A DNA stretch of 64,000 nucleotides. Origin: Tepidanaerobacter syntrophicus. Lineage in GTDB: Bacteria; Bacillota; Thermosediminibacteria; Thermosediminibacterales; Tepidanaerobacteraceae. The DNA lies in assembly GCF_001485475.2 (NCBI RefSeq), contig NZ_DF977000.1:310001-374000 (forward strand). Direction: 5' to 3'. Shown piece by piece: positions 1-64,000 of the stretch; the stretch's first letter is position 1; every line of letters starts with the position of its first letter. The notes below the pieces were generated by a model. It saw only the letters and a list, made by a program, of their open reading frames with translations. It had not been told where the DNA came from and searched no databases. The position numbers and the translations under genes were made by a program.

Positions 1-1
1 C

Positions 2-382
2 ATCCTGGCATTTGCTCTAAACTACGCGGCATATTTCGGTGAAATCTTTAGAGGTGGTATTGAGGCTATTGATAAAGGACAATATGATGCGGCAAAAGTC
101 CTTGGATTTAGCCCGCGGCAAACTTTTGTAAGGATTATACTTCCCCAAATGATAAAAATTGTTTTGCCGTCAGTTGCAAATGAAGTAATAACACTTGTGA
201 AGGACACATCCCTTGTATATGTAGTAGGGCTTGGAGAGCTTTTGCGCGCAGGAAAGATAGCATCGAACAGGGATGCTTCTCTGGTGCCTCTTATTGCGGT
301 GGGATTTTTCTATTTAGCTTTGACAGCTATACTTACATTTGTTTTTCAAAAGTTAGAGAAAAGATATTCATATTTTCGATAA
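2..382 (+). CDS. Amino-acid ABC transporter permease (C-terminal part)
   Basis: The reading frame is open from the first bases of the window, so the 5' end of the gene lies outside. The visible 126 residues hold the conserved cytoplasmic EAA loop of HisM/GlnP-type permeases (pattern E-x-FRGG-IEAIDKGQ-x-DAAK-x-LG) followed by two hydrophobic segments and a basic tail. It forms the membrane channel for the ATPase encoded 13 bases downstream. The substrate is probably a polar amino acid; the binding protein that would define it is not in the window. The stop codon overlaps the ribosome binding site of the next gene, so the two are co-translated. Confidence 0.9.
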   Translation: MLAFALNYAAYFGEIFRGGIEAIDKGQYDAAKVLGFSPRQTFVRIILPQMIKIVLPSVANEVITLVKDTSLVYVVGLGELLRAGKIASNRDASLVPLIAVGFFYLALTAILTFVFQKLEKRYSYFR

Positions 383-395
383 GGGGAATTAAATT

Positions 396-1148
396 ATGGC
401 AGTTCTTAGTGTAGAGGGCCTTTATAAAAGCTTTAAAGGCAAAGCTGTATTAAAAGATATAACTTTTCAACTTGCTCAAAATGAAATACTTGCGATAATT
501 GGCCGCTCTGGTGTGGGAAAAACCACACTTTTAGGCTGCATTAACAATCTTGTCCGGTGCGACCGAGGCACAATAATAGTTGACGGGATGTACCTGTGCA
601 AGGATGAAAATGGGACAAGCGTGTATGCGAAACCTGCCCAAATCCTTGAGATAAGAAAAAAAGTAGGATTAGTTTTTCAAAATTTTAACCTTTTTCCTCA
701 CATGTCTGTATTGGAAAATATAATAGAAGCGCCGATAAATGTATTTGGCGCTTCTAAAAAAGAGGCTGAGGGCAAGGCACGAGAATTATTAAAAATGCTT
801 GATTTAGAGGATAAAGCAAACTCTTATCCCTTTGAGCTTTCCGGAGGGCAAAAACAAAGAGTGGCTATTGCCCGTGCCTGTGCATTAAACCCAAAAATAA
901 TGTGCCTTGACGAACCTACTTCCGCTCTTGATCCGGAGCTTAGAGAAGGCATAGCATTAATTGCCGAAAAACTGGCAGCCGATGGAATGGGTGTTTTAAT
1001 AATAACTCATGATATGAATTTTGCAAAAAGAGTAGCACACCGCGTAATATTTATGGATGAGGGACGAATTGTTAAAGAAGCTGGAAAAGAAGAGTTCTTT
1101 AACAACATTGAAAATGAAAGAATAAAAAGTTTTGTTATGATGGACTAA
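396..1148 (+). CDS. Amino-acid ABC transporter ATP-binding protein (GlnQ-like)
   Basis: A 250-residue ABC ATPase with Walker A GRSGVGKTT near residue 38, the LSGGQKQRVAIARA signature, Walker B CLDEPTSALDP and the switch histidine in ITHD. Length and sequence are those of the polar amino-acid importer group (GlnQ/HisP/ArtP). It energises the permease just upstream. The ATG at 396 follows an AGGGGAA ribosome binding site. It converges with the methionine operon on the other strand, 9 bases away. The neighbourhood hints at methionine or another sulfur amino acid as substrate, but GlnQ-type ATPases are not the usual MetN type, so that is only a guess. Confidence 0.93.
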   Translation: MAVLSVEGLYKSFKGKAVLKDITFQLAQNEILAIIGRSGVGKTTLLGCINNLVRCDRGTIIVDGMYLCKDENGTSVYAKPAQILEIRKKVGLVFQNFNLFPHMSVLENIIEAPINVFGASKKEAEGKARELLKMLDLEDKANSYPFELSGGQKQRVAIARACALNPKIMCLDEPTSALDPELREGIALIAEKLAADGMGVLIITHDMNFAKRVAHRVIFMDEGRIVKEAGKEEFFNNIENERIKSFVMMD

Positions 1149-1157
1149 AGTAGATAA

Positions 1158-3551
1158 TTAGGCACTAAAAAATTCTTGGGCTATTCTTACGGCTTCTTGC
1201 GCGTCTTTTCCGTAATAGTCTGCTCCGATATTTCTTGCAAATTCCGGATTAAGAACTGCTCCCCCCACCATTATCCCGCAGTCAAGTTCCTCTGCTCTTA
1301 TCGCCTTTATTGTTTTAGCCATATTTTGCGCTGTGGTTGTCATCAAAGCACTCAGACCTACAAGTCTTACATTATGTGCTTTGATATGTCTTATAATTTC
1401 TTCTTCAGGCACATCTTTTCCAAGATCTATCACATCAAAGCCATAATTTTCAAGAAGTATTTTCACAATATTCTTTCCTATGTCGTGAATATCCCCTCTC
1501 ACTGTAGCCAGGATGATTTTACCTTTGCTGATACTGGTATTTCCCGCGCCTGTTTTTACAATATAGCTTTTTATAGCCTCAAAAGCGCTTTTTGCAGTCT
1601 CTGCAGACTGAATAAGCTGGGGCAAAAATATTTCTCCAGTCTCATATTTTCGGCCGACTTTATCTAGAGCAGGGATGAGATATTCATCAATTATTTGAGT
1701 GGGAGTTAAGAAGTTTAGCATTTCATTGACTTTAGACTGAGCATCTTCTGCAAGGCCGTTTATTATAATACTTTCAATATCGCCTAAATCTGAAGAGGCT
1801 AATACTTTGCGGGCATCAGGCTCCTTTTCTGCACTGGCATATTCACTGATGTAATATTTTGCATACTTGTCGTGCCCCCACAGCACATTAAAGGCATTTA
1901 CCGTCCCCATCACTTCTTTATCGGTAGGATCAATTATTGGCGCATCAAGCCCCGCTTCAAGGGCCATTGCAAGGAAAGTGCGGTTTAACAAAGAGCGATT
2001 AGGAAGACCGAACGAAACATTGCTTACACCTAGGACGGTTTTGACGCCAAGATATTCCTTTACAAGCCTTACAGCCTTTACGATTTCTTTTACGTCATCT
2101 TGCTGAGCAGAGGCTGCGATTACAAGGCAATCGATAAGCAGATTTTCTTTTGATATACCATATTCTTCGGCTGTTTTTACTATACGCTCTGCGATCTTAA
2201 ATCTATCCTCAGCTCTTGATGGGATGCCATTTTCATCTAAGGTTAGGCCTATAACACAGGCTCCGTATTTTTTAACTATGGGGAAAATGTCATCCATTAT
2301 TTGTTTCTTGCCGTTTACAGAATTAATTATCGGTTTACCATTATAAATTCTTACAGCAGCTTCAATTACATCGCTGTTTGCACTGTCTATTTGAAGAGGA
2401 ATACTGATAGAGCTGGAAAGTTCTCGAACGATATTGAGCATCGTAGCTTTTTCATCTATTTCAGGCAGCCCCGCATTTACATTTAAAATATGTGCTCCTG
2501 CATCTTGCTGGAGCAAAGCCTGACGAAGGACGTATTCCATATCACCGCTTTTCAATGCTGTTTGAAGACGCTTTCTGCCAGTGGGATTGAGCTTTTCTCC
2601 GATAACAGTTACTCCATCGCCGATTATTACCGTTTTTGAAAAAGAGCTTACAGCTGTCATTGGCTTAACATGCCGTTTTACAGGCTTTAAACCTGAAATT
2701 GCGTTTCTAAGAGCCTTTATATGGTCATAGGTTGTGCCGCAGCAGCCTCCTAAGATTATAGCGCCTTTTTCAGCTATCTTTTTCGCGTATTCCGCAAATT
2801 CTTCGGGCCCTACATTAAATATGGTTTTTCCATCTACGAGTTTTGGCATGCCTGCATTAGGCTGAGATATTACCGGCAGTGTTGAATATAAAAGGACCTC
2901 TTCGATTATTGGCAGCATTTCGCGGGGGCCTAAAGAACAATTTATACCTAAGGCATCAACGCCAAGACTCGAGACAACATTTACCATTGTCAGAGGATCT
3001 GTGCCGGTAAGAGTTCTTCTGTCTTTTTGAAAAGTCATTGTAGCTATTACAGGCAAGCTTGTGTTTTCCTTGGCTGCAAGTATGGCTGCCTTCATTTCAT
3101 AAATATCTGACATTGTTTCTATTAAAATTAAATCGGCACCTGCTTTACTGCCAATGATTAATTGTTCTTTAAAAAGATCATAAGCATCTTCAAAGGACAA
3201 AGAGCCATATGGCTTCATAAGCTGTCCAATGGGACCGATGTCTAAAGCTACGAGCTTTTCTTGGGCAGTTTCAAGTGCTATATTTACACCGGCACTTACA
3301 ATTTCGGTTACATCATATCCGTATTTTTCAAGTTTTAGTCTGTTTGCACCAAATGTGTTTGTTGTAATCACATCTGCGCCGGCATCCAGATACCCTTTGT
3401 GGACCTTTTTAATAATTTCAGGATGAAGAATGTTATAGCTTTCCGGAAGCTCTCCTGCTTTAAGGCCATATGTTTGAAGCATTGTGCCCATTGCACCATC
3501 GAAAATTACAAAGTTTGAGAAGTCGATTTTCTTATTCAAGAAGGCTTTCAT
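1158..3551 (-). CDS. metH: Cobalamin-dependent methionine synthase, short form without activation domain
   Basis: Transfers a methyl group from methyltetrahydrofolate via cobalamin to homocysteine. Domains in order: homocysteine-binding barrel (about 10-290; zinc cysteines in GINCSLG and GGCCGTT), pterin-binding barrel (about 315-570; GEKLNPTGRKR, NVNAGLPE, QIDSAN), B12 cap (about 590-670) and B12-binding Rossmann domain (about 677-797) with the DxHxxG motif (DIHDIG, lower-axial His689). At 797 residues it lacks the roughly 330-residue C-terminal SAM/flavodoxin-binding domain of E. coli MetH; that function is encoded by the gene immediately upstream, which it overlaps by 20 bases. The ATG at 3551 sits directly on a GAAAGG sequence, so a TTG four codons later (3539) is an equally good start. 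Last gene of the SAM-riboswitch operon. Confidence 0.95.
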   Translation of the reverse strand: MKAFLNKKIDFSNFVIFDGAMGTMLQTYGLKAGELPESYNILHPEIIKKVHKGYLDAGADVITTNTFGANRLKLEKYGYDVTEIVSAGVNIALETAQEKLVALDIGPIGQLMKPYGSLSFEDAYDLFKEQLIIGSKAGADLILIETMSDIYEMKAAILAAKENTSLPVIATMTFQKDRRTLTGTDPLTMVNVVSSLGVDALGINCSLGPREMLPIIEEVLLYSTLPVISQPNAGMPKLVDGKTIFNVGPEEFAEYAKKIAEKGAIILGGCCGTTYDHIKALRNAISGLKPVKRHVKPMTAVSSFSKTVIIGDGVTVIGEKLNPTGRKRLQTALKSGDMEYVLRQALLQQDAGAHILNVNAGLPEIDEKATMLNIVRELSSSISIPLQIDSANSDVIEAAVRIYNGKPIINSVNGKKQIMDDIFPIVKKYGACVIGLTLDENGIPSRAEDRFKIAERIVKTAEEYGISKENLLIDCLVIAASAQQDDVKEIVKAVRLVKEYLGVKTVLGVSNVSFGLPNRSLLNRTFLAMALEAGLDAPIIDPTDKEVMGTVNAFNVLWGHDKYAKYYISEYASAEKEPDARKVLASSDLGDIESIIINGLAEDAQSKVNEMLNFLTPTQIIDEYLIPALDKVGRKYETGEIFLPQLIQSAETAKSAFEAIKSYIVKTGAGNTSISKGKIILATVRGDIHDIGKNIVKILLENYGFDVIDLGKDVPEEEIIRHIKAHNVRLVGLSALMTTTAQNMAKTIKAIRAEELDCGIMVGGAVLNPEFARNIGADYYGKDAQEAVRIAQEFFSA

Positions 3552-4200
3552 CCTTTCTATATTGGCAGTTTACAGCAGAACATGACATACATTTTGTGCG
3601 ATTCTCGCCTTTGAGGGGCATAGTCTGCCTAAGCCCCATAATTGCTGTCAGAGATTTGCGGGGAGAAAGCAGGAAGCTTTCTGTAACAGAAAGGCCGATT
3701 TTTCTATATGCATCTAAGGCTTGAAGTATCTCAAATTGAAAGTGAAGGGGGAATTTTCCGTAACCGGGTCCATATCGAAAAGTTGCATACAAATCTTGCG
3801 CTAAAGCTATTGATTTAACTTCTGAATCTGCCTTGCTAAATAAAGACTCAATAGCGGCTGAAGCGCATGCATCTAGGATAAGGCCCTTTATGGGCTGAGT
3901 CTTCATGTATAGCAAAATCCTTCTGTCAATTTCTATACCGAGCGTAGCAGCTATTAGTGCTACTTTTGATGAGTCTTTTAAATAATGCAGTATATCATCT
4001 TCACTAAATATTATGTTGCTACCTCTGAGAAAAAGCACCTTATTTTGGCGCTTTATATCAAAAATCTCATAAGTATATTTAGGATTTGAAATATCCTGTA
4101 TCTCATGGGTGCATTCATCCACTAATTTTATCGTATCCGGGTTTGGCTCGATACCGCCAAAGCCCAGATAGCAGAACACATTTTCATATTCGATATTCAT
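3532..4200 (-). CDS. Free-standing MetH activation-domain protein
   Basis: This 222-residue protein corresponds to the C-terminal activation region of cobalamin-dependent methionine synthase, which binds SAM and supports reductive remethylation of inactive cob(II)alamin. The diagnostic parts are RYGPGYGKFPL (family R-x-SPGYGD) near residue 142 and the SPRKSLTAIMG segment. A C-terminal CMSCSAVNCQYR cysteine cluster is typical of the free-standing form. It overlaps metH by 20 bases and is clearly translated with it, so the two together rebuild a complete MetH. The ATG at 4200 follows a GGGGAG ribosome binding site. The electron donor partner is not encoded here; the ferredoxin three genes up is a candidate by position only. 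Confidence 0.88.
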   Translation of the reverse strand: MNIEYENVFCYLGFGGIEPNPDTIKLVDECTHEIQDISNPKYTYEIFDIKRQNKVLFLRGSNIIFSEDDILHYLKDSSKVALIAATLGIEIDRRILLYMKTQPIKGLILDACASAAIESLFSKADSEVKSIALAQDLYATFRYGPGYGKFPLHFQFEILQALDAYRKIGLSVTESFLLSPRKSLTAIMGLRQTMPLKGENRTKCMSCSAVNCQYRKDESLLE

Positions 4201-4261
4201 GATAGCTCCCCGAAAAATTCAAACTTTACTTTTAATATTTTAATCGTCTAACTTATAGTAA

Positions 4262-4984
4262 TTATGGTCTGGTAAGGGTAATATTTCCCCATACCCCCAT
4301 CTTATCTTTTATAATAATTAAAACTCCCTCCACACCTGGAATAGATCTTGCAAAATCGATTCCGGCCTGTATATCCTCAGGGGTTTTGACTCTATTACCA
4401 ACAGCAGTTGCAGCAGCATCAGCCAAAAGAGTGTCGTGGGATACCACCACTGCCGCATCGGCTTTGCCAAAACTTAGTGAATGCCCTACCGTCCCGCTAG
4501 AAGTACATACCCCTATCGAATTTTCAGATGGTGGAAAAAGTAAGGCAATTTTATTTGAGAGAGGTGATTTACCGGCATATACCAATACATGCCTTTCGCG
4601 GCTACTCTTAATATATATATCGCCGCCGTTTTCAATTATTATTTCATCACTGTATTTTTCAAGAGCCTTTCCTACATACTCACTTATAGCGCCTGCTACG
4701 GCAGCCATAGGTCCGACGCCGGCGGCTCTTGATGCACGACACATATGCTTTACTATGACAGGAGCATCCTCTGCCGGGTTTACAGGCACAAGGCTTGTTA
4801 AAAATTCAGGGCAAGACTTTATATAATCTGAAATCTCGCCCCTATATTTTTTAAGTTCTATTGTCGCCTCATTTTTCAAATCGGATTTAGAAATAATCTC
4901 TAAATCCGATTCGTATTCAGTAACATTAAATTTTACAAGACCTTCTGCCTTCATATAATCTCTGTAAAATCGTTTTTGATACAT
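4262..4984 (-). CDS. UPF0280 family protein (ApbE-like fold; sulfur mobilisation candidate)
   Basis: A 240-residue member of UPF0280 (COG2122), distantly related to ApbE flavin transferases. Recognisable family segments are SRAAGVGPMAAVAGAISEYVG, the ENGGDIYI strand, SIGVCTSSGTVGHSLSFGKADA with a conserved cysteine, and DAAATAVGN. In methanogens members of this family have been linked to persulfide handling for cysteine and homocysteine formation. The position here, between a DUF39/ferredoxin pair and methionine synthase, supports the same role. ATG at 4984 follows GGAGGC. The exact reaction is not known to me. Confidence 0.85.
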   Translation of the reverse strand: MYQKRFYRDYMKAEGLVKFNVTEYESDLEIISKSDLKNEATIELKKYRGEISDYIKSCPEFLTSLVPVNPAEDAPVIVKHMCRASRAAGVGPMAAVAGAISEYVGKALEKYSDEIIIENGGDIYIKSSRERHVLVYAGKSPLSNKIALLFPPSENSIGVCTSSGTVGHSLSFGKADAAVVVSHDTLLADAAATAVGNRVKTPEDIQAGIDFARSIPGVEGVLIIIKDKMGVWGNITLTRP

Positions 4985-5002
4985 ATTTGCCTCCGAAAAT
5001 AC

Positions 5003-5239
5003 TTATAAAGCCGCAGCAGCTGCAGATGGCAAGTCTTCTGAATCGCTGCTTATAGCGCGCAGAGGGCAAGCACCTATGCACAGCATACAACCCTTGCATT
5101 TCTTTATATCATATTCTAATTTCCATTCTTTGGTGTCAAAACATAACGCTTTTGTACTGCACACTGCAGTGCATGCACCGCATTCCACGCATTTTTTCGA
5201 TTCTATATAAATTTTTTGCCTATATACATTTTTACTCAT
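5003..5239 (-). CDS. Small 2[4Fe-4S] ferredoxin, partner of the homocysteine-forming protein
   Basis: A 78-residue dicluster ferredoxin with two CxxCxxCxxxC clusters (CVECGACTAVCSTKAL and CKGCMLCIGACPLRAI). The start is taken as the ATG at 5239, seven bases after an AAGGAGAG site inside the end of the upstream gene; a TTG two codons earlier (5245) is possible. It overlaps the DUF39 gene by 8 bases, indicating translational coupling. In methanogens the DUF39 protein works with a ferredoxin-domain protein that also carries a NIL or CBS domain; here the ferredoxin is short and has no such domain. It is likely to feed electrons to homocysteine formation. Confidence 0.88.
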   Translation of the reverse strand: MSKNVYRQKIYIESKKCVECGACTAVCSTKALCFDTKEWKLEYDIKKCKGCMLCIGACPLRAISSDSEDLPSAAAAAL

Positions 5240-6413
5240 CTTCAAACTCTCCTTCCCTTACTTCTTCAAGAGTATTTAGCTTTGCAACTTTACCGAAATG
5301 TTCTATCGGTTCCTGCAGCGTAAACTTCTTCATTTGTATCCAGCGCTTTAATTCTGCTGCAATTTCCCGAGCCTTGCTTAAACTTGAAAGCGGCGTAGTT
5401 GGTATTTGCCGTCCCTCGAAAGTAACTGTTCCGCTTCGAAGCTGGGCGTAACTTACTTTGCCGAGTATCGGCCTTGAACGTCGGCCGGTGCTGTAATCAA
5501 CAATATAGGTATATATATCCTTATTTTCGACTGCTAAATTCATCAACATATCTTTATCAAGCACAGGTATCGGAATTCCTATGCCTACAAACATCGAGGT
5601 ACCGTATTTTTCAAATACCGCGGGCTGAATATAATCACAACTCATCTCTTTTAAGTTGCCGATAACTGCTAAAGTTGCTGCAGAACCTATAGGAACACCA
5701 TTTGTCTCGCGCTCTACTTCGGTTAAAAATTGAGTTCCCTGCCATGCTACATAACCTGGGGCACCTGCTAAAAATATTCTAGTTCCTATGCCGATTGTCC
5801 GAAGATACGGATCATTTAACAATGGGCTTAGCTCGCCTGCGGTAGAGTAGTTTATATTTGCCATATTGGGCTGCAGAACTCCCATATAGGTATACAAAGT
5901 TCGTGATGAAGTATTAGTAGCTGCATTGTAGTTTTGATAGCAATTCCTCGGGTTAAAAAGATAAGCCTCATTTACTGAATCCTTTGTTATATAAGTATCA
6001 ATTTCTTTCCTCGGATAGCAATCCGTTCCCGGCGATGTGGCCTGCAAATGTATTTTCTTTCCTGATATTAAATCACATATTACATGAGCACCGCCATATT
6101 CTATACCTCTGTCTGTTGAAGTTTCGGTGGCGCCTAAATATGCATCAACTGCTGCAAGGCCGGCATGGGCAGGCACATTGTTCAGCAGCACCTTGGTCAT
6201 TCGGATGGGAGGGTCGCTGTGGCCGAAATTTAAAAACGCACCGGAGGAGCACATCGGGCCAAAGGTAGCAGTGGTTACAACGTCTACATATTTTGTAGCT
6301 TCATCTACGCCCTTCTCCTTAACTATATCAATGATTTCCTCGGCTGTGACAACAACTGCGGTTCCGTTTTTGATTTTTTCGTTGATTTCTTCGAAAGATT
6401 TTTTGACTTCCAT
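5232..6413 (-). CDS. DUF39 (HcyBio) homocysteine biosynthesis protein
   Basis: A 393-residue member of the DUF39/COG1900 family, which in methanogens and some anaerobic bacteria makes homocysteine from aspartate semialdehyde and sulfide without O-acyl-homoserine. Family segments include FGPMCSSGAFLNFGH (Cys55), GTDCYPRKE (Cys132), NPRNCYQNYNAATN and FLAGAPGYVAWQGTQF. The ATG at 6413 is chosen because GGGAGGC lies ten bases upstream. A longer in-frame reading to 6497 would run through the riboswitch terminator and is rejected. It is the first gene of the operon, directly under SAM-I riboswitch control, which fits a role in methionine synthesis. Confidence 0.9.
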   Translation of the reverse strand: MEVKKSFEEINEKIKNGTAVVVTAEEIIDIVKEKGVDEATKYVDVVTTATFGPMCSSGAFLNFGHSDPPIRMTKVLLNNVPAHAGLAAVDAYLGATETSTDRGIEYGGAHVICDLISGKKIHLQATSPGTDCYPRKEIDTYITKDSVNEAYLFNPRNCYQNYNAATNTSSRTLYTYMGVLQPNMANINYSTAGELSPLLNDPYLRTIGIGTRIFLAGAPGYVAWQGTQFLTEVERETNGVPIGSAATLAVIGNLKEMSCDYIQPAVFEKYGTSMFVGIGIPIPVLDKDMLMNLAVENKDIYTYIVDYSTGRRSRPILGKVSYAQLRSGTVTFEGRQIPTTPLSSLSKAREIAAELKRWIQMKKFTLQEPIEHFGKVAKLNTLEEVREGEFEDE

Positions 6414-6449
6414 TATAAAAATGCCTCCCTGGAGTAAAAAATTTTGCAA

Positions 6450-6485
6450 AATAAAAGCTGCTTTTCGATAAGAAAAGCAGCTCGT
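6450..6485 (-). terminator. Riboswitch expression-platform terminator
   Basis: On the minus strand AGCTGCTTTT (6482-6473) pairs with AAAAGCAGCT (6466-6457), followed by TTTTATTTTG. It lies between the SAM-I aptamer and the DUF39 start codon, so high SAM should favour this hairpin and stop transcription. Confidence 0.85.
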
Positions 6486-6518
6486 TGCTTTGCGCACACA
6501 ACAAATAAAACAGGCTGT

Positions 6519-6637
6519 TAATCTTATCTCTCAGGATTATCACTATCCTGCAGGAATTGACACCGATGCATTCTAATGGAAAATGCCGGTTGTCGAGCGT
6601 CATAGGGCCCGTCCCTCAGCTACTCTGGATAAGATGT
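6519..6637 (-). ncRNA. SAM-I (S-box) riboswitch aptamer
   Basis: Read on the minus strand, the segment begins CATCTTATCCAGAG, continues with GCTGAGGGACGGGCCCTATG and a CAACCGG block, and ends CTGAGAGATAAGATT. These are the P1 strands (CTTATC/GATAAG), the AGAG and GAGGGA-GGCCC-ATGA core and the closing segment of S-box leaders. It is followed by an intrinsic terminator and the methionine operon, which is its normal regulatory setting. Confidence 0.93.
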
Positions 6638-6664
6638 TTTATTCAGTTTTGTTTATTTTTTATT

Positions 6665-6693
6665 AGTTTACATTACTTGATAAAGTTTGTCAA
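6665..6693 (-). promoter_or_regulatory. Sigma-A promoter of the methionine operon
   Basis: On the minus strand TTGACA (6693-6688) and TAAACT (6670-6665) are 17 bases apart. The predicted transcript would start shortly upstream of the SAM-I aptamer. Confidence 0.75.
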
Positions 6694-6753
6694 GGGTATT
6701 TTACCTAAGTTTGAGAAAAAGTTGTGACAGCAGCATGGCGAATCATGATAGGA

Positions 6754-6844
6754 GAACACATAGAGACGGTTCGAGACCACTGAACACATGGGGACGGTTC
6801 TTTTGTGTTGTCAGACAACACAAAAGAACCGTCCCCATGTGTTC
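6754..6844. repeat. Long palindrome with an additional degenerate half-site
   Basis: Bases 6782-6812 and 6814-6844 are perfect reverse complements (31-base arms, one-base spacer), built around ACATGGGGACGGTTCTTTTG. A third, imperfect copy of the arm start (GAACACATAGAGACGGTTC) lies at 6754-6772. GGGGACGGTTCTTTTGTGTT-type hairpins recur in Firmicute genomes, often beside REP-associated Y1 transposase genes; none is present here. The stem could also act as a strong terminator-like structure, though no T-run follows it. Confidence 0.85.
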
Positions 6845-6932
6845 TGACTGACTGAATTAAAATTATGGTAATAGTAAAATAAATATGTTAATATTATATA
6901 TAGAAACAAACCCAAAAAATGGAGGCGATTAT

Positions 6933-7469
6933 ATGAATTATATGAAAAAATCAGAAAGATCTATTATGATCATATCTATTCTATTTATTGTTTTAGGAAT
7001 AATACTAATTGCAAAACCTGAATTTTCCCTAATAGCTATATGCCGGCTCTTTGGTATTATAATACTAGTCCCGGGAATAATCCAGCTTGCAAATTTCTTG
7101 CGCAAACCTACAGAAGAAAATATATTTGGATTAGATCTTGTCTTTGGGCTATTTTTTATTTTGCTTGGTATCTTTATGCTAATTGCTCCTAAAGCAGTTG
7201 TTTCTGCATTTCCTCTAATGATAGGGATAGTGATAATAATTGACAGTATACTGCGTCTGCAATTATCAATTAATCTAAAAAGAATAAGTTATGACAGATG
7301 GTGGGTGCATCTTTGTTTTGCTATCTTGACAGGCGTGCTTGGAGTTTTACTGGTCTTTAATCCTTTCGCGGGTAGCGTCATTCTCACGAGAATCATCGGC
7401 ATTACATTAACTATCAGTGGTATTGTCAATTTAATCGGCATAGCACATATTTCGAAAGCTTTCAAGTAA
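6933..7469 (+). CDS. HdeD/DUF308-like small integral membrane protein
   Basis: A 178-residue very hydrophobic protein with about six transmembrane helices arranged as repeated pairs, ending shortly after a GIVNLIG motif. This pattern matches the HdeD/DUF308 family, whose E. coli member is connected with acid resistance; the molecular role is not known. The ATG at 6933 is chosen because GGAGGCG lies 12 to 6 bases upstream; an earlier in-frame ATG at 6885 has no such site. It stands alone, between a palindromic repeat and a terminator. Confidence 0.8.
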   Translation: MNYMKKSERSIMIISILFIVLGIILIAKPEFSLIAICRLFGIIILVPGIIQLANFLRKPTEENIFGLDLVFGLFFILLGIFMLIAPKAVVSAFPLMIGIVIIIDSILRLQLSINLKRISYDRWWVHLCFAILTGVLGVLLVFNPFAGSVILTRIIGITLTISGIVNLIGIAHISKAFK

Positions 7470-7504
7470 ATAAATAAGAATAGATGCTTTCAAGATACAC
7501 GAAT

Positions 7505-7550
7505 ATCAAGCCTTGCGGGCGAACTTTCCTTGCCTGTAAGGCTTGATTTA
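7505..7550 (+). terminator. Probable terminator after the HdeD-like gene
   Basis: ATCAAGCCTT (7505-7514) pairs with AAGGCTTGAT (7538-7547), with further pairing inside the loop, followed by TTATGAAATT. The U-tract is weak. Confidence 0.6.
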
Positions 7551-7710
7551 TGAAATTAAATAATATAAAAGTATAAAAAAGAAAAGCTTAATTAGTAGAA
7601 AAACAAGCTTTGTTTTGATAGAATATAACAGGCATATCGACTTCAGTAATGCATAAATTAAGAAGCATAAGGCAATTAAATTTGCTGTATTAATATATAT
7701 AATAATCATC

Positions 7711-7795
7711 AAACGGAGACTGGCAGCTAAGAAGCTAATGAAGCCGAGAATCTCCTGCTTTCAAATAAATATAAGGTGGAGAAGTTTAATTCACA
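7711..7795 (+). other. IS200/IS605 right-end or omega-RNA-like relic
   Basis: The segment contains nested pairings: GGAGA/TCTCC (7715-7719 with 7751-7755), GGC/GCC (7722-7724 with 7743-7745) and AGCT/AGCT (7725-7728 with 7733-7736). The block TGAAGCCGAGAATCTCC followed by a hairpin (TCTCC 7751-7755 with GGAGA 7778-7782) and TTCA resembles the conserved right end and guide-RNA scaffold of IS200/IS605-type elements. No tnpA or tnpB gene lies nearby. The rest of the gap 7551-7848 is AT-rich and shows nothing else I can name. An attenuator for azlCD is an alternative reading. Confidence 0.4.
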
Positions 7796-7848
7796 CTAAA
7801 GGATACATTTCTATAAATCCTAGAAAGAAAAGAGGAAGGTTGCGCTAA

Positions 7849-8565
7849 TTGAAGATACATACAAAAGAAGAATTTTACAAAGGATTGATGCATGGGATTC
7901 CGATTGCCCTAGGTTATATACCAGTTTCGTTTACCTTCGGTCTCATGGCGGTAAAAGGCGGCATACCGGCACTAGCTGCAATTTTAATTTCAATGACTAA
8001 CTTAACATCGGCAGGACAATTTGCAGGGATGAATTTGATTATAGAAGGGGCTTCTCTTGTTGAAATAGCTTTAACAACACTTATAGTAAATCTGCGCTAT
8101 ATGCTCATGTCTATCTCTCTTTCACAGAAGCTTTCAAATAAAATACCGGCATTTAAGAAATACATACTTGCTTTCGGAATAACAGATGAGGTTTTTGCAG
8201 TATCTGCCGTGCAGCCGGGGGAGGTAACTTCGTCTTATATGTCAGGCCTTGTTACGCTTCCCTATATCGGTTGGACAATAGGGACAATAATGGGTGCTTT
8301 AGCATCTTCGCTATTGCCTCAAATGCTTCAAAACTCTATGGGTATAGCCCTTTACTGCATGTTTATTGCAATAGTAGTTCCTGCCGCAAAAAAATCTATA
8401 GCAGCTCTTGCAGTAGCTTTAATAGCAATATTTATCAGTTCACTATTTACCTGGGCGCCTCTTATAAGCTCCCTGTCTGCGGGGTGGGTTATTATAATTG
8501 CTACAGTTGTTGCCTCTAGCATTGGAGCCATCGCGTTCCCAAGAGAGGATGATGAATGTGACTAA
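7849..8565 (+). CDS. azlC: AzlC family branched-chain amino acid exporter, large subunit
   Basis: A 238-residue membrane protein whose features match AzlC/YgaZ: the GLMHGIPIALGYIPVSFTFG start, LTSAGQFAGMNLI, and LRYMLMSISLSQK. It forms an exporter of branched-chain amino acids (and analogues) with the small AzlD subunit encoded directly after it. The start is a TTG at 7849 with AGGAAGG about ten bases upstream; no better start is available. A 280-base leader precedes it, but I find no T-box antiterminator sequence in it. Confidence 0.9.
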   Translation: MKIHTKEEFYKGLMHGIPIALGYIPVSFTFGLMAVKGGIPALAAILISMTNLTSAGQFAGMNLIIEGASLVEIALTTLIVNLRYMLMSISLSQKLSNKIPAFKKYILAFGITDEVFAVSAVQPGEVTSSYMSGLVTLPYIGWTIGTIMGALASSLLPQMLQNSMGIALYCMFIAIVVPAAKKSIAALAVALIAIFISSLFTWAPLISSLSAGWVIIIATVVASSIGAIAFPREDDECD

Positions 8566-8872
8566 AACTGATCCATATCTTGCACTTATTGTCATGGCTG
8601 TCGTAACTTATTTAATAAGGGTTGCGCCTATTGCTCTCATAAAAGGAAAACTAAAATCAAGGTTTCTTAAATCTTTTCTGTATTATATGCCCTATGCTGT
8701 TTTAGGAGCTATGACATTTCCGGCAATCCTTTTTTCTACGGGGAATATAGTGGCATCAGCGCTGGGCGGCGCTTTTGCGTTATTTTTAGCTTATCATGAT
8801 CAAGAAATGATAAAAGTTGCAATAGGAGGAATAGCAGTGGCTTATATTTGTCAGCTTTGGCTAGGATTTTAA
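8552..8872 (+). CDS. azlD: AzlD family branched-chain amino acid exporter, small subunit
   Basis: A roughly 106-residue protein with three to four hydrophobic helices, starting near TDPYLALIVMAVVTYLIR and containing LPYAVLGAMTFPAIL-like sequence, as in AzlD. It overlaps the end of azlC by about 14 bases. GAGAGG at 8543-8548 serves a cluster of starts: ATG 8549, ATG 8552 and GTG 8558; the middle one is given. It works as the obligatory partner of AzlC. Confidence 0.87.
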   Translation: MNVTKTDPYLALIVMAVVTYLIRVAPIALIKGKLKSRFLKSFLYYMPYAVLGAMTFPAILFSTGNIVASALGGAFALFLAYHDQEMIKVAIGGIAVAYICQLWLGF

Positions 8873-8904
8873 TATATTAATTTTAATTAAAAGGAAATGC
8901 TTTC

Positions 8905-9384
8905 ATGAACATAGATATTATTTGCGTAGGCAAGATAAAAGAAAAATACCTGCTAGACGGCATAAATGAATATAAAAAAAGACTTTTGCCTTACTGCAAA
9001 TTGCGCATTATCGAAGCCATAGAGCAAAAGGCACCTGAGACCTTAAGCGAAAAGGAGAAAGTTCAGGTATTAGAGCGTGAAGGAAGGGATATTCTCCAAA
9101 AATTAAATCCTTCTTCATATATAATTACATTGTGCATTGAGGGACAGCCGCTTTCCTCCGAAGAAATGGCTAAAAAGCTCAGTGATCTTATGATAGACGG
9201 CAGGTCACATGTTACATTTATCATTGGCGGCTCTTTAGGCCTTTCCCCGGAAGTTAAAGCCCGAGCAGACCTTTCCCTTTCGTTTTCAAAACTTACCTTT
9301 CCACATCAACTGATGAGGCTAATATTGATTGAGCAAATTTATCGATGGTTTAAAATAATACACGGTGAACCGTATCATAAATAA
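8905..9384 (+). CDS. rlmH: 23S rRNA (pseudouridine1915-N3)-methyltransferase RlmH
   Basis: A 159-residue SPOUT methyltransferase of usual RlmH length. Typical sequences are the start MNIDIICVGKIKEKYL, the SAM-binding loop FIIGGSLGLS, and the C-terminal FPHQLMRLILIEQIYRWFKI and GEPYHK. It methylates pseudouridine 1915 in helix 69 of 23S rRNA in assembled ribosomes. ATG 8905 follows AAGGAAA. It is 32 bases after azlD and 73 bases before amj. Confidence 0.96.
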   Translation: MNIDIICVGKIKEKYLLDGINEYKKRLLPYCKLRIIEAIEQKAPETLSEKEKVQVLEREGRDILQKLNPSSYIITLCIEGQPLSSEEMAKKLSDLMIDGRSHVTFIIGGSLGLSPEVKARADLSLSFSKLTFPHQLMRLILIEQIYRWFKIIHGEPYHK

Positions 9385-9457
9385 CAATAGGTAGGCGGCA
9401 GTTATTGATCTCGAATATTTTGCGCACTGAAAAAATCTTATATGAGGGGCTGAGCTT

Positions 9458-10264
9458 GTGGAAGAGTTTGAAAAAATAGCAGTGATTTGCATACTTACCA
9501 TGATAATCCACAGTGTTGATACCCTATCTTACTCAACACGCATAGCCGGTATCCGCACAAAAAAGCTTGCTGTGGCGCTGTCTCTTTTTAACATTATAGT
9601 TCTTGTTTCAAGAACATCAAATATGATTCAAGCTCCTCTTGTAGGAAGCATAGTAGATTCTGCCATCAAGTTTGGCAGGCAGGATATATTAGGCGATTTT
9701 CGGCTAATAATACTGTCGGCCACTATTGGAAGTATCGTCGGCGCTATGTTTATACCTACATTTATTAATATATTTACATATGCCATAAATCGGTTGGAAA
9801 TAGTTGGCTCAGTTCCTAATCTCCTCATGCATACCTTTTCTATAAATGCGCTAAAAAAAGTCAAGAAAAGCATAGCACCTCCCAGCACAAGATATCTCAA
9901 ACAAGTTCGCTATTCAGGCATTCCTATAAGTCTTGTAGTGTATCACACCCTCATAACTTCAATTTACACGGTAGGTATATTGGCATCAGTATACGCAGGC
10001 GTGGTAATACCTGCTTACCGCCTGACGGCAAGTCAGCTTTCCGGCATTATAAACGGTGTGGCTACAGTGCTGTATGCGGTTGTTGTAGATCCGACAGCTG
10101 CCCTAATAACAGATCAAACCCTTCAGGGGAAGCGACCGGCAAAAGATGCCACTTCTCTGGTGACGCTGCTTGTATGCGGCAAGATAGGCGGGACGCTTTT
10201 AGGACAACTCATATTTTTACCGGCTGTAGATATCATAGTTTATTTTACAAAACTTATAATATAA
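9458..10264 (+). CDS. amj: Lipid II flippase Amj family protein
   Basis: A 268-residue integral membrane protein of the Amj (DUF2837) family; in Bacillus subtilis Amj can replace MurJ in flipping lipid II across the membrane for peptidoglycan synthesis. Recognisable segments are TMIIHSVDTLSYSTRIAGIRTKKLA, LVSRTSNMIQAPLVG, and the C-terminal VDPTAALITDQTLQG with GTLLGQLIFLPAV. Start is GTG at 9458, with a GAGGGGC-like site upstream. It appears to be transcribed alone or with rlmH. Confidence 0.88.
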   Translation: MEEFEKIAVICILTMIIHSVDTLSYSTRIAGIRTKKLAVALSLFNIIVLVSRTSNMIQAPLVGSIVDSAIKFGRQDILGDFRLIILSATIGSIVGAMFIPTFINIFTYAINRLEIVGSVPNLLMHTFSINALKKVKKSIAPPSTRYLKQVRYSGIPISLVVYHTLITSIYTVGILASVYAGVVIPAYRLTASQLSGIINGVATVLYAVVVDPTAALITDQTLQGKRPAKDATSLVTLLVCGKIGGTLLGQLIFLPAVDIIVYFTKLII

Positions 10265-10327
10265 ATCTAAAGAGATGTATGGCTGTGAAAAAATAAGCAG
10301 ACATATAGTAAATTTTAAAGATAGTTA

Positions 10328-10356
10328 TTGCATAAATATGCAATATAGTGTATAAT
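10328..10356 (+). promoter_or_regulatory. argGH promoter overlapped by an ARG box
   Basis: TTGCAT (10328-10333) and TATAAT (10351-10356) are 17 bases apart. The palindrome TGCATAAATATGCA at 10329-10342 fits the ArgR half-site pattern TGMATWWWWATKCA exactly and covers the -35 element, so ArgR with arginine should block polymerase here. Confidence 0.82.
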
Positions 10357-10387
10357 TATCAAATAATACGGATACGGAGGTAAAAAT

Positions 10388-11599
10388 ATGAGTAGTAAAA
10401 AAGTAGTATTAGCTTATTCAGGGGGGCTGGATACATCAGTAATAATTCCATGGCTTAAGGAAAATTTTGATTATGATGTAATAGCTGTAGCTGTTGATGT
10501 GGGACAAGGGGAGGAACTGGATCCTCTTAAAGAAAAAGCGATAAAGACAGGTGCAAGCAAGATTTACATAGAAGATGCAAAGAAAGAATTCGTAGAAGAT
10601 TTTATATTTCCAACACTGAAAGCAGGCGCTATATATGAAGGCAAGTATCTTTTAGGAACATCTATGGCACGTCCTGTTATAGCCAAACGGCTTGTAGAAG
10701 TAGCAGAAGCGGAGGGAGCAGAAGCTATAGCCCACGGCGCCACCGGCAAAGGAAATGACCAAGTTCGATTTGAGCTTACGATTAAAGCATTAAACCCTCA
10801 TTTGAAAATAATCGCACCTTGGAGGATGTGGGATATAAAATCACGAGAAGAAGAAATCGAATATGCCCAAAAGCGGGGGATACCCATACCGGTAACTAAG
10901 GAACATCCTTACAGCATGGATCGCAACTTATGGCATCTAAGCCATGAAGGCGGAGACTTGGAAGATCCGGCAAACGAATCAAAGGACGATGTCTGCCTTA
11001 TAGTGACACCACCTGCTAAGGCTCCGGATGTTCCTACATATGTGGAAATAGGCTTTGAAAAAGGTGTGCCTAAGACGATAAACGGCAAAAGTTATGAGCC
11101 GGTAGAACTGATAGAGGAGCTGAACGAAATCGGCGCCAAAAATGGCATAGGAATTGTAGATATGGTAGAAAACCGGTTGGTTGGCATTAAATCTCGGGGC
11201 ATATATGAGACACCGGGGGGAACTATACTTTACCTTGCACATAAAGAATTGGAGTCGATTACCCTTGACCGCCAGACGTCGCACTTCAAGGAACACGTAG
11301 CCCAAAAGTTCGCAGAACTGGTATATGATGGCTGCTGGTATACACCTCTTAGAGAAGCACTGTCGGCTTTTGTAGACAGCACTCAAGAAACCGTAACCGG
11401 TACAGTGCGCATGAAGCTTTATAAAGGAAATTGCACCCCTGCCGGTATTAAATCAGATTATTCACTATATGATGTGGATCTTGCCACATTTGGCGAAGAG
11501 TATGTGTACAACCAAAAAGATGCGGAAGGTTTTATAAACCTTTTCGGCTTGCCGCTTAAGGTTAGAGCCCTTATGATGGAAAGGAATAAGAAGTCATGA
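10388..11599 (+). CDS. argG: Argininosuccinate synthase
   Basis: A 403-residue enzyme condensing citrulline with aspartate using ATP, the seventh step of arginine synthesis. It starts with the PP-loop [15 protein letters not shown] and contains [32 protein letters not shown] and [16 protein letters not shown], all hallmarks of ArgG. Length matches the family. ATG 10388 follows GGAGG. Its stop overlaps the start of argH by four bases (ATGA), so the two are translationally coupled. Regulation is expected from the ARG box upstream. Confidence 0.97.
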
Positions 11600-12978
11600 A
11601 GCTTTGGGGCGGAAGATTTACCAAAGAGGCAGATAAGGCTATGGAACGCTTTAATTCATCCATATCTTTTGACAAGCGCCTTTACAAATACGACATAAAT
11701 GGCAGCATAGCACATGCTGCCATGCTTGCAAAATGCGGCATAATAAGCCGGGAGGATGCAAAAAGCATAATCGAAGGGCTTAAATCTATATTAGATGATA
11801 TAGAAAGCGGAAAGCTTAAAATATCTGAAGATGCAGAGGACATCCATACCTTTATAGAGCAGCAGTTGACCTGCCGTATAGGAACAGCAGGGCAACGCTT
11901 GCATACGGCTCGCAGCCGCAACGACCAAGTGGCTCTTGATATCAGAATGTATTTAAAAGATGCTATAAGTCAAATACAGCAGTTACTAATTTCTCTAATG
12001 GAGACAATTACTGATGTGGCATTTATTCACATAGATACCATAATGCCCGGATATACCCATCTGCAAAGGGCACAGCCGGTGACTCTTGGCCATTATTTGA
12101 TGGCATATTTTCAGATGTTTAAGCGAGATTATGAGCGGCTGGGCGATTGTTATAAAAGAGTTGATATTATGCCCTTAGGCTCAGGAGCTTTGGCTACCAG
12201 TACCTATCCTATAGACAGGCATTTTGTTGCAGAAAAACTCGGATTTTCATCGGTTTCAGAAAATAGTATGGATGCAGTATCAGACAGGGATTTTGAAATA
12301 GAATTTTTAAACTGTGCCGCCTTGATAGGTATGCATCTAAGCCGTTTTTGCGAGGAACTTGTGATTTGGTCCTCCGCAGAGTTTAATTTTATAGAATTAG
12401 ATGACGCGTTTTGCACCGGAAGCAGCATTATGCCACAAAAGAAAAACCCTGATGTTGCAGAGCTTATCCGCGGCAAAACCGGCAGGCTTTATGGTGATCT
12501 TATAAGGCTTTTTACAGTTATGAAAGGCCTACCATTAGCATATAATAAAGATATGCAGGAAGACAAAGAAGCTATCTTTGATGCAGCTGACACTCTTACA
12601 GATTCAATTTCCATATTTTCAGCCATGCTTTCTACCGCGACTTTTCATAAAGATGTAATGTTAAAAGCAGCTTATGGCGGTTTTACAAATGCCACAGACG
12701 CTGCCGATTATCTTGTAAAAAAAGGGATGCCCTTTAGGCAAGCTCATGAAATTATAGGGCGTTTGGTGGTATACTGCATTGAAAACGGCAAAGATTTATC
12801 TACTATTTCCATTGAGGAGTATAAGCAGTTTTCTGACTTATTCGATGAAGATATCAAAGGCGCAATAGATTTAAAGACTTGTATACAAAATAGAAAGGTT
12901 TATGGCGGTCCATCCCGAGAAAGCGTGACTGTCATGATAGATAATGCAAAAAAATTTTTAGAGGAACATAAAAAATAA
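11596..12978 (+). CDS. argH: Argininosuccinate lyase
   Basis: A 460-residue fumarase/aspartase superfamily member that cleaves argininosuccinate to arginine and fumarate. Starts [17 protein letters not shown]; contains [31 protein letters not shown] and the catalytic-loop signature [20 protein letters not shown]. Full family length. It overlaps argG by four bases and converges with the Crp/Fnr gene, with only two bases between them. Confidence 0.97.
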
Positions 12979-12980
12979 CT

Positions 12981-13682
12981 TTATTCCACATACCGTCTTA
13001 AAGCCTTGACATCCTTTATTTTGATTGTTGAGCGGTGATAATCGATAATCCCTTCATCTTTCATGCGGCTCATTTCCCGGGACATGGACGGTCGAGATAC
13101 ATTTAAAAAATCTGCCATGTCGTTTCGATTCATGGGTAAAACAAATGTAGTTTTACCCGTTTTTTTATATTGGTCCAGTAAGAAAGCGCTAATTTTACCC
13201 CTCATACTTTTAATTGTCAGATATTCAACCTTCTTATTTAACGCCAAAGCCCGTTCGGATACAATCTTGAGCATATTAAGTATTAGGGTTTTGTGCCATG
13301 GGCACACCTTATCGCACTGACCTGTTATCTTTTTACCTGAAAGAAAAAATACAGCGCAGTCTTCCGAAGCTATAACTGTGGAAGGCCAGACCGGATTTTT
13401 TGAAAATATCACCATCTCTCCAAACATATCCCCGGGCTGCAGTATCGCAATAACCAGCCGATCGCCGGCAGAATTTTCTCTTACTACGGCTGCCTTGCCC
13501 TTCAACAACACCCCCACCGACTCAAAAGCATCTCCTGCCATAGCGATAAGCTCATCCTTTTTGTAATCGCATATCCTCGGCTCAAGACAGCCCATCATGA
13601 GAGACAATTCATCTTTTTTTATTCCTTCAAACAAAAGAGTTTCAGGCAAAACGCTTGCTTTTACATCAAAAATATAAATCAC
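12981..13682 (-). CDS. Crp/Fnr family transcriptional regulator
   Basis: About 233 residues: an N-terminal cyclic-nucleotide-binding-type beta-roll (LLFEGIKKDELSLMMGCLEPR, then LLKGKAAVVRE, LQPGDMFGEM) and a C-terminal winged helix (RNDMADFLNVSRPSMSREMSRMKDEGIIDY). The effector-domain cysteines (CLEPRICDY, CDKVCPWH) could bind a redox cofactor but do not form a classical Fnr cluster. The start is uncertain: GTG 13682 gives a family-like N terminus but a weak ribosome binding site, and an ATG at 13745 is also in frame. It is divergent from a ferredoxin-cupin pair that it probably controls. Confidence 0.85.
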   Translation of the reverse strand: MIYIFDVKASVLPETLLFEGIKKDELSLMMGCLEPRICDYKKDELIAMAGDAFESVGVLLKGKAAVVRENSAGDRLVIAILQPGDMFGEMVIFSKNPVWPSTVIASEDCAVFFLSGKKITGQCDKVCPWHKTLILNMLKIVSERALALNKKVEYLTIKSMRGKISAFLLDQYKKTGKTTFVLPMNRNDMADFLNVSRPSMSREMSRMKDEGIIDYHRSTIKIKDVKALRRYVE

Positions 13683-13689
13683 CCACTTT

Positions 13690-13740
13690 TTGTAGCCATA
13701 GCTACCGAAATATTGTCTATATTTTACTACTATATAGTTA
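13690..13740. promoter_or_regulatory. Divergent promoter region with candidate Crp/Fnr operators
   Basis: The intergenic segment between the regulator and the ferredoxin gene holds GTAGC-CATA-GCTAC (13692-13705) and the perfect palindrome ACTATATAGT (13729-13738). Either may be the operator of the Crp/Fnr protein. The assignment rests on symmetry and location only. Confidence 0.35.
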
Positions 13741-13775
13741 AACATACAACATGTAATTAAAAGAAGGTGAGCATA

Positions 13776-14504
13776 ATGAAAAGAAAAATTGTTACCATAG
13801 ATGAGGAAAAATGCAATGGCTGCGGTCTTTGCGCGAGTGCCTGTCATGAAGGAGCGCTACAGCTTATAGACGGAAAGGCAAAACTTGTATCAGAAACTTA
13901 CTGCGACGGATTAGGCGACTGCCTTCCTAAATGTCCTACAGGAGCAATTACCATAAGGGAGATGGAAGCTGCACCATATAATGAGGAAGCAGTAAAGAAA
14001 AATATGATGGCAAAAAATGCCAAAAACACACAAGATGCCTCAGAAAACAAACTGCCCTGCGGATGTCCTGGCAGCAGAGTAAAAACACTAAATAAGGAAG
14101 ATAATCAAAAAATTGGGTATGCTGCTGTAAAAGAACAATCACGGCTTGCCCAATGGCCCTGCCAGCTAAAGCTTGTTCCGGCAAATGCGCCGTTTCTTGC
14201 CAACGCTCATTTGCTTATAGCCGCCGACTGCACCGCATATGCCTACGCCTCTATCCACAATGACTTTATGAGAAACAGAGTTACGCTGATAGGCTGTCCA
14301 AAGCTTGATAATGTCGATTATACAGATAAGCTTACAGATATTCTAAAATTTAACAACATAAAAAGCGTAACAGTGCTGAAAATGGAAGTTCCCTGCTGTA
14401 ATGGCATCGCAAACGCTGTAAGAGAAGCGCTTATCGCAAGCGGCAAGATGATCCCTTGGAATGTAGTTACTATAAGCACAGAAGGGGATATTATCGAGGA
14501 TTGA
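13776..14504 (+). CDS. 4Fe-4S dicluster ferredoxin-domain protein
   Basis: A 242-residue protein with an N-terminal dicluster ferredoxin domain (CNGCGLCASACHEGAL, then CDGLGDCLPKCPTGAI), a basic linker with CGCPG, and a C-terminal alpha/beta domain of about 130 residues with ADCTAYAYASIHNDFM, LIGCPKLDN and MEVPCCNGIANAV. ATG 13776 is preferred because AGAAGGTGA lies just before it; a GTG at 13767 would overlap that site. The same architecture is often seen in anaerobes beside a Crp/Fnr regulator and a small cupin, as here, sometimes with hydroxylamine reductase. A redox or nitrosative-stress role is inferred from that setting. Confidence 0.85.
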   Translation: MKRKIVTIDEEKCNGCGLCASACHEGALQLIDGKAKLVSETYCDGLGDCLPKCPTGAITIREMEAAPYNEEAVKKNMMAKNAKNTQDASENKLPCGCPGSRVKTLNKEDNQKIGYAAVKEQSRLAQWPCQLKLVPANAPFLANAHLLIAADCTAYAYASIHNDFMRNRVTLIGCPKLDNVDYTDKLTDILKFNNIKSVTVLKMEVPCCNGIANAVREALIASGKMIPWNVVTISTEGDIIED

Positions 14505-14592
14505 ATTTAGAACAAGGATGAAATATAAAAAAGATAGAGGTTTACAGATCTTCTACTTTGAAAAACCAAATATATTATACGGGGGATTTTTT

Positions 14593-14919
14593 ATGATAGA
14601 AAAAAGATATGAATTTACCTTTTCGGATGCAAAAACCATTGAAAGAGTCGTATCTGACGATAATGTAGACATAAATCATATGATACTTCCGAAAGGGGAT
14701 GCGCTTCCCGAGCACTATACAAATTCAAATGTGTACATGATTGTAGTAAGAGGCGAAATTTCACTGCAGCTGGGCACACAGGATGAGCACACCTATCCTG
14801 CAGGAAGCATCATAGCAATTCCATATAAGACAAAAATGAATGCACGCAACAATCATGAAGAAGTATTAGAATTTTTTGTGGTTAAGGCTCCAAGCCCTAA
14901 AACTTTTGCCAAAAATTAA
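14593..14919 (+). CDS. Small cupin-domain protein
   Basis: A 108-residue single-domain cupin: MILPKGDALPEHYTNSNVYMIVVRGEI forms the first cupin motif and LGTQDEHTYPAGSIIAIPYKTKMNARN the second. The metal ligands look incomplete (one His in EHY, one in EHTY). ATG 14593 follows GGGGGAT; an upstream ATG at 14518 lacks a good site. It lies 88 bases after the ferredoxin-domain gene and is probably cotranscribed with it. No enzymatic activity can be assigned. Confidence 0.82.
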   Translation: MIEKRYEFTFSDAKTIERVVSDDNVDINHMILPKGDALPEHYTNSNVYMIVVRGEISLQLGTQDEHTYPAGSIIAIPYKTKMNARNNHEEVLEFFVVKAPSPKTFAKN

Positions 14920-14940
14920 GGCATTAGCCTTATCAGCTAT

Positions 14941-14972
14941 GCCGGCGCTTACAGCGTCGGCTTTTCTTTATT
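14941..14972 (+). terminator. Terminator after the cupin gene
   Basis: GCCGGCGCT and AGCGTCGGC form a GC-rich hairpin with a TAC loop, followed directly by TTTTCTTTATTTC. Confidence 0.85.
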
Positions 14973-15087
14973 TCTCAGAATTATTTTTAAATGATTGAAT
15001 CTGCCTGAGTTTAGAATAGAATATGTTAATTTATGCGTAGTTAATATAAAAATTAAGCAAAATTATTTAGAAATGAGCAAAAAACTA

Positions 15088-15116
15088 TTGATTTAAATTT
15101 AGAATCGGTGTATAAT
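15088..15116 (+). promoter_or_regulatory. Sigma-A promoter of the fructose operon
   Basis: TTGATT (15088-15093) and TATAAT (15111-15116) are 17 bases apart, about 75 bases upstream of the regulator gene that begins the operon. Confidence 0.7.
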
Positions 15117-15190
15117 TTAATCAAACGAGAGCAAATAAGCATAAAGATAGTAAATGATTAATTATATAGCGAAAAGCGAGAGTGATTTTC

Positions 15191-15955
15191 GTGTTTGCAG
15201 AAGAAAGACAGCAAAAAATCCTGGAACTCCTTGAAAAAAACAGCAGTATAAAAGTTAAGGAACTTGCAAAGATGTTTGATGTATCCGAGTCTACTATAAG
15301 AAGAGACCTGCAGGAGATGGAAGAAAAACAGCTTTTAAAAAGAACCCATGGGGGAGCAGTTGGAATTAAAAAAATGATATTTGAACCTACTTTCAAGGAA
15401 AAGGAAGACAAAAGCCAAAGAGAAAAATCAATTATTGCAAAAACTGCAGCTTCTTTAATAGAAGATAATGATACCATAATCTTGGATTCGGGCACTACTA
15501 CTCTAGAGATAGCAAGGTGCCTTGAAGCAAAGGACATAACAGTTATAACAAATTCTATTGACATAGCTTCTGAGCTTTCTGAAAGAGACGATGTGGAACT
15601 TGTGATTACAGGGGGATCGCTAAGAAAAAAGACTCGGGCCATGGTAGGACATATAGCAGAAAGCACTATACGTAATTTTAGAGTGGACAAAGCCTTCATA
15701 GGAGCAAATGGAATTTCCGTAAAAGAAGGTATTACAACGCCAAATTTTATCGAAGCTCAAACCAAAAGGGCCATGATGGAGGTGGCTGACAAGGTATATA
15801 TAGTAGCAGATGCTTCCAAGTTTAACCAGGTCTGTTTTTCAGTGATAAGTAGTATCAGAGAAGTAACCGCCATTATAACCAGTGGAGATTTAGATGAAGA
15901 AGTGATAAAGGAATTTGAAGATGCGGGAGGCAAAATCATCATAAAAAATGAGTAA
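15191..15955 (+). CDS. fruR: DeoR family regulator of the fructose operon
   Basis: A 254-residue DeoR-type repressor: N-terminal helix-turn-helix (RQQKILELLEKNSSIKVKELAKMFDVSESTIRRDL) and a C-terminal sugar-phosphate sensing domain (ILDSGTTTLEIARCL, VITNSIDIASEL, VITGGSLRKKTRAMVG, ADASKFNQVCF). Members next to fruK-fruA respond to fructose 1-phosphate. GTG 15191 is preferred because it gives the family start VFAEERQQKI; GTG 15182 is the alternative. It lies 21 bases before fruK and is the first gene of the operon, so it is autoregulated. Confidence 0.9.
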   Translation: MFAEERQQKILELLEKNSSIKVKELAKMFDVSESTIRRDLQEMEEKQLLKRTHGGAVGIKKMIFEPTFKEKEDKSQREKSIIAKTAASLIEDNDTIILDSGTTTLEIARCLEAKDITVITNSIDIASELSERDDVELVITGGSLRKKTRAMVGHIAESTIRNFRVDKAFIGANGISVKEGITTPNFIEAQTKRAMMEVADKVYIVADASKFNQVCFSVISSIREVTAIITSGDLDEEVIKEFEDAGGKIIIKNE

Positions 15956-15976
15956 TTCAAGCGAAAGGGTGACCAA

Positions 15977-16918
15977 ATGCAGATGGTGATTACAGTAACT
16001 CTAAATCCGGCACTAGATAGAACGCTTAATGTGGACAATTTTACCATAGGAACAGTAAACAGGGTAGTCGGGGCAAGATATGACATCGGCGGCAAGGGAA
16101 TTAACGTCTCAAAAGTTCTGAAAAATTTCAATATAGACTCTTTATGTCTCGGCTTCTTGGGCGGAATTTGGGAAGGTTATTTTTTGCAAGAGTTAAAACG
16201 CCGGAATATCTCCTCGAATTTTACCCATATAGACGAGGATACAAGGACTAACACAAAAGTAGTAGATGCCATAAAGGGCACGTTTACAGATATAAATGAA
16301 GCAGGTCCCGAGATAAAAAAATCAGAGCTTGAAAAATTCATGTATACTTTTGAAAATTCATGCAAGAACGGCGATATAGTAATTTTATCAGGGGGAGTAA
16401 GTCCATCGGTGCCTTGCGATATTTACGGGAAACTTATTAAAATAGCCAAGGAAAAAGGAGCTACAACAATACTTGATGCGGAAGAGGAGCTGCTTAAAGA
16501 AGGGGTCAAAGCAAAACCGGATATTATAAAGCCCAATATACACGAACTTACAAAACTCATGAATCTAGATGATGGCTCAGATGATGCCATAATAAAAGCC
16601 GGAAAAAAACTGGTAGGATATGGGATAAAAAAGGTTCTTGTTTCCTTAGGGGAGCGGGGCGCAATATATGTGACGGAAAATGGAGTATACAAGTGCGACG
16701 GATTGAAAGTGCCGGTAAAAAGCACGGTAGGAGCAGGGGATTCTATGGTAGCAGCTCTTGCTTATAGTTTAATAAATGATTTTAGCGATGAATATACGTT
16801 AAAATTTGCAAATGCCTGCGGAGCAGCAACTGTAATGTTGGAAGGCACAGAAGCATGCACTTTAGAGCAAGTTAAAGATTTAGTGGATAATGTTTTCATT
16901 AAGGGGGAAAATTATTAA
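15977..16918 (+). CDS. fruK: 1-phosphofructokinase
   Basis: A 313-residue PfkB-family kinase that phosphorylates fructose 1-phosphate to the 1,6-bisphosphate. It has the ITVTLNPALDRT start, GGKGINVSKVLKNF sugar-binding motif and the C-terminal anion-hole signature KSTVGAGDSMVAALAY with catalytic Asp. Genes for the fructose-specific PTS follow immediately (its stop precedes the EIIA start without a gap), which separates it from tagatose-6-phosphate kinases. ATG 15977 follows AAAGGGTGA. Confidence 0.94.
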   Translation: MQMVITVTLNPALDRTLNVDNFTIGTVNRVVGARYDIGGKGINVSKVLKNFNIDSLCLGFLGGIWEGYFLQELKRRNISSNFTHIDEDTRTNTKVVDAIKGTFTDINEAGPEIKKSELEKFMYTFENSCKNGDIVILSGGVSPSVPCDIYGKLIKIAKEKGATTILDAEEELLKEGVKAKPDIIKPNIHELTKLMNLDDGSDDAIIKAGKKLVGYGIKKVLVSLGERGAIYVTENGVYKCDGLKVPVKSTVGAGDSMVAALAYSLINDFSDEYTLKFANACGAATVMLEGTEACTLEQVKDLVDNVFIKGENY

Positions 16919-17359
16919 ATGGAAATCAGAGACATGTTTTCAAAAGAAAGAACAAGTTTTGATTTAAAGGCAACTACCAAAGAAGAGGTTATAGATGAAC
17001 TTATAGATATTTTATACAAAGACGGAAAGATAACAGATAAAGAAGAATTTAAAAAAGCGGTATTAAAGAGAGAAGAAGAGTTTTCAACAGGTATAGGAAT
17101 GGGAATTGCCATTCCTCATGGCAAAAGCGCCGCAGTTAAAGAAGCTTCAATAGTTTTTGGTAAAAGCACAAAGGGTATCGATTTCAATTCCATGGACGGC
17201 GAGCCGGCTCATTTGTTCTTTCTTATAGCTGTTCCTGAGGAATCTGACGATGTGCATCTTAAGGCTTTAAGCGAGATATCAAGGAGGCTGATGCATGAGG
17301 AAGTAAGGGAAAAACTCTATAAGGCTCAAAGCTTCGAGGATTTTATAGAAGCATTCTAA
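16919..17359 (+). CDS. PTS fructose transporter subunit IIA
   Basis: A 146-residue EIIA of the fructose-mannitol family. The phosphorylated histidine is His67 in GMGIAIPHGKSAAV. It accepts phosphate from HPr and passes it to the IIB domain of the EIIBC protein encoded downstream. It begins at the base after the fruK stop. The gap to the EIIBC gene (134 bases) holds a weak hairpin (GCAAG/CTTGC, 17412-17432) followed by TTTATT, which might tune the ratio of the two proteins. Confidence 0.94.
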   Translation: MEIRDMFSKERTSFDLKATTKEEVIDELIDILYKDGKITDKEEFKKAVLKREEEFSTGIGMGIAIPHGKSAAVKEASIVFGKSTKGIDFNSMDGEPAHLFFLIAVPEESDDVHLKALSEISRRLMHEEVREKLYKAQSFEDFIEAF

Positions 17360-17493
17360 TATCAAATTCTAAGACAAATATCTAGGTTTTGGTAATTTTA
17401 CTAAATATGAGGCAAGGCCGCTGCTGACTTGCTTTATTAGGATAGCATAAGGCCTTTTGGAACTAATAAAATATAAAAGAGGAGGACTTATAT

Positions 17494-18873
17494 ATGAAAA
17501 TTGTAGCTGTTACGTCATGCCCTACGGGCATAGCTCATACCTATATGGCTGCTGAAGCGCTTCAAATGGCAGCTAAAGAGCTTGGTCATGAGATAAAGGT
17601 GGAGACCCAAGGTTCTGTAGGCGCAGAAAACGTTATAACAGAAGAAGATTTAAGGCAGGCAGATGCGGTTATCATTGCCGCTGATACTAATGTTGACAAA
17701 TCTAGATTTACAGGGCTTCCGGTAATAGAAGCTTCTGTAAGCGAGGCGATAAAAAATCCAAAGGCCCTTATAAATAAAGCCCTATCCGCTAAGCCGAAGG
17801 TGAGTGCGGTAAAAGAAACTGTCCAGCCAAAAAGTAAAGAAAAGGAATCTCAAAAAGGTCTTTATAAGCATTTAATGACAGGCGTATCATATATGATACC
17901 CTTTGTAGTGGCAGGCGGAATATTAATAGCCTTGGGATTTGCCTTTGGAGGCATATATGTTTATGAAAACGTAGGAAGCCTCGGCGAGATTATCTTCTCA
18001 ACAGGGAAATTAGCTTTTTCGCTAATGGTCCCGGTGCTTGCAGGTTATATTGCTTATTCCATAAGTGATAGACCGGGTTTGGTCCCTGGATTTGTAGGCG
18101 GTGCTCTTGCGGATAAATTAGGTGCAGGATTTATAGGCGCGCTTCTTGCAGGGCTTATAGCAGGTTACACTGTGGCATTTTTAAAGAAATATATTAAGCT
18201 GCCAAAATCTATGCAGGGATTGATGCCGGTTTTGGTGCTGCCTGTGCTTTCAACATTGATTATGGGTCTTGTGATGGTGCTGGTATTAGGCGGGCCTGTA
18301 AAATCTATAAATGATGCAATGTCAGCATGGCTTAATAACTTACAAGGATCTAGCGCAGTGCTCTTAGGTATAGTGCTGGGCTGCATGATGGCTTTTGACA
18401 TGGGGGGTCCTATAAACAAAGCGGCATATGCCTTTGGCACTGCTACAATAGCCGCGGGACAACCAACACCGATAATGGCTGCGGTCATGGCTGCCGGCAT
18501 GGTGCCGCCACTGGGCATAGCCCTTGCAACGATTATTGCTAAAAACAAGTTTACTGCCGCCGAAATAGAAGCAGGAAAAGCAGGCTGGGTCTTAGGACTT
18601 TCGTTTATAACAGAAGGGGCAATTCCATTTGCGGCAGCAGATCCCTTTAGAGTGATTCCGTCTATAATGGCAGGTTCAGCAGTAGCGGGAGCCCTTTCTA
18701 TGCTTTTTGGTTGCGCACTAGCCGTGCCCCATGGCGGTATTTGGGTGCTTTTTATACCAAATGTTGTAACAAATCTATTCTTTTACATTCTTTCTATAGC
18801 TATAGGCACAGTAGTTACAGGATTATTGCTTTCGATTTTAAAAAAGCCTATAGAAAATAGCTCCTCTTTATAA
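17494..18873 (+). CDS. fruA: PTS fructose transporter subunit IIBC
   Basis: A 459-residue fusion. Residues 1-100 form the IIB domain with phosphocysteine Cys9 in VAVTSCPTGIAHTYMAA. After a charged linker, residues about 125-455 form the IIC channel (HLMTGVSYMIPFVVAGG, DMGGPINKAAYAFG, TEGAIPFAAADPFRVIPS). It imports fructose while forming fructose 1-phosphate. EIIA is a separate upstream gene, so this is the IIBC arrangement. ATG 17494 follows AGAGGAGG. Confidence 0.95.
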   Translation: MKIVAVTSCPTGIAHTYMAAEALQMAAKELGHEIKVETQGSVGAENVITEEDLRQADAVIIAADTNVDKSRFTGLPVIEASVSEAIKNPKALINKALSAKPKVSAVKETVQPKSKEKESQKGLYKHLMTGVSYMIPFVVAGGILIALGFAFGGIYVYENVGSLGEIIFSTGKLAFSLMVPVLAGYIAYSISDRPGLVPGFVGGALADKLGAGFIGALLAGLIAGYTVAFLKKYIKLPKSMQGLMPVLVLPVLSTLIMGLVMVLVLGGPVKSINDAMSAWLNNLQGSSAVLLGIVLGCMMAFDMGGPINKAAYAFGTATIAAGQPTPIMAAVMAAGMVPPLGIALATIIAKNKFTAAEIEAGKAGWVLGLSFITEGAIPFAAADPFRVIPSIMAGSAVAGALSMLFGCALAVPHGGIWVLFIPNVVTNLFFYILSIAIGTVVTGLLLSILKKPIENSSSL

Positions 18874-18902
18874 ATACTAAATTACAACCATTTATTTTTG
18901 TA

Positions 18903-18934
18903 AAACCACTTGGCTTGCCCAAGTGGTTTATTTC
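18903..18934 (+). terminator. Terminator of the fructose operon
   Basis: AAACCACTTGG (18903-18913) pairs perfectly with CCAAGTGGTTT (18919-18929), followed by ATTTCC. A second inverted repeat, TTCCGTAT/ATACGGAA (18932-18939 and 18953-18960), follows and may be an operator or part of the terminator. Confidence 0.85.
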
Positions 18935-19054
18935 CGTATATAATTATATTACATACGGAACAATATTCTGGAGTTAGATAGGATATGAAGGCTTTGAATT
19001 TATCTTAATATCTTAAAACGTAGTCATATAAAGACTAAAAAAAGGTGGAGAAAG

Positions 19055-19276
19055 TTGACAGAACATTACATTGACGCAATGGGTTTTATGTGTCCGGTGC
19101 CTAATATGATGGTGCAGGAAAAACTAGAACAAGCTCAGCAAGGGGATGTTATCATACTTGAAACAGACCACAGCTGTGCAGCCGTAAACATAATAAATGA
19201 TATGAAAAAGAAAAAAATCCGAGCTACATCCCAAGAAATTGATAATGGTATATGGCGTGTTGTGATAAGATTATAA
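19055..19276 (+). CDS. TusA/SirA-family sulfur carrier
   Basis: A 73-residue TusA-fold protein with the sulfur-binding cysteine in GFMCPVPNMM (Cys13) and the family DHSCAAVNI segment. It probably carries sulfur or selenium as a persulfide. The start is TTG at 19055, after AAAGGTGGAG. A second TusA-like gene lies at 21026 in the operon across the LysR gene. It converges with the LysR gene, 11 bases apart. Confidence 0.9.
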   Translation: MTEHYIDAMGFMCPVPNMMVQEKLEQAQQGDVIILETDHSCAAVNIINDMKKKKIRATSQEIDNGIWRVVIRL

Positions 19277-19287
19277 ATCTTACAAAA

Positions 19288-20190
19288 TTAACAAAATCCG
19301 CGGCTGGGAAGGTGTAAAAACTTTATAAATGCCCGTGCTACAATGCTCTGGGCTTTTTCTGTTTTATAGGCAAGGTAAATTTTTTGCTTTAAAGTTATGC
19401 CCTTGATATCAACGGCCTTAAGAGTTTTATTGTGCAGTTCTTTTTTAAGGGCAAGTTTTGACATTATTGATATGCCGTGACCTGCTTCTACAGCGGCCTT
19501 GATGGAGTCTACGCTGCTAAGTTCCATGACAATGTTAAGAGAGGAAATATCAATTCCTGCCGAGCTCAAGCAATTTTCAACAACTTGCCGAGTGCCGGAG
19601 CCGTGCTCCCTCATAATGAGGGGTTGTTTTACAAAGTCCTCCGGCAGCAAATATTTTTTGCCATTCCAGGGCTCTTTATTCGGCACTATAACTGTCATAT
19701 CATCAGTGGCTATTTCTTCAATAGCAAAAGGACCTGAAACCCGATCGCCCTCAATAACTGCCACATCAACTATTTCATCTTTTAAGTCACTGATAACCTG
19801 TGTTTGATTTCCCACTTTTAATTTTAAATTTGTTTCAGGGTATTTCTCTTTGAATATAAATATACTGCACGGCACCGCATAACCGCCGACAACCGAAGTG
19901 GCTCCGATAGTAAGACTGCCTTCTACCGAGGCACGCAGGCTGTCCATCTTGGATTCCAGCTCGCTAAAAAGGTCTGTTATCCTGACGGAATAATCGTAAA
20001 GCAGCCTACCTGCGTCGGTTAAACTTGTGCCACGATTGCTTCGCTTCAACAGCTGTATCGAGAAATAATTTTCCAATTGCTTTATTTGTTGAGAAAGAGC
20101 CGGCTGAGTGATAAAAAGTTCCTCGGCAGCCTGGGTAAGGGAACCGGTTTTAGCTATAGCAGCAAATGCCTTTAAAAAATCGATATTCAT
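19288..20190 (-). CDS. LysR family regulator of the sulfur/selenium locus
   Basis: A 300-residue LysR protein: winged helix at residues 1-60 (FLKAFAAIAKTGSLTQAAEELFITQPALSQQIKQLE) and a CysB-like effector-binding domain from about 90 (GSLTIGATSVVGGYAVP, REHGSGTRQVVENCL, VEAGHGISIMSK). It is divergent from the YeeE/YedE-TusA operon and the usual LysR logic makes it the activator of that operon. ATG 20190 follows AAAGGTGG. Family members in this setting are called selenium-metabolism LysR proteins; the ligand is unknown to me. Confidence 0.9.
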   Translation of the reverse strand: MNIDFLKAFAAIAKTGSLTQAAEELFITQPALSQQIKQLENYFSIQLLKRSNRGTSLTDAGRLLYDYSVRITDLFSELESKMDSLRASVEGSLTIGATSVVGGYAVPCSIFIFKEKYPETNLKLKVGNQTQVISDLKDEIVDVAVIEGDRVSGPFAIEEIATDDMTVIVPNKEPWNGKKYLLPEDFVKQPLIMREHGSGTRQVVENCLSSAGIDISSLNIVMELSSVDSIKAAVEAGHGISIMSKLALKKELHNKTLKAVDIKGITLKQKIYLAYKTEKAQSIVARAFIKFLHLPSRGFC

Positions 20191-20232
20191 AGTAAACCAC
20201 CTTTTTGATATAAGCTATACTTATAATAACAT

Positions 20233-20274
20233 AAAATTAGCTAATTTTACAACTATTCCTAAGCTAAGTATAAT
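20233..20274 (+). promoter_or_regulatory. Promoter and palindromic operator of the YeeE/YedE operon
   Basis: TTTACA (20246-20251) and TATAAT (20269-20274) are 17 bases apart. A perfect 16-base palindrome, AAAATTAG/CTAATTTT (20233-20248), lies against the -35 element and is a good candidate LysR site. Similar CTATACTTAT/CTAAGTATAA sequences occur at about 20214 and 20264. Confidence 0.7.
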
Positions 20275-20323
20275 AAAGATAGTGAAGGAAATCACAAGTA
20301 CAATCTTTATAGGAGGTGTTTTT

Positions 20324-20992
20324 GTGGCACAATCAGAAGTTTCACTGAAATCCAGGATAAAATCAAAACCTGCTGCTAAAAAGAAGAACCAGATAGGTTA
20401 CGGCATCGCACTACTTGCACTAATAATTGTTTTTGGCTGGTATTTATCTACTGTAGCAACTTCCGTAGCTCTTCGCTGGATGATTGGAATTGCTTTCGGG
20501 TTTATTCTGCAGCGCTCCAGGTTTTGCTTTACCGCAGCTATGAGGGATCCCTTTTTAACAGGCAGTACATCACTTCTAAGAGCGGTTATCATAGCAATCC
20601 TGGTAGCCATGATAGGATTTTCAGCGGTGCAATTTGCGGCAGTAAGCGCAGGAGAGGCTGTTCCCGGCAACATAAGCCCTGTGGGAATCCATACTCTACT
20701 CGGAGGAATTATCTTTGGGATAGGGGCGGTTATCGCCGGCGGTTGTGCGTCAGGGACTTTGATGAGGGTAGGCGAAGCATATGTGATGAATATGGTGGCA
20801 CTGGTGTTTTTTGTTATCGGCTCAGGATTTGGAGCATATATCTTCGGTTGGGTAAAAGATAACATAGTGCGCTCTTCGCCTGCAGTATTTCTTCCTGATG
20901 TGCTCGGTTGGCCCTTAGCTTTCTTCGGGCAGATATTGGTACTTTTTGGATTATATTGGCTGGCTTTTTGGTGGGATTATAGAGAAGTATAA
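20324..20992 (+). CDS. YeeE/YedE family transporter, first half
   Basis: A 222-residue membrane protein of the YeeE/YedE (TsuA-like) family, which includes thiosulfate importers and selenium-associated transporters. It carries two family cysteine motifs, LQRSRFCFTAAMRDPFLTG and AVIAGGCASGTLMRVGE, and about six hydrophobic helices. Start is GTG 20324, eight bases after AGGAGGTG; an in-frame reading back to 20108 runs into the LysR gene and is rejected. It is about half the length of one-chain TsuA, and the other half is encoded two genes on, so the two probably pair in the membrane. Confidence 0.88.
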   Translation: MAQSEVSLKSRIKSKPAAKKKNQIGYGIALLALIIVFGWYLSTVATSVALRWMIGIAFGFILQRSRFCFTAAMRDPFLTGSTSLLRAVIIAILVAMIGFSAVQFAAVSAGEAVPGNISPVGIHTLLGGIIFGIGAVIAGGCASGTLMRVGEAYVMNMVALVFFVIGSGFGAYIFGWVKDNIVRSSPAVFLPDVLGWPLAFFGQILVLFGLYWLAFWWDYREV

Positions 20993-21025
20993 AATTTTTA
21001 AAAGTATAAAAAGGAGAGGATATAA

Positions 21026-21253
21026 ATGGCAGAAGTATATCTTGATTGTTTAGGAGAGGCTTGTCCCGTACCCCTTATAAAAACTCAAAATAAGTTAAAG
21101 GAGCTCAATGTTGGCGATATTCTAATTGTGCAGATAGATCACAGCTGCGCTATGAAAAACGTGCCGGAATGGGCAAGAAAAGAAGGATATCCTGTAGAAT
21201 TAGAAGAGATTGAAGAAGGGCGCTACGATATTTATATTGAGAAAAATAAGTAA
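21026..21253 (+). CDS. TusA/SirA-family sulfur carrier between the two transporter halves
   Basis: A 75-residue TusA-like protein with the reactive cysteine in GEACPVPLIKTQ (Cys13) and DHSCAMKNV. Lying between the two YeeE/YedE halves, it matches the TsuB/YeeD role of taking up sulfur from imported thiosulfate (or selenium from an equivalent). ATG 21026 follows GGAGAGG. Confidence 0.92.
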   Translation: MAEVYLDCLGEACPVPLIKTQNKLKELNVGDILIVQIDHSCAMKNVPEWARKEGYPVELEEIEEGRYDIYIEKNK

Positions 21254-21268
21254 AGGGGGCGGCTTTTG

Positions 21269-21811
21269 ATGAACAGATATCAGGAAGAAGCGGCCAAACT
21301 GAAAAAAGCATTGCTAAAAGACCCCTTTCCATATTGGATGGGAGCCATACTTCTGGGGCTTTTGAATATAGTGACAGTTATTATATTTAAATCAGGCTTG
21401 GGAGTAACTACGACTTTTTCTCATTGGGCAGCATGGATTCTCAAAGCCCTGGGAGGTCATCCGGAAAACTGGGTTTTTTATCAGTCAGAATCGGCATCTA
21501 AAGCTCTTGCCGCAGGCTTTATGAGAGATGGCGGAACTATGCAAAATCTGGGGATTATCTTTGGCGCTATGCTTGCAACCTTACTGGCTTCCCAGTTTAG
21601 AGTCAAGAAAATTAAAAACTCTAAGCAAATAGTGGCGGCAGCATTAGGCGGTATTATGATGGGAGTTGGCGCAAGGCTGTCATATGGCTGCAACATAGGA
21701 GCCCTTTTTAGCGGAATGGCTTCTATGTCGCTGCATGGCTGGGTGTTTATGTTTGCCATGTTTATTGGAGCTTTCTTTGGCTCAAAACTTCTGGTAAAGT
21801 ATTTCATTTAA
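21269..21811 (+). CDS. YeeE/YedE family transporter, second half
   Basis: A 180-residue membrane protein homologous to the C-terminal half of YeeE/YedE transporters. It has the family cysteine in GVGARLSYGCNIGALFSGMAS and five or so hydrophobic segments, starting with FPYWMGAILLGLLNI. ATG 21269 follows AAAGGGGGCGG. It should assemble with the 222-residue half encoded at 20324. Confidence 0.88.
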   Translation: MNRYQEEAAKLKKALLKDPFPYWMGAILLGLLNIVTVIIFKSGLGVTTTFSHWAAWILKALGGHPENWVFYQSESASKALAAGFMRDGGTMQNLGIIFGAMLATLLASQFRVKKIKNSKQIVAAALGGIMMGVGARLSYGCNIGALFSGMASMSLHGWVFMFAMFIGAFFGSKLLVKYFI

Positions 21812-21829
21812 AATGGGAGGCTTTTAAAA

Positions 21830-23074
21830 ATGCCGGACAAAAAAGTTGAAAATTATGATGTCATAGTCATCGGAGGCGGAGCAGCAGGCATGACGGCAGC
21901 GATATATGCTGGACGAGCCAGGCTTTCCACCCTGCTTATCGAAAAGACGCTTATGGGCGGTCTTGCAACTTATACTAACGAAATAGAAAACTATCCGGGC
22001 TTTCCTGAAGGCACAAACGGGGAAGAACTTATGAAACTTTTTGAACGTCAAATGAAGAAGTTTAATGTTAAGACAAAACTTGCCGATGTGCGGCAGGTGG
22101 ACTTAAACGGCGATACCAAGATAGTAAAAACCCTTCGCACCGATTACCATGCAAAAGCTGTGGTCATTGCAACAGGCGGTAAACCCAGGCTTACTGGCGC
22201 AAAGGGAGAGGAGAAGTTTTTATTCGGTCGCGGCATATCATTTTGTGCAACTTGCGATGCGGCTTACTACACCGACAAAGAAGTTCTTGTAGTAGGCAGT
22301 GGGGATGCAGCTATTGAAGAAGCAATTTTTCTTTCAAGGTTTGCCAAAAAAATATATATCTCAGTAATTCATGATGAAGGAATCATGGATGCCAACAAAG
22401 TAGCGCAGGAACAGGCTATGAAAAACGAGAAGCTGCATTTCATCTGGAATACCGTAGTAGATGAATTTGTAGGTGAAGAACATCTGGAAAAGGTAATGCT
22501 GAAAAACGTAAAAACCGGAGAAAAAATTCCGGTTAAAGTGGATGGCTGTTTCTTATTCATCGGCTACCTGCCGAATACCGAGATTTTCCGCGGAATGGTA
22601 GATATTAGCGACAGAGGTTATATAATCACCGATGAAAACATGCAGACAAATATCCCCGGGGTCTATGCTGTAGGAGATGTGCGGGAAAAGGCACTGCGTC
22701 AAGTCTCAACGGCTGTAGGAGATGGAGCTGTTGCAGGCTATATGGCTGAAAGATATATTGAAGAAACCAATGTTTTTCAGAGGGAATTCAAAGAATACAC
22801 AGGTATGCAGCTTGTTATGTGCTATGACCCTACTGATGCAGTGAGCAGAGAGAAGTTAGCTATTGTGGAGGGATTTGCTAAAGAAAATCCGGGAATCAAA
22901 CTCAGCAAAATCGATGTGTATAAAGGCAAAAGTATGGCTAAAAGACTGGGCGTTGAAGGCGATCCCTGCCTGGTAGTTATGAACGGCGGATATGTGGACT
23001 ATACCATACCTCTTTCTGAACTTAGCGAAGATATGCTAAGACATTTGAAAGAAGATAAGGCTGCAAATCTCTAA
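21830..23074 (+). CDS. Thioredoxin-reductase-like flavoprotein with a C-terminal thioredoxin-fold domain
   Basis: A 414-residue protein. Residues 1-310 resemble thioredoxin reductase: FAD motif VIVIGGGAAGMTAAIYAGRA, redox pair FCATCDAAYY, NADPH motif VLVVGSGDAAIEEA and GVYAVGDVREK. The last 95 residues (from about MQLVMCYDPTDAV) look like a thioredoxin fold but lack a CxxC: a single Cys occurs in MCYDP and another in GDPCLVV. It ends the YeeE/TusA operon and probably reduces the persulfide or selenium carried by the TusA protein. Confidence 0.88.
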   Translation: MPDKKVENYDVIVIGGGAAGMTAAIYAGRARLSTLLIEKTLMGGLATYTNEIENYPGFPEGTNGEELMKLFERQMKKFNVKTKLADVRQVDLNGDTKIVKTLRTDYHAKAVVIATGGKPRLTGAKGEEKFLFGRGISFCATCDAAYYTDKEVLVVGSGDAAIEEAIFLSRFAKKIYISVIHDEGIMDANKVAQEQAMKNEKLHFIWNTVVDEFVGEEHLEKVMLKNVKTGEKIPVKVDGCFLFIGYLPNTEIFRGMVDISDRGYIITDENMQTNIPGVYAVGDVREKALRQVSTAVGDGAVAGYMAERYIEETNVFQREFKEYTGMQLVMCYDPTDAVSREKLAIVEGFAKENPGIKLSKIDVYKGKSMAKRLGVEGDPCLVVMNGGYVDYTIPLSELSEDMLRHLKEDKAANL

Positions 23075-23155
23075 AGTTTAATAAAGCGGCACAATTTAAT
23101 ATAGCAAAGTATGCGGCATGTAACCTTGAGTTATTTGCTACAGCCTGCAAAATTT

Positions 23156-23205
23156 AAATTTACCTTCCGAGACTGATGTCTTTAATTCGGAAGGTAAATT
23201 TGTAT
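23156..23205 (+). terminator. Terminator of the sulfur/selenium operon
   Basis: A 15-base perfect stem, AAATTTACCTTCCGA (23156-23170) with TCGGAAGGTAAATTT (23187-23201), followed by GTATTTC. Confidence 0.75.
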
Positions 23206-23231
23206 TTCAGTGCTGTATTTGCATATTACAA

Positions 23232-23259
23232 TTGCAGCTTTTGCGTTGTACGATATAAT
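23232..23259 (+). promoter_or_regulatory. Sigma-A promoter of exonuclease III gene
   Basis: TTGCAG (23232-23237) and TATAAT (23254-23259) are separated by 16 bases, about 63 bases before the start codon. Confidence 0.55.
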
Positions 23260-23321
23260 GTAACAAGGCAACTTGTGCGAAAAATATGTTTATCATATAA
23301 AATAACAGGAGGTTTTGTTAA

Positions 23322-24077
23322 TTGAGGATAGTTTCATGGAACGTAAATGGTCTTAGAGCATGTCTTGACAAAGGATTTTTAGATTATTTTAAAAAAGTAG
23401 ATGCAGATATATTTGCAATACAGGAAACAAAGTTGCAAGAAGGGCAAGTAGAGCTTGAACTGGAAGGTTATGAGCAATACTGGAATTATGCAAAGCGAAA
23501 GGGATACTCAGGCACAGCGGTTTTTACAAAAATAAAGCCCATTTCCGTTTCATATGGAATAGACATAGAGGAACACGACGGGGAGGGCAGGGTTATAACC
23601 CTCGAATTTGAAAATTTCTACTTTGTAAATGTGTATGTGCCTAATTCTCAAAGAGGCCTGACCCGCCTGGATTACAGGATGAAATGGGAAGACGACTTTA
23701 GAGAATACCTCATAAAGTTAGATGGTACAAAACCGGTGATCTGCTGCGGGGATAAAAACGTGGCTCATCAGGAAATAGATTTAAAAAACCCTAAAAGCAA
23801 CAGAAAAAATGCAGGCTTTACTGATGAAGAACGGCAGAAGATGACAGAGCTGCTAAGCTCCGGCTTTATAGATGCATTTCGATATCTTTATCCTGACAGA
23901 AAAGATGCTTATACCTGGTGGTCTTATATGTTCAAGGCTCGAGAAAAGAATATCGGTTGGAGAATTGACTATTTTATAGTATCCGAAAGATTAAAAGATA
24001 AAATTCGAGATGTAGAGATTCATTCAGACGTTATGGGAAGCGATCACTGTCCGATACTTTTAGATATCGATATATGA
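23322..24077 (+). CDS. xth: Exodeoxyribonuclease III
   Basis: A 251-residue AP endonuclease/3'-exonuclease of the ExoIII family: starts MRIVSWNVNGLRACL, has IFAIQETKLQ (metal-binding Glu), YSGTAVFTK, VNVYVPNSQ, CCGDKNVAHQEIDL, WRIDYFIVS and SDHCPI. It acts in base-excision repair at abasic sites. The GDFNVAH-type motif reads GDKNVAH here, a mild variation. The start is TTG 23322 with AGGAGG nine bases upstream. Confidence 0.95.
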   Translation: MRIVSWNVNGLRACLDKGFLDYFKKVDADIFAIQETKLQEGQVELELEGYEQYWNYAKRKGYSGTAVFTKIKPISVSYGIDIEEHDGEGRVITLEFENFYFVNVYVPNSQRGLTRLDYRMKWEDDFREYLIKLDGTKPVICCGDKNVAHQEIDLKNPKSNRKNAGFTDEERQKMTELLSSGFIDAFRYLYPDRKDAYTWWSYMFKAREKNIGWRIDYFIVSERLKDKIRDVEIHSDVMGSDHCPILLDIDI

Positions 24078-24397
24078 ACTACCTATACTTATAGAAGTGG
24101 ATGGCTTCCCGTTTCGCTGAACTTGCCCGATAACTAGGTCTTATGTGCTATTTGCAGGCTTTAATTGGGCAGTTTCTGCCCTAGATGCCGATATTATCAG
24201 TATCTCTAGCATCTTGGATATTTTACAGATAGAAGAAAAAGCTTATAGCGTAATTATCGCATTTTCAGTTAAAAGCGAAAAAGGCGGATCTTTCGCAGGT
24301 GAAATGGAAAACATGGAATCGAAAATTTTTATTCAAGTAAGCAAAAAACCAACAAAACTACAATATATATTTATTATTCTGACAGCAGGAGAGGAAA
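24078..24397. other. 320-base gap without a supported gene
   Basis: It contains a short perfect hairpin, GGGCAG/CTGCCC (24167-24172 and 24176-24181), not followed by a clear U-tract. A 91-codon open frame (24145-24420) has no good ribosome binding site, overlaps the next gene and resembles nothing I know. The gap may hold the end of the xth transcript and the promoter of the phosphoesterase. Confidence 0.4.
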
Positions 24398-25315
24398 ATG
24401 AAGATTACAAGCAAAAATAGTAAACTGCGTATTGGAATTGTTTCGTGCATAATTATTGGCATTTTTGTATTTCTATATGTAGAAGCAAACTGGCTGCAAG
24501 TAAGCGACTACACGATTGTATCGCCTAAAATCCCCAAGGAATTTGAAGGTTTCAGGATAGTTCAACTTTCTGACTTGCATAGCAAGGAATTTGGAAAAAA
24601 CAATGAGCTTCTTATACAAAAAATTAAGGCTCAAAATCCTGATATTATTGTAGCAACAGGGGACATGCTAAGTTCCGGCGATGATAGAGGGGAAGTATTC
24701 TATGATTTAGCAAGAGAACTTGTGAAAAACTATGATGTATATTACATAAAAGGAAATCACGAACAAATAACGGAATTTAAAGCGCAAGAAGTAGGTTCCG
24801 AATGGTTTAAATCTTACATAGACAGCTTAAAGGAACTAGGCGTTATTGTATTAGAAAATGAAAAAGTCAGCCTAAAAAAGGATGATGCTTCAATAAATCT
24901 TTATGGTCTTGAGACTTCGCTGCTGCTTTACAGGGGAAGATACTCTTCTAACTATAATGGAGAAAAATCCATAGATGTACCCAGCATTGAAAAAAAATTA
25001 GGCAGGTGTGAAAGAGAAAAATACAATATACTGCTTACCCATAATCCGGCGTATTTTCAGATATACAGCCAGTGGGGCGCGGATCTTGTTTTATCGGGTC
25101 ATGTTCACGGAGGAATTGTAAGGCTGCCGCTTTTAGGCGGACTGCTTTCTCCTGATGCCACATTTTTCCCAAAATACGATGCAGGCGAATTTGAACTTGG
25201 CGACTCAAAGATGATAGTAAGCAGGGGATTAGGCAACAGCACCCTAAAACTTCGAGTCTTTAACCGCCCCGAAATAATAACCATCACCCTGCACTGCCTA
25301 AATGCCAAAACTTAA
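24398..25315 (+). CDS. Membrane-anchored metallophosphoesterase (YkuE/YaeI-like)
   Basis: A 305-residue calcineurin-like phosphoesterase with one N-terminal transmembrane segment (residues about 11-28). Metal-binding motifs in order: QLSDLHSKEFG, ATGDMLSSGDD, KGNHEQ, LLTHNP and SGHVHGG. Members of this group hydrolyse UDP-diacylglucosamine-like or other phosphoesters at the membrane; the substrate cannot be told. The usual D-x-H-x-(n)-GD-x-(n)-GNH(E/D) set is complete. ATG 24398 follows AGGAG. It converges with the LacI gene. Confidence 0.9.
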   Translation: MKITSKNSKLRIGIVSCIIIGIFVFLYVEANWLQVSDYTIVSPKIPKEFEGFRIVQLSDLHSKEFGKNNELLIQKIKAQNPDIIVATGDMLSSGDDRGEVFYDLARELVKNYDVYYIKGNHEQITEFKAQEVGSEWFKSYIDSLKELGVIVLENEKVSLKKDDASINLYGLETSLLLYRGRYSSNYNGEKSIDVPSIEKKLGRCEREKYNILLTHNPAYFQIYSQWGADLVLSGHVHGGIVRLPLLGGLLSPDATFFPKYDAGEFELGDSKMIVSRGLGNSTLKLRVFNRPEIITITLHCLNAKT

Positions 25316-25333
25316 AAATTATATATTTATACC

Positions 25334-26380
25334 TTAAACAGGCTCCAAGCTATTTTCGTTTATCGCCTTACATGATTGGCGTATAATAAACTTTGTTTTA
25401 AGTAGAGTCCGCTGCTGGGTTTTTCTCCCCTCGATTAAATTGAATAACACTTTTGCTGAAACCTTTCCCAATTGTTCTATAGGAACATCTATAGTGGTGA
25501 GTTCAGGACTCATTATTGTAGAGTATTCATAATTATTATGACCCACTAAAGAAATATCATCAGGGATTTTTAAGTTCAATTCTTTGATGGCTTTATAGGC
25601 GCCAATTGCTTTAATATCATCTGTAGCAAAGATAGCAGTGGGAGGAGTAGGGCTTTTTAATATATTAATCGCGGCTTGATATGCATCATTTATTGTGTAT
25701 TGACCATTTTCAATAATAGAATAGTCAACAGGGAGTCCTGATTCTTTGTGAGCGGCTATATATCCTTCAAGCCTGTCCACACTTACTACATATTTTAGAG
25801 GAGCGTGTATACACCCTATTCTTTTATGGCCTAATTTTATAAGATAACTGACCGCTTCTTTGCAATCATTAAGATTATCTGTATCAACGGAGTAAACCTC
25901 ATTTGCAAGTCTTTCGTCAACAACTCGGCCCACTACTACAAAAGGTATGTTAGACTGATATAGCTTTTCTATTAGCCTGTCGTTCATTCTTGAGCTAAGA
26001 AGTATAAGCCCTTGAACAATCTTACTTTCAATCATTGATAAGCATTTTTCTATTTCTTTTTCTTCATTAAGCGCATTGTTAAGAATAATATCGTAATTTT
26101 TTTCTTCAGACACTTCGCCAATTGCCTGTATCATCAAGCTAAAGTATGGATTATGAAAAGCTTGCTGCAAAGAACGTGTAGAGACAACTCCGATGGCATT
26201 GAATGAACCGCTGCCCAAACTTTGAGCAATTCTATTGGGTTTGAAATTAAGTTTTTTTATGGCATCCATAACATTTTGCCTTGTTTTATCATTAACATTA
26301 GAAGCATTGTTTATAACTCTCGAAACGGTTGATACAGATACTCCTGCCAGTTTAGCCACATCACGTATTGTTGCACTCAC
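25334..26380 (-). CDS. ycjW: LacI family repressor of the ycj-like operon
   Basis: A 348-residue LacI/GalR regulator: DNA-binding head TIRDVAKLAGVSVSTVSRVINN at residues 4-25, hinge helix NRIAQSLGSGSFNAIGVVS, and a periplasmic-binding-protein-like ligand domain (ending in TTIDVPIEQLG). It is divergent from the sugar operon and stands where E. coli has its LacI-type YcjW. Two near-identical operators (26461-26475 and 26591-26604) in the intergenic region are its probable targets, one of them close to its own -35 element, suggesting autoregulation. The inducer is likely a glycoside or pathway intermediate. Confidence 0.88.
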   Translation of the reverse strand: MSATIRDVAKLAGVSVSTVSRVINNASNVNDKTRQNVMDAIKKLNFKPNRIAQSLGSGSFNAIGVVSTRSLQQAFHNPYFSLMIQAIGEVSEEKNYDIILNNALNEEKEIEKCLSMIESKIVQGLILLSSRMNDRLIEKLYQSNIPFVVVGRVVDERLANEVYSVDTDNLNDCKEAVSYLIKLGHKRIGCIHAPLKYVVSVDRLEGYIAAHKESGLPVDYSIIENGQYTINDAYQAAINILKSPTPPTAIFATDDIKAIGAYKAIKELNLKIPDDISLVGHNNYEYSTIMSPELTTIDVPIEQLGKVSAKVLFNLIEGRKTQQRTLLKTKFIIRQSCKAINENSLEPV

Positions 26381-26426
26381 CTTATCATCCCCTAAAATAT
26401 TTCTATATCTGCGCTCTTAGTACATA

Positions 26427-26456
26427 ATTATAATCCTAATAGTATAAAAAAGTCAA
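26427..26456 (-). promoter_or_regulatory. Promoter of the LacI-type regulator
   Basis: On the minus strand TTGACT (26456-26451) and TATAAT (26432-26427) are 18 bases apart. The operator at 26461-26475 abuts the upstream side of the -35 element. Confidence 0.65.
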
Positions 26457-26460
26457 TGAA

Positions 26461-26475
26461 AAAACCGGTTTCATA
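26461..26475. promoter_or_regulatory. LacI operator O1 (distal)
   Basis: AAACCGGTTT, a perfect palindrome with the CG centre typical of LacI/GalR sites, followed by CAT. The sequence ACGGTTTCATAA-like right half is shared with the second site 130 bases downstream, so a looped repressor tetramer is possible. Confidence 0.7.
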
Positions 26476-26586
26476 ACATATAATGTGACAAAATATTTTA
26501 ATAATGAAAAATGAAGAAAATCAAAGAAAAATCAAGTATATGCGGAAAATTTATTTTAAGTTCCTTTAAAACGAAACATTATAAAA

Positions 26587-26615
26587 TTGTAAAAACGGTT
26601 TCATAATGTTATAAT
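26587..26615 (+). promoter_or_regulatory. Promoter of the ycj-like operon with internal operator O2
   Basis: TTGTAA (26587-26592) and TATAAT (26610-26615) are 17 bases apart. The LacI-type half-site AAAACGGTTTCAT (26592-26604) lies in the spacer, where a bound repressor would exclude polymerase. Confidence 0.75.
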
Positions 26616-26650
26616 GAAAACCAATAATAAAATTAAAAGGGGAGTTAGAG

Positions 26651-27973
26651 ATGAAAAAGTTTTTAGCCCTGCTGATAGTTATGGTTTTAATGGTAAGTGC
26701 TGTTGGTTGTGCATCAAATTCTTCAGAAAATACTACCCCAGGAAAAGATAGTGAGACAAGCGAAGAAGTAAAAATTCAATTCATGCACACGATGATTGAG
26801 CAAGAAAGGCAAGAGATAATCGATGGCATAATAAAAGATTTCGAGGCGAAGAATCCAGGTATTAAAGTTGAGCAGATGCCTACTGATGAAGACAGCTATG
26901 AAACAAAAATTACTGCATTAGGTAATAGCGGAGAACTTCCGGCTATAATGGAAATGAGTCAAGATCAGGCGAAACTCAATGCAAAAAATGAATTTATTGA
27001 TTTTGCCGCAGTTAAAGAGGTTATTGATTCAAAGGGCGAGAGCGCTTTCTTCGATGGAATTTTGAACGTTATCAAAACTGAAGACGGCACAAACTATACG
27101 GGAGTGCCTATAGGCGGTTGGGTACAAGGAATATGGTATAACAAAACTGCATTTGAAGAGAAAAATTTAGCGGCGCCAGATACTTGGGATAATATATTAG
27201 CTGCAGCGAAAGCCTTTTCCGATCCCGCTAACAAAAAGTACGGCATAGCAATACCAACTGCCAATGATGGTTTTGCCCAGCAAGGTTTTTCACAGTTTGC
27301 CCTTTCTAACAATGCGAACGTTTTGGATGCAGACTGCAAAGCAACATTTAACACCCCTGAGATGATTGAGGCTTTGGCATTCTACAAATCATTATATGAG
27401 TACACTATGCCGGGCTCAAATGATGTAACTGCTGTCAGGGATGCGTTTATGAATGGATCAGTGCCCATGGCAATTTACTCTACATATATGATTCCGTCTC
27501 TTTATGAAGCAGGTAAGATGGAAGAAGTAGGTTTTGCCATTCCTAAAAATAAAGTAAGCGCAGCATACGGGCACGTGGGCTTGATAACAATAAAGGCTGA
27601 TATGCCTGAAGCAGAAAGGACCGCGGCTATAAAATTTGCAAGTTATTTATTAGATGATGAAGTGAATATAAAATGGCTGCACATGTCGCCTGGTGGCCAG
27701 CAACCGGTCTTAAAATCTGTAGCGGCTTCGGATAAATATTTAGACAACCCGGTTATCCAATCTTTTGCCGGAATCGCCGATGATATTGCAGGAGCCTTTA
27801 ACAGTTTGCAAGCCTTTGGTTCAGTTAACGGTAAAAATTTCTTGATAATGGGCGATATTACAAGTAGCGGGATTATATCTAATGCAGTAAATCGAGTTAC
27901 AGTCAAAGGCGAAGATCCGGCAAAGGTCGCAAATGAAACAAATGCTGAAATAGAAGCTCTGTTAGAACAATAA
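26651..27973 (+). CDS. ycjN: Sugar ABC transporter substrate-binding lipoprotein (YcjN-like)
   Basis: A 440-residue extracellular binding protein of the carbohydrate (CUT1) class. The signal peptide MKKFLALLIVMVLMVSAVGC ends in a lipobox with lipidated Cys20. The mature part has the family pattern GGWVQGIWYNKTAFEEKNLAAPDTWDN and DAFMNGSVPMAIYSTYM. It precedes two permeases and the ycj-type enzymes, so it probably captures a gluco- or gulo-disaccharide. The gap to the permeases contains an attenuator-like hairpin, commonly used to keep binding protein in excess. Confidence 0.9.
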   Translation: MKKFLALLIVMVLMVSAVGCASNSSENTTPGKDSETSEEVKIQFMHTMIEQERQEIIDGIIKDFEAKNPGIKVEQMPTDEDSYETKITALGNSGELPAIMEMSQDQAKLNAKNEFIDFAAVKEVIDSKGESAFFDGILNVIKTEDGTNYTGVPIGGWVQGIWYNKTAFEEKNLAAPDTWDNILAAAKAFSDPANKKYGIAIPTANDGFAQQGFSQFALSNNANVLDADCKATFNTPEMIEALAFYKSLYEYTMPGSNDVTAVRDAFMNGSVPMAIYSTYMIPSLYEAGKMEEVGFAIPKNKVSAAYGHVGLITIKADMPEAERTAAIKFASYLLDDEVNIKWLHMSPGGQQPVLKSVAASDKYLDNPVIQSFAGIADDIAGAFNSLQAFGSVNGKNFLIMGDITSSGIISNAVNRVTVKGEDPAKVANETNAEIEALLEQ

Positions 27974-28017
27974 AGATAAGTGCGGTAAAATATACTTGTA
28001 GAAGAAATTAGTATTGT

Positions 28018-28075
28018 TTCCCCTGTATATTGAAATTACACAGTTATTCGCGGTATGCAGGGGAACGTTTTCTTC
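28018..28075 (+). terminator. Intercistronic attenuator hairpin
   Basis: TTCCCCTG (28018-28025) pairs with CAGGGGAA (28058-28065), followed by CGTTTTCTTC. Placed between binding-protein and permease genes, it may terminate part of the transcripts. Confidence 0.55.
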
Positions 28076-28105
28076 ACCTAAAAATAATCATTAGGAGCAT
28101 AAGCT

Positions 28106-28978
28106 GTGAAAAGATTAAAAGAATCCCATTTTGCTTATATATTATTGGCACCATGTATCTTACTTGTTTTGCTGCTAATCGGCTACCCTATGATTAATAA
28201 TATCATAATAAGTTTTTATAAAATTCCGTTAAATCCTAAACTTCCATCTGACTTTATAGGATTAAAGAATTACATTGACACATTTTCTGATATAAATTTT
28301 TATAAGTCATTAGTTACTACAATCCTATTTACAGCCTCAGTAGTTGTACTTAGCACAGCGTTAGGTCTGTTTGTAGCCATATACATAAATAGAGAATTTA
28401 AATTTAAAAAAACAGTAAAAGCGCTAATAATCCTGCCTTACATTGTTCCGTCCATTGCTTTGATTTTTTCATGGAAATATATGTTTAATAACATATATGG
28501 CGTTGTCAATTACATTCTAGTGGATGTTCTTCATTTATTTAATGCTGCCCCTCTTTGGTTTGACAATGAATACAGCGCATTTATATTAGTTGTTTTATTT
28601 TCGGTGTGGAGATTCTTCCCGTATGCCTTTATATCCTTTTATGCAATACTACAAACCATAGATAGCAGCCTATATGAAGCAGCGGAAATTGATGGTGCCA
28701 ACGGTTGGCACAAGTTCAAATATATTACAATACCTGAAATAATGCCTGTATTAGCAACAATAGTAACACTGAGGACAATTTGGGTTTTTTATATGTTTAC
28801 GGAAGTTTACCTTCTAACAAAAGAAGTTAATACTATAAGCGTCTACCTTTACATGGTTGCCTTTGCAAGAAAAGATATGGGCAAAGCGGCTGCCATTTCT
28901 ATTATTCTATTTATAATAATATTTACTATAATACTCAGCGGCAGAAAGAGGGTGCTCAAAGATGCCGGCAGTGAATAA
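28106..28978 (+). CDS. ycjO: Sugar ABC transporter permease (YcjO-like)
   Basis: A 290-residue MalF-type permease with six transmembrane helices and the cytoplasmic EAA loop SSLYEAAEIDGANGWHKFKYITIPEIMPV near residue 190. It begins with a family-typical SHFAYILLAPCILLVLLLIGYP helix. GTG start at 28106 after an AGGAGC site. It overlaps the second permease by 17 bases. No ATP-binding subunit is encoded in this operon; a shared MsmK-type ATPase elsewhere is presumed. Confidence 0.92.
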   Translation: MKRLKESHFAYILLAPCILLVLLLIGYPMINNIIISFYKIPLNPKLPSDFIGLKNYIDTFSDINFYKSLVTTILFTASVVVLSTALGLFVAIYINREFKFKKTVKALIILPYIVPSIALIFSWKYMFNNIYGVVNYILVDVLHLFNAAPLWFDNEYSAFILVVLFSVWRFFPYAFISFYAILQTIDSSLYEAAEIDGANGWHKFKYITIPEIMPVLATIVTLRTIWVFYMFTEVYLLTKEVNTISVYLYMVAFARKDMGKAAAISIILFIIIFTIILSGRKRVLKDAGSE

Positions 28979-29807
28979 AAAGATTTTAAAAAATATATTA
29001 TTTTATGTTGGTTTAATAGTTTTTTTAGCGGCAATACTGTTTCCTTTTTTAATTATGTTTGTAGTTTCTATAAAAACTACAAACGAAGCTATCCAATTTC
29101 CACCGACATTTTTACCTAAAAACATAACTTTCGAGCATTACAAGAGTATTTTTAATCCTAGGATATTTCCATTTTTGACATATTTTAAAAACAGTATGTA
29201 CGTTTCCGTGTTGTCCTCTTTTATTTCCGTGGCTTTGGGGATTTTAGGGGGATATAGTCTGTCAAAGTTGAAATTTATGGGGAAAACGGTCATAAATAAT
29301 GGCTTTTATTTAGTATATATGTTTTCGGGCATACTTTTAGTAGTGCCTCTATTTAAAATAATTTCAGCAATTGGATTGTACAACCATAGAGAGGCGCTAA
29401 TAATTACAATGATTGTGCAGACGCTTCCCACGTCTATCTATATGTTAAAAAGCTATTTTGACACAATACCCGTTGAAATAGAAGAAGCCGGACGCATCGA
29501 CGGTCTGAATAGGTTACAAGTCATTACTTATATAATTATTCCACTTTCGCTGTCTGGCATAGTTTCGGTTTTTGTATACGCCTTTATGGTTGCATGGAAT
29601 GATTTTTTGTTTGCTTCTATTTTCTTAAGCTCATCAGATATGTTTACTCTATCTATAGGCTTAAACTCACTGTTTAATCGACCTGATTACATTTGGGGCA
29701 GGATGATGGCATCCGCCATAGTAACCTCAATACCCGTTGTCCTAATGTATGGAGCAAGCGAACTGCTTATGCGCAAAGGCGCAACTGAAGGCGGAGTAAA
29801 GGGTTAA
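28962..29807 (+). CDS. ycjP: Sugar ABC transporter permease (YcjP-like)
   Basis: A 281-residue MalG-type permease: FLAAILFPFLIMFVVSIKTTNEA at the start, the EAA loop VEIEEAGRIDGLNRLQVITYIIIPLS near residue 175, and six helices. It pairs with the 290-residue permease upstream, which it overlaps, to form the channel. ATG 28962 follows an AAAGAGGG site inside the upstream gene. Confidence 0.92.
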   Translation: MPAVNKKILKNILFYVGLIVFLAAILFPFLIMFVVSIKTTNEAIQFPPTFLPKNITFEHYKSIFNPRIFPFLTYFKNSMYVSVLSSFISVALGILGGYSLSKLKFMGKTVINNGFYLVYMFSGILLVVPLFKIISAIGLYNHREALIITMIVQTLPTSIYMLKSYFDTIPVEIEEAGRIDGLNRLQVITYIIIPLSLSGIVSVFVYAFMVAWNDFLFASIFLSSSDMFTLSIGLNSLFNRPDYIWGRMMASAIVTSIPVVLMYGASELLMRKGATEGGVKG

Positions 29808-29841
29808 ATAGTAGCTGCTTATACTTTATAGGAGGATTTCT

Positions 29842-30834
29842 ATGAAAAGCCTAAGAATAACATCAAACGAAGATGCAAAGATATATTTATTAGAAGAAGA
29901 AGTAGATGATCCATCTGATACACAGGTTCAAGTGGAAGTGATAACGTCAGTAGTGAGCCCGGGGACCGAAAGAGCATTTATATTGAGCATGGAAAACACT
30001 GATAAGAGCTATCCCAGAACTTTAGGTTATAGTGTTGCGGGCATAGTAACAAAAGTCGGCAGTAATGTTAAAGGATTTAAGCCTGGAGACAGAGTTGCAG
30101 GAATCCTTGCCCATAGGACAATCGGTAATATAGAACAGCATAATTTGGTGCATATTCCTAATGGGGTAACTTTTGAAGAAGCTGCTTTTGTTAGAATAGG
30201 TGTTATTGCTATGCAAGCCGTCAGAAAAGCAAGGATAGAGCTTGGAGAAGGAGTTTTAGTTTTTGGCCTTGGACTGATAGGTCAAATGGCTATGCAGCTT
30301 GCAAAAGCTAATGGGGCATTGCCTATTATAGGTATAGATGTTGTTGAAAGCAAGCTTGAACTTGCTAAAATAAATGGCTGTACATATACATTCGATGCCA
30401 ATATGAAAAATCTGGAACAAGAATTCAAGAATGTGAATAATGGCTGCCTGCCTCAGGTAGTAATTGAATCCACAGGTTTTCCCGAACCAATTAAATTATC
30501 ATTGCGATATGCATGTAATTTGGGCAGGGTAATAATTTTAGGCAGTACTCGCGGAAACACAGAAATTAATTTTTATAAAGATATACATAAAAAAGGGCTT
30601 GTTGTTATTGGAGCGCATATTTCTACCAATCCTGCAATGCAATCCTATACCGCTCATTGGTGTTTCAGAGATAATGCTCTTTGTTTTTTAAATCTTTTAA
30701 AAGAAAAAAGAATAAACGTAACCTCTTTGATATCACAGAAAGAAAGTTTTGAGAAATTCAACAATATCTATAAAAATGTTTTGGAAAGAAACGATGATTA
30801 TATAACTTCTGTTATTACCTGGAAATGGAGATGA
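29842..30834 (+). CDS. MDR-family dehydrogenase without zinc ligands, first copy in the operon
   Basis: A 330-residue medium-chain dehydrogenase/reductase. The GroES-like domain has LGYSVAGIVTKVGSNVKGFKPGDRVAG, where zinc enzymes have GHE; with no Cys/His set it probably lacks catalytic zinc. The Rossmann domain has LVFGLGLIGQMAMQLAKA and binds NAD(P). It is only distantly related to the YcjQ-like enzyme at 33308. With the adjacent Gfo/Idh/MocA protein and GH4 enzyme it may form a second sugar-oxidation module. Its substrate is unknown. ATG 29842 follows AGGAGG. Confidence 0.85.
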   Translation: MKSLRITSNEDAKIYLLEEEVDDPSDTQVQVEVITSVVSPGTERAFILSMENTDKSYPRTLGYSVAGIVTKVGSNVKGFKPGDRVAGILAHRTIGNIEQHNLVHIPNGVTFEEAAFVRIGVIAMQAVRKARIELGEGVLVFGLGLIGQMAMQLAKANGALPIIGIDVVESKLELAKINGCTYTFDANMKNLEQEFKNVNNGCLPQVVIESTGFPEPIKLSLRYACNLGRVIILGSTRGNTEINFYKDIHKKGLVVIGAHISTNPAMQSYTAHWCFRDNALCFLNLLKEKRINVTSLISQKESFEKFNNIYKNVLERNDDYITSVITWKWR

Positions 30835-30838
30835 TTAG

Positions 30839-31834
30839 TTGAAGGAGATTGTAAATTTTGCCATTATCGGATTAGGGTCTATATCGACAACCCATATTGC
30901 AGCCTTAAAAGAAATCGATGAAGCCAATCTAGTCGCTGTATATGACAGAACTATAGAAAAAGCAAAAAAAGTAGCAGCTATGGAAAATGTCAAGGGGTAT
31001 AGCGATATTGATTTATTACTGAAAAATGAGGATATTGATGCAGTAATTATCTTGACAGCCAGTGGACTGCACGCAGATTTAGGCATAAAAGCTGCTCAGG
31101 CAAAAAAGCATGTTATAGTAGAAAAACCTATAGATATTAATGTCAATAAGGCAAGGGACTTAATAGAACATTGCAAGAGAAACAATGTTAAGCTGAGTTG
31201 TATTTTTCAACATCGTTTTGACTCTGATATTTTAAACTTAAAGAAAGCGATAGATGAAAATAAACTGGGAAAGTTAAATTCCGGTTGCTGCCATACAAAA
31301 TGGTTCCGTCCACAGGAGTATTATAATGAAGTGGCATGGAGAGGCTCTAGAGAACTTGGCGGCGGCGCCCTTATTAATCAAGGCATTCATCAGTTAGACT
31401 TATTTCAATATTTAATGGGGGATGTTGAAGAAGTCTATGGATATGCAGAAACCCTTGCTCATGTAGATATTGATGCAGAAGATGTTGCTATGGCTGTGCT
31501 AAAGTTTAAGAATGGTGCGATAGGTATTCTTGAAGCTAATGTTTGCGCATATCCGGGTTTTAATACCAGAATAGATATCTCAGGCAATGATGGTACAGTT
31601 ATATTGGAAAATAACACTGTTAAGCAGTGGAAACTGAGAAACGGTGAGGAATATGCAGGTTCAGAAACGGTTTTCCCTCACAAAATTCAATTACAGGACA
31701 TTGTTTCTGCAATCAAGGAAAACAGAGAGCCGGCGGTAAACGGCGAAGAAGCACTGAAATCCTTAATATTAGTTGATGCAATATATAAATCAAGCACAAC
31801 GGGTAAACCAATAAAGGTCAATTACAATACTTGA
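30839..31834 (+). CDS. Gfo/Idh/MocA family oxidoreductase, first copy
   Basis: A 331-residue NAD(P)-dependent sugar dehydrogenase-type protein: Rossmann start FAIIGLGSISTTHIAALK, catalytic Lys in VEKPIDIN near residue 97, and the substrate-side motif GGGALINQGIHQLDLFQYLMG with His. It begins with TTG 30839 four bases after the preceding stop. Proteins of this family in glycoside pathways often oxidise or reduce C3 of the sugar ring, which fits the operon; the exact substrate is unknown. A second, different member (YcjS-like) is encoded at 35182. Confidence 0.88.
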   Translation: MKEIVNFAIIGLGSISTTHIAALKEIDEANLVAVYDRTIEKAKKVAAMENVKGYSDIDLLLKNEDIDAVIILTASGLHADLGIKAAQAKKHVIVEKPIDINVNKARDLIEHCKRNNVKLSCIFQHRFDSDILNLKKAIDENKLGKLNSGCCHTKWFRPQEYYNEVAWRGSRELGGGALINQGIHQLDLFQYLMGDVEEVYGYAETLAHVDIDAEDVAMAVLKFKNGAIGILEANVCAYPGFNTRIDISGNDGTVILENNTVKQWKLRNGEEYAGSETVFPHKIQLQDIVSAIKENREPAVNGEEALKSLILVDAIYKSSTTGKPIKVNYNT

Positions 31835-31846
31835 TAGAGGTGCTGT

Positions 31847-33232
31847 ATGAAATACTCAGAAAATAGCTGTTCTGATATTAATATTTGTTATATTGGCGGT
31901 GGTTCTCAAGGATGGGCATGGAAATTAATGAGTGATTTGTATTTGGAGGAAAGCTTGTCCGGGACGGTAAGGCTTTATGATATTGATAGCAAATCAGCTG
32001 AAACCAATGCCATTATCGGGAATATCATTTCAGGATATGAAGAAGCAAAAGGACATTGGACTTACAAAAGCGTTTCAACGCTGGAAGAAGGCTTATCAGG
32101 AGCCGATTTTGTCATAATATCAATTACGCCGGGGACGTTTAAGGAAATGTTTTCAGATGTTCACACTCCGGAAAAATACGGAATTTATCAGCCCGTAGGA
32201 GATACTACCGGCCCAGGCGGTATATTTCGGGCATTAAGAACGATTCCAATGTATGAAGAGATTGCAAACTCTATTAAAAGATACGCTAAAGATGCATGGG
32301 CGATAAACTATACTAATCCCATGTCGATTTGCGTGGCTACGTTATACGCCGTTTTTCCTGAAATAAAAGCCTTTGGTTGTTGCCATGAAGTTTTTGGAGC
32401 TCAAAGACTTTTGCTGATGGCTTTAAAGGAATTTGAAGGTATTGAGGAAACAGACAGGCATAATTTAAACACCAATGTTTTAGGGATCAACCATTTTACA
32501 TGGATCAATGAAGCAAGCTATAAAACTTATGACCTAATGCCCATATATGACAGACTTGTCAAAAAGTATTATAAAGATGGGATTTGTGATAAGATTACCG
32601 ACGTTCATTTTATGTCAAAAAACCTGGTCAAATTTGATTTATATAGAAGATATGGAATTATTGCAGCAGCAGGAGACAGGCATCTTGCAGAATTTGTGCC
32701 TGACTACGCCAGAGATAAAAAAACAATAGCTCAATGGGGTTTCAACCTTACTCCCGTAAATTGGCGCATAGAGAACAAGGCAATGCTCGCAAAATTGAGC
32801 AGAGAATATGCTAATAAAGAGAAGAAAGTACCTATAACGGCATCTGGCGAAGAGGGCGTGCGCCAAATAAAAGCGCTGCTAGGCTTAAAGGATATAATTA
32901 CAAATGTGAATCTGCCAAATCATAATCAGATGGATTGCGATGAAGGCATTGTCGTTGAGACTAATGCGCTATTTACAAAAAACAGTGTACGTCCTTTGAC
33001 TGCAGGCAAGCTGCCTGATGAAGTTAACTTGATAATGAGTGTTCATATGAATAATCAAAAAGCAATACTTAAGGCAGGGCTTGAAAAGAAAAAGAAGTTA
33101 GCTTTTGCCGCATTTTTAAATGATCCATTAGTTAAAAATATCAGCATCTCTAATGCAAAGGCATTGTTTAATGAGATGTTTTCAAATACACGGCAATATT
33201 TGACAGGATTTGATTCTATACCTATTAGATAG
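31847..33232 (+). CDS. Glycoside hydrolase family 4 alpha-glycosidase
   Basis: A 461-residue GH4 enzyme. Evidence is the NAD-binding CYIGGGSQGWAWKLMSDL start, VGDTTGPGGIFRALRTIPM, the metal-binding pair in GCCHEVFGAQ (Cys179, His180), GINHFTWINEA, and GDRHLAEFVPDY. GH4 enzymes use NAD+ and a divalent metal to oxidise C3 of the glycoside, then eliminate the aglycone. The sequence belongs with the alpha-glucosidase/alpha-galactosidase group; the sugar cannot be told. E. coli's ycj cluster has no such gene, so this is an addition. Confidence 0.9.
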   Translation: MKYSENSCSDINICYIGGGSQGWAWKLMSDLYLEESLSGTVRLYDIDSKSAETNAIIGNIISGYEEAKGHWTYKSVSTLEEGLSGADFVIISITPGTFKEMFSDVHTPEKYGIYQPVGDTTGPGGIFRALRTIPMYEEIANSIKRYAKDAWAINYTNPMSICVATLYAVFPEIKAFGCCHEVFGAQRLLLMALKEFEGIEETDRHNLNTNVLGINHFTWINEASYKTYDLMPIYDRLVKKYYKDGICDKITDVHFMSKNLVKFDLYRRYGIIAAAGDRHLAEFVPDYARDKKTIAQWGFNLTPVNWRIENKAMLAKLSREYANKEKKVPITASGEEGVRQIKALLGLKDIITNVNLPNHNQMDCDEGIVVETNALFTKNSVRPLTAGKLPDEVNLIMSVHMNNQKAILKAGLEKKKKLAFAAFLNDPLVKNISISNAKALFNEMFSNTRQYLTGFDSIPIR

Positions 33233-33307
33233 ACACAAAAAAATTAAGGCTTAGAACTTAAAAATGTATAAGATAACAAACTATTATTTTTAAAAGGGTG
33301 ATATATC

Positions 33308-34363
33308 ATGCCAAGACAATTGGTAGCTGTAGCGCCGCGCGTGGCGGAAATAGTAGAATACGAAGATAGAGAAATTTTGCCAAATGAAGTAAAAGTTAAA
33401 GTTGAATATGCTGCGCCAAAGCATGGAACGGAATTGACGGATTTTAGGGGCAACAGCCCATTTTTGAAAGAAAAGTACGATAGCGAATGGCACATGTTTG
33501 TTCCGAGAGCAAAAGAGGAACAAACCGAAATAGTCTTCGGCAAGTGGAACTTAGGAAACCAATGGGTTGGTAGAATAATAGAAAAAGGCAGCGAGGTAAA
33601 GGATTATGAATTAGGTGATAGAGTATGTTCTTATGGAGGCATTAGGGAGACCCATATTGTTAATGCCGTAAACAACTACCGACTGCGAAAACTTCCAGAA
33701 AATGCCTCTTGGAAAAATGCACTGTGTTATGATCCGGCACAATTTGCTATGGGCGCAGTAAGAGATGCCAATATAAGAGTAGGCGATAGGGTTGCGGTGT
33801 TCGGATTAGGCGCCATAGGACAGATTGCTGTTCAACTATGCAAGAAAATGGGGACAAGCCTTGTTGCTGCTATAGATCCGATTGAGATAAGAAGACAGGT
33901 AGCCAAGAAAAACGGAGCAGATGTTGTTTTAGATTCCACGACGACGGATGTAGGAATGGAGCTTAAAAAATTGACAGAAAAGATGGGAGTCGATGCAGTA
34001 GTTGAGACCAGCGGTCATCCGGCGGCACTGCAAAGCGCGTTGAGAGGTCTTGCTTATGGCGGAATCATTGCATACGGAGCATTTGGAAAGGAAATAACCG
34101 GAGGTCTAAATTTTGGGAAAGAGGCCCATTTCAACTATGGCAGAATTGTTTTTTCCAGAGCTTGCAGCGAGCCAAATCCAGAATATCCCCGCTGGAACAG
34201 GAAAAGAATAGAAGAAGTTTGCTGGGAACTCTTAACCAATGGATACCTGAACTGTGAAGATATTATAAACCCTGTAGTGCCTTTCGAAAAATCTGCAGAG
34301 GGATATATGAAATATGTAGATAGGGAGCCGCACCTAAGCATAAAAATGGGCGTGGAGTTTTAG
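33308..34363 (+). CDS. ycjQ: YcjQ-like D-guloside 3-dehydrogenase
   Basis: A 351-residue MDR-family dehydrogenase. From memory it closely follows E. coli YcjQ along its whole length: APRVAEIVEYEDREILPNEVKVKV, APKHGTELTDFRG, AVNNYRLRKLPENASWKNALCYDPAQFAMG, and FSRACSEPNPEYPRWNRKRIEE. The E. coli enzyme interconverts D-gulosides and 3-keto-gulosides with NAD. The Rossmann motif is VFGLGAIGQIAVQL. It directly precedes the YcjR-like epimerase and YcjS-like dehydrogenase, the two enzymes of the next steps. ATG 33308 follows AAAAGGGTGA. Confidence 0.88.
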   Translation: MPRQLVAVAPRVAEIVEYEDREILPNEVKVKVEYAAPKHGTELTDFRGNSPFLKEKYDSEWHMFVPRAKEEQTEIVFGKWNLGNQWVGRIIEKGSEVKDYELGDRVCSYGGIRETHIVNAVNNYRLRKLPENASWKNALCYDPAQFAMGAVRDANIRVGDRVAVFGLGAIGQIAVQLCKKMGTSLVAAIDPIEIRRQVAKKNGADVVLDSTTTDVGMELKKLTEKMGVDAVVETSGHPAALQSALRGLAYGGIIAYGAFGKEITGGLNFGKEAHFNYGRIVFSRACSEPNPEYPRWNRKRIEEVCWELLTNGYLNCEDIINPVVPFEKSAEGYMKYVDREPHLSIKMGVEF

Positions 34364-34372
34364 GAGGTTATT

Positions 34373-35194
34373 ATGAAACTTGCAACTCAGGATAAACCAT
34401 TTTACTCCAGCGAAATTGAACAAAAACTTTTGGAGATAAGAGATATGGGCTTTGATGCCTTTGAAATTGATGGCGCATATCTTATTGAAAAGTTTGATAA
34501 AGTAGAGGCAGCAGTGAGAAATACTAGTGTCGATATTTCTAGTGTATGCGGAGGATATAGGGGTTGGATAGGGGACTTCAATGAAGAAAGACGCATGCAG
34601 GCAATATCTGACATCGAAAATATACTTAAGCGCGCAGGTTCAATAGGGGCTAAAGGCATAGTAGTCCCGGCTGCATGGGGAATGTTTTCATTAAGGTTAC
34701 CTCCTATGGTACCTCCAAGGAGCCCGGAAGAGGACAGATATGTTCTCTTGGACTCGCTAAAAAGGCTTGATAATATAGCAGGTTCTACAGGCACAGCTAT
34801 TTTTCTTGAGCCTTTGAACAGGTACGAAGATCATATGATAAATACCTTGGAGACAGCAAAACAATTAATTTGCGACGGTGGGTTCAAAAATGTAAAAATA
34901 ACCGCAGATTTTTTCCATATGAACATTGAAGAAAAGAATATTGCAGAAAGTATTTTAAAATATAAGGAATTTATAGGACATGTCCATATTGCAGACAGTC
35001 ACAGGTATCAACCTGGGGACGGGCACCTTGATTTCGTCGAGGGTTTCAGAGCGCTGCTTGATATAGACTATAAAGGATACATGGCTTTTGAATGCAGGGT
35101 TTTAGGCGAAAATCCTGCCGAGGAATATAAGAAATCTGTTGAATATATAAAAGAATGTATCGCAAGGGCAAGGTGGAGTAAATGCAAAAACTAA
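34373..35194 (+). CDS. ycjR: YcjR-like 3-keto-guloside C4 epimerase
   Basis: A 273-residue TIM-barrel protein of the xylose isomerase-like epimerase superfamily, very like E. coli YcjR: FEIDGAYLIE, CGGYRGWIGDFNEERRMQAI, GIVVPAAWGMFSLRLPPMVPPRS, LEPLNRYEDHMINTL, DFFHMNIEE and GHVHIADSHRYQPGDGHLDF. Glu, Asp, His and Glu in the last segments bind the metal. In E. coli it epimerises C4 of 3-keto-gulosides to 3-keto-glucosides. It lies nine bases after ycjQ and overlaps ycjS by 13. Confidence 0.88.
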   Translation: MKLATQDKPFYSSEIEQKLLEIRDMGFDAFEIDGAYLIEKFDKVEAAVRNTSVDISSVCGGYRGWIGDFNEERRMQAISDIENILKRAGSIGAKGIVVPAAWGMFSLRLPPMVPPRSPEEDRYVLLDSLKRLDNIAGSTGTAIFLEPLNRYEDHMINTLETAKQLICDGGFKNVKITADFFHMNIEEKNIAESILKYKEFIGHVHIADSHRYQPGDGHLDFVEGFRALLDIDYKGYMAFECRVLGENPAEEYKKSVEYIKECIARARWSKCKN

Positions 35195-36222
35195 GAGTCG
35201 GTATTATAGGTGCAGGCCAGATCGTAGAAACAGCACATATCCCTGCCTATATAAAACACAGAGATATAGTCGAGCTGACAGCTATTTGTGATATAAACGA
35301 AGAAAAAGCAAGGCATATGGCAGACAAATACGGTATAGCAGCTTATTATAAAGATTACCAAGATATGCTAAAAGAATGTAAGCTTGATGCAGTAAGCGTA
35401 TGTGTTATAAATCGGTTTCATGCTCAGGCTGCCGTAGATGCATTGAATGCAGGATGCCATGTATTGTGCGAAAAACCTCCTGCTATGAATTATGAAGAAG
35501 CCTTAGCCATGTATGAAGCTTCAAAGAAAAATAAAAAAATACTTACATTCAACTTTCATTTTAGACATGCTCAGGAAATTAAAATTTTAAAAGAATTGAT
35601 AGACAAGGGAATGTTCGGCAACATATATGCAGCTAGGGTTCAGGCTTTGCGGAGAAGAGGTATTCCTGGGTGGGGGAACTTTATTAACAAAGAAGTTCAA
35701 GGCGGTGGTCCGCTTATAGACATAGGAATACATATGCTAGATGCAGCCCTGTATCTGATGGGTTTTCCTGAGCCTGATTATGTGGCCGCAGGAGCCCATC
35801 AGAGAATTGGAAACCGGTCCGGCGTAGGGCTTATGGGTTCCTGGGACCCTGCTAAGTTTACTGTAGAGGATTCATTATTCGGCTTTATACGTTTTAAAAA
35901 TGGCGCCACATTAAATCTTGAAACATCTTTTGCCCTAAACATGAAAGAAGAATCTATTATGAATGTGCATATTTTTGGTGAAAAAGCAGGAGCATCGGCT
36001 TTTCCTCTGGAGGTATTTTCTGAAACAGATACTGCATTAACAAATATGGAATTTCCTTATCTGCAAGAAATAGATAAACGCTATGAGAGTATTGCAGATT
36101 TCATAAATAGTTGTGTTTACGGTAAAAAGCCGTTGTACAAAGCGGAAGAAAGCCTTATTATCCAAAAAATCATCGACATCATGTACAAATCCTCTGAAAC
36201 AAGCCAGCCATTAAAATGGTGA
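35182..36222 (+). CDS. ycjS: YcjS-like 3-keto-glucoside dehydrogenase
   Basis: A 346-residue Gfo/Idh/MocA protein. Segments that match E. coli YcjS are VGIIGAGQIVETAHIPAY, CHVLCEKPPAMNYEEA (catalytic Lys), ALRRRGIPGWGNFINKEVQGGGPLIDIGIHMLDAALYLMGFP and TVEDSLFGFIRFKNG. In E. coli it reduces 3-keto-glucosides to glucosides with NADH. Together with YcjQ and YcjR it would convert gulosides to glucosides. ATG 35182 lies inside the end of ycjR. Confidence 0.88.
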   Translation: MQKLRVGIIGAGQIVETAHIPAYIKHRDIVELTAICDINEEKARHMADKYGIAAYYKDYQDMLKECKLDAVSVCVINRFHAQAAVDALNAGCHVLCEKPPAMNYEEALAMYEASKKNKKILTFNFHFRHAQEIKILKELIDKGMFGNIYAARVQALRRRGIPGWGNFINKEVQGGGPLIDIGIHMLDAALYLMGFPEPDYVAAGAHQRIGNRSGVGLMGSWDPAKFTVEDSLFGFIRFKNGATLNLETSFALNMKEESIMNVHIFGEKAGASAFPLEVFSETDTALTNMEFPYLQEIDKRYESIADFINSCVYGKKPLYKAEESLIIQKIIDIMYKSSETSQPLKW

Positions 36223-36278
36223 TATCAAAAGTTTCTTTTAGAATTAAAATATAGAACTAACAAGGAGAAAATGTAGCG

Positions 36279-38639
36279 ATGCTGCTATATGATTGCGGAA
36301 ATAAGGAATATAAAAATTGGATCATATGTGAAACTTCTTTTGATGCACAGCTACTGGGAAAATGCGAATCAATCATGGCTTTAGGAAATGGTTACATGGG
36401 TCTTAGATCGTCAATGGAAGAAAATTATACAAAGCAAACTCGAGGCCTCTTTATAGCTGGAACCTTTAATAAGTTTGACTGTTATGAACCCTCAGAACTA
36501 CCTAATGCCGCAGACGTAGTCGAACTAGAAATTGTGCTTAACAATGAAGTTTTTTCTCTTGAGAAAGGGGTTATATATTCATACCAAAGGAGTTTAAATT
36601 TAAAGACAGGCGAGTTGGCGCGCCATATAATCTGGGAAAGTCCGAGCAAAGATAAGTATAAACTTTGCTTTAAACGATTTGTTTCACTGGATAATTTACA
36701 TCTGATTGGCATGAAAGTTTATATTACACCCTTGACTGGCGAATCTTGCATCCGGGTCACTTCGGGTATAAATGGCCAAATGACTAATTCAGGAGTGCAG
36801 CATTTCCACGAAGGCGAAAAGCGAATATATGACCAAAATATAATGGAATTTATTCAGACTACTTGCCAATCAAAAATTGATTTTATATTTCATTCTGGTC
36901 ATACATGGAAAATAGACAGCGACAAGCAAATTCCAACTCCAAGAATGATTATAAGCCGCCGCAAATTAGAAATGATGTATGACTTTATGATTCCCAAAGG
37001 GAAAACTTTAATAATGGAAAAAATATGTACAGTTCATACCAGTCTAGACAAATCTTATTGCTATAAAGAATATAGTTTGCAAGACTTACGTGATAAGACT
37101 TTAACTGAATTTATAGAGCTGAATCGTAAAGGATATGATTTATTATTTAATGAAAGTGCTAAAAAGTGGAAAAGGTATTGGAAAGAAGTAGATATAAAAA
37201 TCGAAAGCAAAGATTCCTTTGACCAGTTGACAGTTCGATTTGCTCAATATCATCTATTGATTATGACACCTGCTCATGACTCGAGATTTGGAATAGGTGC
37301 AAAAGGCTTAACAGGCGAAGGCTATAAAGGTCACACATTTTGGGATTCGGAGATTTTTATTCTTCCATATTTTACTTTTACAAACCCGCAAATTGCGCGA
37401 AAACTGTTGGAATACCGCTATCATACTCTAAATGGCGCACGAAAAAAAGCTATAAAAAACGGATTTGAAGGCGCTATGTATCCTTGGGAATCAGCTTTTA
37501 CCGGTGATGAAGAAACGCCTGAATGGGGCGCCGTAAACATACTAACGGGAGAAGCGACAAGGATATTATCAGGATTGAAGGAACAGCACATAACCTGTGA
37601 CATTGCTTATGCCTTATGGCAATATTACAAAGCTACACAAGACATAGACTTTATGAAGAAATACGGCAGTGAAATATTATTTGAAACAGCTTCGTTTTGG
37701 GCAAAGCGCGTTGAGTGGGATGAGGAGAAAAAATCTTACTGTATAAATGATGTAATAGGACCTGATGAATACAAAGAACAGGTAAATAATAATGCTTTTA
37801 CTAACTATATGGCCCATTGGAATATACAAACAGCTATTAACCATTATAGAGAATGCAAAGAAAAGATGCCTCAAACCTTCAAGAGATTAAATAAGAAATT
37901 AGATTTGGAACGTCGATTTAAACTTTGGAATGAAGTAGTTGACAAGATATACTTACCTCAACCTAGAAAAACCGATAAGGTGATTCCTCAGGATGATACC
38001 TATCTATCTAAACCCTTGATTGACATAACGAAATATAAAAATGCTTCTGCCATGCAAACGATTTTGCAAGATTATAGTCGGGAACAGGTCAACAACATGC
38101 AAGTTTCAAAACAAGCAGATGTGGTTATGCTATTGTATTTGCTAAAGGATAAATTTTCAAAAGATGTAAAAGAAGCAAACTGGCAGTATTATGAGCCGAA
38201 AACCCTTCATGATTCTTCCTTAAGTTTGTCTGTACATTGCATAGTAGCTTGCGATATTAATGACAAAAATACTGCATATGACTTTTTTAAAAAAGCAGCT
38301 CAAATTGACCTTGGCCCGAATATGAAATCTTCAGATTTAGGGATACATGCTGCTTCCCTTGGAGGGATATGGAAAGCTATTGTTTTCGGTTTTGCAGGAA
38401 TCAGCATCGAAGATGATAAATTACACATAAACCCTAAAATCCCACCATTGTGGCTTAAACTGAAGTTGCCATTAAAGTTTCAAGGCTACAACATGGAAAT
38501 TGAAATTACACGTGATTGTGTTCAAATAAAAAATAAAACAAAAACCGATTATCCATTAGAAATTTTTATAGGGAATGATAAATATTTGCTCAAAGAGAAG
38601 TTAAGAGTGGATTTACAAGGGGTTAGCCCGCAAAAATAG
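36279..38639 (+). CDS. ycjT: GH65 disaccharide phosphorylase, kojibiose phosphorylase-like (YcjT)
   Basis: A 786-residue GH65 inverting phosphorylase. It has an N-terminal beta-sandwich (ALGNGYMGLRSSMEENYTKQTRG) and an (alpha/alpha)6 barrel from about 300 with MTPAHDSRFGIGAKGLTGEGYKGHTFWDSEIF and the general acid Glu497 in VIGPDEYKEQVNNNAF. The phosphate side contains VSKQADVVMLLY and DSSLSLSVH. The sequence tracks E. coli YcjT, a kojibiose phosphorylase that yields beta-glucose 1-phosphate and glucose. Trehalose or nigerose specificity cannot be excluded without assay. The product feeds the phosphoglucomutase at 40446. Confidence 0.9.
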   Translation: MLLYDCGNKEYKNWIICETSFDAQLLGKCESIMALGNGYMGLRSSMEENYTKQTRGLFIAGTFNKFDCYEPSELPNAADVVELEIVLNNEVFSLEKGVIYSYQRSLNLKTGELARHIIWESPSKDKYKLCFKRFVSLDNLHLIGMKVYITPLTGESCIRVTSGINGQMTNSGVQHFHEGEKRIYDQNIMEFIQTTCQSKIDFIFHSGHTWKIDSDKQIPTPRMIISRRKLEMMYDFMIPKGKTLIMEKICTVHTSLDKSYCYKEYSLQDLRDKTLTEFIELNRKGYDLLFNESAKKWKRYWKEVDIKIESKDSFDQLTVRFAQYHLLIMTPAHDSRFGIGAKGLTGEGYKGHTFWDSEIFILPYFTFTNPQIARKLLEYRYHTLNGARKKAIKNGFEGAMYPWESAFTGDEETPEWGAVNILTGEATRILSGLKEQHITCDIAYALWQYYKATQDIDFMKKYGSEILFETASFWAKRVEWDEEKKSYCINDVIGPDEYKEQVNNNAFTNYMAHWNIQTAINHYRECKEKMPQTFKRLNKKLDLERRFKLWNEVVDKIYLPQPRKTDKVIPQDDTYLSKPLIDITKYKNASAMQTILQDYSREQVNNMQVSKQADVVMLLYLLKDKFSKDVKEANWQYYEPKTLHDSSLSLSVHCIVACDINDKNTAYDFFKKAAQIDLGPNMKSSDLGIHAASLGGIWKAIVFGFAGISIEDDKLHINPKIPPLWLKLKLPLKFQGYNMEIEITRDCVQIKNKTKTDYPLEIFIGNDKYLLKEKLRVDLQGVSPQK

Positions 38640-38732
38640 GGTTAGTAATCTTGCTTCATGGTTGAAATTAAAAGCTAAATGGCATTTCCTTTTTAGCAAA
38701 AATGCATTATGTATCCATATTGGAGGTTGACG

Positions 38733-40427
38733 ATGGTAATACAAGAAGAAATCAATTGGGAAAAAAGCATTTTTAAAAAATTAGAATTTTTATATGGAAC
38801 TCAAAGTAATTTAATCCTTGAAGATATCAAAGCATTGGTTAAAAAATACAAGCATAAAAAAAAGCCTTCTAAATCTTGGGTAGATGAAAATGATATAATT
38901 TTAATTACGTATGCGGATTCCATATATGAAAACGGACAGCTGCCTCTAAAAACTTTAAAGGAGTTTTTGGTTACTTATGTTAAAGATTCCATAAGCGCTG
39001 TACATATTTTGCCATTTTATCCTTACTCATCTGATGACGGGTTTTCTATCATTGATTATCGTCAAGTCAATCCAAAGCTGGGAGATTGGTGGGACATAAA
39101 GGCCATAGGCGAGAACTATGATTTAATGTTTGATGCGGTCATAAATCACGTATCAAAAAGCAGTGAGTGGTTCCAAAATTTTTTGGCAGGACATGAAAAG
39201 TACAACGATTACTTTATTGAAGCCGATCCTAACGGGGATTATAGCAAGGTGTCTCGGCCTCGTGCTTTGCCACTTCTTACACCATTTGAAACGGTGAACG
39301 GAAAAAAATATTTATGGACTACCTTCAGTGAAGATCAAATCGATCTTAATTACAAAAACCCGGCAGTGCTATTAGAGATTCTTGAAATTTTAGCGATGTA
39401 TGCTGCTAATGGCGCTCGCTATATTCGACTTGACGCCATAGGGTTTTTATGGAAGAAAAAAGGTACTACTTGTCTGAATCTGGACGAAACCCATATGGTG
39501 GTAAAAATAATTCGCGAAGTACTAGACAAAGTAGCACCAGGTACGATTTTAATTGCTGAAGCCAATGTTCCACACAAGGAAAATATAAGTTATTTTGGGG
39601 ATGGATATGATGAAGCACATATGGTATATCAGTTTGCTCTTCCACCCCTGACCTTATTTTCTTTTTATACCGGTAACGCTCAAAAGCTGCTTCAATGGGT
39701 TGATAATTTAAAACAGACCTCAGAAATGACAACATACTTAAATTTTCTTGCATCTCATGATGGCATTGGCATGCGTCCAACAGAAGGGATTCTAGAAGAA
39801 GAAGAAAGAGACCTGATGTTAAAAACCACTATTAAACATGGCGGGCTGATTTCATATAAAGACAACGGAAATGGGACAAAATGCCCCTACGAATTAAATA
39901 TAAATTATTTAGATGCTCTAACTGATAGCAAGGAAGATGATACAACCCGTGTTAATAGATTTTTAGCCGCTCATGGAATTCTATTGTCCCTTGTCGGAGT
40001 GCCGGGTATTTATATTCATAGCTTACTTGGTTCAAGAAACTATTATAAAGGTGTCCAAGAATCAGGGATTTATCGCAGAATTAATCGTGAAAAGCTAGAA
40101 AAAAATATCCTATTTGCTGAATTAGAAACAAACACGATTCGCAGAAATATTTTCTATGGGTTATCCCGATTAATTAGCATAAGAAAAAAACAAAGCGCCT
40201 TTAGTCCAAGAGCAACTCAGAATGCTTTATTCCTAGATAGTCGTGTATTTTCTGTTTTAAGAACTAATGAAGATACAGGGGATCAAATTTTGGCCATGAT
40301 AAACGTTTGCGGCGAGACAGTGCTGATTAATACAGCTTATTCAGGATATGAGCTGATAAGTAACAGGCGATTGGAAAATCAATTTGTTTTACAACCTTAC
40401 CAAATTATGTGGGTGAAAATCAGCTAA
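38733..40427 (+). CDS. ycjM: GH13 sugar phosphorylase, glucosylglycerate/sucrose phosphorylase type (YcjM)
   Basis: A 564-residue GH13 subfamily 18-like protein. The catalytic set is Asp234 (YIRLDAIGFLWKK), Glu276 (LIAEANVPHKEN) and Asp343 (FLASHDGIGMRPTEG). Residues near HILPFYPYSSDDGFSIIDY form the first conserved region. E. coli YcjM of the same subfamily phosphorolyses glucosylglycerate; sucrose phosphorylases belong to the same subfamily. ATG 38733 is taken because GGAGGTTGA lies seven bases upstream; an earlier ATG at 38709 has no site. It releases alpha-glucose 1-phosphate. Confidence 0.88.
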   Translation: MVIQEEINWEKSIFKKLEFLYGTQSNLILEDIKALVKKYKHKKKPSKSWVDENDIILITYADSIYENGQLPLKTLKEFLVTYVKDSISAVHILPFYPYSSDDGFSIIDYRQVNPKLGDWWDIKAIGENYDLMFDAVINHVSKSSEWFQNFLAGHEKYNDYFIEADPNGDYSKVSRPRALPLLTPFETVNGKKYLWTTFSEDQIDLNYKNPAVLLEILEILAMYAANGARYIRLDAIGFLWKKKGTTCLNLDETHMVVKIIREVLDKVAPGTILIAEANVPHKENISYFGDGYDEAHMVYQFALPPLTLFSFYTGNAQKLLQWVDNLKQTSEMTTYLNFLASHDGIGMRPTEGILEEEERDLMLKTTIKHGGLISYKDNGNGTKCPYELNINYLDALTDSKEDDTTRVNRFLAAHGILLSLVGVPGIYIHSLLGSRNYYKGVQESGIYRRINREKLEKNILFAELETNTIRRNIFYGLSRLISIRKKQSAFSPRATQNALFLDSRVFSVLRTNEDTGDQILAMINVCGETVLINTAYSGYELISNRRLENQFVLQPYQIMWVKIS

Positions 40428-40445
40428 TTTATTGAGGTGATATTC

Positions 40446-41099
40446 TTGCGGTATGAGGCAGTTATCTTTGACCTGGATGGAGTTATTGCTGATACAGCAA
40501 AATTTCATTATGAAGCTTGGAAGAAAATAGCTGAAGAATTAGGAATTTATTTCGATGAAAAAATCAATGAAAGTCTTAAGGGAGTTAGCCGAATGGAAAG
40601 TCTAGAAATCCTTTTGAAGCAAAGCGAAAAAGAATACTCCCAGGAACAAAAAAACTATTTTGCGTCAAAAAAGAATGATTACTTTAAAAGCATGATACAA
40701 AAAATAACACCCGGCGATATATTGCCCGGCAGTATAGAATTAATAAAGATATTGAAAAGATATAACGTAAAGTTAGCCGTAGCATCGGCTAGCCGCAACG
40801 CAAACACAGTTTTAGAAAACTTGGGCATAAAGAGCGAATTCGATTATATTGTAGATGCTGCAAAAATAGTAAATGTAAAACCTGATCCGGAAATATTTCT
40901 TGCGGCTGCAGAAAATTTAGGAGTAGAACCGAAAAAGTGTGTTGGTATAGAAGATTCAGTGGCTGGAATTGAAGCAATTAAAAGAGCGGGAATGTTTGCT
41001 ATAGGCATAGGAGATCCGACAATATTAAAAAAAGCCGATATGGTATTAGAAGATCTAAGATACACACAAAAAATTGTAAAATTAGTTATCGGGGAATGA
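40446..41099 (+). CDS. ycjU: Beta-phosphoglucomutase (YcjU-like)
   Basis: A 217-residue HAD-superfamily phosphomutase: nucleophile Asp9 and acid/base Asp11 in VIFDLDGVIADTAKFHYEAW, KGVSRMESLE substrate loop, ASASRNANTVLENLG, and GIEDSVAGIEAIKRAGM. It converts beta-glucose 1-phosphate to glucose 6-phosphate, draining the product of the GH65 phosphorylase. TTG 40446 is preferred because GAGGTGA lies just before it; GTG 40437 overlaps that site. Last gene of the operon. Confidence 0.92.
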   Translation: MRYEAVIFDLDGVIADTAKFHYEAWKKIAEELGIYFDEKINESLKGVSRMESLEILLKQSEKEYSQEQKNYFASKKNDYFKSMIQKITPGDILPGSIELIKILKRYNVKLAVASASRNANTVLENLGIKSEFDYIVDAAKIVNVKPDPEIFLAAAENLGVEPKKCVGIEDSVAGIEAIKRAGMFAIGIGDPTILKKADMVLEDLRYTQKIVKLVIGE

Positions 41100-41124
41100 A
41101 TTATAAGGATGATTTTAGAATAAC

Positions 41125-41153
41125 AATAAGACTATATAATCACCGTCTTTATT
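41125..41153 (+). terminator. Weak terminator of the ycj-like operon
   Basis: AATAAGAC (41125-41132) can pair with GTCTTTATT (41145-41153). The stem is AT-rich and the loop is 12 bases, so efficiency would be low. Confidence 0.35.
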
Positions 41154-41265
41154 ATATCATATCGAGTAACTATGAATAGCTAGTAAAATCCCGAAATACT
41201 TAAAAAAGGCCGGATTCTAAGAAATGTATAGAATTGCAGCCAAATAAGCAGGAGATATTTCATAT

Positions 41266-41320
41266 ATTGTCAACCATAATATAAATTAAAGTTGACAATT
41301 ACCCCTCCCTTTGCTATTAT
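41266..41320 (+). promoter_or_regulatory. bioY promoter with BirA box
   Basis: ATTGTCAAC (41266-41274) and GTTGACAAT (41291-41299) form the inverted repeat with a 16-base spacer typical of Firmicute BirA operators. TTGACA (41292-41297) and TATTAT (41315-41320) are 17 bases apart, so the right half-site is the -35 element. Confidence 0.85.
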
Positions 41321-41352
41321 AAGAGAAAATATTATGGGAAGGGGTAATTTTT

Positions 41353-41919
41353 ATGAACATAAAGACTAGGGATATGGCTTTAATAGCTTTATTTGCCGCA
41401 CTTACGGCAATCGGGGCATTTATCAAAATACCTACCCCCCTTGTCCCTTTTACGCTGCAATATTTGTTTTGTGCTTATTCGGGCATTCTACTGGGCGCAA
41501 AGCGGGGTCTTTACTCACAACTTTTATATTTAAGCGTTGGCTTAATGGGTTTCCCGGTTTTTACTCAGGGAGGCGGCCCTATGTATATTTTCCAACCAAC
41601 ATTTGGCTACATAATAGGTTTTTCACTTTGCGCATATATTATAGGCAAACTTACGGAAAGATTGGATAAAATCACACTGACCAGCCTACTAGGCCCCATT
41701 TTGGCGGGTATGTCTATTGTGTACTCATGCGGTATTATTCACTTATATTTAATCATGAATTTCTATTTGGGCAAACCTATGTCATTTAAGGCAGCTGTAA
41801 TTGCAGGATTATTCCCATTTGTGTTTTCTGATTTGATTTACAGTGTAGCAATCGCCCTTACAGCTACGGCAATCGTGCCTTCACTCCGAAAATTAGGTTT
41901 AGCAGATGAACCTCGCTAA
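41353..41919 (+). CDS. bioY: Biotin ECF transporter S component BioY
   Basis: A 188-residue membrane protein with six helices, the substrate-binding part of an ECF biotin importer. Family features are the start MALIALFAALTAIGAFIKIPTPLVPFTLQ, GLMGFPVFTQGGGPMYIFQPTFGYIIGF and the basic C terminus. ATG 41353 follows GGAAGGGG. No ECF ATPase genes lie nearby, so it probably uses the shared ECF module. Repression by biotin-loaded BirA is expected from the upstream box. Confidence 0.95.
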   Translation: MNIKTRDMALIALFAALTAIGAFIKIPTPLVPFTLQYLFCAYSGILLGAKRGLYSQLLYLSVGLMGFPVFTQGGGPMYIFQPTFGYIIGFSLCAYIIGKLTERLDKITLTSLLGPILAGMSIVYSCGIIHLYLIMNFYLGKPMSFKAAVIAGLFPFVFSDLIYSVAIALTATAIVPSLRKLGLADEPR

Positions 41920-41941
41920 ATTTAAGATACCTCTTTTCTAT

Positions 41942-42817
41942 CTATTTTTGAAATAAGAAGGTCATATAGCTTGTAGTTTCTATTATGTCACTTCCAAGCA
42001 ATATGCCTGAGTTGGTGTGGCTTACCAGTGTAAAATCAGGGATGCCGGCGTTTTCCATGGCAAAAAATAATGTGGCTAAAGACGCGGGAGAGTCCAGATG
42101 GTCATTTCCCATTAAAAAAATACTGTCCCAATTGTTGTCGTTTAGAGCTTTTAAAGTTTCTTTATCCATTTTTGCCGCTTCATCAGCAGTCAGATAATGA
42201 GAAAAATCCACTGAAGCTACAATTGCTGCTCCGTTTTGAATCAAGGACAAAAGGTTTTCAGCCAGCTTCTTTGTCTCTTTTTTTGATACATCATAATGAC
42301 ATATAATAGGCAGCACCTTAGTATTTGGCAAGTAATATTTTATAAAAGGCATGAGGTTGCCCATGGAGTGCTCGCCATCAAATACATACTCATCTTCTTT
42401 TGCTATATTGTAAGATACTAAGTAATCTACAGCTTCTATGTCTGCTTCTACCGTCCCAAAAGGCGTCTGCCATCCCAGCCGACTTACTAAAATTTTTGGA
42501 CCCAGGTTTTTATGGTTAGGTCCCACCAAAATCAGCAAGTTGGGCGGTGCGTTTTGCATTTTGGAAAAGACATCGGCTATCATCCTGTGTGCCAGCAGAT
42601 GATGAGGCACTACAGCTCCCCGAATCTTTTTATTCGAAGGAATCGGCTTTTGAGAAGATTCAGGTTTAAAATATCTAGGATCGAAGAAATTATTAGGGTG
42701 AACCTTAGAGGAGGAGGAAAATTGAGGCAAAAATTTCTCCTCCTCTGTTTTATTTGAGGCGCCTCCAATTACAAACATAACACAAAGTATTACAAAAAAT
42801 ACAGCTCTCCTCTTCAT
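41942..42817 (-). CDS. Exported Memo-like (AmmeMemoRadiSam system B) protein
   Basis: A 291-residue protein with an N-terminal hydrophobic export or anchor segment (MKRRAVFFVILCVMFVIGGAS) and a Memo-family domain: GAVVPHHLLAHRM, ILVGPNHKNLG, WQTPFGTVEAD, EHSMGNLMPFIKYYLP, and ASVDFSHYLTADEA, ending in SGILLGSDIIET. Human MEMO1 and bacterial relatives bind metal through His residues in the PHH and PNH segments; the third ligand, a Cys, is not evident. It overlaps the alpha-2-macroglobulin gene by four bases, so the pair is co-translated. Function unknown. Confidence 0.85.
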   Translation of the reverse strand: MKRRAVFFVILCVMFVIGGASNKTEEEKFLPQFSSSSKVHPNNFFDPRYFKPESSQKPIPSNKKIRGAVVPHHLLAHRMIADVFSKMQNAPPNLLILVGPNHKNLGPKILVSRLGWQTPFGTVEADIEAVDYLVSYNIAKEDEYVFDGEHSMGNLMPFIKYYLPNTKVLPIICHYDVSKKETKKLAENLLSLIQNGAAIVASVDFSHYLTADEAAKMDKETLKALNDNNWDSIFLMGNDHLDSPASLATLFFAMENAGIPDFTLVSHTNSGILLGSDIIETTSYMTFLFQK

Positions 42818-45800
42818 TTTATGCTCATCCTATCTTCCGAGCTCGCCCTATATACTATACCGCTTGTCATATGCTGGATTATAGCAGGCTCAGCCTTAAA
42901 CTCGCCGGGATTGACAATTCTTGCATAGTAATTTAAGGTCCAATTCTTCTTTTCGTAAACTACAAACATCACCTTTTGACCATCTATTAATATTGGATAT
43001 TGAGTATATTTGTCGCCTGCTCCCCGATAAAATGGCATTTCGACCATCTTAAGCCCTGCCGGCAGCAAATCAGTCAGAAGATACGGTCCATCAGGAGCTG
43101 TTTTGCCAAACTCATAAGAAATACTCACTTTAATTAAATCTCCTGCCTTAAAGGAAGTTTTAGCCTTGCCTTCAGATGATTGATAGCTTCGGCTGATTTT
43201 TACACCATCTAGGCTTGAAGCAGCAGAGGCATCGAAAGACTTTGGATAAACAGCTGTAATTCCCACCTTGCCCCGGATGTTCTTAAATTTTAATCCTGCA
43301 AGTTTTTCAGGTGCAACCAGCAAAGAAAAAGTCTTACCGGGCTCAAGCGTCACCTTTTCTGTTTTGCCTTCTAGCACATATTCAAAGCTTGCCTGATTTT
43401 TTGGCAGATTCGGAAGAGCATTTTCAAGGAACATTAATTCTTCAATGTAAAAAAGCTCATCTTTCGGCAGATTTTCTGCAACATATGCTTCTAGCTTGTT
43501 CTGCTCTGGCATATTAAGACCTGCGCAAATCGCCGATGCAAGAGATGTGGCTTCCAATATATCATCTTGATCTGTTCCGTATTTTATACGCATTTGGGTT
43601 TGCAGGTTTTCTCCGTATTTCGTTAAAACTTCTTTGATACATGTGGATGCTGAGGGCTTGTCTCCGATTTCAAGAAAAGCCAAGGAAAGATAAAGCTGCT
43701 CCTTTGCAGTAAGATCCTTTTGTGAAGAAAAAATTTTAAGTTCTGTAAGCACCGGCTCATTTAAAGCCGAAAGGCCGCAAAGAGCTATCATGCTTCTTTC
43801 TCGACTTTCTGTAGGATCTTCTGCAATCTTATAAAAATAGTTTGCAAGGGCTGCCTTATCAAATTCATTGCCGCATAAGGCAGCAAGCTTTGTCGAAAGT
43901 TCCAAATCGGCACTGCTATAAGGAAGAAGCGCAATACCGCCTTTTTCGGTTTGATACTTAAGAAGATTTATGTCTTCTTTACTTCCCGCCGCAATTCCCA
44001 GATCCAAGTCATTGAAATATTCATTAAGCAACTTTTGAGCTTTTATCGCTGCAAGCTGCTGGTCTATTCTGCTGCCATCAACCCATCTGAGTTTGAAAAG
44101 CATATTTAAATATTGACTGCGTTCGTAGTCGCTAAAGGTTAAAGTTGTAAGTGTATTTTCAGCACCGGATATTTTAAGGTCTTCGCTCATCAGCCAAAAA
44201 TCAACCTGCTGTTTTGTAAGCAAACTGTCTAAAACATTAAAGTTTAAGATTAATTTATCTGCAAGATCGCCGGAGGTCTTTGCGGCAATAGCAAGTTCAT
44301 AGTTTCCTTTTTCTAAAGCAGGAAGCGAGAAGCCGGTAGATGTAAAAGCACTGCCGCTCAGTTTTCTAGATATGGCGCTATTTAGTCCTTTAAGTGTTAT
44401 TTCGTAGGATACCGGCATTCCTGACTTTATTTTAGTGCCAAAAGCGCGAATAGGTATTACAGGTTTATCGCCGGTAAGATAAGTGTCATTTGTAACGGCA
44501 GTTACAAAAAATGGCAGTTTAACGACGATGGGAGCTGTTTTTGTCCCGGCAAAAATGTCCTCTGTCACTGCTTGACATGTAAGCCTCCAAGATGTCAGAT
44601 TATCAGGGACGCTAAATGAAAACTTTGCTTTTCCGTTCTTATCTGTGCCAACTGTTTTAAAGAGCACTGCATCCTTAAAGTCTCTCCGCTCAGAACCTCC
44701 CTCGCCTCCACCTTCAGCCCCAGATCCCATCGAGCCGTCAGGGCTTTCGTGAGTATAACCGGTCATGCGTATACCTGAATCGTAAAAATCGCTATATATG
44801 CTGTATAATATATCTGTATACTCCTGGCGTAATGCATACAGCGCTTCATCCACTAAATTCACATTAACCAGTGCTTTAATAGGTTTGCCATTCTTATCTT
44901 TTACTTCAATTACCGCATTTACTGTATCTCCCGGCTTGTATTCGCTTTTATCTGTTTCGATGCCAATATCAAGCTCCTTTTCTTTGGAATCGTATCTTAC
45001 CAAGAAATCAGAGGCTTCATGGTAATATCGCCCATCAAAGTAAACTCCTTTAACCCAAAAGTTTGGGATAAATTCTTCTTTAAAGACGCTCTGAAACTTC
45101 GGATCATCTTTTACATAGCTTTCCTTAATCCCATCTCGCAATGTGATAAACAGGAAACCCTTGGGTCTAGATGACAGCGGAGCCTCGTTTTGCTTCATTG
45201 AAAGCTCTACATTTTCATTGACTTTGTAAGAATCTTTACCATCCATATAATACCATGTATAACCGTAATATTTAGGTTTGCCGCTTCCCGAAATCCCATA
45301 TTCGCATACAGCAGGATTACCCCTAAAATCTACTGCAGTGATCTCGATAATATAAGAGTTCTCAGATTTTACCGGAATATCAAGCAAAGCCTTTCCATCT
45401 TTGCCGGTTGTAGTCTCGATTTCAGATTCTAAGACCTTGCTGTATTCATATTCGTAACGCGGCTGAACCTTCTTATTTATAAAATCATAATAGGTGCCAC
45501 TCTCATATTTTTCCCACACTTCCCGGAAGACTCGAACTTTAAGAGGGTGGTTTGCTGCAGGTCCGCTTATATAAGAGTTTTCATCCCAAGGATCTGATGT
45601 GCCGCTGTTGACCTTATCTACCGTAAGCCTGTCAACGGATACCTGGATTTTACCGATTCTGTTTTTAATATCGCCTGTTGCACTGATTTTAATATCATTA
45701 TTTAGCACAAAAAGGGGTGCTTCGGCACTAATGTCTCCGGCTTCAGGCAGTTTTGCGGTAAGAAATAAAATGGCATATTGAAGAAATCCGTATTCTTGCT

Positions 45801-47661
45801 TAAATTCGGGAGAAAAACTAATTGTGGCACTACCTTCGTTATTTGTAACGACGTTTCCGCGGCTGTAGTCATGTATGTAATATTCTAAAGAGGTATTTGG
45901 CACAGGAGTTCCTTCGAAAAAGGCGGCTTTAACTTCAAAATCAACTTTATCGCCTACATATACAGCCTTTTTGGAAGATGAAATCTCCAGCTGATAGGCA
46001 GGTTTATCATAGGTCGCAACCTCAAATCCTTTAGATGAGAGGACGTTGCTGCCATGCTTTACTTCTAGAAAATAATAACCCGGAATCAAATTTGGAAGCT
46101 TAAAACTTCCTGTATAGCTGAAGCCATCTAAGGAGATATTTTTTGTCTCTATGGGTATGGCATTTTCTACTTGAGACGATATTAAAGACACGGTTATATC
46201 ATTAATAGGCTTTGCGCCGCTTTCTCTCGGCTTAACCAATCCCCAGAAATTAACAGTGCTGTCAGGCTTGTATAAAGGCCTGTCAAGATATAGATACTTC
46301 CAGTAACTTTTTGCAGAATCATCCAGATCCTGATCGAAATAAAACCGGTAGCCGGGATAAATAGCCGCCACTGCTTCCTTGCCGTCTTTTGAAACGATAG
46401 GATAAACTTGAGTAAAACTGCTGTCCAGGCCTGAAATTTTGGCTAATCCGGTATCGTCTGTGGTGGAAGATGCTTTTTGCTGCCAAATCCTTACATTGGC
46501 TTTAGATACCGGTTTGCCAGATGTCAAATCATTTACCCAAACAAGAGTCTGGTCTTTGTCTACGGCTGCGTATACCGCAAGGTCGGTAACTTCAAACCAC
46601 ACCTGGTATGTCTTGCCCTCTTTTGTAACAGCTTGGGCTATATAGTAGCCGGGAGGCATAACATCCGGAAATTCAACAAAAGTTGTATCATCGAAATTTC
46701 TTACAGGTAAAGAAAATTTTGCAGCAGATTCTAGTCCTGATATATCTTCTCGATAATTTTGTCGGCTTAAATAAGCCCAAAACGGTATTTCTTGTCTTTT
46801 GCTTAAGGCATTTATATAATCATCGGCTGTTTTATATTTATATACAGTAAAGTCAATGCTTTTAGGCAGTGAATTTTTGTTCAAACCATAATATCCGAAT
46901 TGGAAAACAGGGTTTTCAGACGACGAAAATTCACTGACAGGTCTGAAAAAAGTAAGCTCTGTTCTTTGATCATCTTGAGATTTTTCCAAAGTTTCAAACT
47001 GAAAAGTATAGTCTTCCTTCAAAGTTTGGCTGCTGCCGGAAAGAGGCAGACCCTTCTTGATTGTAACAGTATACAGAGTCTCAGGCTCTAAACCCTTTGG
47101 CACAAATACCGCCGTTTTTTTATGAATTTCAAAACTGCCCTCTACTGCCGGAGTGATGCTAAAGAATTTTGGCAGATTTTCGAAATTTACATGGCTAAAT
47201 GTGATTTCAATGCCTGTATTTTGAGGAACGCCGGTAGCTTGATTTGCGGGAAGCGTAGATATTACCTTAAAATCTCCCTTTGTTTGAAATGCCCACATGA
47301 AAGGGGTGGAAGTATCCCCTGAAGAAAGGATAAATTTATATATTTTTTGAGGCTCTAACGGCTGGGTTGGCGAGATAATAACTTTTTTATTATCTTTAGA
47401 ATCCCTTGAAACAGTAAAGTCCAGCGCAGGATCTACTGAAAGATTTTCACGGATGAATTTTGGATCAAGGGCAGAATTTGCCGAAAGGACGAATTTGGTA
47501 TCGATAGCAGCGCCTGCACTATCTTCATCGGTGGGCTTCATAGTAATCTCAGATGCAAGAGCTATATTGGAAGGGCGCATATTTATATATAAACTCAGAC
47601 CTAAAACCAAAAATATTATTAACGCAACAAAGATAGCGGCATAATGTTTTGATTTTTTCAT
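42814..47661 (-). CDS. Membrane-anchored alpha-2-macroglobulin family protein lacking the thioester
   Basis: A 1615-residue protein with an N-terminal transmembrane anchor (residues about 7-26, no lipobox), two Ig-like domains (FKFILSSGDTSTPFMW and NTGIEITFSHVNF segments), a run of macroglobulin MG domains, a Gly/Ser/Glu-rich loop (GSGAEGGGEGGSERRD) and the A2M core VPDNLTSWRLTCQAVTED. The helical domain follows, then a C-terminal beta domain (PDGPYLLTDLLPAGLKM). Where A2M-type proteins have the thioester (GCxEQ) the sequence reads VDGSRIDQQLA, so covalent trapping is not possible. Bacterial A2Ms are thought to guard the cell surface against proteases. Co-translated with the Memo-like protein. 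Confidence 0.88.
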   Translation of the reverse strand: MKKSKHYAAIFVALIIFLVLGLSLYINMRPSNIALASEITMKPTDEDSAGAAIDTKFVLSANSALDPKFIRENLSVDPALDFTVSRDSKDNKKVIISPTQPLEPQKIYKFILSSGDTSTPFMWAFQTKGDFKVISTLPANQATGVPQNTGIEITFSHVNFENLPKFFSITPAVEGSFEIHKKTAVFVPKGLEPETLYTVTIKKGLPLSGSSQTLKEDYTFQFETLEKSQDDQRTELTFFRPVSEFSSSENPVFQFGYYGLNKNSLPKSIDFTVYKYKTADDYINALSKRQEIPFWAYLSRQNYREDISGLESAAKFSLPVRNFDDTTFVEFPDVMPPGYYIAQAVTKEGKTYQVWFEVTDLAVYAAVDKDQTLVWVNDLTSGKPVSKANVRIWQQKASSTTDDTGLAKISGLDSSFTQVYPIVSKDGKEAVAAIYPGYRFYFDQDLDDSAKSYWKYLYLDRPLYKPDSTVNFWGLVKPRESGAKPINDITVSLISSQVENAIPIETKNISLDGFSYTGSFKLPNLIPGYYFLEVKHGSNVLSSKGFEVATYDKPAYQLEISSSKKAVYVGDKVDFEVKAAFFEGTPVPNTSLEYYIHDYSRGNVVTNNEGSATISFSPEFKQEYGFLQYAILFLTAKLPEAGDISAEAPLFVLNNDIKISATGDIKNRIGKIQVSVDRLTVDKVNSGTSDPWDENSYISGPAANHPLKVRVFREVWEKYESGTYYDFINKKVQPRYEYEYSKVLESEIETTTGKDGKALLDIPVKSENSYIIEITAVDFRGNPAVCEYGISGSGKPKYYGYTWYYMDGKDSYKVNENVELSMKQNEAPLSSRPKGFLFITLRDGIKESYVKDDPKFQSVFKEEFIPNFWVKGVYFDGRYYHEASDFLVRYDSKEKELDIGIETDKSEYKPGDTVNAVIEVKDKNGKPIKALVNVNLVDEALYALRQEYTDILYSIYSDFYDSGIRMTGYTHESPDGSMGSGAEGGGEGGSERRDFKDAVLFKTVGTDKNGKAKFSFSVPDNLTSWRLTCQAVTEDIFAGTKTAPIVVKLPFFVTAVTNDTYLTGDKPVIPIRAFGTKIKSGMPVSYEITLKGLNSAISRKLSGSAFTSTGFSLPALEKGNYELAIAAKTSGDLADKLILNFNVLDSLLTKQQVDFWLMSEDLKISGAENTLTTLTFSDYERSQYLNMLFKLRWVDGSRIDQQLAAIKAQKLLNEYFNDLDLGIAAGSKEDINLLKYQTEKGGIALLPYSSADLELSTKLAALCGNEFDKAALANYFYKIAEDPTESRERSMIALCGLSALNEPVLTELKIFSSQKDLTAKEQLYLSLAFLEIGDKPSASTCIKEVLTKYGENLQTQMRIKYGTDQDDILEATSLASAICAGLNMPEQNKLEAYVAENLPKDELFYIEELMFLENALPNLPKNQASFEYVLEGKTEKVTLEPGKTFSLLVAPEKLAGLKFKNIRGKVGITAVYPKSFDASAASSLDGVKISRSYQSSEGKAKTSFKAGDLIKVSISYEFGKTAPDGPYLLTDLLPAGLKMVEMPFYRGAGDKYTQYPILIDGQKVMFVVYEKKNWTLNYYARIVNPGEFKAEPAIIQHMTSGIVYRASSEDRMSIK

Positions 47662-47819
47662 TTTTTCATCTCCCTGGTTTTACCTTCTCATAATATAGAC
47701 GATAGGTCAAGAAAATTGTTCCGGAAAAATAAAAAGATATGCACCCTTGCAAAACCGCTTGATGATTTACGCATCTTCCGCAATGTAAAGGCAGCATATC
47801 TAAACTAAAATCATAACTG

Positions 47820-48065
47820 TTATTGTTTTTGAGCCTCGGCTATAAGTTTTTTAATTTGCCCTTTAGTGAGCACCTTGCCGGATGATTTAACCTTACCGTC
47901 AATTATTAAGGCCGGGGTCAAAAGTATATCGTATTCCAAGATTTTTTTAATTTCGGTTATCTTTTCCACATTTACGTTTATACCAAGTTCTTTTACAGCT
48001 TCCTGAGTGTTCTTTTCTAAGATTTTACACTTAGGACAACCTGTACCTAAAACTTTTATATCCAT
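47820..48065 (-). CDS. Small thioredoxin-fold protein
   Basis: An 81-residue thioredoxin-family protein of the redox-active disulfide (MTH895) type: MDIKVLGTGCPKCKILEKN with CxxC near residue 10 and the cis-proline segment LTPALIIDGKV. ATG 48065 is preferred since AAGGAGG lies seven bases upstream; the ATG two codons earlier is too close to it. It is preceded by a divergent DUF1538 gene. Partner unknown. Confidence 0.88.
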   Translation of the reverse strand: MDIKVLGTGCPKCKILEKNTQEAVKELGINVNVEKITEIKKILEYDILLTPALIIDGKVKSSGKVLTKGQIKKLIAEAQKQ

Positions 48066-48158
48066 AAGCATTCCTCCTTGGTTTTATAATAACATTATTT
48101 TCTAATATCTCGCAAGAGAAGCCTTAAAAAAGAATGTTGATTTATTAGGCTGTAAAGG

Positions 48159-48187
48159 TTGACACAAGCAGAATATATCGATATCCT
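48159..48187 (+). promoter_or_regulatory. Possible promoter of the DUF1538/P-II genes
   Basis: TTGACA (48159-48164) is followed after 17 bases by TATCCT (48182-48187), a poor -10 element, about 70 bases before the start codon. Confidence 0.4.
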
Positions 48188-48256
48188 AGTTATAGCAGAG
48201 CGGTTGAAGGCGAAAATTAGCGTATTGATTAGATAAAGGAAGGAGTTGGTAAATCA

Positions 48257-48958
48257 ATGACCGTATTCGACATTTTAAAGGCATTTTGGGAAACAGCAAA
48301 AAATGTTTTGCCAATAGTTCTGTTCTTATGCGTTTTTAAAGTGATCATTTTAAGAAAACCATTGGAAGAAATAAACACTCTTATTATCGGGACGCTCCTT
48401 AGCATAATAGGACTTCATCTGTTTTTGAAAGGAATATCCCTTAGCTTGATTCCGCTGGGGGATTCAGTAGGAGAAAATCTGGTAGTGCTTAATAACAAAT
48501 ACCTGATTGCGATATTCGCTTTTGTGGTAGGATATTTTGCAACAATGGTCGAACCCGGCCTTAAGGCTCTTGCTATGGAAGTAGAAGAAATTTCAACAGG
48601 AGCTATACCTATGAATGTGCTGATAAAAGCTGTAGGAATAGGCTTTGGAGTGGGGATGAGTTTAGGAATTGTGAAGATACTAAATAACATACCAACTAAA
48701 ACCATTCTTTTCCCCGTGCTGCTTACGGCAATGGTTTTGGGTTATTTTGCACCTAGAGAGTTTGTGGATATTGCAATTGACTCAGCCAGTGCAACGACAG
48801 GACCTGTAAACATACCGCTTAATATGGCTATCGCTCTTGGCCTTTCGAAAATACTGGAAACTTCAGACCCGTTACTTAATGGTTTTGGAATAATAGGTCT
48901 TACTTCCATGGGTGCGGTAATTTCAGTATTGGTGTTAGGTGTATTAACTAGAATTTAA
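48257..48958 (+). CDS. DUF1538 family membrane protein
   Basis: A 233-residue polytopic membrane protein of the DUF1538 family with six to seven helices. Typical segments are KNVLPIVLFLCVFKVIILR, IGLHLFLKGISLSLIPLGD, YFATMVEPGLKALA and SASATTGPVNIPL. Many family members are twice this size with two repeats; this is a single-repeat form. A P-II-type gene follows after 12 bases, so it is probably a transporter controlled by P-II binding. Substrate unknown. ATG 48257 follows AAGGAAGGAG. Confidence 0.85.
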   Translation: MTVFDILKAFWETAKNVLPIVLFLCVFKVIILRKPLEEINTLIIGTLLSIIGLHLFLKGISLSLIPLGDSVGENLVVLNNKYLIAIFAFVVGYFATMVEPGLKALAMEVEEISTGAIPMNVLIKAVGIGFGVGMSLGIVKILNNIPTKTILFPVLLTAMVLGYFAPREFVDIAIDSASATTGPVNIPLNMAIALGLSKILETSDPLLNGFGIIGLTSMGAVISVLVLGVLTRI

Positions 48959-48970
48959 GGAGGGATAAAG

Positions 48971-49300
48971 GTGACCGAAGTTATGGCTATTGTGGCAATT
49001 GTTGAAAGGGGTAGAGCTGACTATGTAGTAAAACGGGCTAAAAAGGCGGGAGCTCAAGGAGCTACTATATTATATGGTCGCGGTACCGGAGAAAGCGAAG
49101 CAAAAAAGTTTTTGAATGTGCATATCGAATCTTCTAAAGAGATTATCTTAATACTAACTGAAAAAGAGAAATGCAGGCAGATATTTGAAGAAATAGTTGA
49201 AGCAGGCAAACTCAAAGAACCGGGAACAGGTATAATATTTACATTTCCTATCTCGAATTTGGTCGGCCTGCATCACCGCGAAAATTTTTCTTTAGATTAG
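48971..49300 (+). CDS. P-II family regulator
   Basis: A 109-residue ferredoxin-like P-II fold protein: MAIVAIVERGRADYVVKRAKKAGAQGATILYGRGTGESE, then ILILTEKEKCRQIFEEIVEAG and GTGIIFTFPI. The T-loop is short and lacks the uridylylated tyrosine context of GlnB, as in transporter-linked P-II proteins. GTG 48971 follows AGGAGGGATAAAG. Genomic pairing suggests it gates the DUF1538 protein upstream. Ligand not determinable. Confidence 0.88.
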   Translation: MTEVMAIVAIVERGRADYVVKRAKKAGAQGATILYGRGTGESEAKKFLNVHIESSKEIILILTEKEKCRQIFEEIVEAGKLKEPGTGIIFTFPISNLVGLHHRENFSLD

Positions 49301-49378
49301 ATGTTAATTTTCCATGAACCTATTTAAAACGGGATATCATTCGTGAAAACCGCAATTTCTCCTGCCGGCCTAGTTTTC

Positions 49379-50242
49379 TTAGTTTATTATCCCCAGCTCT
49401 TCTTTAACAAAGTTAGGAAGAGCAAAACAACTTTCTATGATTTCCCGATTCACATATTTAGTTTCCTTATCAAATTTGCCGGGATTTACATCAGAATATT
49501 TTTTAGAACCTATAGTAAAAGTCCAGAATCCGCCGGGATATGTAGGAACCGTTGCCATATAAGGTTTTACAATGGGGAAAAGACTGCTTAAATTTTTATA
49601 TATCTTGGTAAAGATTTCAGTATAGAAGATAGGTGATTCGCTTTGGCACACCATTAGACCATCTTTACACAAATTGTCATAAACATCTTTGTAAAAGTCA
49701 AGTTCAAAAAGTTTAACTGCCGGTCCTACAGGGTCAGAGGAGTCGATAATAATTACGTCATACAGATAATCTCGGTTTTCTTTAACATAACAGGTTCCAT
49801 CTTGGAAAATAAAGTTTACCCTGGGATCAGGTTTGCCGCCGGAAACCTCAGGCAAGTATTTAAGGGATGTCCGGACTACCATTTCATCTATTTCTACCAT
49901 ATCAATTCTTTCTACATTAGAATACTTAGAAACTTCTCTTGCAACTCCGCAATCGCCGCCCCCTATTATCAGCACATTTTTGGGACTGGGGTGGATGTTT
50001 AAAGGCACGTGCGAAATCATCTCATTGTAGATATATCCATCGCCGCTTGTGGTTTGGACGGCATCGTCTAACACCAGCATCCGCCCAAAATCGTAAGAAT
50101 CAAGTACTATTATTTCTTGAAGCGGTGAATTTTCTCTATATACTACTTCTTTTATGCGATAATCAATTTTAAGGTTGTTCCGATCTATCTCGGTGAACCA
50201 CAGATCATCTCCTATTCTTTGCAAGCATTCTTCTGTTTTCAT
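49379..50242 (-). CDS. speE: Spermidine synthase
   Basis: A 287-residue aminopropyltransferase. Motifs are LQEIIVLDSYDFGRMLVLDDAVQTTSGDGYIYNEMISHVPL, the decarboxylated-SAM site VLIIGGGDCGVAREVSK, VEIDEMVV, and the catalytic Asp in IIIDSSDPVGPA. It makes spermidine from putrescine, or a related polyamine. ATG 50242 is preceded by a GGGGG site. speD and other polyamine genes are not in the window. Confidence 0.93.
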   Translation of the reverse strand: MKTEECLQRIGDDLWFTEIDRNNLKIDYRIKEVVYRENSPLQEIIVLDSYDFGRMLVLDDAVQTTSGDGYIYNEMISHVPLNIHPSPKNVLIIGGGDCGVAREVSKYSNVERIDMVEIDEMVVRTSLKYLPEVSGGKPDPRVNFIFQDGTCYVKENRDYLYDVIIIDSSDPVGPAVKLFELDFYKDVYDNLCKDGLMVCQSESPIFYTEIFTKIYKNLSSLFPIVKPYMATVPTYPGGFWTFTIGSKKYSDVNPGKFDKETKYVNREIIESCFALPNFVKEELGIIN

Positions 50243-50471
50243 TACAGAACCCCCTTAGCGGTTTATTATAAAGCTGTAATACATGATAGCATGTATTGAG
50301 AAATTTAGCAAAAAGCCCAGGGGAAGCAATGAGGATTAGTCTAAAATATTTTCAAACAACATCTGATTGCGATATAATAAAGAGAGGATAAGTTGTGTAG
50401 AACAAAATAAGTGCTAAACTTGCAAAATTAGCTTGCAACTAAGCATACAATCAATTGAAAGGAGTTTTACA

Positions 50472-50975
50472 ATGAAAGAACTACATATTTCTGAAGTGTC
50501 TGAAGAAATAATAAATGAATTGCCGGGTGGCGCATTGCTTACAGTGAAGTCTAAAAACGGCTTGAACACCATGGTAATAGGCTGGGCGACTTTGGGACGT
50601 GTCTGGAATAAGCCTATACTTACGGTTATGGTCAGATTTTCTAGATTTACTCATGATATTATTAAAGATGCTGATTCTTTTACAGTAAGTTTTTCAACAA
50701 AAGGCAAATTAAAAGGGGCTATAGCAGGATGCGGCAGCAAAAGCGGAAGAGATATTGACAAGTTTAAGGAATTCAACTTAACGCCTTCTTATGTTGAAAA
50801 CATAGAGTCACCGTATATTGCCGAGGGAGACCTGCACATTATCTGCAAGATAGTCTATAAGAACACTATGGAACCGGAGCTTCTCTCTGATGAGATAAAA
50901 GAGCGCTGGTACAGTGACAATGATTACCATACTATTTATTACGGAGAAGTTATTAAGGTATTGGCAGATGAATAA
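50472..50975 (+). CDS. Flavin reductase-like FMN-binding protein
   Basis: A 167-residue split-barrel flavoprotein: GALLTVKSKNGLNTMVIGWATLGRVWNKPILTVMVRFSRFTHDIIKDADSFTVSF, the flavin reductase-type FMN-binding fold, and a C-terminal YHTIYYGEVIKVL. ATG 50472 follows AAAGGAG; the in-frame ATG at 50433 lacks a site. TATAAT at 50373-50378 suggests a local promoter. The physiological substrate is unknown. Confidence 0.88.
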   Translation: MKELHISEVSEEIINELPGGALLTVKSKNGLNTMVIGWATLGRVWNKPILTVMVRFSRFTHDIIKDADSFTVSFSTKGKLKGAIAGCGSKSGRDIDKFKEFNLTPSYVENIESPYIAEGDLHIICKIVYKNTMEPELLSDEIKERWYSDNDYHTIYYGEVIKVLADE

Positions 50976-51020
50976 AAAGAATGCCTGCATGTGTTTATGA
51001 AAGTCGTAGAAAGCAATAAA

Positions 51021-51059
51021 CTAAAACAAGGCCTTTGTTATAAAATGGCCTTGTTTTAG
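51021..51059. terminator. Bidirectional terminator
   Basis: CTAAAACAAGGCC (51021-51033) pairs perfectly with GGCCTTGTTTTAG (51047-51059). It lies between convergent genes, and T-rich sequence follows the stem on both strands. Confidence 0.8.
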
Positions 51060-51070
51060 TTTGTGTACAT

Positions 51071-51724
51071 TTACATATTCGAACAATGAATTTTTACAGG
51101 ACACTCGCTGCAAAGAGGTCCTTTATTTTTGCAGCATTCCTTTCCGAGACGTACTATTAAAGCATGATACTCGTTAAATAAAGCTGCATCAAGAGGCAGG
51201 TTATCCATAAAAAAACTCTGCATTTCATCATAACTTACATCAGGACAGAAAAATCCCAACCGCGAAAAAATTCTCCGCGTATAAGCATCCACGACAAAAA
51301 TTGGTTTTTCGGCTGCATATAAAATTATTGAGTCAGCGGTTTCTGGCCCGATTCCTTTTATGCCTAAAAGTTGGTCTCGCATTTGGGAAACATCGTTTTT
51401 AAAAAAATTATGAATATCTCCTTCATAATTCCGGGCGATATATTGGCAAAAATTTTTTAGCTTTTTTGCTTTTTGATTATAGTACATAGTAGATCTTATA
51501 AGTCCGGCAAGTTTTTCATTATCTGCTGAAAGTATGGCCTCTAGAGACATCAATCCTTCTTTTTTTAAATTATCAATGGCCTTTTCTACATTTTTCCATG
51601 AAACGCTTTGAGTTAAAATGGCACCGACAATTACTTCGAAATCATCATCGGCAGGCCACCAGTGCTGAGGGCCGAAAGCTTGGAACATGTCGTTGTAGAT
51701 ATTTAGTAAAGTTTCTTTCGGCAA
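51071..51724 (-). CDS. Endonuclease III-like DNA glycosylase with [4Fe-4S] cluster
   Basis: A roughly 217-residue HhH-GPD protein. The helix-hairpin-helix is LLGIKGIGPETADSIILYA, the catalytic Asp is in FVVDAYTRRIFSRLG, and the C-terminal cluster CCKNKGPLCSECPVKIHC fits the C-x6-C-x2-C-x5-C ligand set. The absence of the usual catalytic Lys of EndoIII groups it with the base-excision proteins that start near GPQHWWPA. TTG 51724 has GGAGGTTG in front; an ATG at 51739 is possible but has no site. Its stop-to-start distance to the DegV gene shows a shared transcript. Confidence 0.88.
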   Translation of the reverse strand: MPKETLLNIYNDMFQAFGPQHWWPADDDFEVIVGAILTQSVSWKNVEKAIDNLKKEGLMSLEAILSADNEKLAGLIRSTMYYNQKAKKLKNFCQYIARNYEGDIHNFFKNDVSQMRDQLLGIKGIGPETADSIILYAAEKPIFVVDAYTRRIFSRLGFFCPDVSYDEMQSFFMDNLPLDAALFNEYHALIVRLGKECCKNKGPLCSECPVKIHCSNM

Positions 51725-51740
51725 AAATCCAACCTCCATC

Positions 51741-52571
51741 CTAAAAAGTTATTACAAGTCCTCCAATTCCCGTATATGCCCCAACAGTAGGACCGACGGG
51801 ATAAATTAAAACATTTTGGCAGTTATATCTATTTATAATTTCGGTTTTTATAAGCTCTGCATCTTGAAGATTTTGAGCATGTGTAATACAGACAGTAGTA
51901 TTTGACAGATCCCCGTTTCCCCTCTCGCCTATCAATGAAATAAGCCGCTCTACTGCTCTTTTATTTCCTCTGACTTTTTCAAGAGGGACCACTTCGCCTT
52001 CAATGCCCTCACATATAAGTTTAATATTCATTATACTTGCAACCGTTCCTTGAAACCGTGTTATGCGGCCGCCTTTGACTATATTTTCCAGTGTCTGAAG
52101 GTATACAAAAATTGTCATATGCTGACGAAACTCCGAAAGGGCATCTACAATTTCTGCCATAGAGCATCCTTTATCTCTCATATCTACTGCTTTCATGACC
52201 TGAAGCGCATGTCCTGATGATGCAGCAAGAGAATCAAAGACCGTAACCGGTATAGATGTCATAGTCTTTGCTACATTTGCCGATTGAAAAGTGCCGCTGA
52301 GCTTTGACGAAATAGTTATGCATAAGATTTCATCCCCCGGCGAAGCTGTTTCTTCAAAAACTTTCAAAAATGCTGCCGGCGATGGCTGAGTTGTTTTCGG
52401 CAAAGTGTTTGATGATGTCATTTTTTTATAAAATTCTTCCGGAGTGATGTCAATCTTTTCCCTATACTCCGCATCCGGAAATATTATAGTCAGCGGGACG
52501 ATGGGGATGTGATGTGCCGCAAGATATTCATCCGGCAAATCACAAGAACTGTCGCTTACAATGTGTATCAC
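51741..52571 (-). CDS. DegV family fatty-acid-binding protein
   Basis: A 276-residue DegV protein, which binds a fatty acid for FakA-type kinases. Segments are IHIVSDSSCDLPDEYLAAHHIPIVPLTI, the fatty-acid-head motif TTSQPSP equivalent (KTTQPSPAAFLKVFEE), CITISSKLSGTFQSA and VYPVGPTVGAYTGIGGL-like C terminus. Length is normal. It lies between Sir2 and the EndoIII-like gene on the same strand. No FakA gene is nearby. Confidence 0.93.
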   Translation of the reverse strand: MIHIVSDSSCDLPDEYLAAHHIPIVPLTIIFPDAEYREKIDITPEEFYKKMTSSNTLPKTTQPSPAAFLKVFEETASPGDEILCITISSKLSGTFQSANVAKTMTSIPVTVFDSLAASSGHALQVMKAVDMRDKGCSMAEIVDALSEFRQHMTIFVYLQTLENIVKGGRITRFQGTVASIMNIKLICEGIEGEVVPLEKVRGNKRAVERLISLIGERGNGDLSNTTVCITHAQNLQDAELIKTEIINRYNCQNVLIYPVGPTVGAYTGIGGLVITF

Positions 52572-52589
52572 TGCTTTTCCTCCTAAAAA

Positions 52590-53327
52590 TTATTCGTACT
52601 TCAAGTTGAGTTTTTCCGCAATATCACAAAATACCTTTCCTATACTATCGTGTATCACTATCTTTGCTCTTTCGTCAAAGGGAGTCGGATCTCGGTTGAT
52701 TATGGAAAATTGTCGGCAGTAAAGTGGAAGTTCCGCTACGGGGTAAACCTCTAAGCTGCTGCCCACAACAAGCAAGAAGTCACATTTTTTGACGGCTTTT
52801 AAGGCTTCATAAAAATCTTTATTCATCGGGTCTCCAAAGAGAACAACGTCAGGTCTTACAAGGCTGCCGCATATCTCGCATCGCGGCGGATTAATACCTT
52901 CGTAGAACTGTGCTACAATATCATTGAAATCATATTTATTAGTGCAATTAATACAGTGAGCCGTCCTAAGATTGCCGTGGACCTCAAAAAGGTTTTTAGA
53001 GCCTGCTTTGTAATGAAGATTATCAATGTTTTGTGTGATTACCCCCTTAATATAGCCCTCCCTTTCCATGACGGCTATTATGCGATGAGCCGCATTTGGC
53101 TTAGCCTCGGTATATTTTGCCCATTGAGATATGTTAAATCTGAAAAATTCTTCAGGATGTGAAAGCATAAATGTCACACTTGCCATTTTAGCAGGATCGA
53201 CTTTTTCCCAAAGGCCTGTACCTTTACTTCGGTAGTCGGGGATGCCGCTTTCAGTGCTGATGCCAGCACCTGTTAAAACTATCGCATTTCTAGAGGATTT
53301 TAATAAATCCACAAGTGCATCAATCAT
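52590..53327 (-). CDS. NAD-dependent protein deacylase (sirtuin)
   Basis: A 245-residue sirtuin: NAD motif VLTGAGISTESGIPDYRSKGTGLW, catalytic TQNIDNLHYKAGSKNLFEVHGN (His in HGN), zinc ligands CINC and CEICGS, and VVGSSLEVYPVAELP. It removes acyl groups from lysines. The active-site residue set is complete. First gene of a minus-strand run with degV and the EndoIII-like gene. Confidence 0.94.
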   Translation of the reverse strand: MIDALVDLLKSSRNAIVLTGAGISTESGIPDYRSKGTGLWEKVDPAKMASVTFMLSHPEEFFRFNISQWAKYTEAKPNAAHRIIAVMEREGYIKGVITQNIDNLHYKAGSKNLFEVHGNLRTAHCINCTNKYDFNDIVAQFYEGINPPRCEICGSLVRPDVVLFGDPMNKDFYEALKAVKKCDFLLVVGSSLEVYPVAELPLYCRQFSIINRDPTPFDERAKIVIHDSIGKVFCDIAEKLNLKYE

Positions 53328-53597
53328 TTAATCGCCCCTTTGCCCCATATTCTACTATGTTATATTATAGCGAAATTTTGCTTACTTTTCTAGACGAATC
53401 TATTATTAACGGCATCTGTTTATTGTAATACAAAGAAAATATGAGAAAAACAGTGAAGATCAGGGGAGCTCGAATGCATCCAATTACAAAAAAGGAATTT
53501 TGAGGGCGAAAATAGAATATGTAAGATGAGTGCGACGTTAATTTAATTTAAATTATAAATGTTATTTAATTTCAAGAATAGAAGAGGGGTTACAAAA
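53328..53597. other. Divergent intergenic region between sirtuin and sigma-54 activator genes
   Basis: It holds AT-rich sequence including a minus-strand TATAAT near 53361 for the sirtuin direction. No riboswitch, RNA gene or repeat could be recognised. Confidence 0.4.
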
Positions 53598-55370
53598 TTG
53601 CCGTTAGAAAACCTGGAAAAGGAACTTCAAGAAATAGCTGAGGCTATAATGTCTGTTACAGGTCTTGATGTAACCATCCTTGATAGCTCGTTGAAAAGAA
53701 TAGCCGGAACTGGAAAATACCGCGAAAAGATAGGTAAATATGCCGCAAAAAATTCTGTTTTTGAAAAGTGCATAAAAACCGGCAAAGAATATGTTATTAC
53801 GGAACCGAGAACTTGCACTGAGTGCATAAACTGCAGCGACAAAAAGAACTGCCGGGAAGAGGCGGAGGTTTGTTATCCTATAGAAAGCGATGAAGGTATT
53901 GCAGGTGTAATCGGAATGATAGCCTTTAGTCCTGAACAAAAGGAAGCCTTTATTAAAAACCGGTTTAGCTATATGAACTTTGTAAGCCGCATGAGCAAAT
54001 TAATAGCCTCAAGCATTAAGGAAAAGATTTTGCATCAAGAGCTGCAGTACAAGTCTATTGAGCTTAAAACAATTATCGATTCAGTAGATGAAGGGATTAT
54101 TGCAATTGATGACAAAAGAAAAATTTTGTGCATAAACAATTGGGCATGCGATATGCTAGGCCTAAAAGCCGAAGATGTTGTAGGGAAAGATATAGATGAA
54201 ATTCTTCCCGGCAATGGCGTAACAAAGATTTTGAATACAAACAACGAGATAAAAAACCAAGAAGAAATAATAAACATAAACGGCAAAAACCAACGCTTTC
54301 TTCTTTCGGCAAAACCCATAATCTTTAATCATAAAGCCGCAGGTGTAGTTGCTAGTTTAAAAGATTTTAATAATTTACGCCGTTCGATTTTTAAAATCAG
54401 CGAGAGTCCCGAAAGTTTTACTTTTGGCAAAATACTAGGCAGTAGCCCGGCTTTTACTCTAGTAAAAGAACAAGCAAGACAGATAGCAAGCCAGGATGTA
54501 ACAGTGCTGCTTTTAGGAGAAAGCGGGACAGGAAAAGAACTTTTTGCAAGAGCAATTCATCATGAAAGTTCAAGAAGGAATGAAATATTTTTGCCCATAA
54601 ACTGTGGTGCTATTCCAGACAGTCTTATAGAAAGCGAGCTCTTCGGTTATGAAAAAGGCACTTTTACCGGTGCAAATCCAAAAGGAAAGGTAGGCAAATT
54701 TGAAAGCGCAAACGGTGGGACTGTTTTTTTAGATGAAATAGGTGATTTACCGCTTCACATGCAGGTTAAAATCCTCAGAGTCCTTCAAGAAAAAGAAATA
54801 TACAGAGTCGGGGGAATTACGCCGATAAAAGTAGATGTAAGAATAATTGCCGCTACCAACAAAGACCTGCAGGCTATGGTGCAGCGCGGCGAGTTTCGGG
54901 AAGATCTGTTTTATCGCTTAAATGTAGTTCCCATAAAAATTCCACCGCTCAGAGATAGACCTGAAGATATTTTAGAATTGGCTGAAGTTTTTTTTCAAAG
55001 ATATTCCAAGATTTACCATAAAAATCTTAAAGGCATTTCCAAAGAAGCAAAAAAAGTCTTAGTTTCATACTCATACCCGGGAAATGTTCGGGAGCTTGAA
55101 AACCTGATAGAATACGGCGTTATTTTTGAAAAGAGTGATTTTCTTCAAGGTGAAACACTCCTAAAGAAAATCAGCATAGAAAATGGCACTTATACAGCAG
55201 AAACCGGAGGACTCAAAGAAATGGTGGCAAGATATGAAAGGCAGATAATACAGGATTTAATGCACCGATACGGTGAGAGCACAGAAGCTAAGCAAAAAAT
55301 AGCCGAAAAGCTTAATATAAGCACTGCCACCTTATACCGCAAATTAAAAGAGCTGGATTTGACAAACTAA
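53598..55370 (+). CDS. Sigma-54-dependent activator with a Cys-rich sensor and a PAS domain
   Basis: A 590-residue enhancer-binding protein. The N-terminal GAF-like sensor (about 10-145) contains a cysteine cluster spaced C-x2-C-x2-C-x5-C-x6-C. A PAS domain (about 155-265) precedes the AAA+ domain (about 285-505; Walker A GESGTGKELFARAIH, the sigma-54-contacting loop ELFGYEKGTFTGAN, Walker B GGTVFLDEIGDLP). A Fis-type helix-turn-helix ends the protein (AEKLNISTATLYRKLKEL). TTG 53598 follows GAGGGGT; the ATG at 53559 is less supported. It precedes a sigma-54 promoter and cysteine degradation genes, its obvious targets. Confidence 0.9.
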   Translation: MPLENLEKELQEIAEAIMSVTGLDVTILDSSLKRIAGTGKYREKIGKYAAKNSVFEKCIKTGKEYVITEPRTCTECINCSDKKNCREEAEVCYPIESDEGIAGVIGMIAFSPEQKEAFIKNRFSYMNFVSRMSKLIASSIKEKILHQELQYKSIELKTIIDSVDEGIIAIDDKRKILCINNWACDMLGLKAEDVVGKDIDEILPGNGVTKILNTNNEIKNQEEIININGKNQRFLLSAKPIIFNHKAAGVVASLKDFNNLRRSIFKISESPESFTFGKILGSSPAFTLVKEQARQIASQDVTVLLLGESGTGKELFARAIHHESSRRNEIFLPINCGAIPDSLIESELFGYEKGTFTGANPKGKVGKFESANGGTVFLDEIGDLPLHMQVKILRVLQEKEIYRVGGITPIKVDVRIIAATNKDLQAMVQRGEFREDLFYRLNVVPIKIPPLRDRPEDILELAEVFFQRYSKIYHKNLKGISKEAKKVLVSYSYPGNVRELENLIEYGVIFEKSDFLQGETLLKKISIENGTYTAETGGLKEMVARYERQIIQDLMHRYGESTEAKQKIAEKLNISTATLYRKLKELDLTN

Positions 55371-55422
55371 TAAACAATTTAATAAACAAGGTCTGTATAA
55401 ACGGCTTGTTTAGACATCATTC

Positions 55423-55482
55423 AAGAAGAATTTCTGCGGTGAAATCAGCTTCGATTTCCCTGCGGGAATTCTTCTTTTCTGT
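55423..55482 (+). terminator. Terminator of the sigma-54 activator gene
   Basis: A long imperfect stem: AAGAAGAATT (from 55423) pairs with AATTCTTCTT (to 55477), with inner pairs GAAATC/GATTTC, followed by TTCTG. Confidence 0.7.
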
Positions 55483-55580
55483 ATACTGCAAACTAGAAAA
55501 TACAATAAATTTTTAGCTTATGCAAAAACCATTTTATTTATGGGCAAAATTACTGAAAAATACAAATAACCTGTCTTAAA

Positions 55581-55675
55581 TTCTCATAAATGATAAATAA
55601 GCTATCAAATTTGAGAAATAACATATTAAGAGAGGGTGTAGATACTTTAGGTAATTATCCTTTCTCATTTTTGAT
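55581..55675. promoter_or_regulatory. Three upstream activator sites for the sigma-54 regulator
   Basis: Three copies of the near-palindrome TTCTCAnnnnTGATAA occur: plus strand 55581-55594 (TTCTCATAAATGAT), minus strand 55617-55604 (TTCTCAAATTTGAT) and plus strand 55662-55675 (TTCTCATTTTTGAT). They lie 110-205 bases upstream of the -24 element, the normal enhancer distance. Confidence 0.7.
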
Positions 55676-55785
55676 AAAAATAAATTTATTTTTTAATATT
55701 ATCTGAAATTAATTATTGCCAAGACTACCTACAAACGTTGACTTCGTGCACTTTCCGGACATACAAGATAATTAAATCTGATGGA

Positions 55786-55801
55786 TGGCACACAATTTGC
55801 A
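55786..55801 (+). promoter_or_regulatory. Sigma-54 (-24/-12) promoter
   Basis: TGGCAC, five bases, then TTGCA: an exact match to the sigma-54 consensus, with GG and GC 12 bases apart. It lies about 93 bases before the cysteine desulfidase start. Confidence 0.9.
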
Positions 55802-55893
55802 TTAGCATATCTGTAAAGAAGGGCTTGCAAAGCATATTAAGCAAGCTTAACGTGCAAAATAGTTGATTATACATTCAAAAAAGGTGGGGTAAT

Positions 55894-57168
55894 ATGGCAA
55901 TAATGACCAATTCACTTTTATTTGACATATTAAAAGATCAAGTAACTCCCGCATTGGGATGCACAGAACCTATAGCGGTAGCCTTGGCCGTAGCTAAAGC
56001 TAAGGAAACTCTGGGCAGCTTGCCGGAAAGGTTAGAAATTAAGGTTGATAGAAACATTTTTAAAAACGCCCTTGCTGTTGGCATACCCAAAACAAAAGAA
56101 AAGGGACTTTATATGGCTGCGGCACTGGCCCTTATAGCGGGCAAGTCAAAGTATAAGCTGGAGGTATTAAAGGATATAACCGAAGAAGACATACTTGAGG
56201 CCGGTAAGATTGTAGACAGCAATATCATCCACGTAGATATTGCCAAAGAAAAAACCGGACTATATGTAGAAGTTACAGCAATTTCCGGTAAAGAAGAGAG
56301 CAAGGTTATAATAAAAGATAAACATGATAATATTGTGTTAGTGGAGAAAAACGGGGAAGTAATATTTAACCAAGAAGCAAAAAATACAGACAAATTTTCC
56401 TTAAAAGAAAGTATTAAAGGAATGAAAATAAGGGATTTAGTAGAGTTTGCAACACAGGTGGAAGTAAGCAGCCTAGAGCTGGTAGATGAAGGCATCAAAA
56501 TGAATAAAAAAATGGCTGAAGCCGGCATGGATAGTAAATATGGCAGGGCTTTAAGCGGTGGGACTTTGATTGATGAAATGAACTATAGAGAATATGCAAA
56601 GTATTTGACAGCTGTAGCAAGCTATGCGCGCATGTCGGGATATCCTCTTCCGGTTATGAGCTGCGCGGGCAGCGGAAATCACGGGCTTACTGCTATACTG
56701 CCGGTAGTGGCTGTAGGAGAAAAGAAAGGTATAAGTTATGATAAAATAGTAAGAGCGGTTACTCTAAGCCTACTGGTTACCATATATGTGAAAAGTTACA
56801 CAGGCACACTTTCCCCTGTTTGCGGGTGCGGAGTAGCTGCAGGCGTGGGTGCCGGTGCAGGCGTTACCTATATGCTGGGGGGAAATCTTGAACAAATCGA
56901 AGGTTCCATCAAAAATATGATAGGCACTATGGCGGGGATTATCTGCGATGGAGGTAAACCCGGCTGTGCTTTTAAACTTGCTATTTCTGTAGATGCTGCG
57001 CTAGAATCGGCTTTGATGGCGTTAAACGGCGTTGTAATATCCCCTGATGATGGAATAGTAGACGAAACAGCGGAAAAAACCATACAAAATCTTGGCAAGG
57101 TATCAACTGATGGTATGATAAATACCGATGAGACAATTTTGGAGGTGATGCTGGGAAAATGTAGATGA
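55894..57168 (+). CDS. L-cysteine desulfidase / UPF0597 family Fe-S lyase
   Basis: A 424-residue protein of the L-cysteine desulfidase (CdsB, YhaM/CyuA) family, which splits L-cysteine into pyruvate, ammonia and sulfide using a [4Fe-4S] cluster. Family segments: the nucleophile-site loop QVTPALGCTEPIAVALA, MSCAGSGNHGLTAILP, SPVCGCGVAAGVGAGAGVTYMLGG and ICDGGKPGCAFKLA, whose cysteines are the cluster ligands. ATG 55894 follows AGGTGGGG. It is the first gene behind the sigma-54 promoter; serine or threonine activity is possible. Confidence 0.9.
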   Translation: MAIMTNSLLFDILKDQVTPALGCTEPIAVALAVAKAKETLGSLPERLEIKVDRNIFKNALAVGIPKTKEKGLYMAAALALIAGKSKYKLEVLKDITEEDILEAGKIVDSNIIHVDIAKEKTGLYVEVTAISGKEESKVIIKDKHDNIVLVEKNGEVIFNQEAKNTDKFSLKESIKGMKIRDLVEFATQVEVSSLELVDEGIKMNKKMAEAGMDSKYGRALSGGTLIDEMNYREYAKYLTAVASYARMSGYPLPVMSCAGSGNHGLTAILPVVAVGEKKGISYDKIVRAVTLSLLVTIYVKSYTGTLSPVCGCGVAAGVGAGAGVTYMLGGNLEQIEGSIKNMIGTMAGIICDGGKPGCAFKLAISVDAALESALMALNGVVISPDDGIVDETAEKTIQNLGKVSTDGMINTDETILEVMLGKCR

Positions 57169-57246
57169 GTTCAGTTTTACTAATGGATAAAGTCTCGTCC
57201 GTTAGTTCCCATGATAAAATGATTATAAATCAGGAGGTGTTTTTAA

Positions 57247-58494
57247 TTGGCAAAAAATAAAGGCGGCAGCAGTTTAATAGTCAAACTGTTGGTAAGTATT
57301 GTAATCGGTATTATAATTGGTCTTGTAGTTCCAAAAAGCGTAATGGTGGCTATATCGACTATTAAATACTTTTTAGGGCAAATAATATTTTTTACAATTC
57401 CACTTATCATTCTTGGATTTATAGCGCCTGCAATAGCTGAACTAAAATCTAATGCAAGCCGGCTAATGACCATTACTATTTTATTGGCGTATCTATCATC
57501 GGTAGGAGCTGCAGCATTTGCTATGATCTCGGGATATGCGATAATACCACATCTTTCAATAGCGGCGAATTTAGGTAATTTGAGAGAAGTACCTAATCCC
57601 TTAATTGAACTTAGTATACCTCAGATATTCAGCGTTATGAGCGCTCTAGTGCTAGCATTGATGGTAGGTCTTGCAGCCGCAAACACTAAAGCTGAAACTG
57701 CAAAGAAATTATTGCAAGAATTTCAAAAAATGGTCTTATACATCGTTCAAAGTATAATAATCCCCATACTGCCAGTCTTTATAGCATCGACATTTGCAGG
57801 TCTTGCCTATGAGGGAAGCATAACTAAACAACTTCCGGTCTTTTTACAAATAATAGTTCTGGTTATTTTAGGACATTGGATATGGCTTGCAGTTCTCTAT
57901 TCATTAGGAGGAGTTATTTCAGGGATAAATCCTTTAAATGTTTTAAAACATTATGGCCCAGCTTATATGACGGCAGTAGGCACCATGTCAAGCGCCGCAA
58001 CACTGCCGATAGCATTGGAGTGTATCCATAAAAATAATGAGATACCTCGGCATATTCAAGATTTTGTAATACCGCTTTGCAATACTGTTCACCTTTGCGG
58101 TTCCGTGCTTACAGAAACATTTTTTGTAATGGCCGTTTCTAAAATACTCTATGGCACGATGCCGCCGCTTACACAGATGATAACATTCATCTTTCTTTTA
58201 GGACTTTTTGGTGTTGCTGCGCCGGGAGTGCCGGGCGGAACAGTTATGGCATCTTTAGGTCTTATTACCAGCGTGTTAGGATTTGATCAGGCAGGAGTTG
58301 CTATGGTGCTTTCTATTTTCGCACTTCAGGACAGCTTCGGCACTGCGTGCAATGTCACAGGAGATGGTGCAATAGCTCTTATGGTAACAGGAATTGCGCA
58401 AAGATTCATGAAGGAAGAAATGGAATACGAAAAACCTGGTACAGATAAAACGAAAGAAGGTTTAAAAAGAGGAGAAAAAGCTTACGAAAGTTAG
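57247..58494 (+). CDS. DAACS-family amino acid:cation symporter
   Basis: A 415-residue secondary transporter with about eight helices and two re-entrant loops. Family marks are the SSAATLPIALECI serine-rich loop, the helix ending FVIPLCNTVHLCGSV (Asn-x-His for NMDGT-like motif) and VPGGTVMASLGLITSVLGFD. Being cotranscribed with cysteine desulfidase, it probably imports cysteine or serine. TTG 57247 follows AGGAGGTG. The acidic-substrate Arg of glutamate carriers cannot be placed with confidence. Confidence 0.87.
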   Translation: MAKNKGGSSLIVKLLVSIVIGIIIGLVVPKSVMVAISTIKYFLGQIIFFTIPLIILGFIAPAIAELKSNASRLMTITILLAYLSSVGAAAFAMISGYAIIPHLSIAANLGNLREVPNPLIELSIPQIFSVMSALVLALMVGLAAANTKAETAKKLLQEFQKMVLYIVQSIIIPILPVFIASTFAGLAYEGSITKQLPVFLQIIVLVILGHWIWLAVLYSLGGVISGINPLNVLKHYGPAYMTAVGTMSSAATLPIALECIHKNNEIPRHIQDFVIPLCNTVHLCGSVLTETFFVMAVSKILYGTMPPLTQMITFIFLLGLFGVAAPGVPGGTVMASLGLITSVLGFDQAGVAMVLSIFALQDSFGTACNVTGDGAIALMVTGIAQRFMKEEMEYEKPGTDKTKEGLKRGEKAYES

Positions 58495-58510
58495 CTGAAT
58501 TAACCAAGTT

Positions 58511-58555
58511 AAGCCAAGGCCCATTAACTATGAGATGGGACCTTGGCTTTTTAAG
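58511..58555 (+). terminator. Terminator of the cysteine operon
   Basis: AAGCCAAGGCCCAT pairs with ATGGGACCTTGGCTT (one bulge), followed by TTTAAGT. Confidence 0.85.
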
Positions 58556-58708
58556 TATTATAATTAATCTTTATTAATATCTGTAAAAAATATATAATTA
58601 AAAAAGGATAGAGACAGAAATCTAAGGTTCTTAAGAGTTTTAAGATAGTAATTAAGGATATTGGTTTGTGTAATATCAAATTATTCAAATATCTTAAGGA
58701 GGCAAATT

Positions 58709-59623
58709 ATGTATAAACCTATTGGCTCTTGGGTGGCTATACCCACACCCTTTAACGAATCAGGAACTATTGACTGGAAAGGTTTTGAGATTCTTATCGA
58801 CCATCAAGCAGCACATGGTACATCAACTTTGCTTGTAATGGGTTCTGCGGGAGAAGTTACTTTATTGTCAGCGGAAGAGCGAAAAGAAATCGTAAGGCGC
58901 ATATCAAAATATGCCAAAGGAAAGATACCGGTATTCTTCGGAGCCGCATTTCCTACTACTGAGGAAACCATCAAATTTAGTCAGTATGCGGAAGGAGAGG
59001 GTGCCGATGGGTTAGTTTATACTGCGCCCCCTTATTTGCTGCCGCCTCAGTCGGCACTGGCAGACCATTTAGTAGCTTGTGCAAAATCCGTATCTATTCC
59101 GGTCGCTGTCTACAATAATCCCAGCCGGGTAGGGGTTTTTATTGAACCTGATACTATAGGACGTTTGGCTGAGGAATGTCCTAATTTTGTAGCAGACAAA
59201 GAGGCCATGGGAAGTGTTCAGCATTTAGTAGAAGTAAAAAGGAGAGTGGGAGAAAAAGTCCACATACTCTGCTGCGACTATCCGAAATATTCCATTTTAC
59301 TGCCTACTCTTGCCATTGGCGGCCATGGAGCAGCAAATATCGGAGGGAATATAATACCTGAGGAGATGGCTGCAATTGCAAGACCTTGGGACAGCATAGA
59401 AAAAGTTGAGGAAAGCCGCAAACTTTATTTTAAGTATTACCCGCTTCTTGAAGCACTCTACTGGTTTTCAAATCCGATTGTAATAAAAGCAGCCTTAAAC
59501 ATTCTCGGACTTCCGGGAGGCATGCTGCGCAGACCTTACCAAGATCTTAGAGGAGAAAAGCTGGAAGACTTAAGAAAGCTGATGGATGAGATGGGCGTTA
59601 TCGAAAAATATGGACAAAAATAA
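58709..59623 (+). CDS. DapA-like (dihydrodipicolinate synthase family) aldolase
   Basis: A 304-residue class I aldolase-fold protein. The Schiff-base Lys is in NFVADKEAMGS, the conserved Tyr in VYNNPSRVG, and the substrate loop GSAGEVTLLS replaces the GTTGE of dihydrodipicolinate synthase. The C terminus (NPIVIKAALNILGLPGGMLRRPY) is DapA-like. The GSAGE change and the absence of lysine genes suggest another keto-acid substrate, for example a pyruvate-dependent lyase. ATG 58709 follows AAGGAGG; the earlier reading to 58661 is rejected. Followed 32 bases later by a flavoprotein gene. Confidence 0.85.
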   Translation: MYKPIGSWVAIPTPFNESGTIDWKGFEILIDHQAAHGTSTLLVMGSAGEVTLLSAEERKEIVRRISKYAKGKIPVFFGAAFPTTEETIKFSQYAEGEGADGLVYTAPPYLLPPQSALADHLVACAKSVSIPVAVYNNPSRVGVFIEPDTIGRLAEECPNFVADKEAMGSVQHLVEVKRRVGEKVHILCCDYPKYSILLPTLAIGGHGAANIGGNIIPEEMAAIARPWDSIEKVEESRKLYFKYYPLLEALYWFSNPIVIKAALNILGLPGGMLRRPYQDLRGEKLEDLRKLMDEMGVIEKYGQK

Positions 59624-59655
59624 AGCTAAAGATTATAGAGGAGGGAAGTTTTTTC

Positions 59656-61020
59656 ATGGATAAAAATTTGGTGGTAATCGGAGGAACTGCGGCGGGAATG
59701 AGCGCTGCAGCGCAAGCCCGTCGGGGCGACCCATCGCTTCCCATAATTGTCTTTGAGCGCACAGGTTATATAACTTACGGATCTTGCGGTCTGCCTTATT
59801 ATATCGGAAATGTCATAAAAGATGTTAACAAACTTATAACTTATACCCCTGAATACATGAAAAAACAAAGAAATATCGATGTTTATATATTGCATGAAGT
59901 TGTAGGCATAAATACCCAAGAAAAGTACGTGAAGGTTAAAAACCTTAAAAGCGGTGAGACGTTTAATCAGCCCTACGGTCAGTTGGTAATAGCCACCGGC
60001 GCAGTTTCAGTTGTCCCTAAAATACCGGGTATTGATAATAATGGCATATTCACATTAAGAAATATTGAAGATGGAATTAAAATTAAAGAATTTTTATCAT
60101 CGAAAAATGTGAAACACGCTGCAATTTTAGGGGCAGGCTTCATAGGGCTTGAATTAGCAGAAGCTCTTAGAAATTGGGGCATAGATGTAAATATTTTTGA
60201 AATGCTTCCAAGAATTCTTCCCCAAATCGATGAAGAACTTAGCGCTCTTATTGAAGCAGAGCTGGAAAAAAATTCAGTAAAATTATATAAGAACACAAAA
60301 GTTGTTGAGTTTAAACCTGCCGAAAAAGGCGGCTTGAAGATAATTACTGAGGGCAATAATATTTTTGATGCAGATATGGTAATTGCCGCAGTAGGAGTTA
60401 AGCCGAATACACTTCTTGCACAAAATGCAAAGATACAGACGGGGACTTTAGGCGGTATAGCAGTAGACAAATATATGCGCACAAGCTGTCCTGATATATG
60501 GGCTGCCGGAGATTGCACGGAAACTTACAATCGTATTACAAAAAAGCCCGTATATGTTCCTCTAGGAACTACAGCTAACAAGCAGGGCAAGATTGCAGGG
60601 GAAAATGCAGCAGGGGGCAGCGTTATCTTTCCGGGCATTATCGGAACTCAAGTAACTAAGATTTTCAATACATATACAGCAACTACAGGCCTTAATGAAA
60701 TATCAGCAAAAGATGCAGGAATGCTTCCAATTTCTGCGAAGATAAAACATGTAGATAAAGCAGGCTACTATCCCGGCTCCAAATCCATACATGTAAAGAT
60801 CATCATTGACAAAAATACGGCTAAAGTCATTGGAGCCCAGATGGCGGGGAGCGAGGGAGTTGGAAAGCGTATTGACATTTTTGCCACTGCCATTACTGCA
60901 GGTATGACGGTCTACGAATTAAATGAACTGGATCTTGCTTATGCACCACCGGTATCGCCGGTTTATGATCCTGTGCTTATCGCTGCATCTAGCGGAATAA
61001 AGGCATTAGAAAAGACATAA
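59656..61020 (+). CDS. CoA-disulfide reductase / NADH oxidase-like flavoprotein
   Basis: A 454-residue pyridine nucleotide-disulfide oxidoreductase: FAD motif VVIGGTAAGMSAAAQARR, single redox cysteine in GYITYGSCGLPYYIG (Cys43 region), NAD motif AAILGAGFIGLELAEALRNW, the DMVIAAVGVKPN strand, CPDIWAAGDCTETY and the C-terminal dimerisation domain. The single SxxxC pattern is that of CoA-disulfide reductases, persulfide reductases and NADH oxidases, which this length does not separate. ATG 59656 follows GAGGAGGG. Confidence 0.88.
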   Translation: MDKNLVVIGGTAAGMSAAAQARRGDPSLPIIVFERTGYITYGSCGLPYYIGNVIKDVNKLITYTPEYMKKQRNIDVYILHEVVGINTQEKYVKVKNLKSGETFNQPYGQLVIATGAVSVVPKIPGIDNNGIFTLRNIEDGIKIKEFLSSKNVKHAAILGAGFIGLELAEALRNWGIDVNIFEMLPRILPQIDEELSALIEAELEKNSVKLYKNTKVVEFKPAEKGGLKIITEGNNIFDADMVIAAVGVKPNTLLAQNAKIQTGTLGGIAVDKYMRTSCPDIWAAGDCTETYNRITKKPVYVPLGTTANKQGKIAGENAAGGSVIFPGIIGTQVTKIFNTYTATTGLNEISAKDAGMLPISAKIKHVDKAGYYPGSKSIHVKIIIDKNTAKVIGAQMAGSEGVGKRIDIFATAITAGMTVYELNELDLAYAPPVSPVYDPVLIAASSGIKALEKT

Positions 61021-61027
61021 ACGAAAA

Positions 61028-61072
61028 TATTAAACCCCTTCATTAATAAATAATTTGGAGGGGTTTAATATT
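61028..61072 (+). terminator. Terminator after the flavoprotein gene
   Basis: TATTAAACCCC (61028-61038) pairs with GGGGTTTAATA (61060-61070). It separates the DapA-like pair from the GntR operon. Confidence 0.65.
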
Positions 61073-61181
61073 GTGCGCACCCGTGGATTTTAAGCTATCC
61101 GATTTTTAAATAAAATATTAAAATAAAAAATTCACAAAGAAGGAATATTAAAATATTTGTCGAATATTTAATATACAATAG

Positions 61182-61195
61182 GTGGTATATACCAC
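61182..61195. promoter_or_regulatory. Operator of the GntR-type regulator
   Basis: GTGGTATATACCAC is a perfect 14-base palindrome 27 bases before the GntR start codon, with a TACAAT (-10-like) element at 61174-61179 just upstream. The GGTATATACC core resembles HutC/FrlR-type GntR sites, so autorepression is likely. Confidence 0.7.
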
Positions 61196-61222
61196 GAACC
61201 ACTAAAAAAGAAAGTGATTAAA

Positions 61223-61957
61223 TTGAGATCTAAAGAACAGCTACCTCCAATTTACGATCAAATCAAAAGATTGCTGGAAGAAAAAATTGAAAATGGCGAA
61301 TACCTTCCCGGCTCTAAACTGCCTTCGGAAAGAGAGCTTAGCGAGCAATACAAGATAAGCCGAATGACTGCCAGAAATGCTCTAACTTCGCTGGTAAACG
61401 AAGGCAGGGCTTACAGAAAACAGGGGAAAGGCACATATGTTGCAAAGCCGAAGATAAAAAGAGATTTACTGCATTTGACAGGCTTTTCCAAAATGCTTAA
61501 AGAAAGAGGCATAGAGCCAAGCAATTATACACTTGGAGCAGAAATCTTTGAAGCAGATAAAATAATTTCAGAAAAATTTAATATTTCAATTGGAGAAGAA
61601 GTATATAAAATAACAAGGCTGCGCCGAGGAAATCAGCAAAATTTTGCTCTTGAGTATTCTTATCTGCCGGTAAAGCTTTTTCCGGGCCTTTTGGACTATG
61701 ATCTGGAAAAAGATTCCTTATATAGAATCATAGAAGAAGAGTATGGATTTAAACTAAAATTCGCAAAACAATGGATAAAACTTGCAAAAGCCAACGAATA
61801 CGAGGCAAAAGTCCTGGAGATAAATCCGGATACCCCTATACTGATTTTAGAATCAATAACCTATACCAAACATGATATGCCTGTTGAAATGACATATTCT
61901 CTTACAAGAGGCGATCTGTGCGAATTTTATACTGAGCTTTGGAGCGATTTGTCATAA
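61223..61957 (+). CDS. frlR: GntR/HutC family regulator with UTRA domain (FrlR-like)
   Basis: A 244-residue GntR regulator: winged helix (PPIYDQIKRLLEEKIENGEYLPGSKLPSERELSEQYKISRMTARNALTSLVNEGRAYRKQGKGTYV) and a UTRA effector domain (from about 95; LRRGNQQNFALEYSYLPVKLFPGL). UTRA proteins bind sugar phosphates or amino acid derivatives. TTG 61223 sits after AAAGAAAGTGAT, a good match to the anti-Shine-Dalgarno sequence; GTG 61214 lies inside it. It heads an operon with an FrlD-like kinase, hence FrlR-like. Confidence 0.85.
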   Translation: MRSKEQLPPIYDQIKRLLEEKIENGEYLPGSKLPSERELSEQYKISRMTARNALTSLVNEGRAYRKQGKGTYVAKPKIKRDLLHLTGFSKMLKERGIEPSNYTLGAEIFEADKIISEKFNISIGEEVYKITRLRRGNQQNFALEYSYLPVKLFPGLLDYDLEKDSLYRIIEEEYGFKLKFAKQWIKLAKANEYEAKVLEINPDTPILILESITYTKHDMPVEMTYSLTRGDLCEFYTELWSDLS

Positions 61958-61985
61958 TATTTTTAAGTTGGGAGTGGCATGAAAT

Positions 61986-62792
61986 ATGGCAAAAATTATC
62001 GGAGTCGGAGATAACGTAGTAGACAAATATTTAGATTTAGGGCTTATGTTTCCGGGAGGCAATGCCCTAAACGTAGCTGTTCTTTCCCGCAGATATGGAG
62101 CCGATGCCGCCTATATGGGTGTGCTGGGAGAAGACAGAGCCGGCAGACATATATACGAAACATTGCAAAAAGAAGGCATAGACGTATCTCGTGTAAGGAT
62201 AACAGAAGGTCCTAATGCGTATTCAGAAGTAACCTTAGTAGATGGCGACAGGGTATTCGTGGGAGGGGATCCGGGGGTATCTACTCAGCTTTCATTTACT
62301 GAAGATGATTTTGAATATATGAAAAAATTTGATCTGATTCATACCAGCGTTTATAGTTACATAGAAGATGAACTAAAAAACCTAAAAGAAACTGGTAAAA
62401 TTGTTTCATTTGATTTTTCAGATAGTTATGAACAATCCTACCTAAATAAAACACTTCCATATGTTGATTTTGCCTTTTTTTCCGGTTCAGGCAAATCTTT
62501 GGAAGAAATCAAGGATTTCCAAAAAAAAGTAAGCGAGCAAGGTCCCTCTTTAGTTCTTATTACAAGAGGCTCCAAAGGAGCAATCCTTTATTATAATGGC
62601 AAATATTATTTACAAGACAGTGTTCCTACAAAGGTTGTGGATACCTTAGGGGCAGGAGATGCTTTTATTGCAAGCCTGATAGTAAGTATTCTTGATGGGA
62701 AGGAGGTAACTTTTGCTATGCAAAAGGCTGCCGAAGATGCAGCCAAAACTTGCACCTATTACGGTGCTTTCGGCTATGGAATCGAATTTTAA
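61986..62792 (+). CDS. frlD: PfkB-family fructoselysine 6-kinase-like (FrlD)
   Basis: A 268-residue ribokinase/PfkB kinase close to FrlD: IIGVGDNVVDKYLDLGLMFPGGNALNVAVLSRRYG, DFSDSYEQ, DFAFFSGSGKS, and the active-site anion hole VVDTLGAGDAFIASL (catalytic Asp) near residue 220. FrlD phosphorylates fructoselysine or other fructosamines at C6 so that FrlB can cleave them. The frlB deglycase is not in the window and would be expected just after its end. ATG 61986 lies 28 bases after the GntR gene. Confidence 0.82.
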   Translation: MAKIIGVGDNVVDKYLDLGLMFPGGNALNVAVLSRRYGADAAYMGVLGEDRAGRHIYETLQKEGIDVSRVRITEGPNAYSEVTLVDGDRVFVGGDPGVSTQLSFTEDDFEYMKKFDLIHTSVYSYIEDELKNLKETGKIVSFDFSDSYEQSYLNKTLPYVDFAFFSGSGKSLEEIKDFQKKVSEQGPSLVLITRGSKGAILYYNGKYYLQDSVPTKVVDTLGAGDAFIASLIVSILDGKEVTFAMQKAAEDAAKTCTYYGAFGYGIEF

Positions 62793-62816
62793 TTTTTATA
62801 AGGAGGGAGAACAATT

Positions 62817-64000
62817 TTGAAGAGCTATAGAAAAACCTTATCACTGGTGATTATCTTTACTCTTGCACTATCTTTGGTTGCCGGCTGCGGAGGAGGCTCT
62901 CAGGAAACAGGAGGCACTACTGAAGAGACGCAAGGCGAGCAGGTAGTATTAAAATTCTTGCACAAATGGCCTCAGCCAGAGAATATGCCCTATTTTGAAG
63001 ATGTGGTAAAAGATTTTGAGGCCACGCATCCCAATATAAAAATAGATATGGAAGCTGTAGCGGATGAACCGATTAAAGATAAGCTGCGGGTTCTTATGGG
63101 AACAGATTCCCAGCCGGACATATTCTTTTCCTGGAGTGGTGAGTTTGCCAAAAAATTTGTTCGTTCTAACAACGCATTAGACATAACTGAGGCCTTAAAT
63201 GCAGATACAGACTGGAAAAACAGCATTATGCAGGCAGGCCTTGAGCCCTTTACAATGGATGGAAAGGTTTATGGAATTCCCTTTAGAATTAATGGAAAAT
63301 TCTTTGTATATAACAAAGAGATATTTGCAAAGCACAATCTCCAAGAGCCTGAAACCTGGGCGGATTTTATTAAGATATGTGAAACATTAAAAGCAGACAA
63401 TATTACCCCTATAGCGCTGGGAAATCAATATCCATGGGCAGCATGCCATTATCTCACTGGTTTAAATCAGAAGCTTGTGCCTCAAGATGTACGCATGAAG
63501 GATTACAATCCGAAAACCGGAGAATTCACAGACCCTGGGTATGTCCAAGCTCTAGAGTATTTAAAATCCCTAAATGACAATGGCTACTTTAATGAAGGCG
63601 TAAATTCTACATCTCATGATATGGCTCATGAAATGTTTTATGCAGGACAAGCGGCTATGTTCTATGTGGAATTAGAAGAGTTCCAGCAGGTAGAAGATAA
63701 CTTTTCGGGTAAATGGGATTTCTTTGCGCTGCCAAAGATACCTGAAGGCAAAGGAAATCAAAACTTCTTAACAGGTGCGCCTGACGGATTTATGATATCA
63801 GCAAAGACGAAACATCCGGAGGAAGCCATAGAGTTTTTGAAATTCTTGACCTCAAAAGAAAACAGTGAAAAACTTGTGAAAGATTTAGGCTGGCCAAGTC
63901 CTATAATTGGAGCTGTTAACGAAACGAATGCCTTCCCGCTATTAGTAGAAGGAATGAAAGCAATTGAACAGGCAGAAGGTATGGCTCTGTGGCTAGATAC
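62817..64000 (+). CDS. frlO: Sugar ABC transporter substrate-binding lipoprotein (FrlO-like), cut by the window end
   Basis: About 394 residues are visible; the stop lies beyond base 64000. The start is TTG 62817 following AAGGAGGGAG. The signal peptide ends in a lipobox (SLVAGC, Cys24), followed by a Gly/Thr linker. The mature protein is a CUT1 carbohydrate-binding protein: FLHKWPQPENMPYF, GTDSQPDIFFSWSGEF, VYGIPFRINGKFFVYNKEIFAKHNLQEPETWADF and AGQAAMFYVELEEF. Following a GntR regulator and an FrlD-like kinase it probably collects fructosamines (amino acid-sugar adducts), by analogy with FrlO. Confidence 0.85.
   Translation, partial: MKSYRKTLSLVIIFTLALSLVAGCGGGSQETGGTTEETQGEQVVLKFLHKWPQPENMPYFEDVVKDFEATHPNIKIDMEAVADEPIKDKLRVLMGTDSQPDIFFSWSGEFAKKFVRSNNALDITEALNADTDWKNSIMQAGLEPFTMDGKVYGIPFRINGKFFVYNKEIFAKHNLQEPETWADFIKICETLKADNITPIALGNQYPWAACHYLTGLNQKLVPQDVRMKDYNPKTGEFTDPGYVQALEYLKSLNDNGYFNEGVNSTSHDMAHEMFYAGQAAMFYVELEEFQQVEDNFSGKWDFFALPKIPEGKGNQNFLTGAPDGFMISAKTKHPEEAIEFLKFLTSKENSEKLVKDLGWPSPIIGAVNETNAFPLLVEGMKAIEQAEGMALWLD

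Follow-up and report, generated by a model that had tools for sequence, protein, structure and literature searches.

In Tepidanaerobacter syntrophicus, the window (the whole stretch of 64,000 nucleotides that was analysed) contains between positions 25334 and 41099 a LacI gene and, diverging from it, twelve genes that all point the same way in the list of open reading frames (Table 1). The LacI gene is followed by the genes for a binding protein, two permeases, MDR1, GFO1, GH4, MDR2, EPI, GFO2, GH65, GH13 and a beta-phosphoglucomutase (beta-PGM). With BLASTP, ten of the 13 products matched proteins of the E. coli K-12 ycj cluster nearly full length with 40-64% identity (E <= 6e-60), so that relatives of YcjW, N, O, P, Q, R, S, T, M and U are all present between these positions. 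The reciprocal ycj identity rules out a chance operon or a collection of merely generic families. The locus is one regulated operon that is genuinely related to the ycj operon for sugar conversion in E. coli, and this copy of it appears intact. The spacing is 4-13 bp inside MDR1-GFO1-GH4 and inside the Q-R-S genes, and 34-133 bp for most other neighbours.

An earlier note had named the ycj-like genes and read their order as Q, R, S, T, M, U; it was correct in both respects. These are long ORFs on the same strand with LacI divergent. Its description as the same set as in E. coli holds for the ten homologues but is incomplete, because GH4 and two extra dehydrogenases are also present and had been overlooked. 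Nine enzymes are encoded, not the seven that it had counted, and the added genes it left unnamed are MDR1, GFO1 and GH4. Compared with ycjMNOPQRSTU-W of E. coli K-12, the key residues of the YcjR and YcjT homologues are conserved, whereas the gene order differs, homologues of the YcjV ATPase and of OmpG are absent, three enzymes are added and the TETN of YcjM is changed to AEAN. No gene for an ABC transporter ATPase was found within the cluster. Further downstream in the window, at 42814-47661, a predicted protein of 1615 aa looks by eye like a member of the alpha-2-macroglobulin family and is adjoined by a possible MEMO-family gene.

Table 1. Genes and putative operators of the ycj-type operon (positions in the window)
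Feature	Position	Strand	Remarks
LacI-family regulator, YcjW-like	25334..26380	-	41% to YcjW
Putative LacI operator 1, AAACCGGTTTCATAACAT	26462..26479	+	pattern twice in genome, both here
Putative LacI operator 2, AAAACGGTTTCATAATGT	26592..26609	+	pattern twice in genome, both here
Substrate-binding lipoprotein, YcjN-like	26651..27973	+	44% to YcjN; PF01547
ABC permease, YcjO-like	28106..28978	+	63% to YcjO
ABC permease, YcjP-like	28962..29807	+	63% to YcjP
MDR1, extra MDR dehydrogenase (graft)	29842..30834	+	PF00107/PF08240
GFO1, extra Gfo/Idh dehydrogenase (graft), WlbA-like	30839..31834	+	best solved relatives 3q2k, 3q2i
GH4 NAD-dependent glycosidase (graft), LplD/alpha-galacturonidase type	31847..33232	+	PDB 3fef match, CHEV motif
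MDR2, YcjQ-like guloside 3-dehydrogenase	33308..34363	+	64% to YcjQ
EPI, YcjR-like 3-keto-guloside/3-keto-glucoside 4-epimerase	34373..35194	+	50% to YcjR, PDB 6wn6
GFO2, YcjS-like glucoside 3-dehydrogenase	35182..36222	+	48% to YcjS
GH65, YcjT-like kojibiose phosphorylase	36279..38639	+	40% to YcjT; best PDB match 3wiq
GH13_18 phosphorylase, YcjM-like	38709..40427	+	47% to YcjM; signature A283-E284-A285-N286
Beta-phosphoglucomutase, YcjU-like	40437..41099	+	TIGR01990 275 bits (cut-off 189); 45% to YcjU

The sequence AAAMCGGTTTCATAAYRT was found in two copies upstream of the binding protein gene and in none elsewhere in the 2.43 Mb genome with one mismatch allowed. The reversed pattern, used as a control, had 0 occurrences in the genome. 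The confinement of this pair to the binding-protein promoter suggests that the LacI regulon is probably a single operon. Scans of promoters and terminators gave scores no higher than those of shuffles.

Conservation of the core enzymes

The homologues of YcjQ, YcjR and YcjS are encoded together and contiguously, and their identities extend over the full length. For EPI, the best match in the PDB was YcjR (6wn6) with 304 bits, followed at a distance by the next match with 101 bits. E146, D179, H205 and E240 are invariant in the alignment; we take them to be the metal and acid-base residues of the sugar-isomerase fold in YcjR. In a comparison of about 70-80 ycj loci, zero deviations at near-invariant columns were seen for EPI and GFO2, and one each for MDR2 and GH65. 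The three enzymes MDR2, EPI and GFO2 resemble YcjQ, YcjR and YcjS far more than they resemble other known families, which bears out their naming in the earlier note, and the active-site alignment it had proposed showed that the YcjR metal and catalytic residues and the kojibiose-phosphorylase residues are retained.

The best PDB match of GH65 was the kojibiose phosphorylase 3wiq (487 bits). Kojibiose phosphorylases carry the pattern EEAPxx at 64/392/394/402 and WET at 391/392/417 (PMC8537180). E64, W391, E392, A394 and P402 are all found in GH65, and position 417 holds Ser in place of Thr; this residue is shared with the characterised YcjT and deviates slightly from the published WET. The functions of YcjQ, R, S, T, M and U in E. 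coli have been catalogued (PMC11543891). Judged by these alignments, MDR2, EPI and GFO2 likely convert gulosides to glucosides, GH65 likely phosphorolyses kojibiose, and both are most likely to function as they do in E. coli. Solved homologues are available for EPI, GH65 and GH4.

Distribution and mosaic ancestry

Relatives of YcjR are encoded in 298 genome stretches. The best 80 of these 298 include stretches from Bacillus, Listeria, Enterococcus, Paenibacillus, Caldicoprobacter, Spirochaetota, Sebaldella and Enterobacterales and mostly contain near-complete ycj sets. Full operons were found in dozens of Bacillota, and also in Spirochaetota, Fusobacteriota and Enterobacterales and on conjugative plasmids. 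The pathway is no novelty for the Firmicutes, since the sets in the five Bacillota genera named first are complete and the Firmicute operons and their distribution have been published (PMC11543891).

The cluster was present in one of 22 genomes of the order and in one of 398 genomes of a phylum sample, in both cases that of T. syntrophicus itself. Vertical inheritance in this lineage is rejected on these samples, and lateral acquisition of the operon is supported. The idea of a transferable route is upheld by this absence from the 21 other genomes of the order and the rest of the phylum sample, and by the relatives on conjugative plasmids. In Enterobacter hormaechei, a conjugative IncHI2A plasmid (NZ_AP025834.1) carries a near-complete ycj cluster together with psp genes, adjoining qnrB6, and in Priestia megaterium a mobilizable plasmid (NZ_CP018877.1) carries another cluster; 56 of the 64 plasmid YcjR matches were typed as conjugative.

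In the tree of Q-R-S, the operon was grouped with Caldicoprobacter and a Clostridia MAG with a support of 96. The two Caldicoprobacter loci (L003, L009) have the closest Q-R-S (78/72/68-69%) and the closest GH65 (53-54%), but their transporter is of another lineage, the GH4 graft is missing and TETN is kept. The transporter was grouped with Paenibacillus sp. OV219 and Sebaldella. This Paenibacillus locus (L058) shares the gene order apart from the three-gene insert and has the closest transporter (61% over the binding protein and both permeases), whereas its Q-R-S are of another lineage and it has TETN and no graft. When Q-R-S was held with Paenibacillus OV219 or the transporter with Caldicoprobacter, the AU test rejected the placement (p-AU 5e-60 and 1.1e-41, respectively); the forced alternatives were 186 and 352 log-likelihood units worse. 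The GH13 enzyme was grouped with a third set consisting of Lihuaxuella, Thalassobacillus and Paenibacillus. The insert is positioned exactly at the junction of transporter and enzymes. The operon is a mosaic in its ancestry, and recombination between two lineages likely produced it; hidden paralogy could mimic conflicting trees, so recombination is likely but short of proof.

The inserted genes, the altered phosphorylase and the substrate

The insert MDR1-GFO1-GH4 (29842-33232) separates the permease genes from that of the YcjQ homologue. Of the 81 other ycj loci that were fetched, none has it. GH4 is similar over its full length to LplD (PDB 3fef) with 453 bits, the next match having 82 bits, and shows CCHEVFG aligned to 3fef. 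The CHEV motif of LplD-type alpha-galacturonidases is named in a reference of PMC4650693; CHEV may not set the specificity. The closest relatives of GH4 in the phylum have 54-61% identity (BLASTP), and one adjoins genes for KduI, an SDR and a KDPG/KHG aldolase in a pectin/uronate cluster. The known homes of LplD-type GH4 genes are uronate or other transporter clusters, whereas this GH4 is inside a ycj operon; haloarchaeal GH4 clusters that we checked were also without ycj genes. Since the T. syntrophicus genome has UxaC and a KduI-family gene, galacturonate released by GH4 could be used.

GFO1 shares with 3q2k and 3q2i the motif W.RPQEYY....WRG. Both are WlbA, dehydrogenases that act at C3 of a UDP-sugar uronate. 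MDR1 is a distant member of the MDR family, its best relatives in the 398-genome phylum sample having 33-36% identity, and a conserved MDR1-GFO1-GH4 cassette was not found elsewhere. MDR1 and GFO1 are not recent duplicates of MDR2 and GFO2, as the identities are 30% and 27%, respectively. Since the exact three-gene graft recurs nowhere that we found, it is the position in the operon that ties it to the pathway; that GH4 keeps its uronate specificity in the ycj context is what we infer.

Glucosylglycerate phosphorylases (GGaP) are marked by (T/S)ETN at beta-strand 5 and a Glu in loop A (PMC7178133). The YcjM-like enzyme reads AEAN at 283-286 in place of the first and retains the second (PYE), together with the catalytic Glu and Asn286. 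T283A and T285A are unique to it among 78 aligned sequences, as both threonines are present in the 77 other ycj YcjM proteins; the ycj homologues that were checked, as well as seven other relatives, read TETN. Because (T/S)ETN is replaced, the function as glucosylglycerate phosphorylase, which the earlier note had taken over from E. coli, is uncertain. In the M. silvanus GGaP, Asn275 and Glu383 were mutagenised (PMC7178133), and their counterparts are apparently retained here (N286 and the loop-A Glu), so that the enzyme may still use glycerate. The simplest reading is that the acceptor site is probably changed or relaxed; the alternative is a neutral change.

Taken together, we think with a probability of about 0.6 that this is a laterally acquired, mosaic catabolic operon of the ycj type under its own LacI repressor, in which the graft extends the route to an alpha-galacturonoside. 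The ABC importer would take up a small glycoside with an ATPase supplied from elsewhere. MDR2 would oxidise C3 of a gulo-configured (C4-axial) residue, EPI would epimerise C4 of the 3-keto sugar and GFO2 would reduce C3 to give the glucoside. GH65 could then phosphorolyse an alpha-1,2-glucosyl unit to beta-glucose 1-phosphate, which the mutase would convert to glucose 6-phosphate. MDR1, GFO1 and GH4 would probably extend this route to the alpha-galacturonoside, where GH4, itself a C3-oxidising NAD enzyme, would release galacturonate for processing by the UxaC of the host. The YcjM-like enzyme may still phosphorolyse an alpha-glucoside, with glycerate probably replaced by an altered or less strictly defined acceptor. 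The true sugar substrate probably differs from that of the E. coli operon because a glycosidase and two dehydrogenases were grafted into a two-lineage mosaic and the glucosylglycerate signature was lost.

We consider it unlikely that the locus is an ordinary ycj operon for the E. coli substrate, where GH4, MDR1 and GFO1 are passengers of recombination, AEAN is neutral and GGaP activity is kept. The core residues are intact, the GH13 enzyme keeps the three residues named above and a glycerate kinase is encoded outside the operon, all of which would fit. However, two near-invariant positions are changed among the 78 homologues, both within the published signature, and the three inserted genes are unbroken, in frame, oriented like their neighbours and separated by gaps of just 4 and 12 bp, unlike a decaying passenger. 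We regard it as very unlikely that MDR1, GFO1 and GH4 form a galacturonide or galactoside pathway of their own, which would use the same promoter and transporter but be chemically unlinked to Q-R-S: relatives of GH4 do occur in ycj-free uronate or transporter clusters and MDR1-like and GFO1-like (Gfo/Idh) genes adjoin each other in two other clusters (L092, L104), but L063 and L069 independently carry a different, CHSV-type GH4 inside ycj-like clusters, which hints at a substrate link between GH4 and ycj. These two loci are from Bacilli MAGs and also contain a glycerate kinase and a GT4 glycosyltransferase.

To our knowledge, no natural substrate of a ycj pathway is established, even in E. coli. 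YcjN bound zero of the sugars tested in a thermal-shift screen (PMC11543891). A glycerate kinase (PF02595) was found inside or adjoining 24 of the 81 fetched ycj loci, usually beside GH65 or PGM and mostly in Bacillus, Enterococcus and Listeria (L018, L019, L022, L024, L053, L065 and 18 more). This genomic evidence supports the view that glycerate is an end product of the route common in Firmicutes, whose substrate we infer to be a compound of the glycosyl-glucosylglycerate type. In T. syntrophicus the glycerate kinase is absent from the operon and one is encoded elsewhere in the genome. Its absence fits the altered YcjM signature but is no proof, since E. coli is also without glycerate kinase and has TETN intact.

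The ycj operon is of a known kind; new here is a mosaic with an alpha-galacturonidase-type GH4 and a broken GGaP signature. It is a doubtful further step that the operon handles a new class of compound, namely an alpha-1,2-glucoside that bears an alpha-galacturonosyl (or gulo/galacto-configured) residue and has an aglycone other than glycerate. Two C3-oxidising systems in tandem, MDR1/GFO1/GH4 and Q/R/S, would then act on it, together with a GH13_18 phosphorylase with a new acceptor specificity. Should the acceptor of the YcjM variant prove to be new, this would be a new phosphorylase specificity. Two leads on the ycj substrate are thus at hand, the operonic glycerate kinase of 24 relatives and the present variant that has lost the glycerate signature and gained a galacturonidase, and their comparison could reveal the purpose of the ycj pathway.
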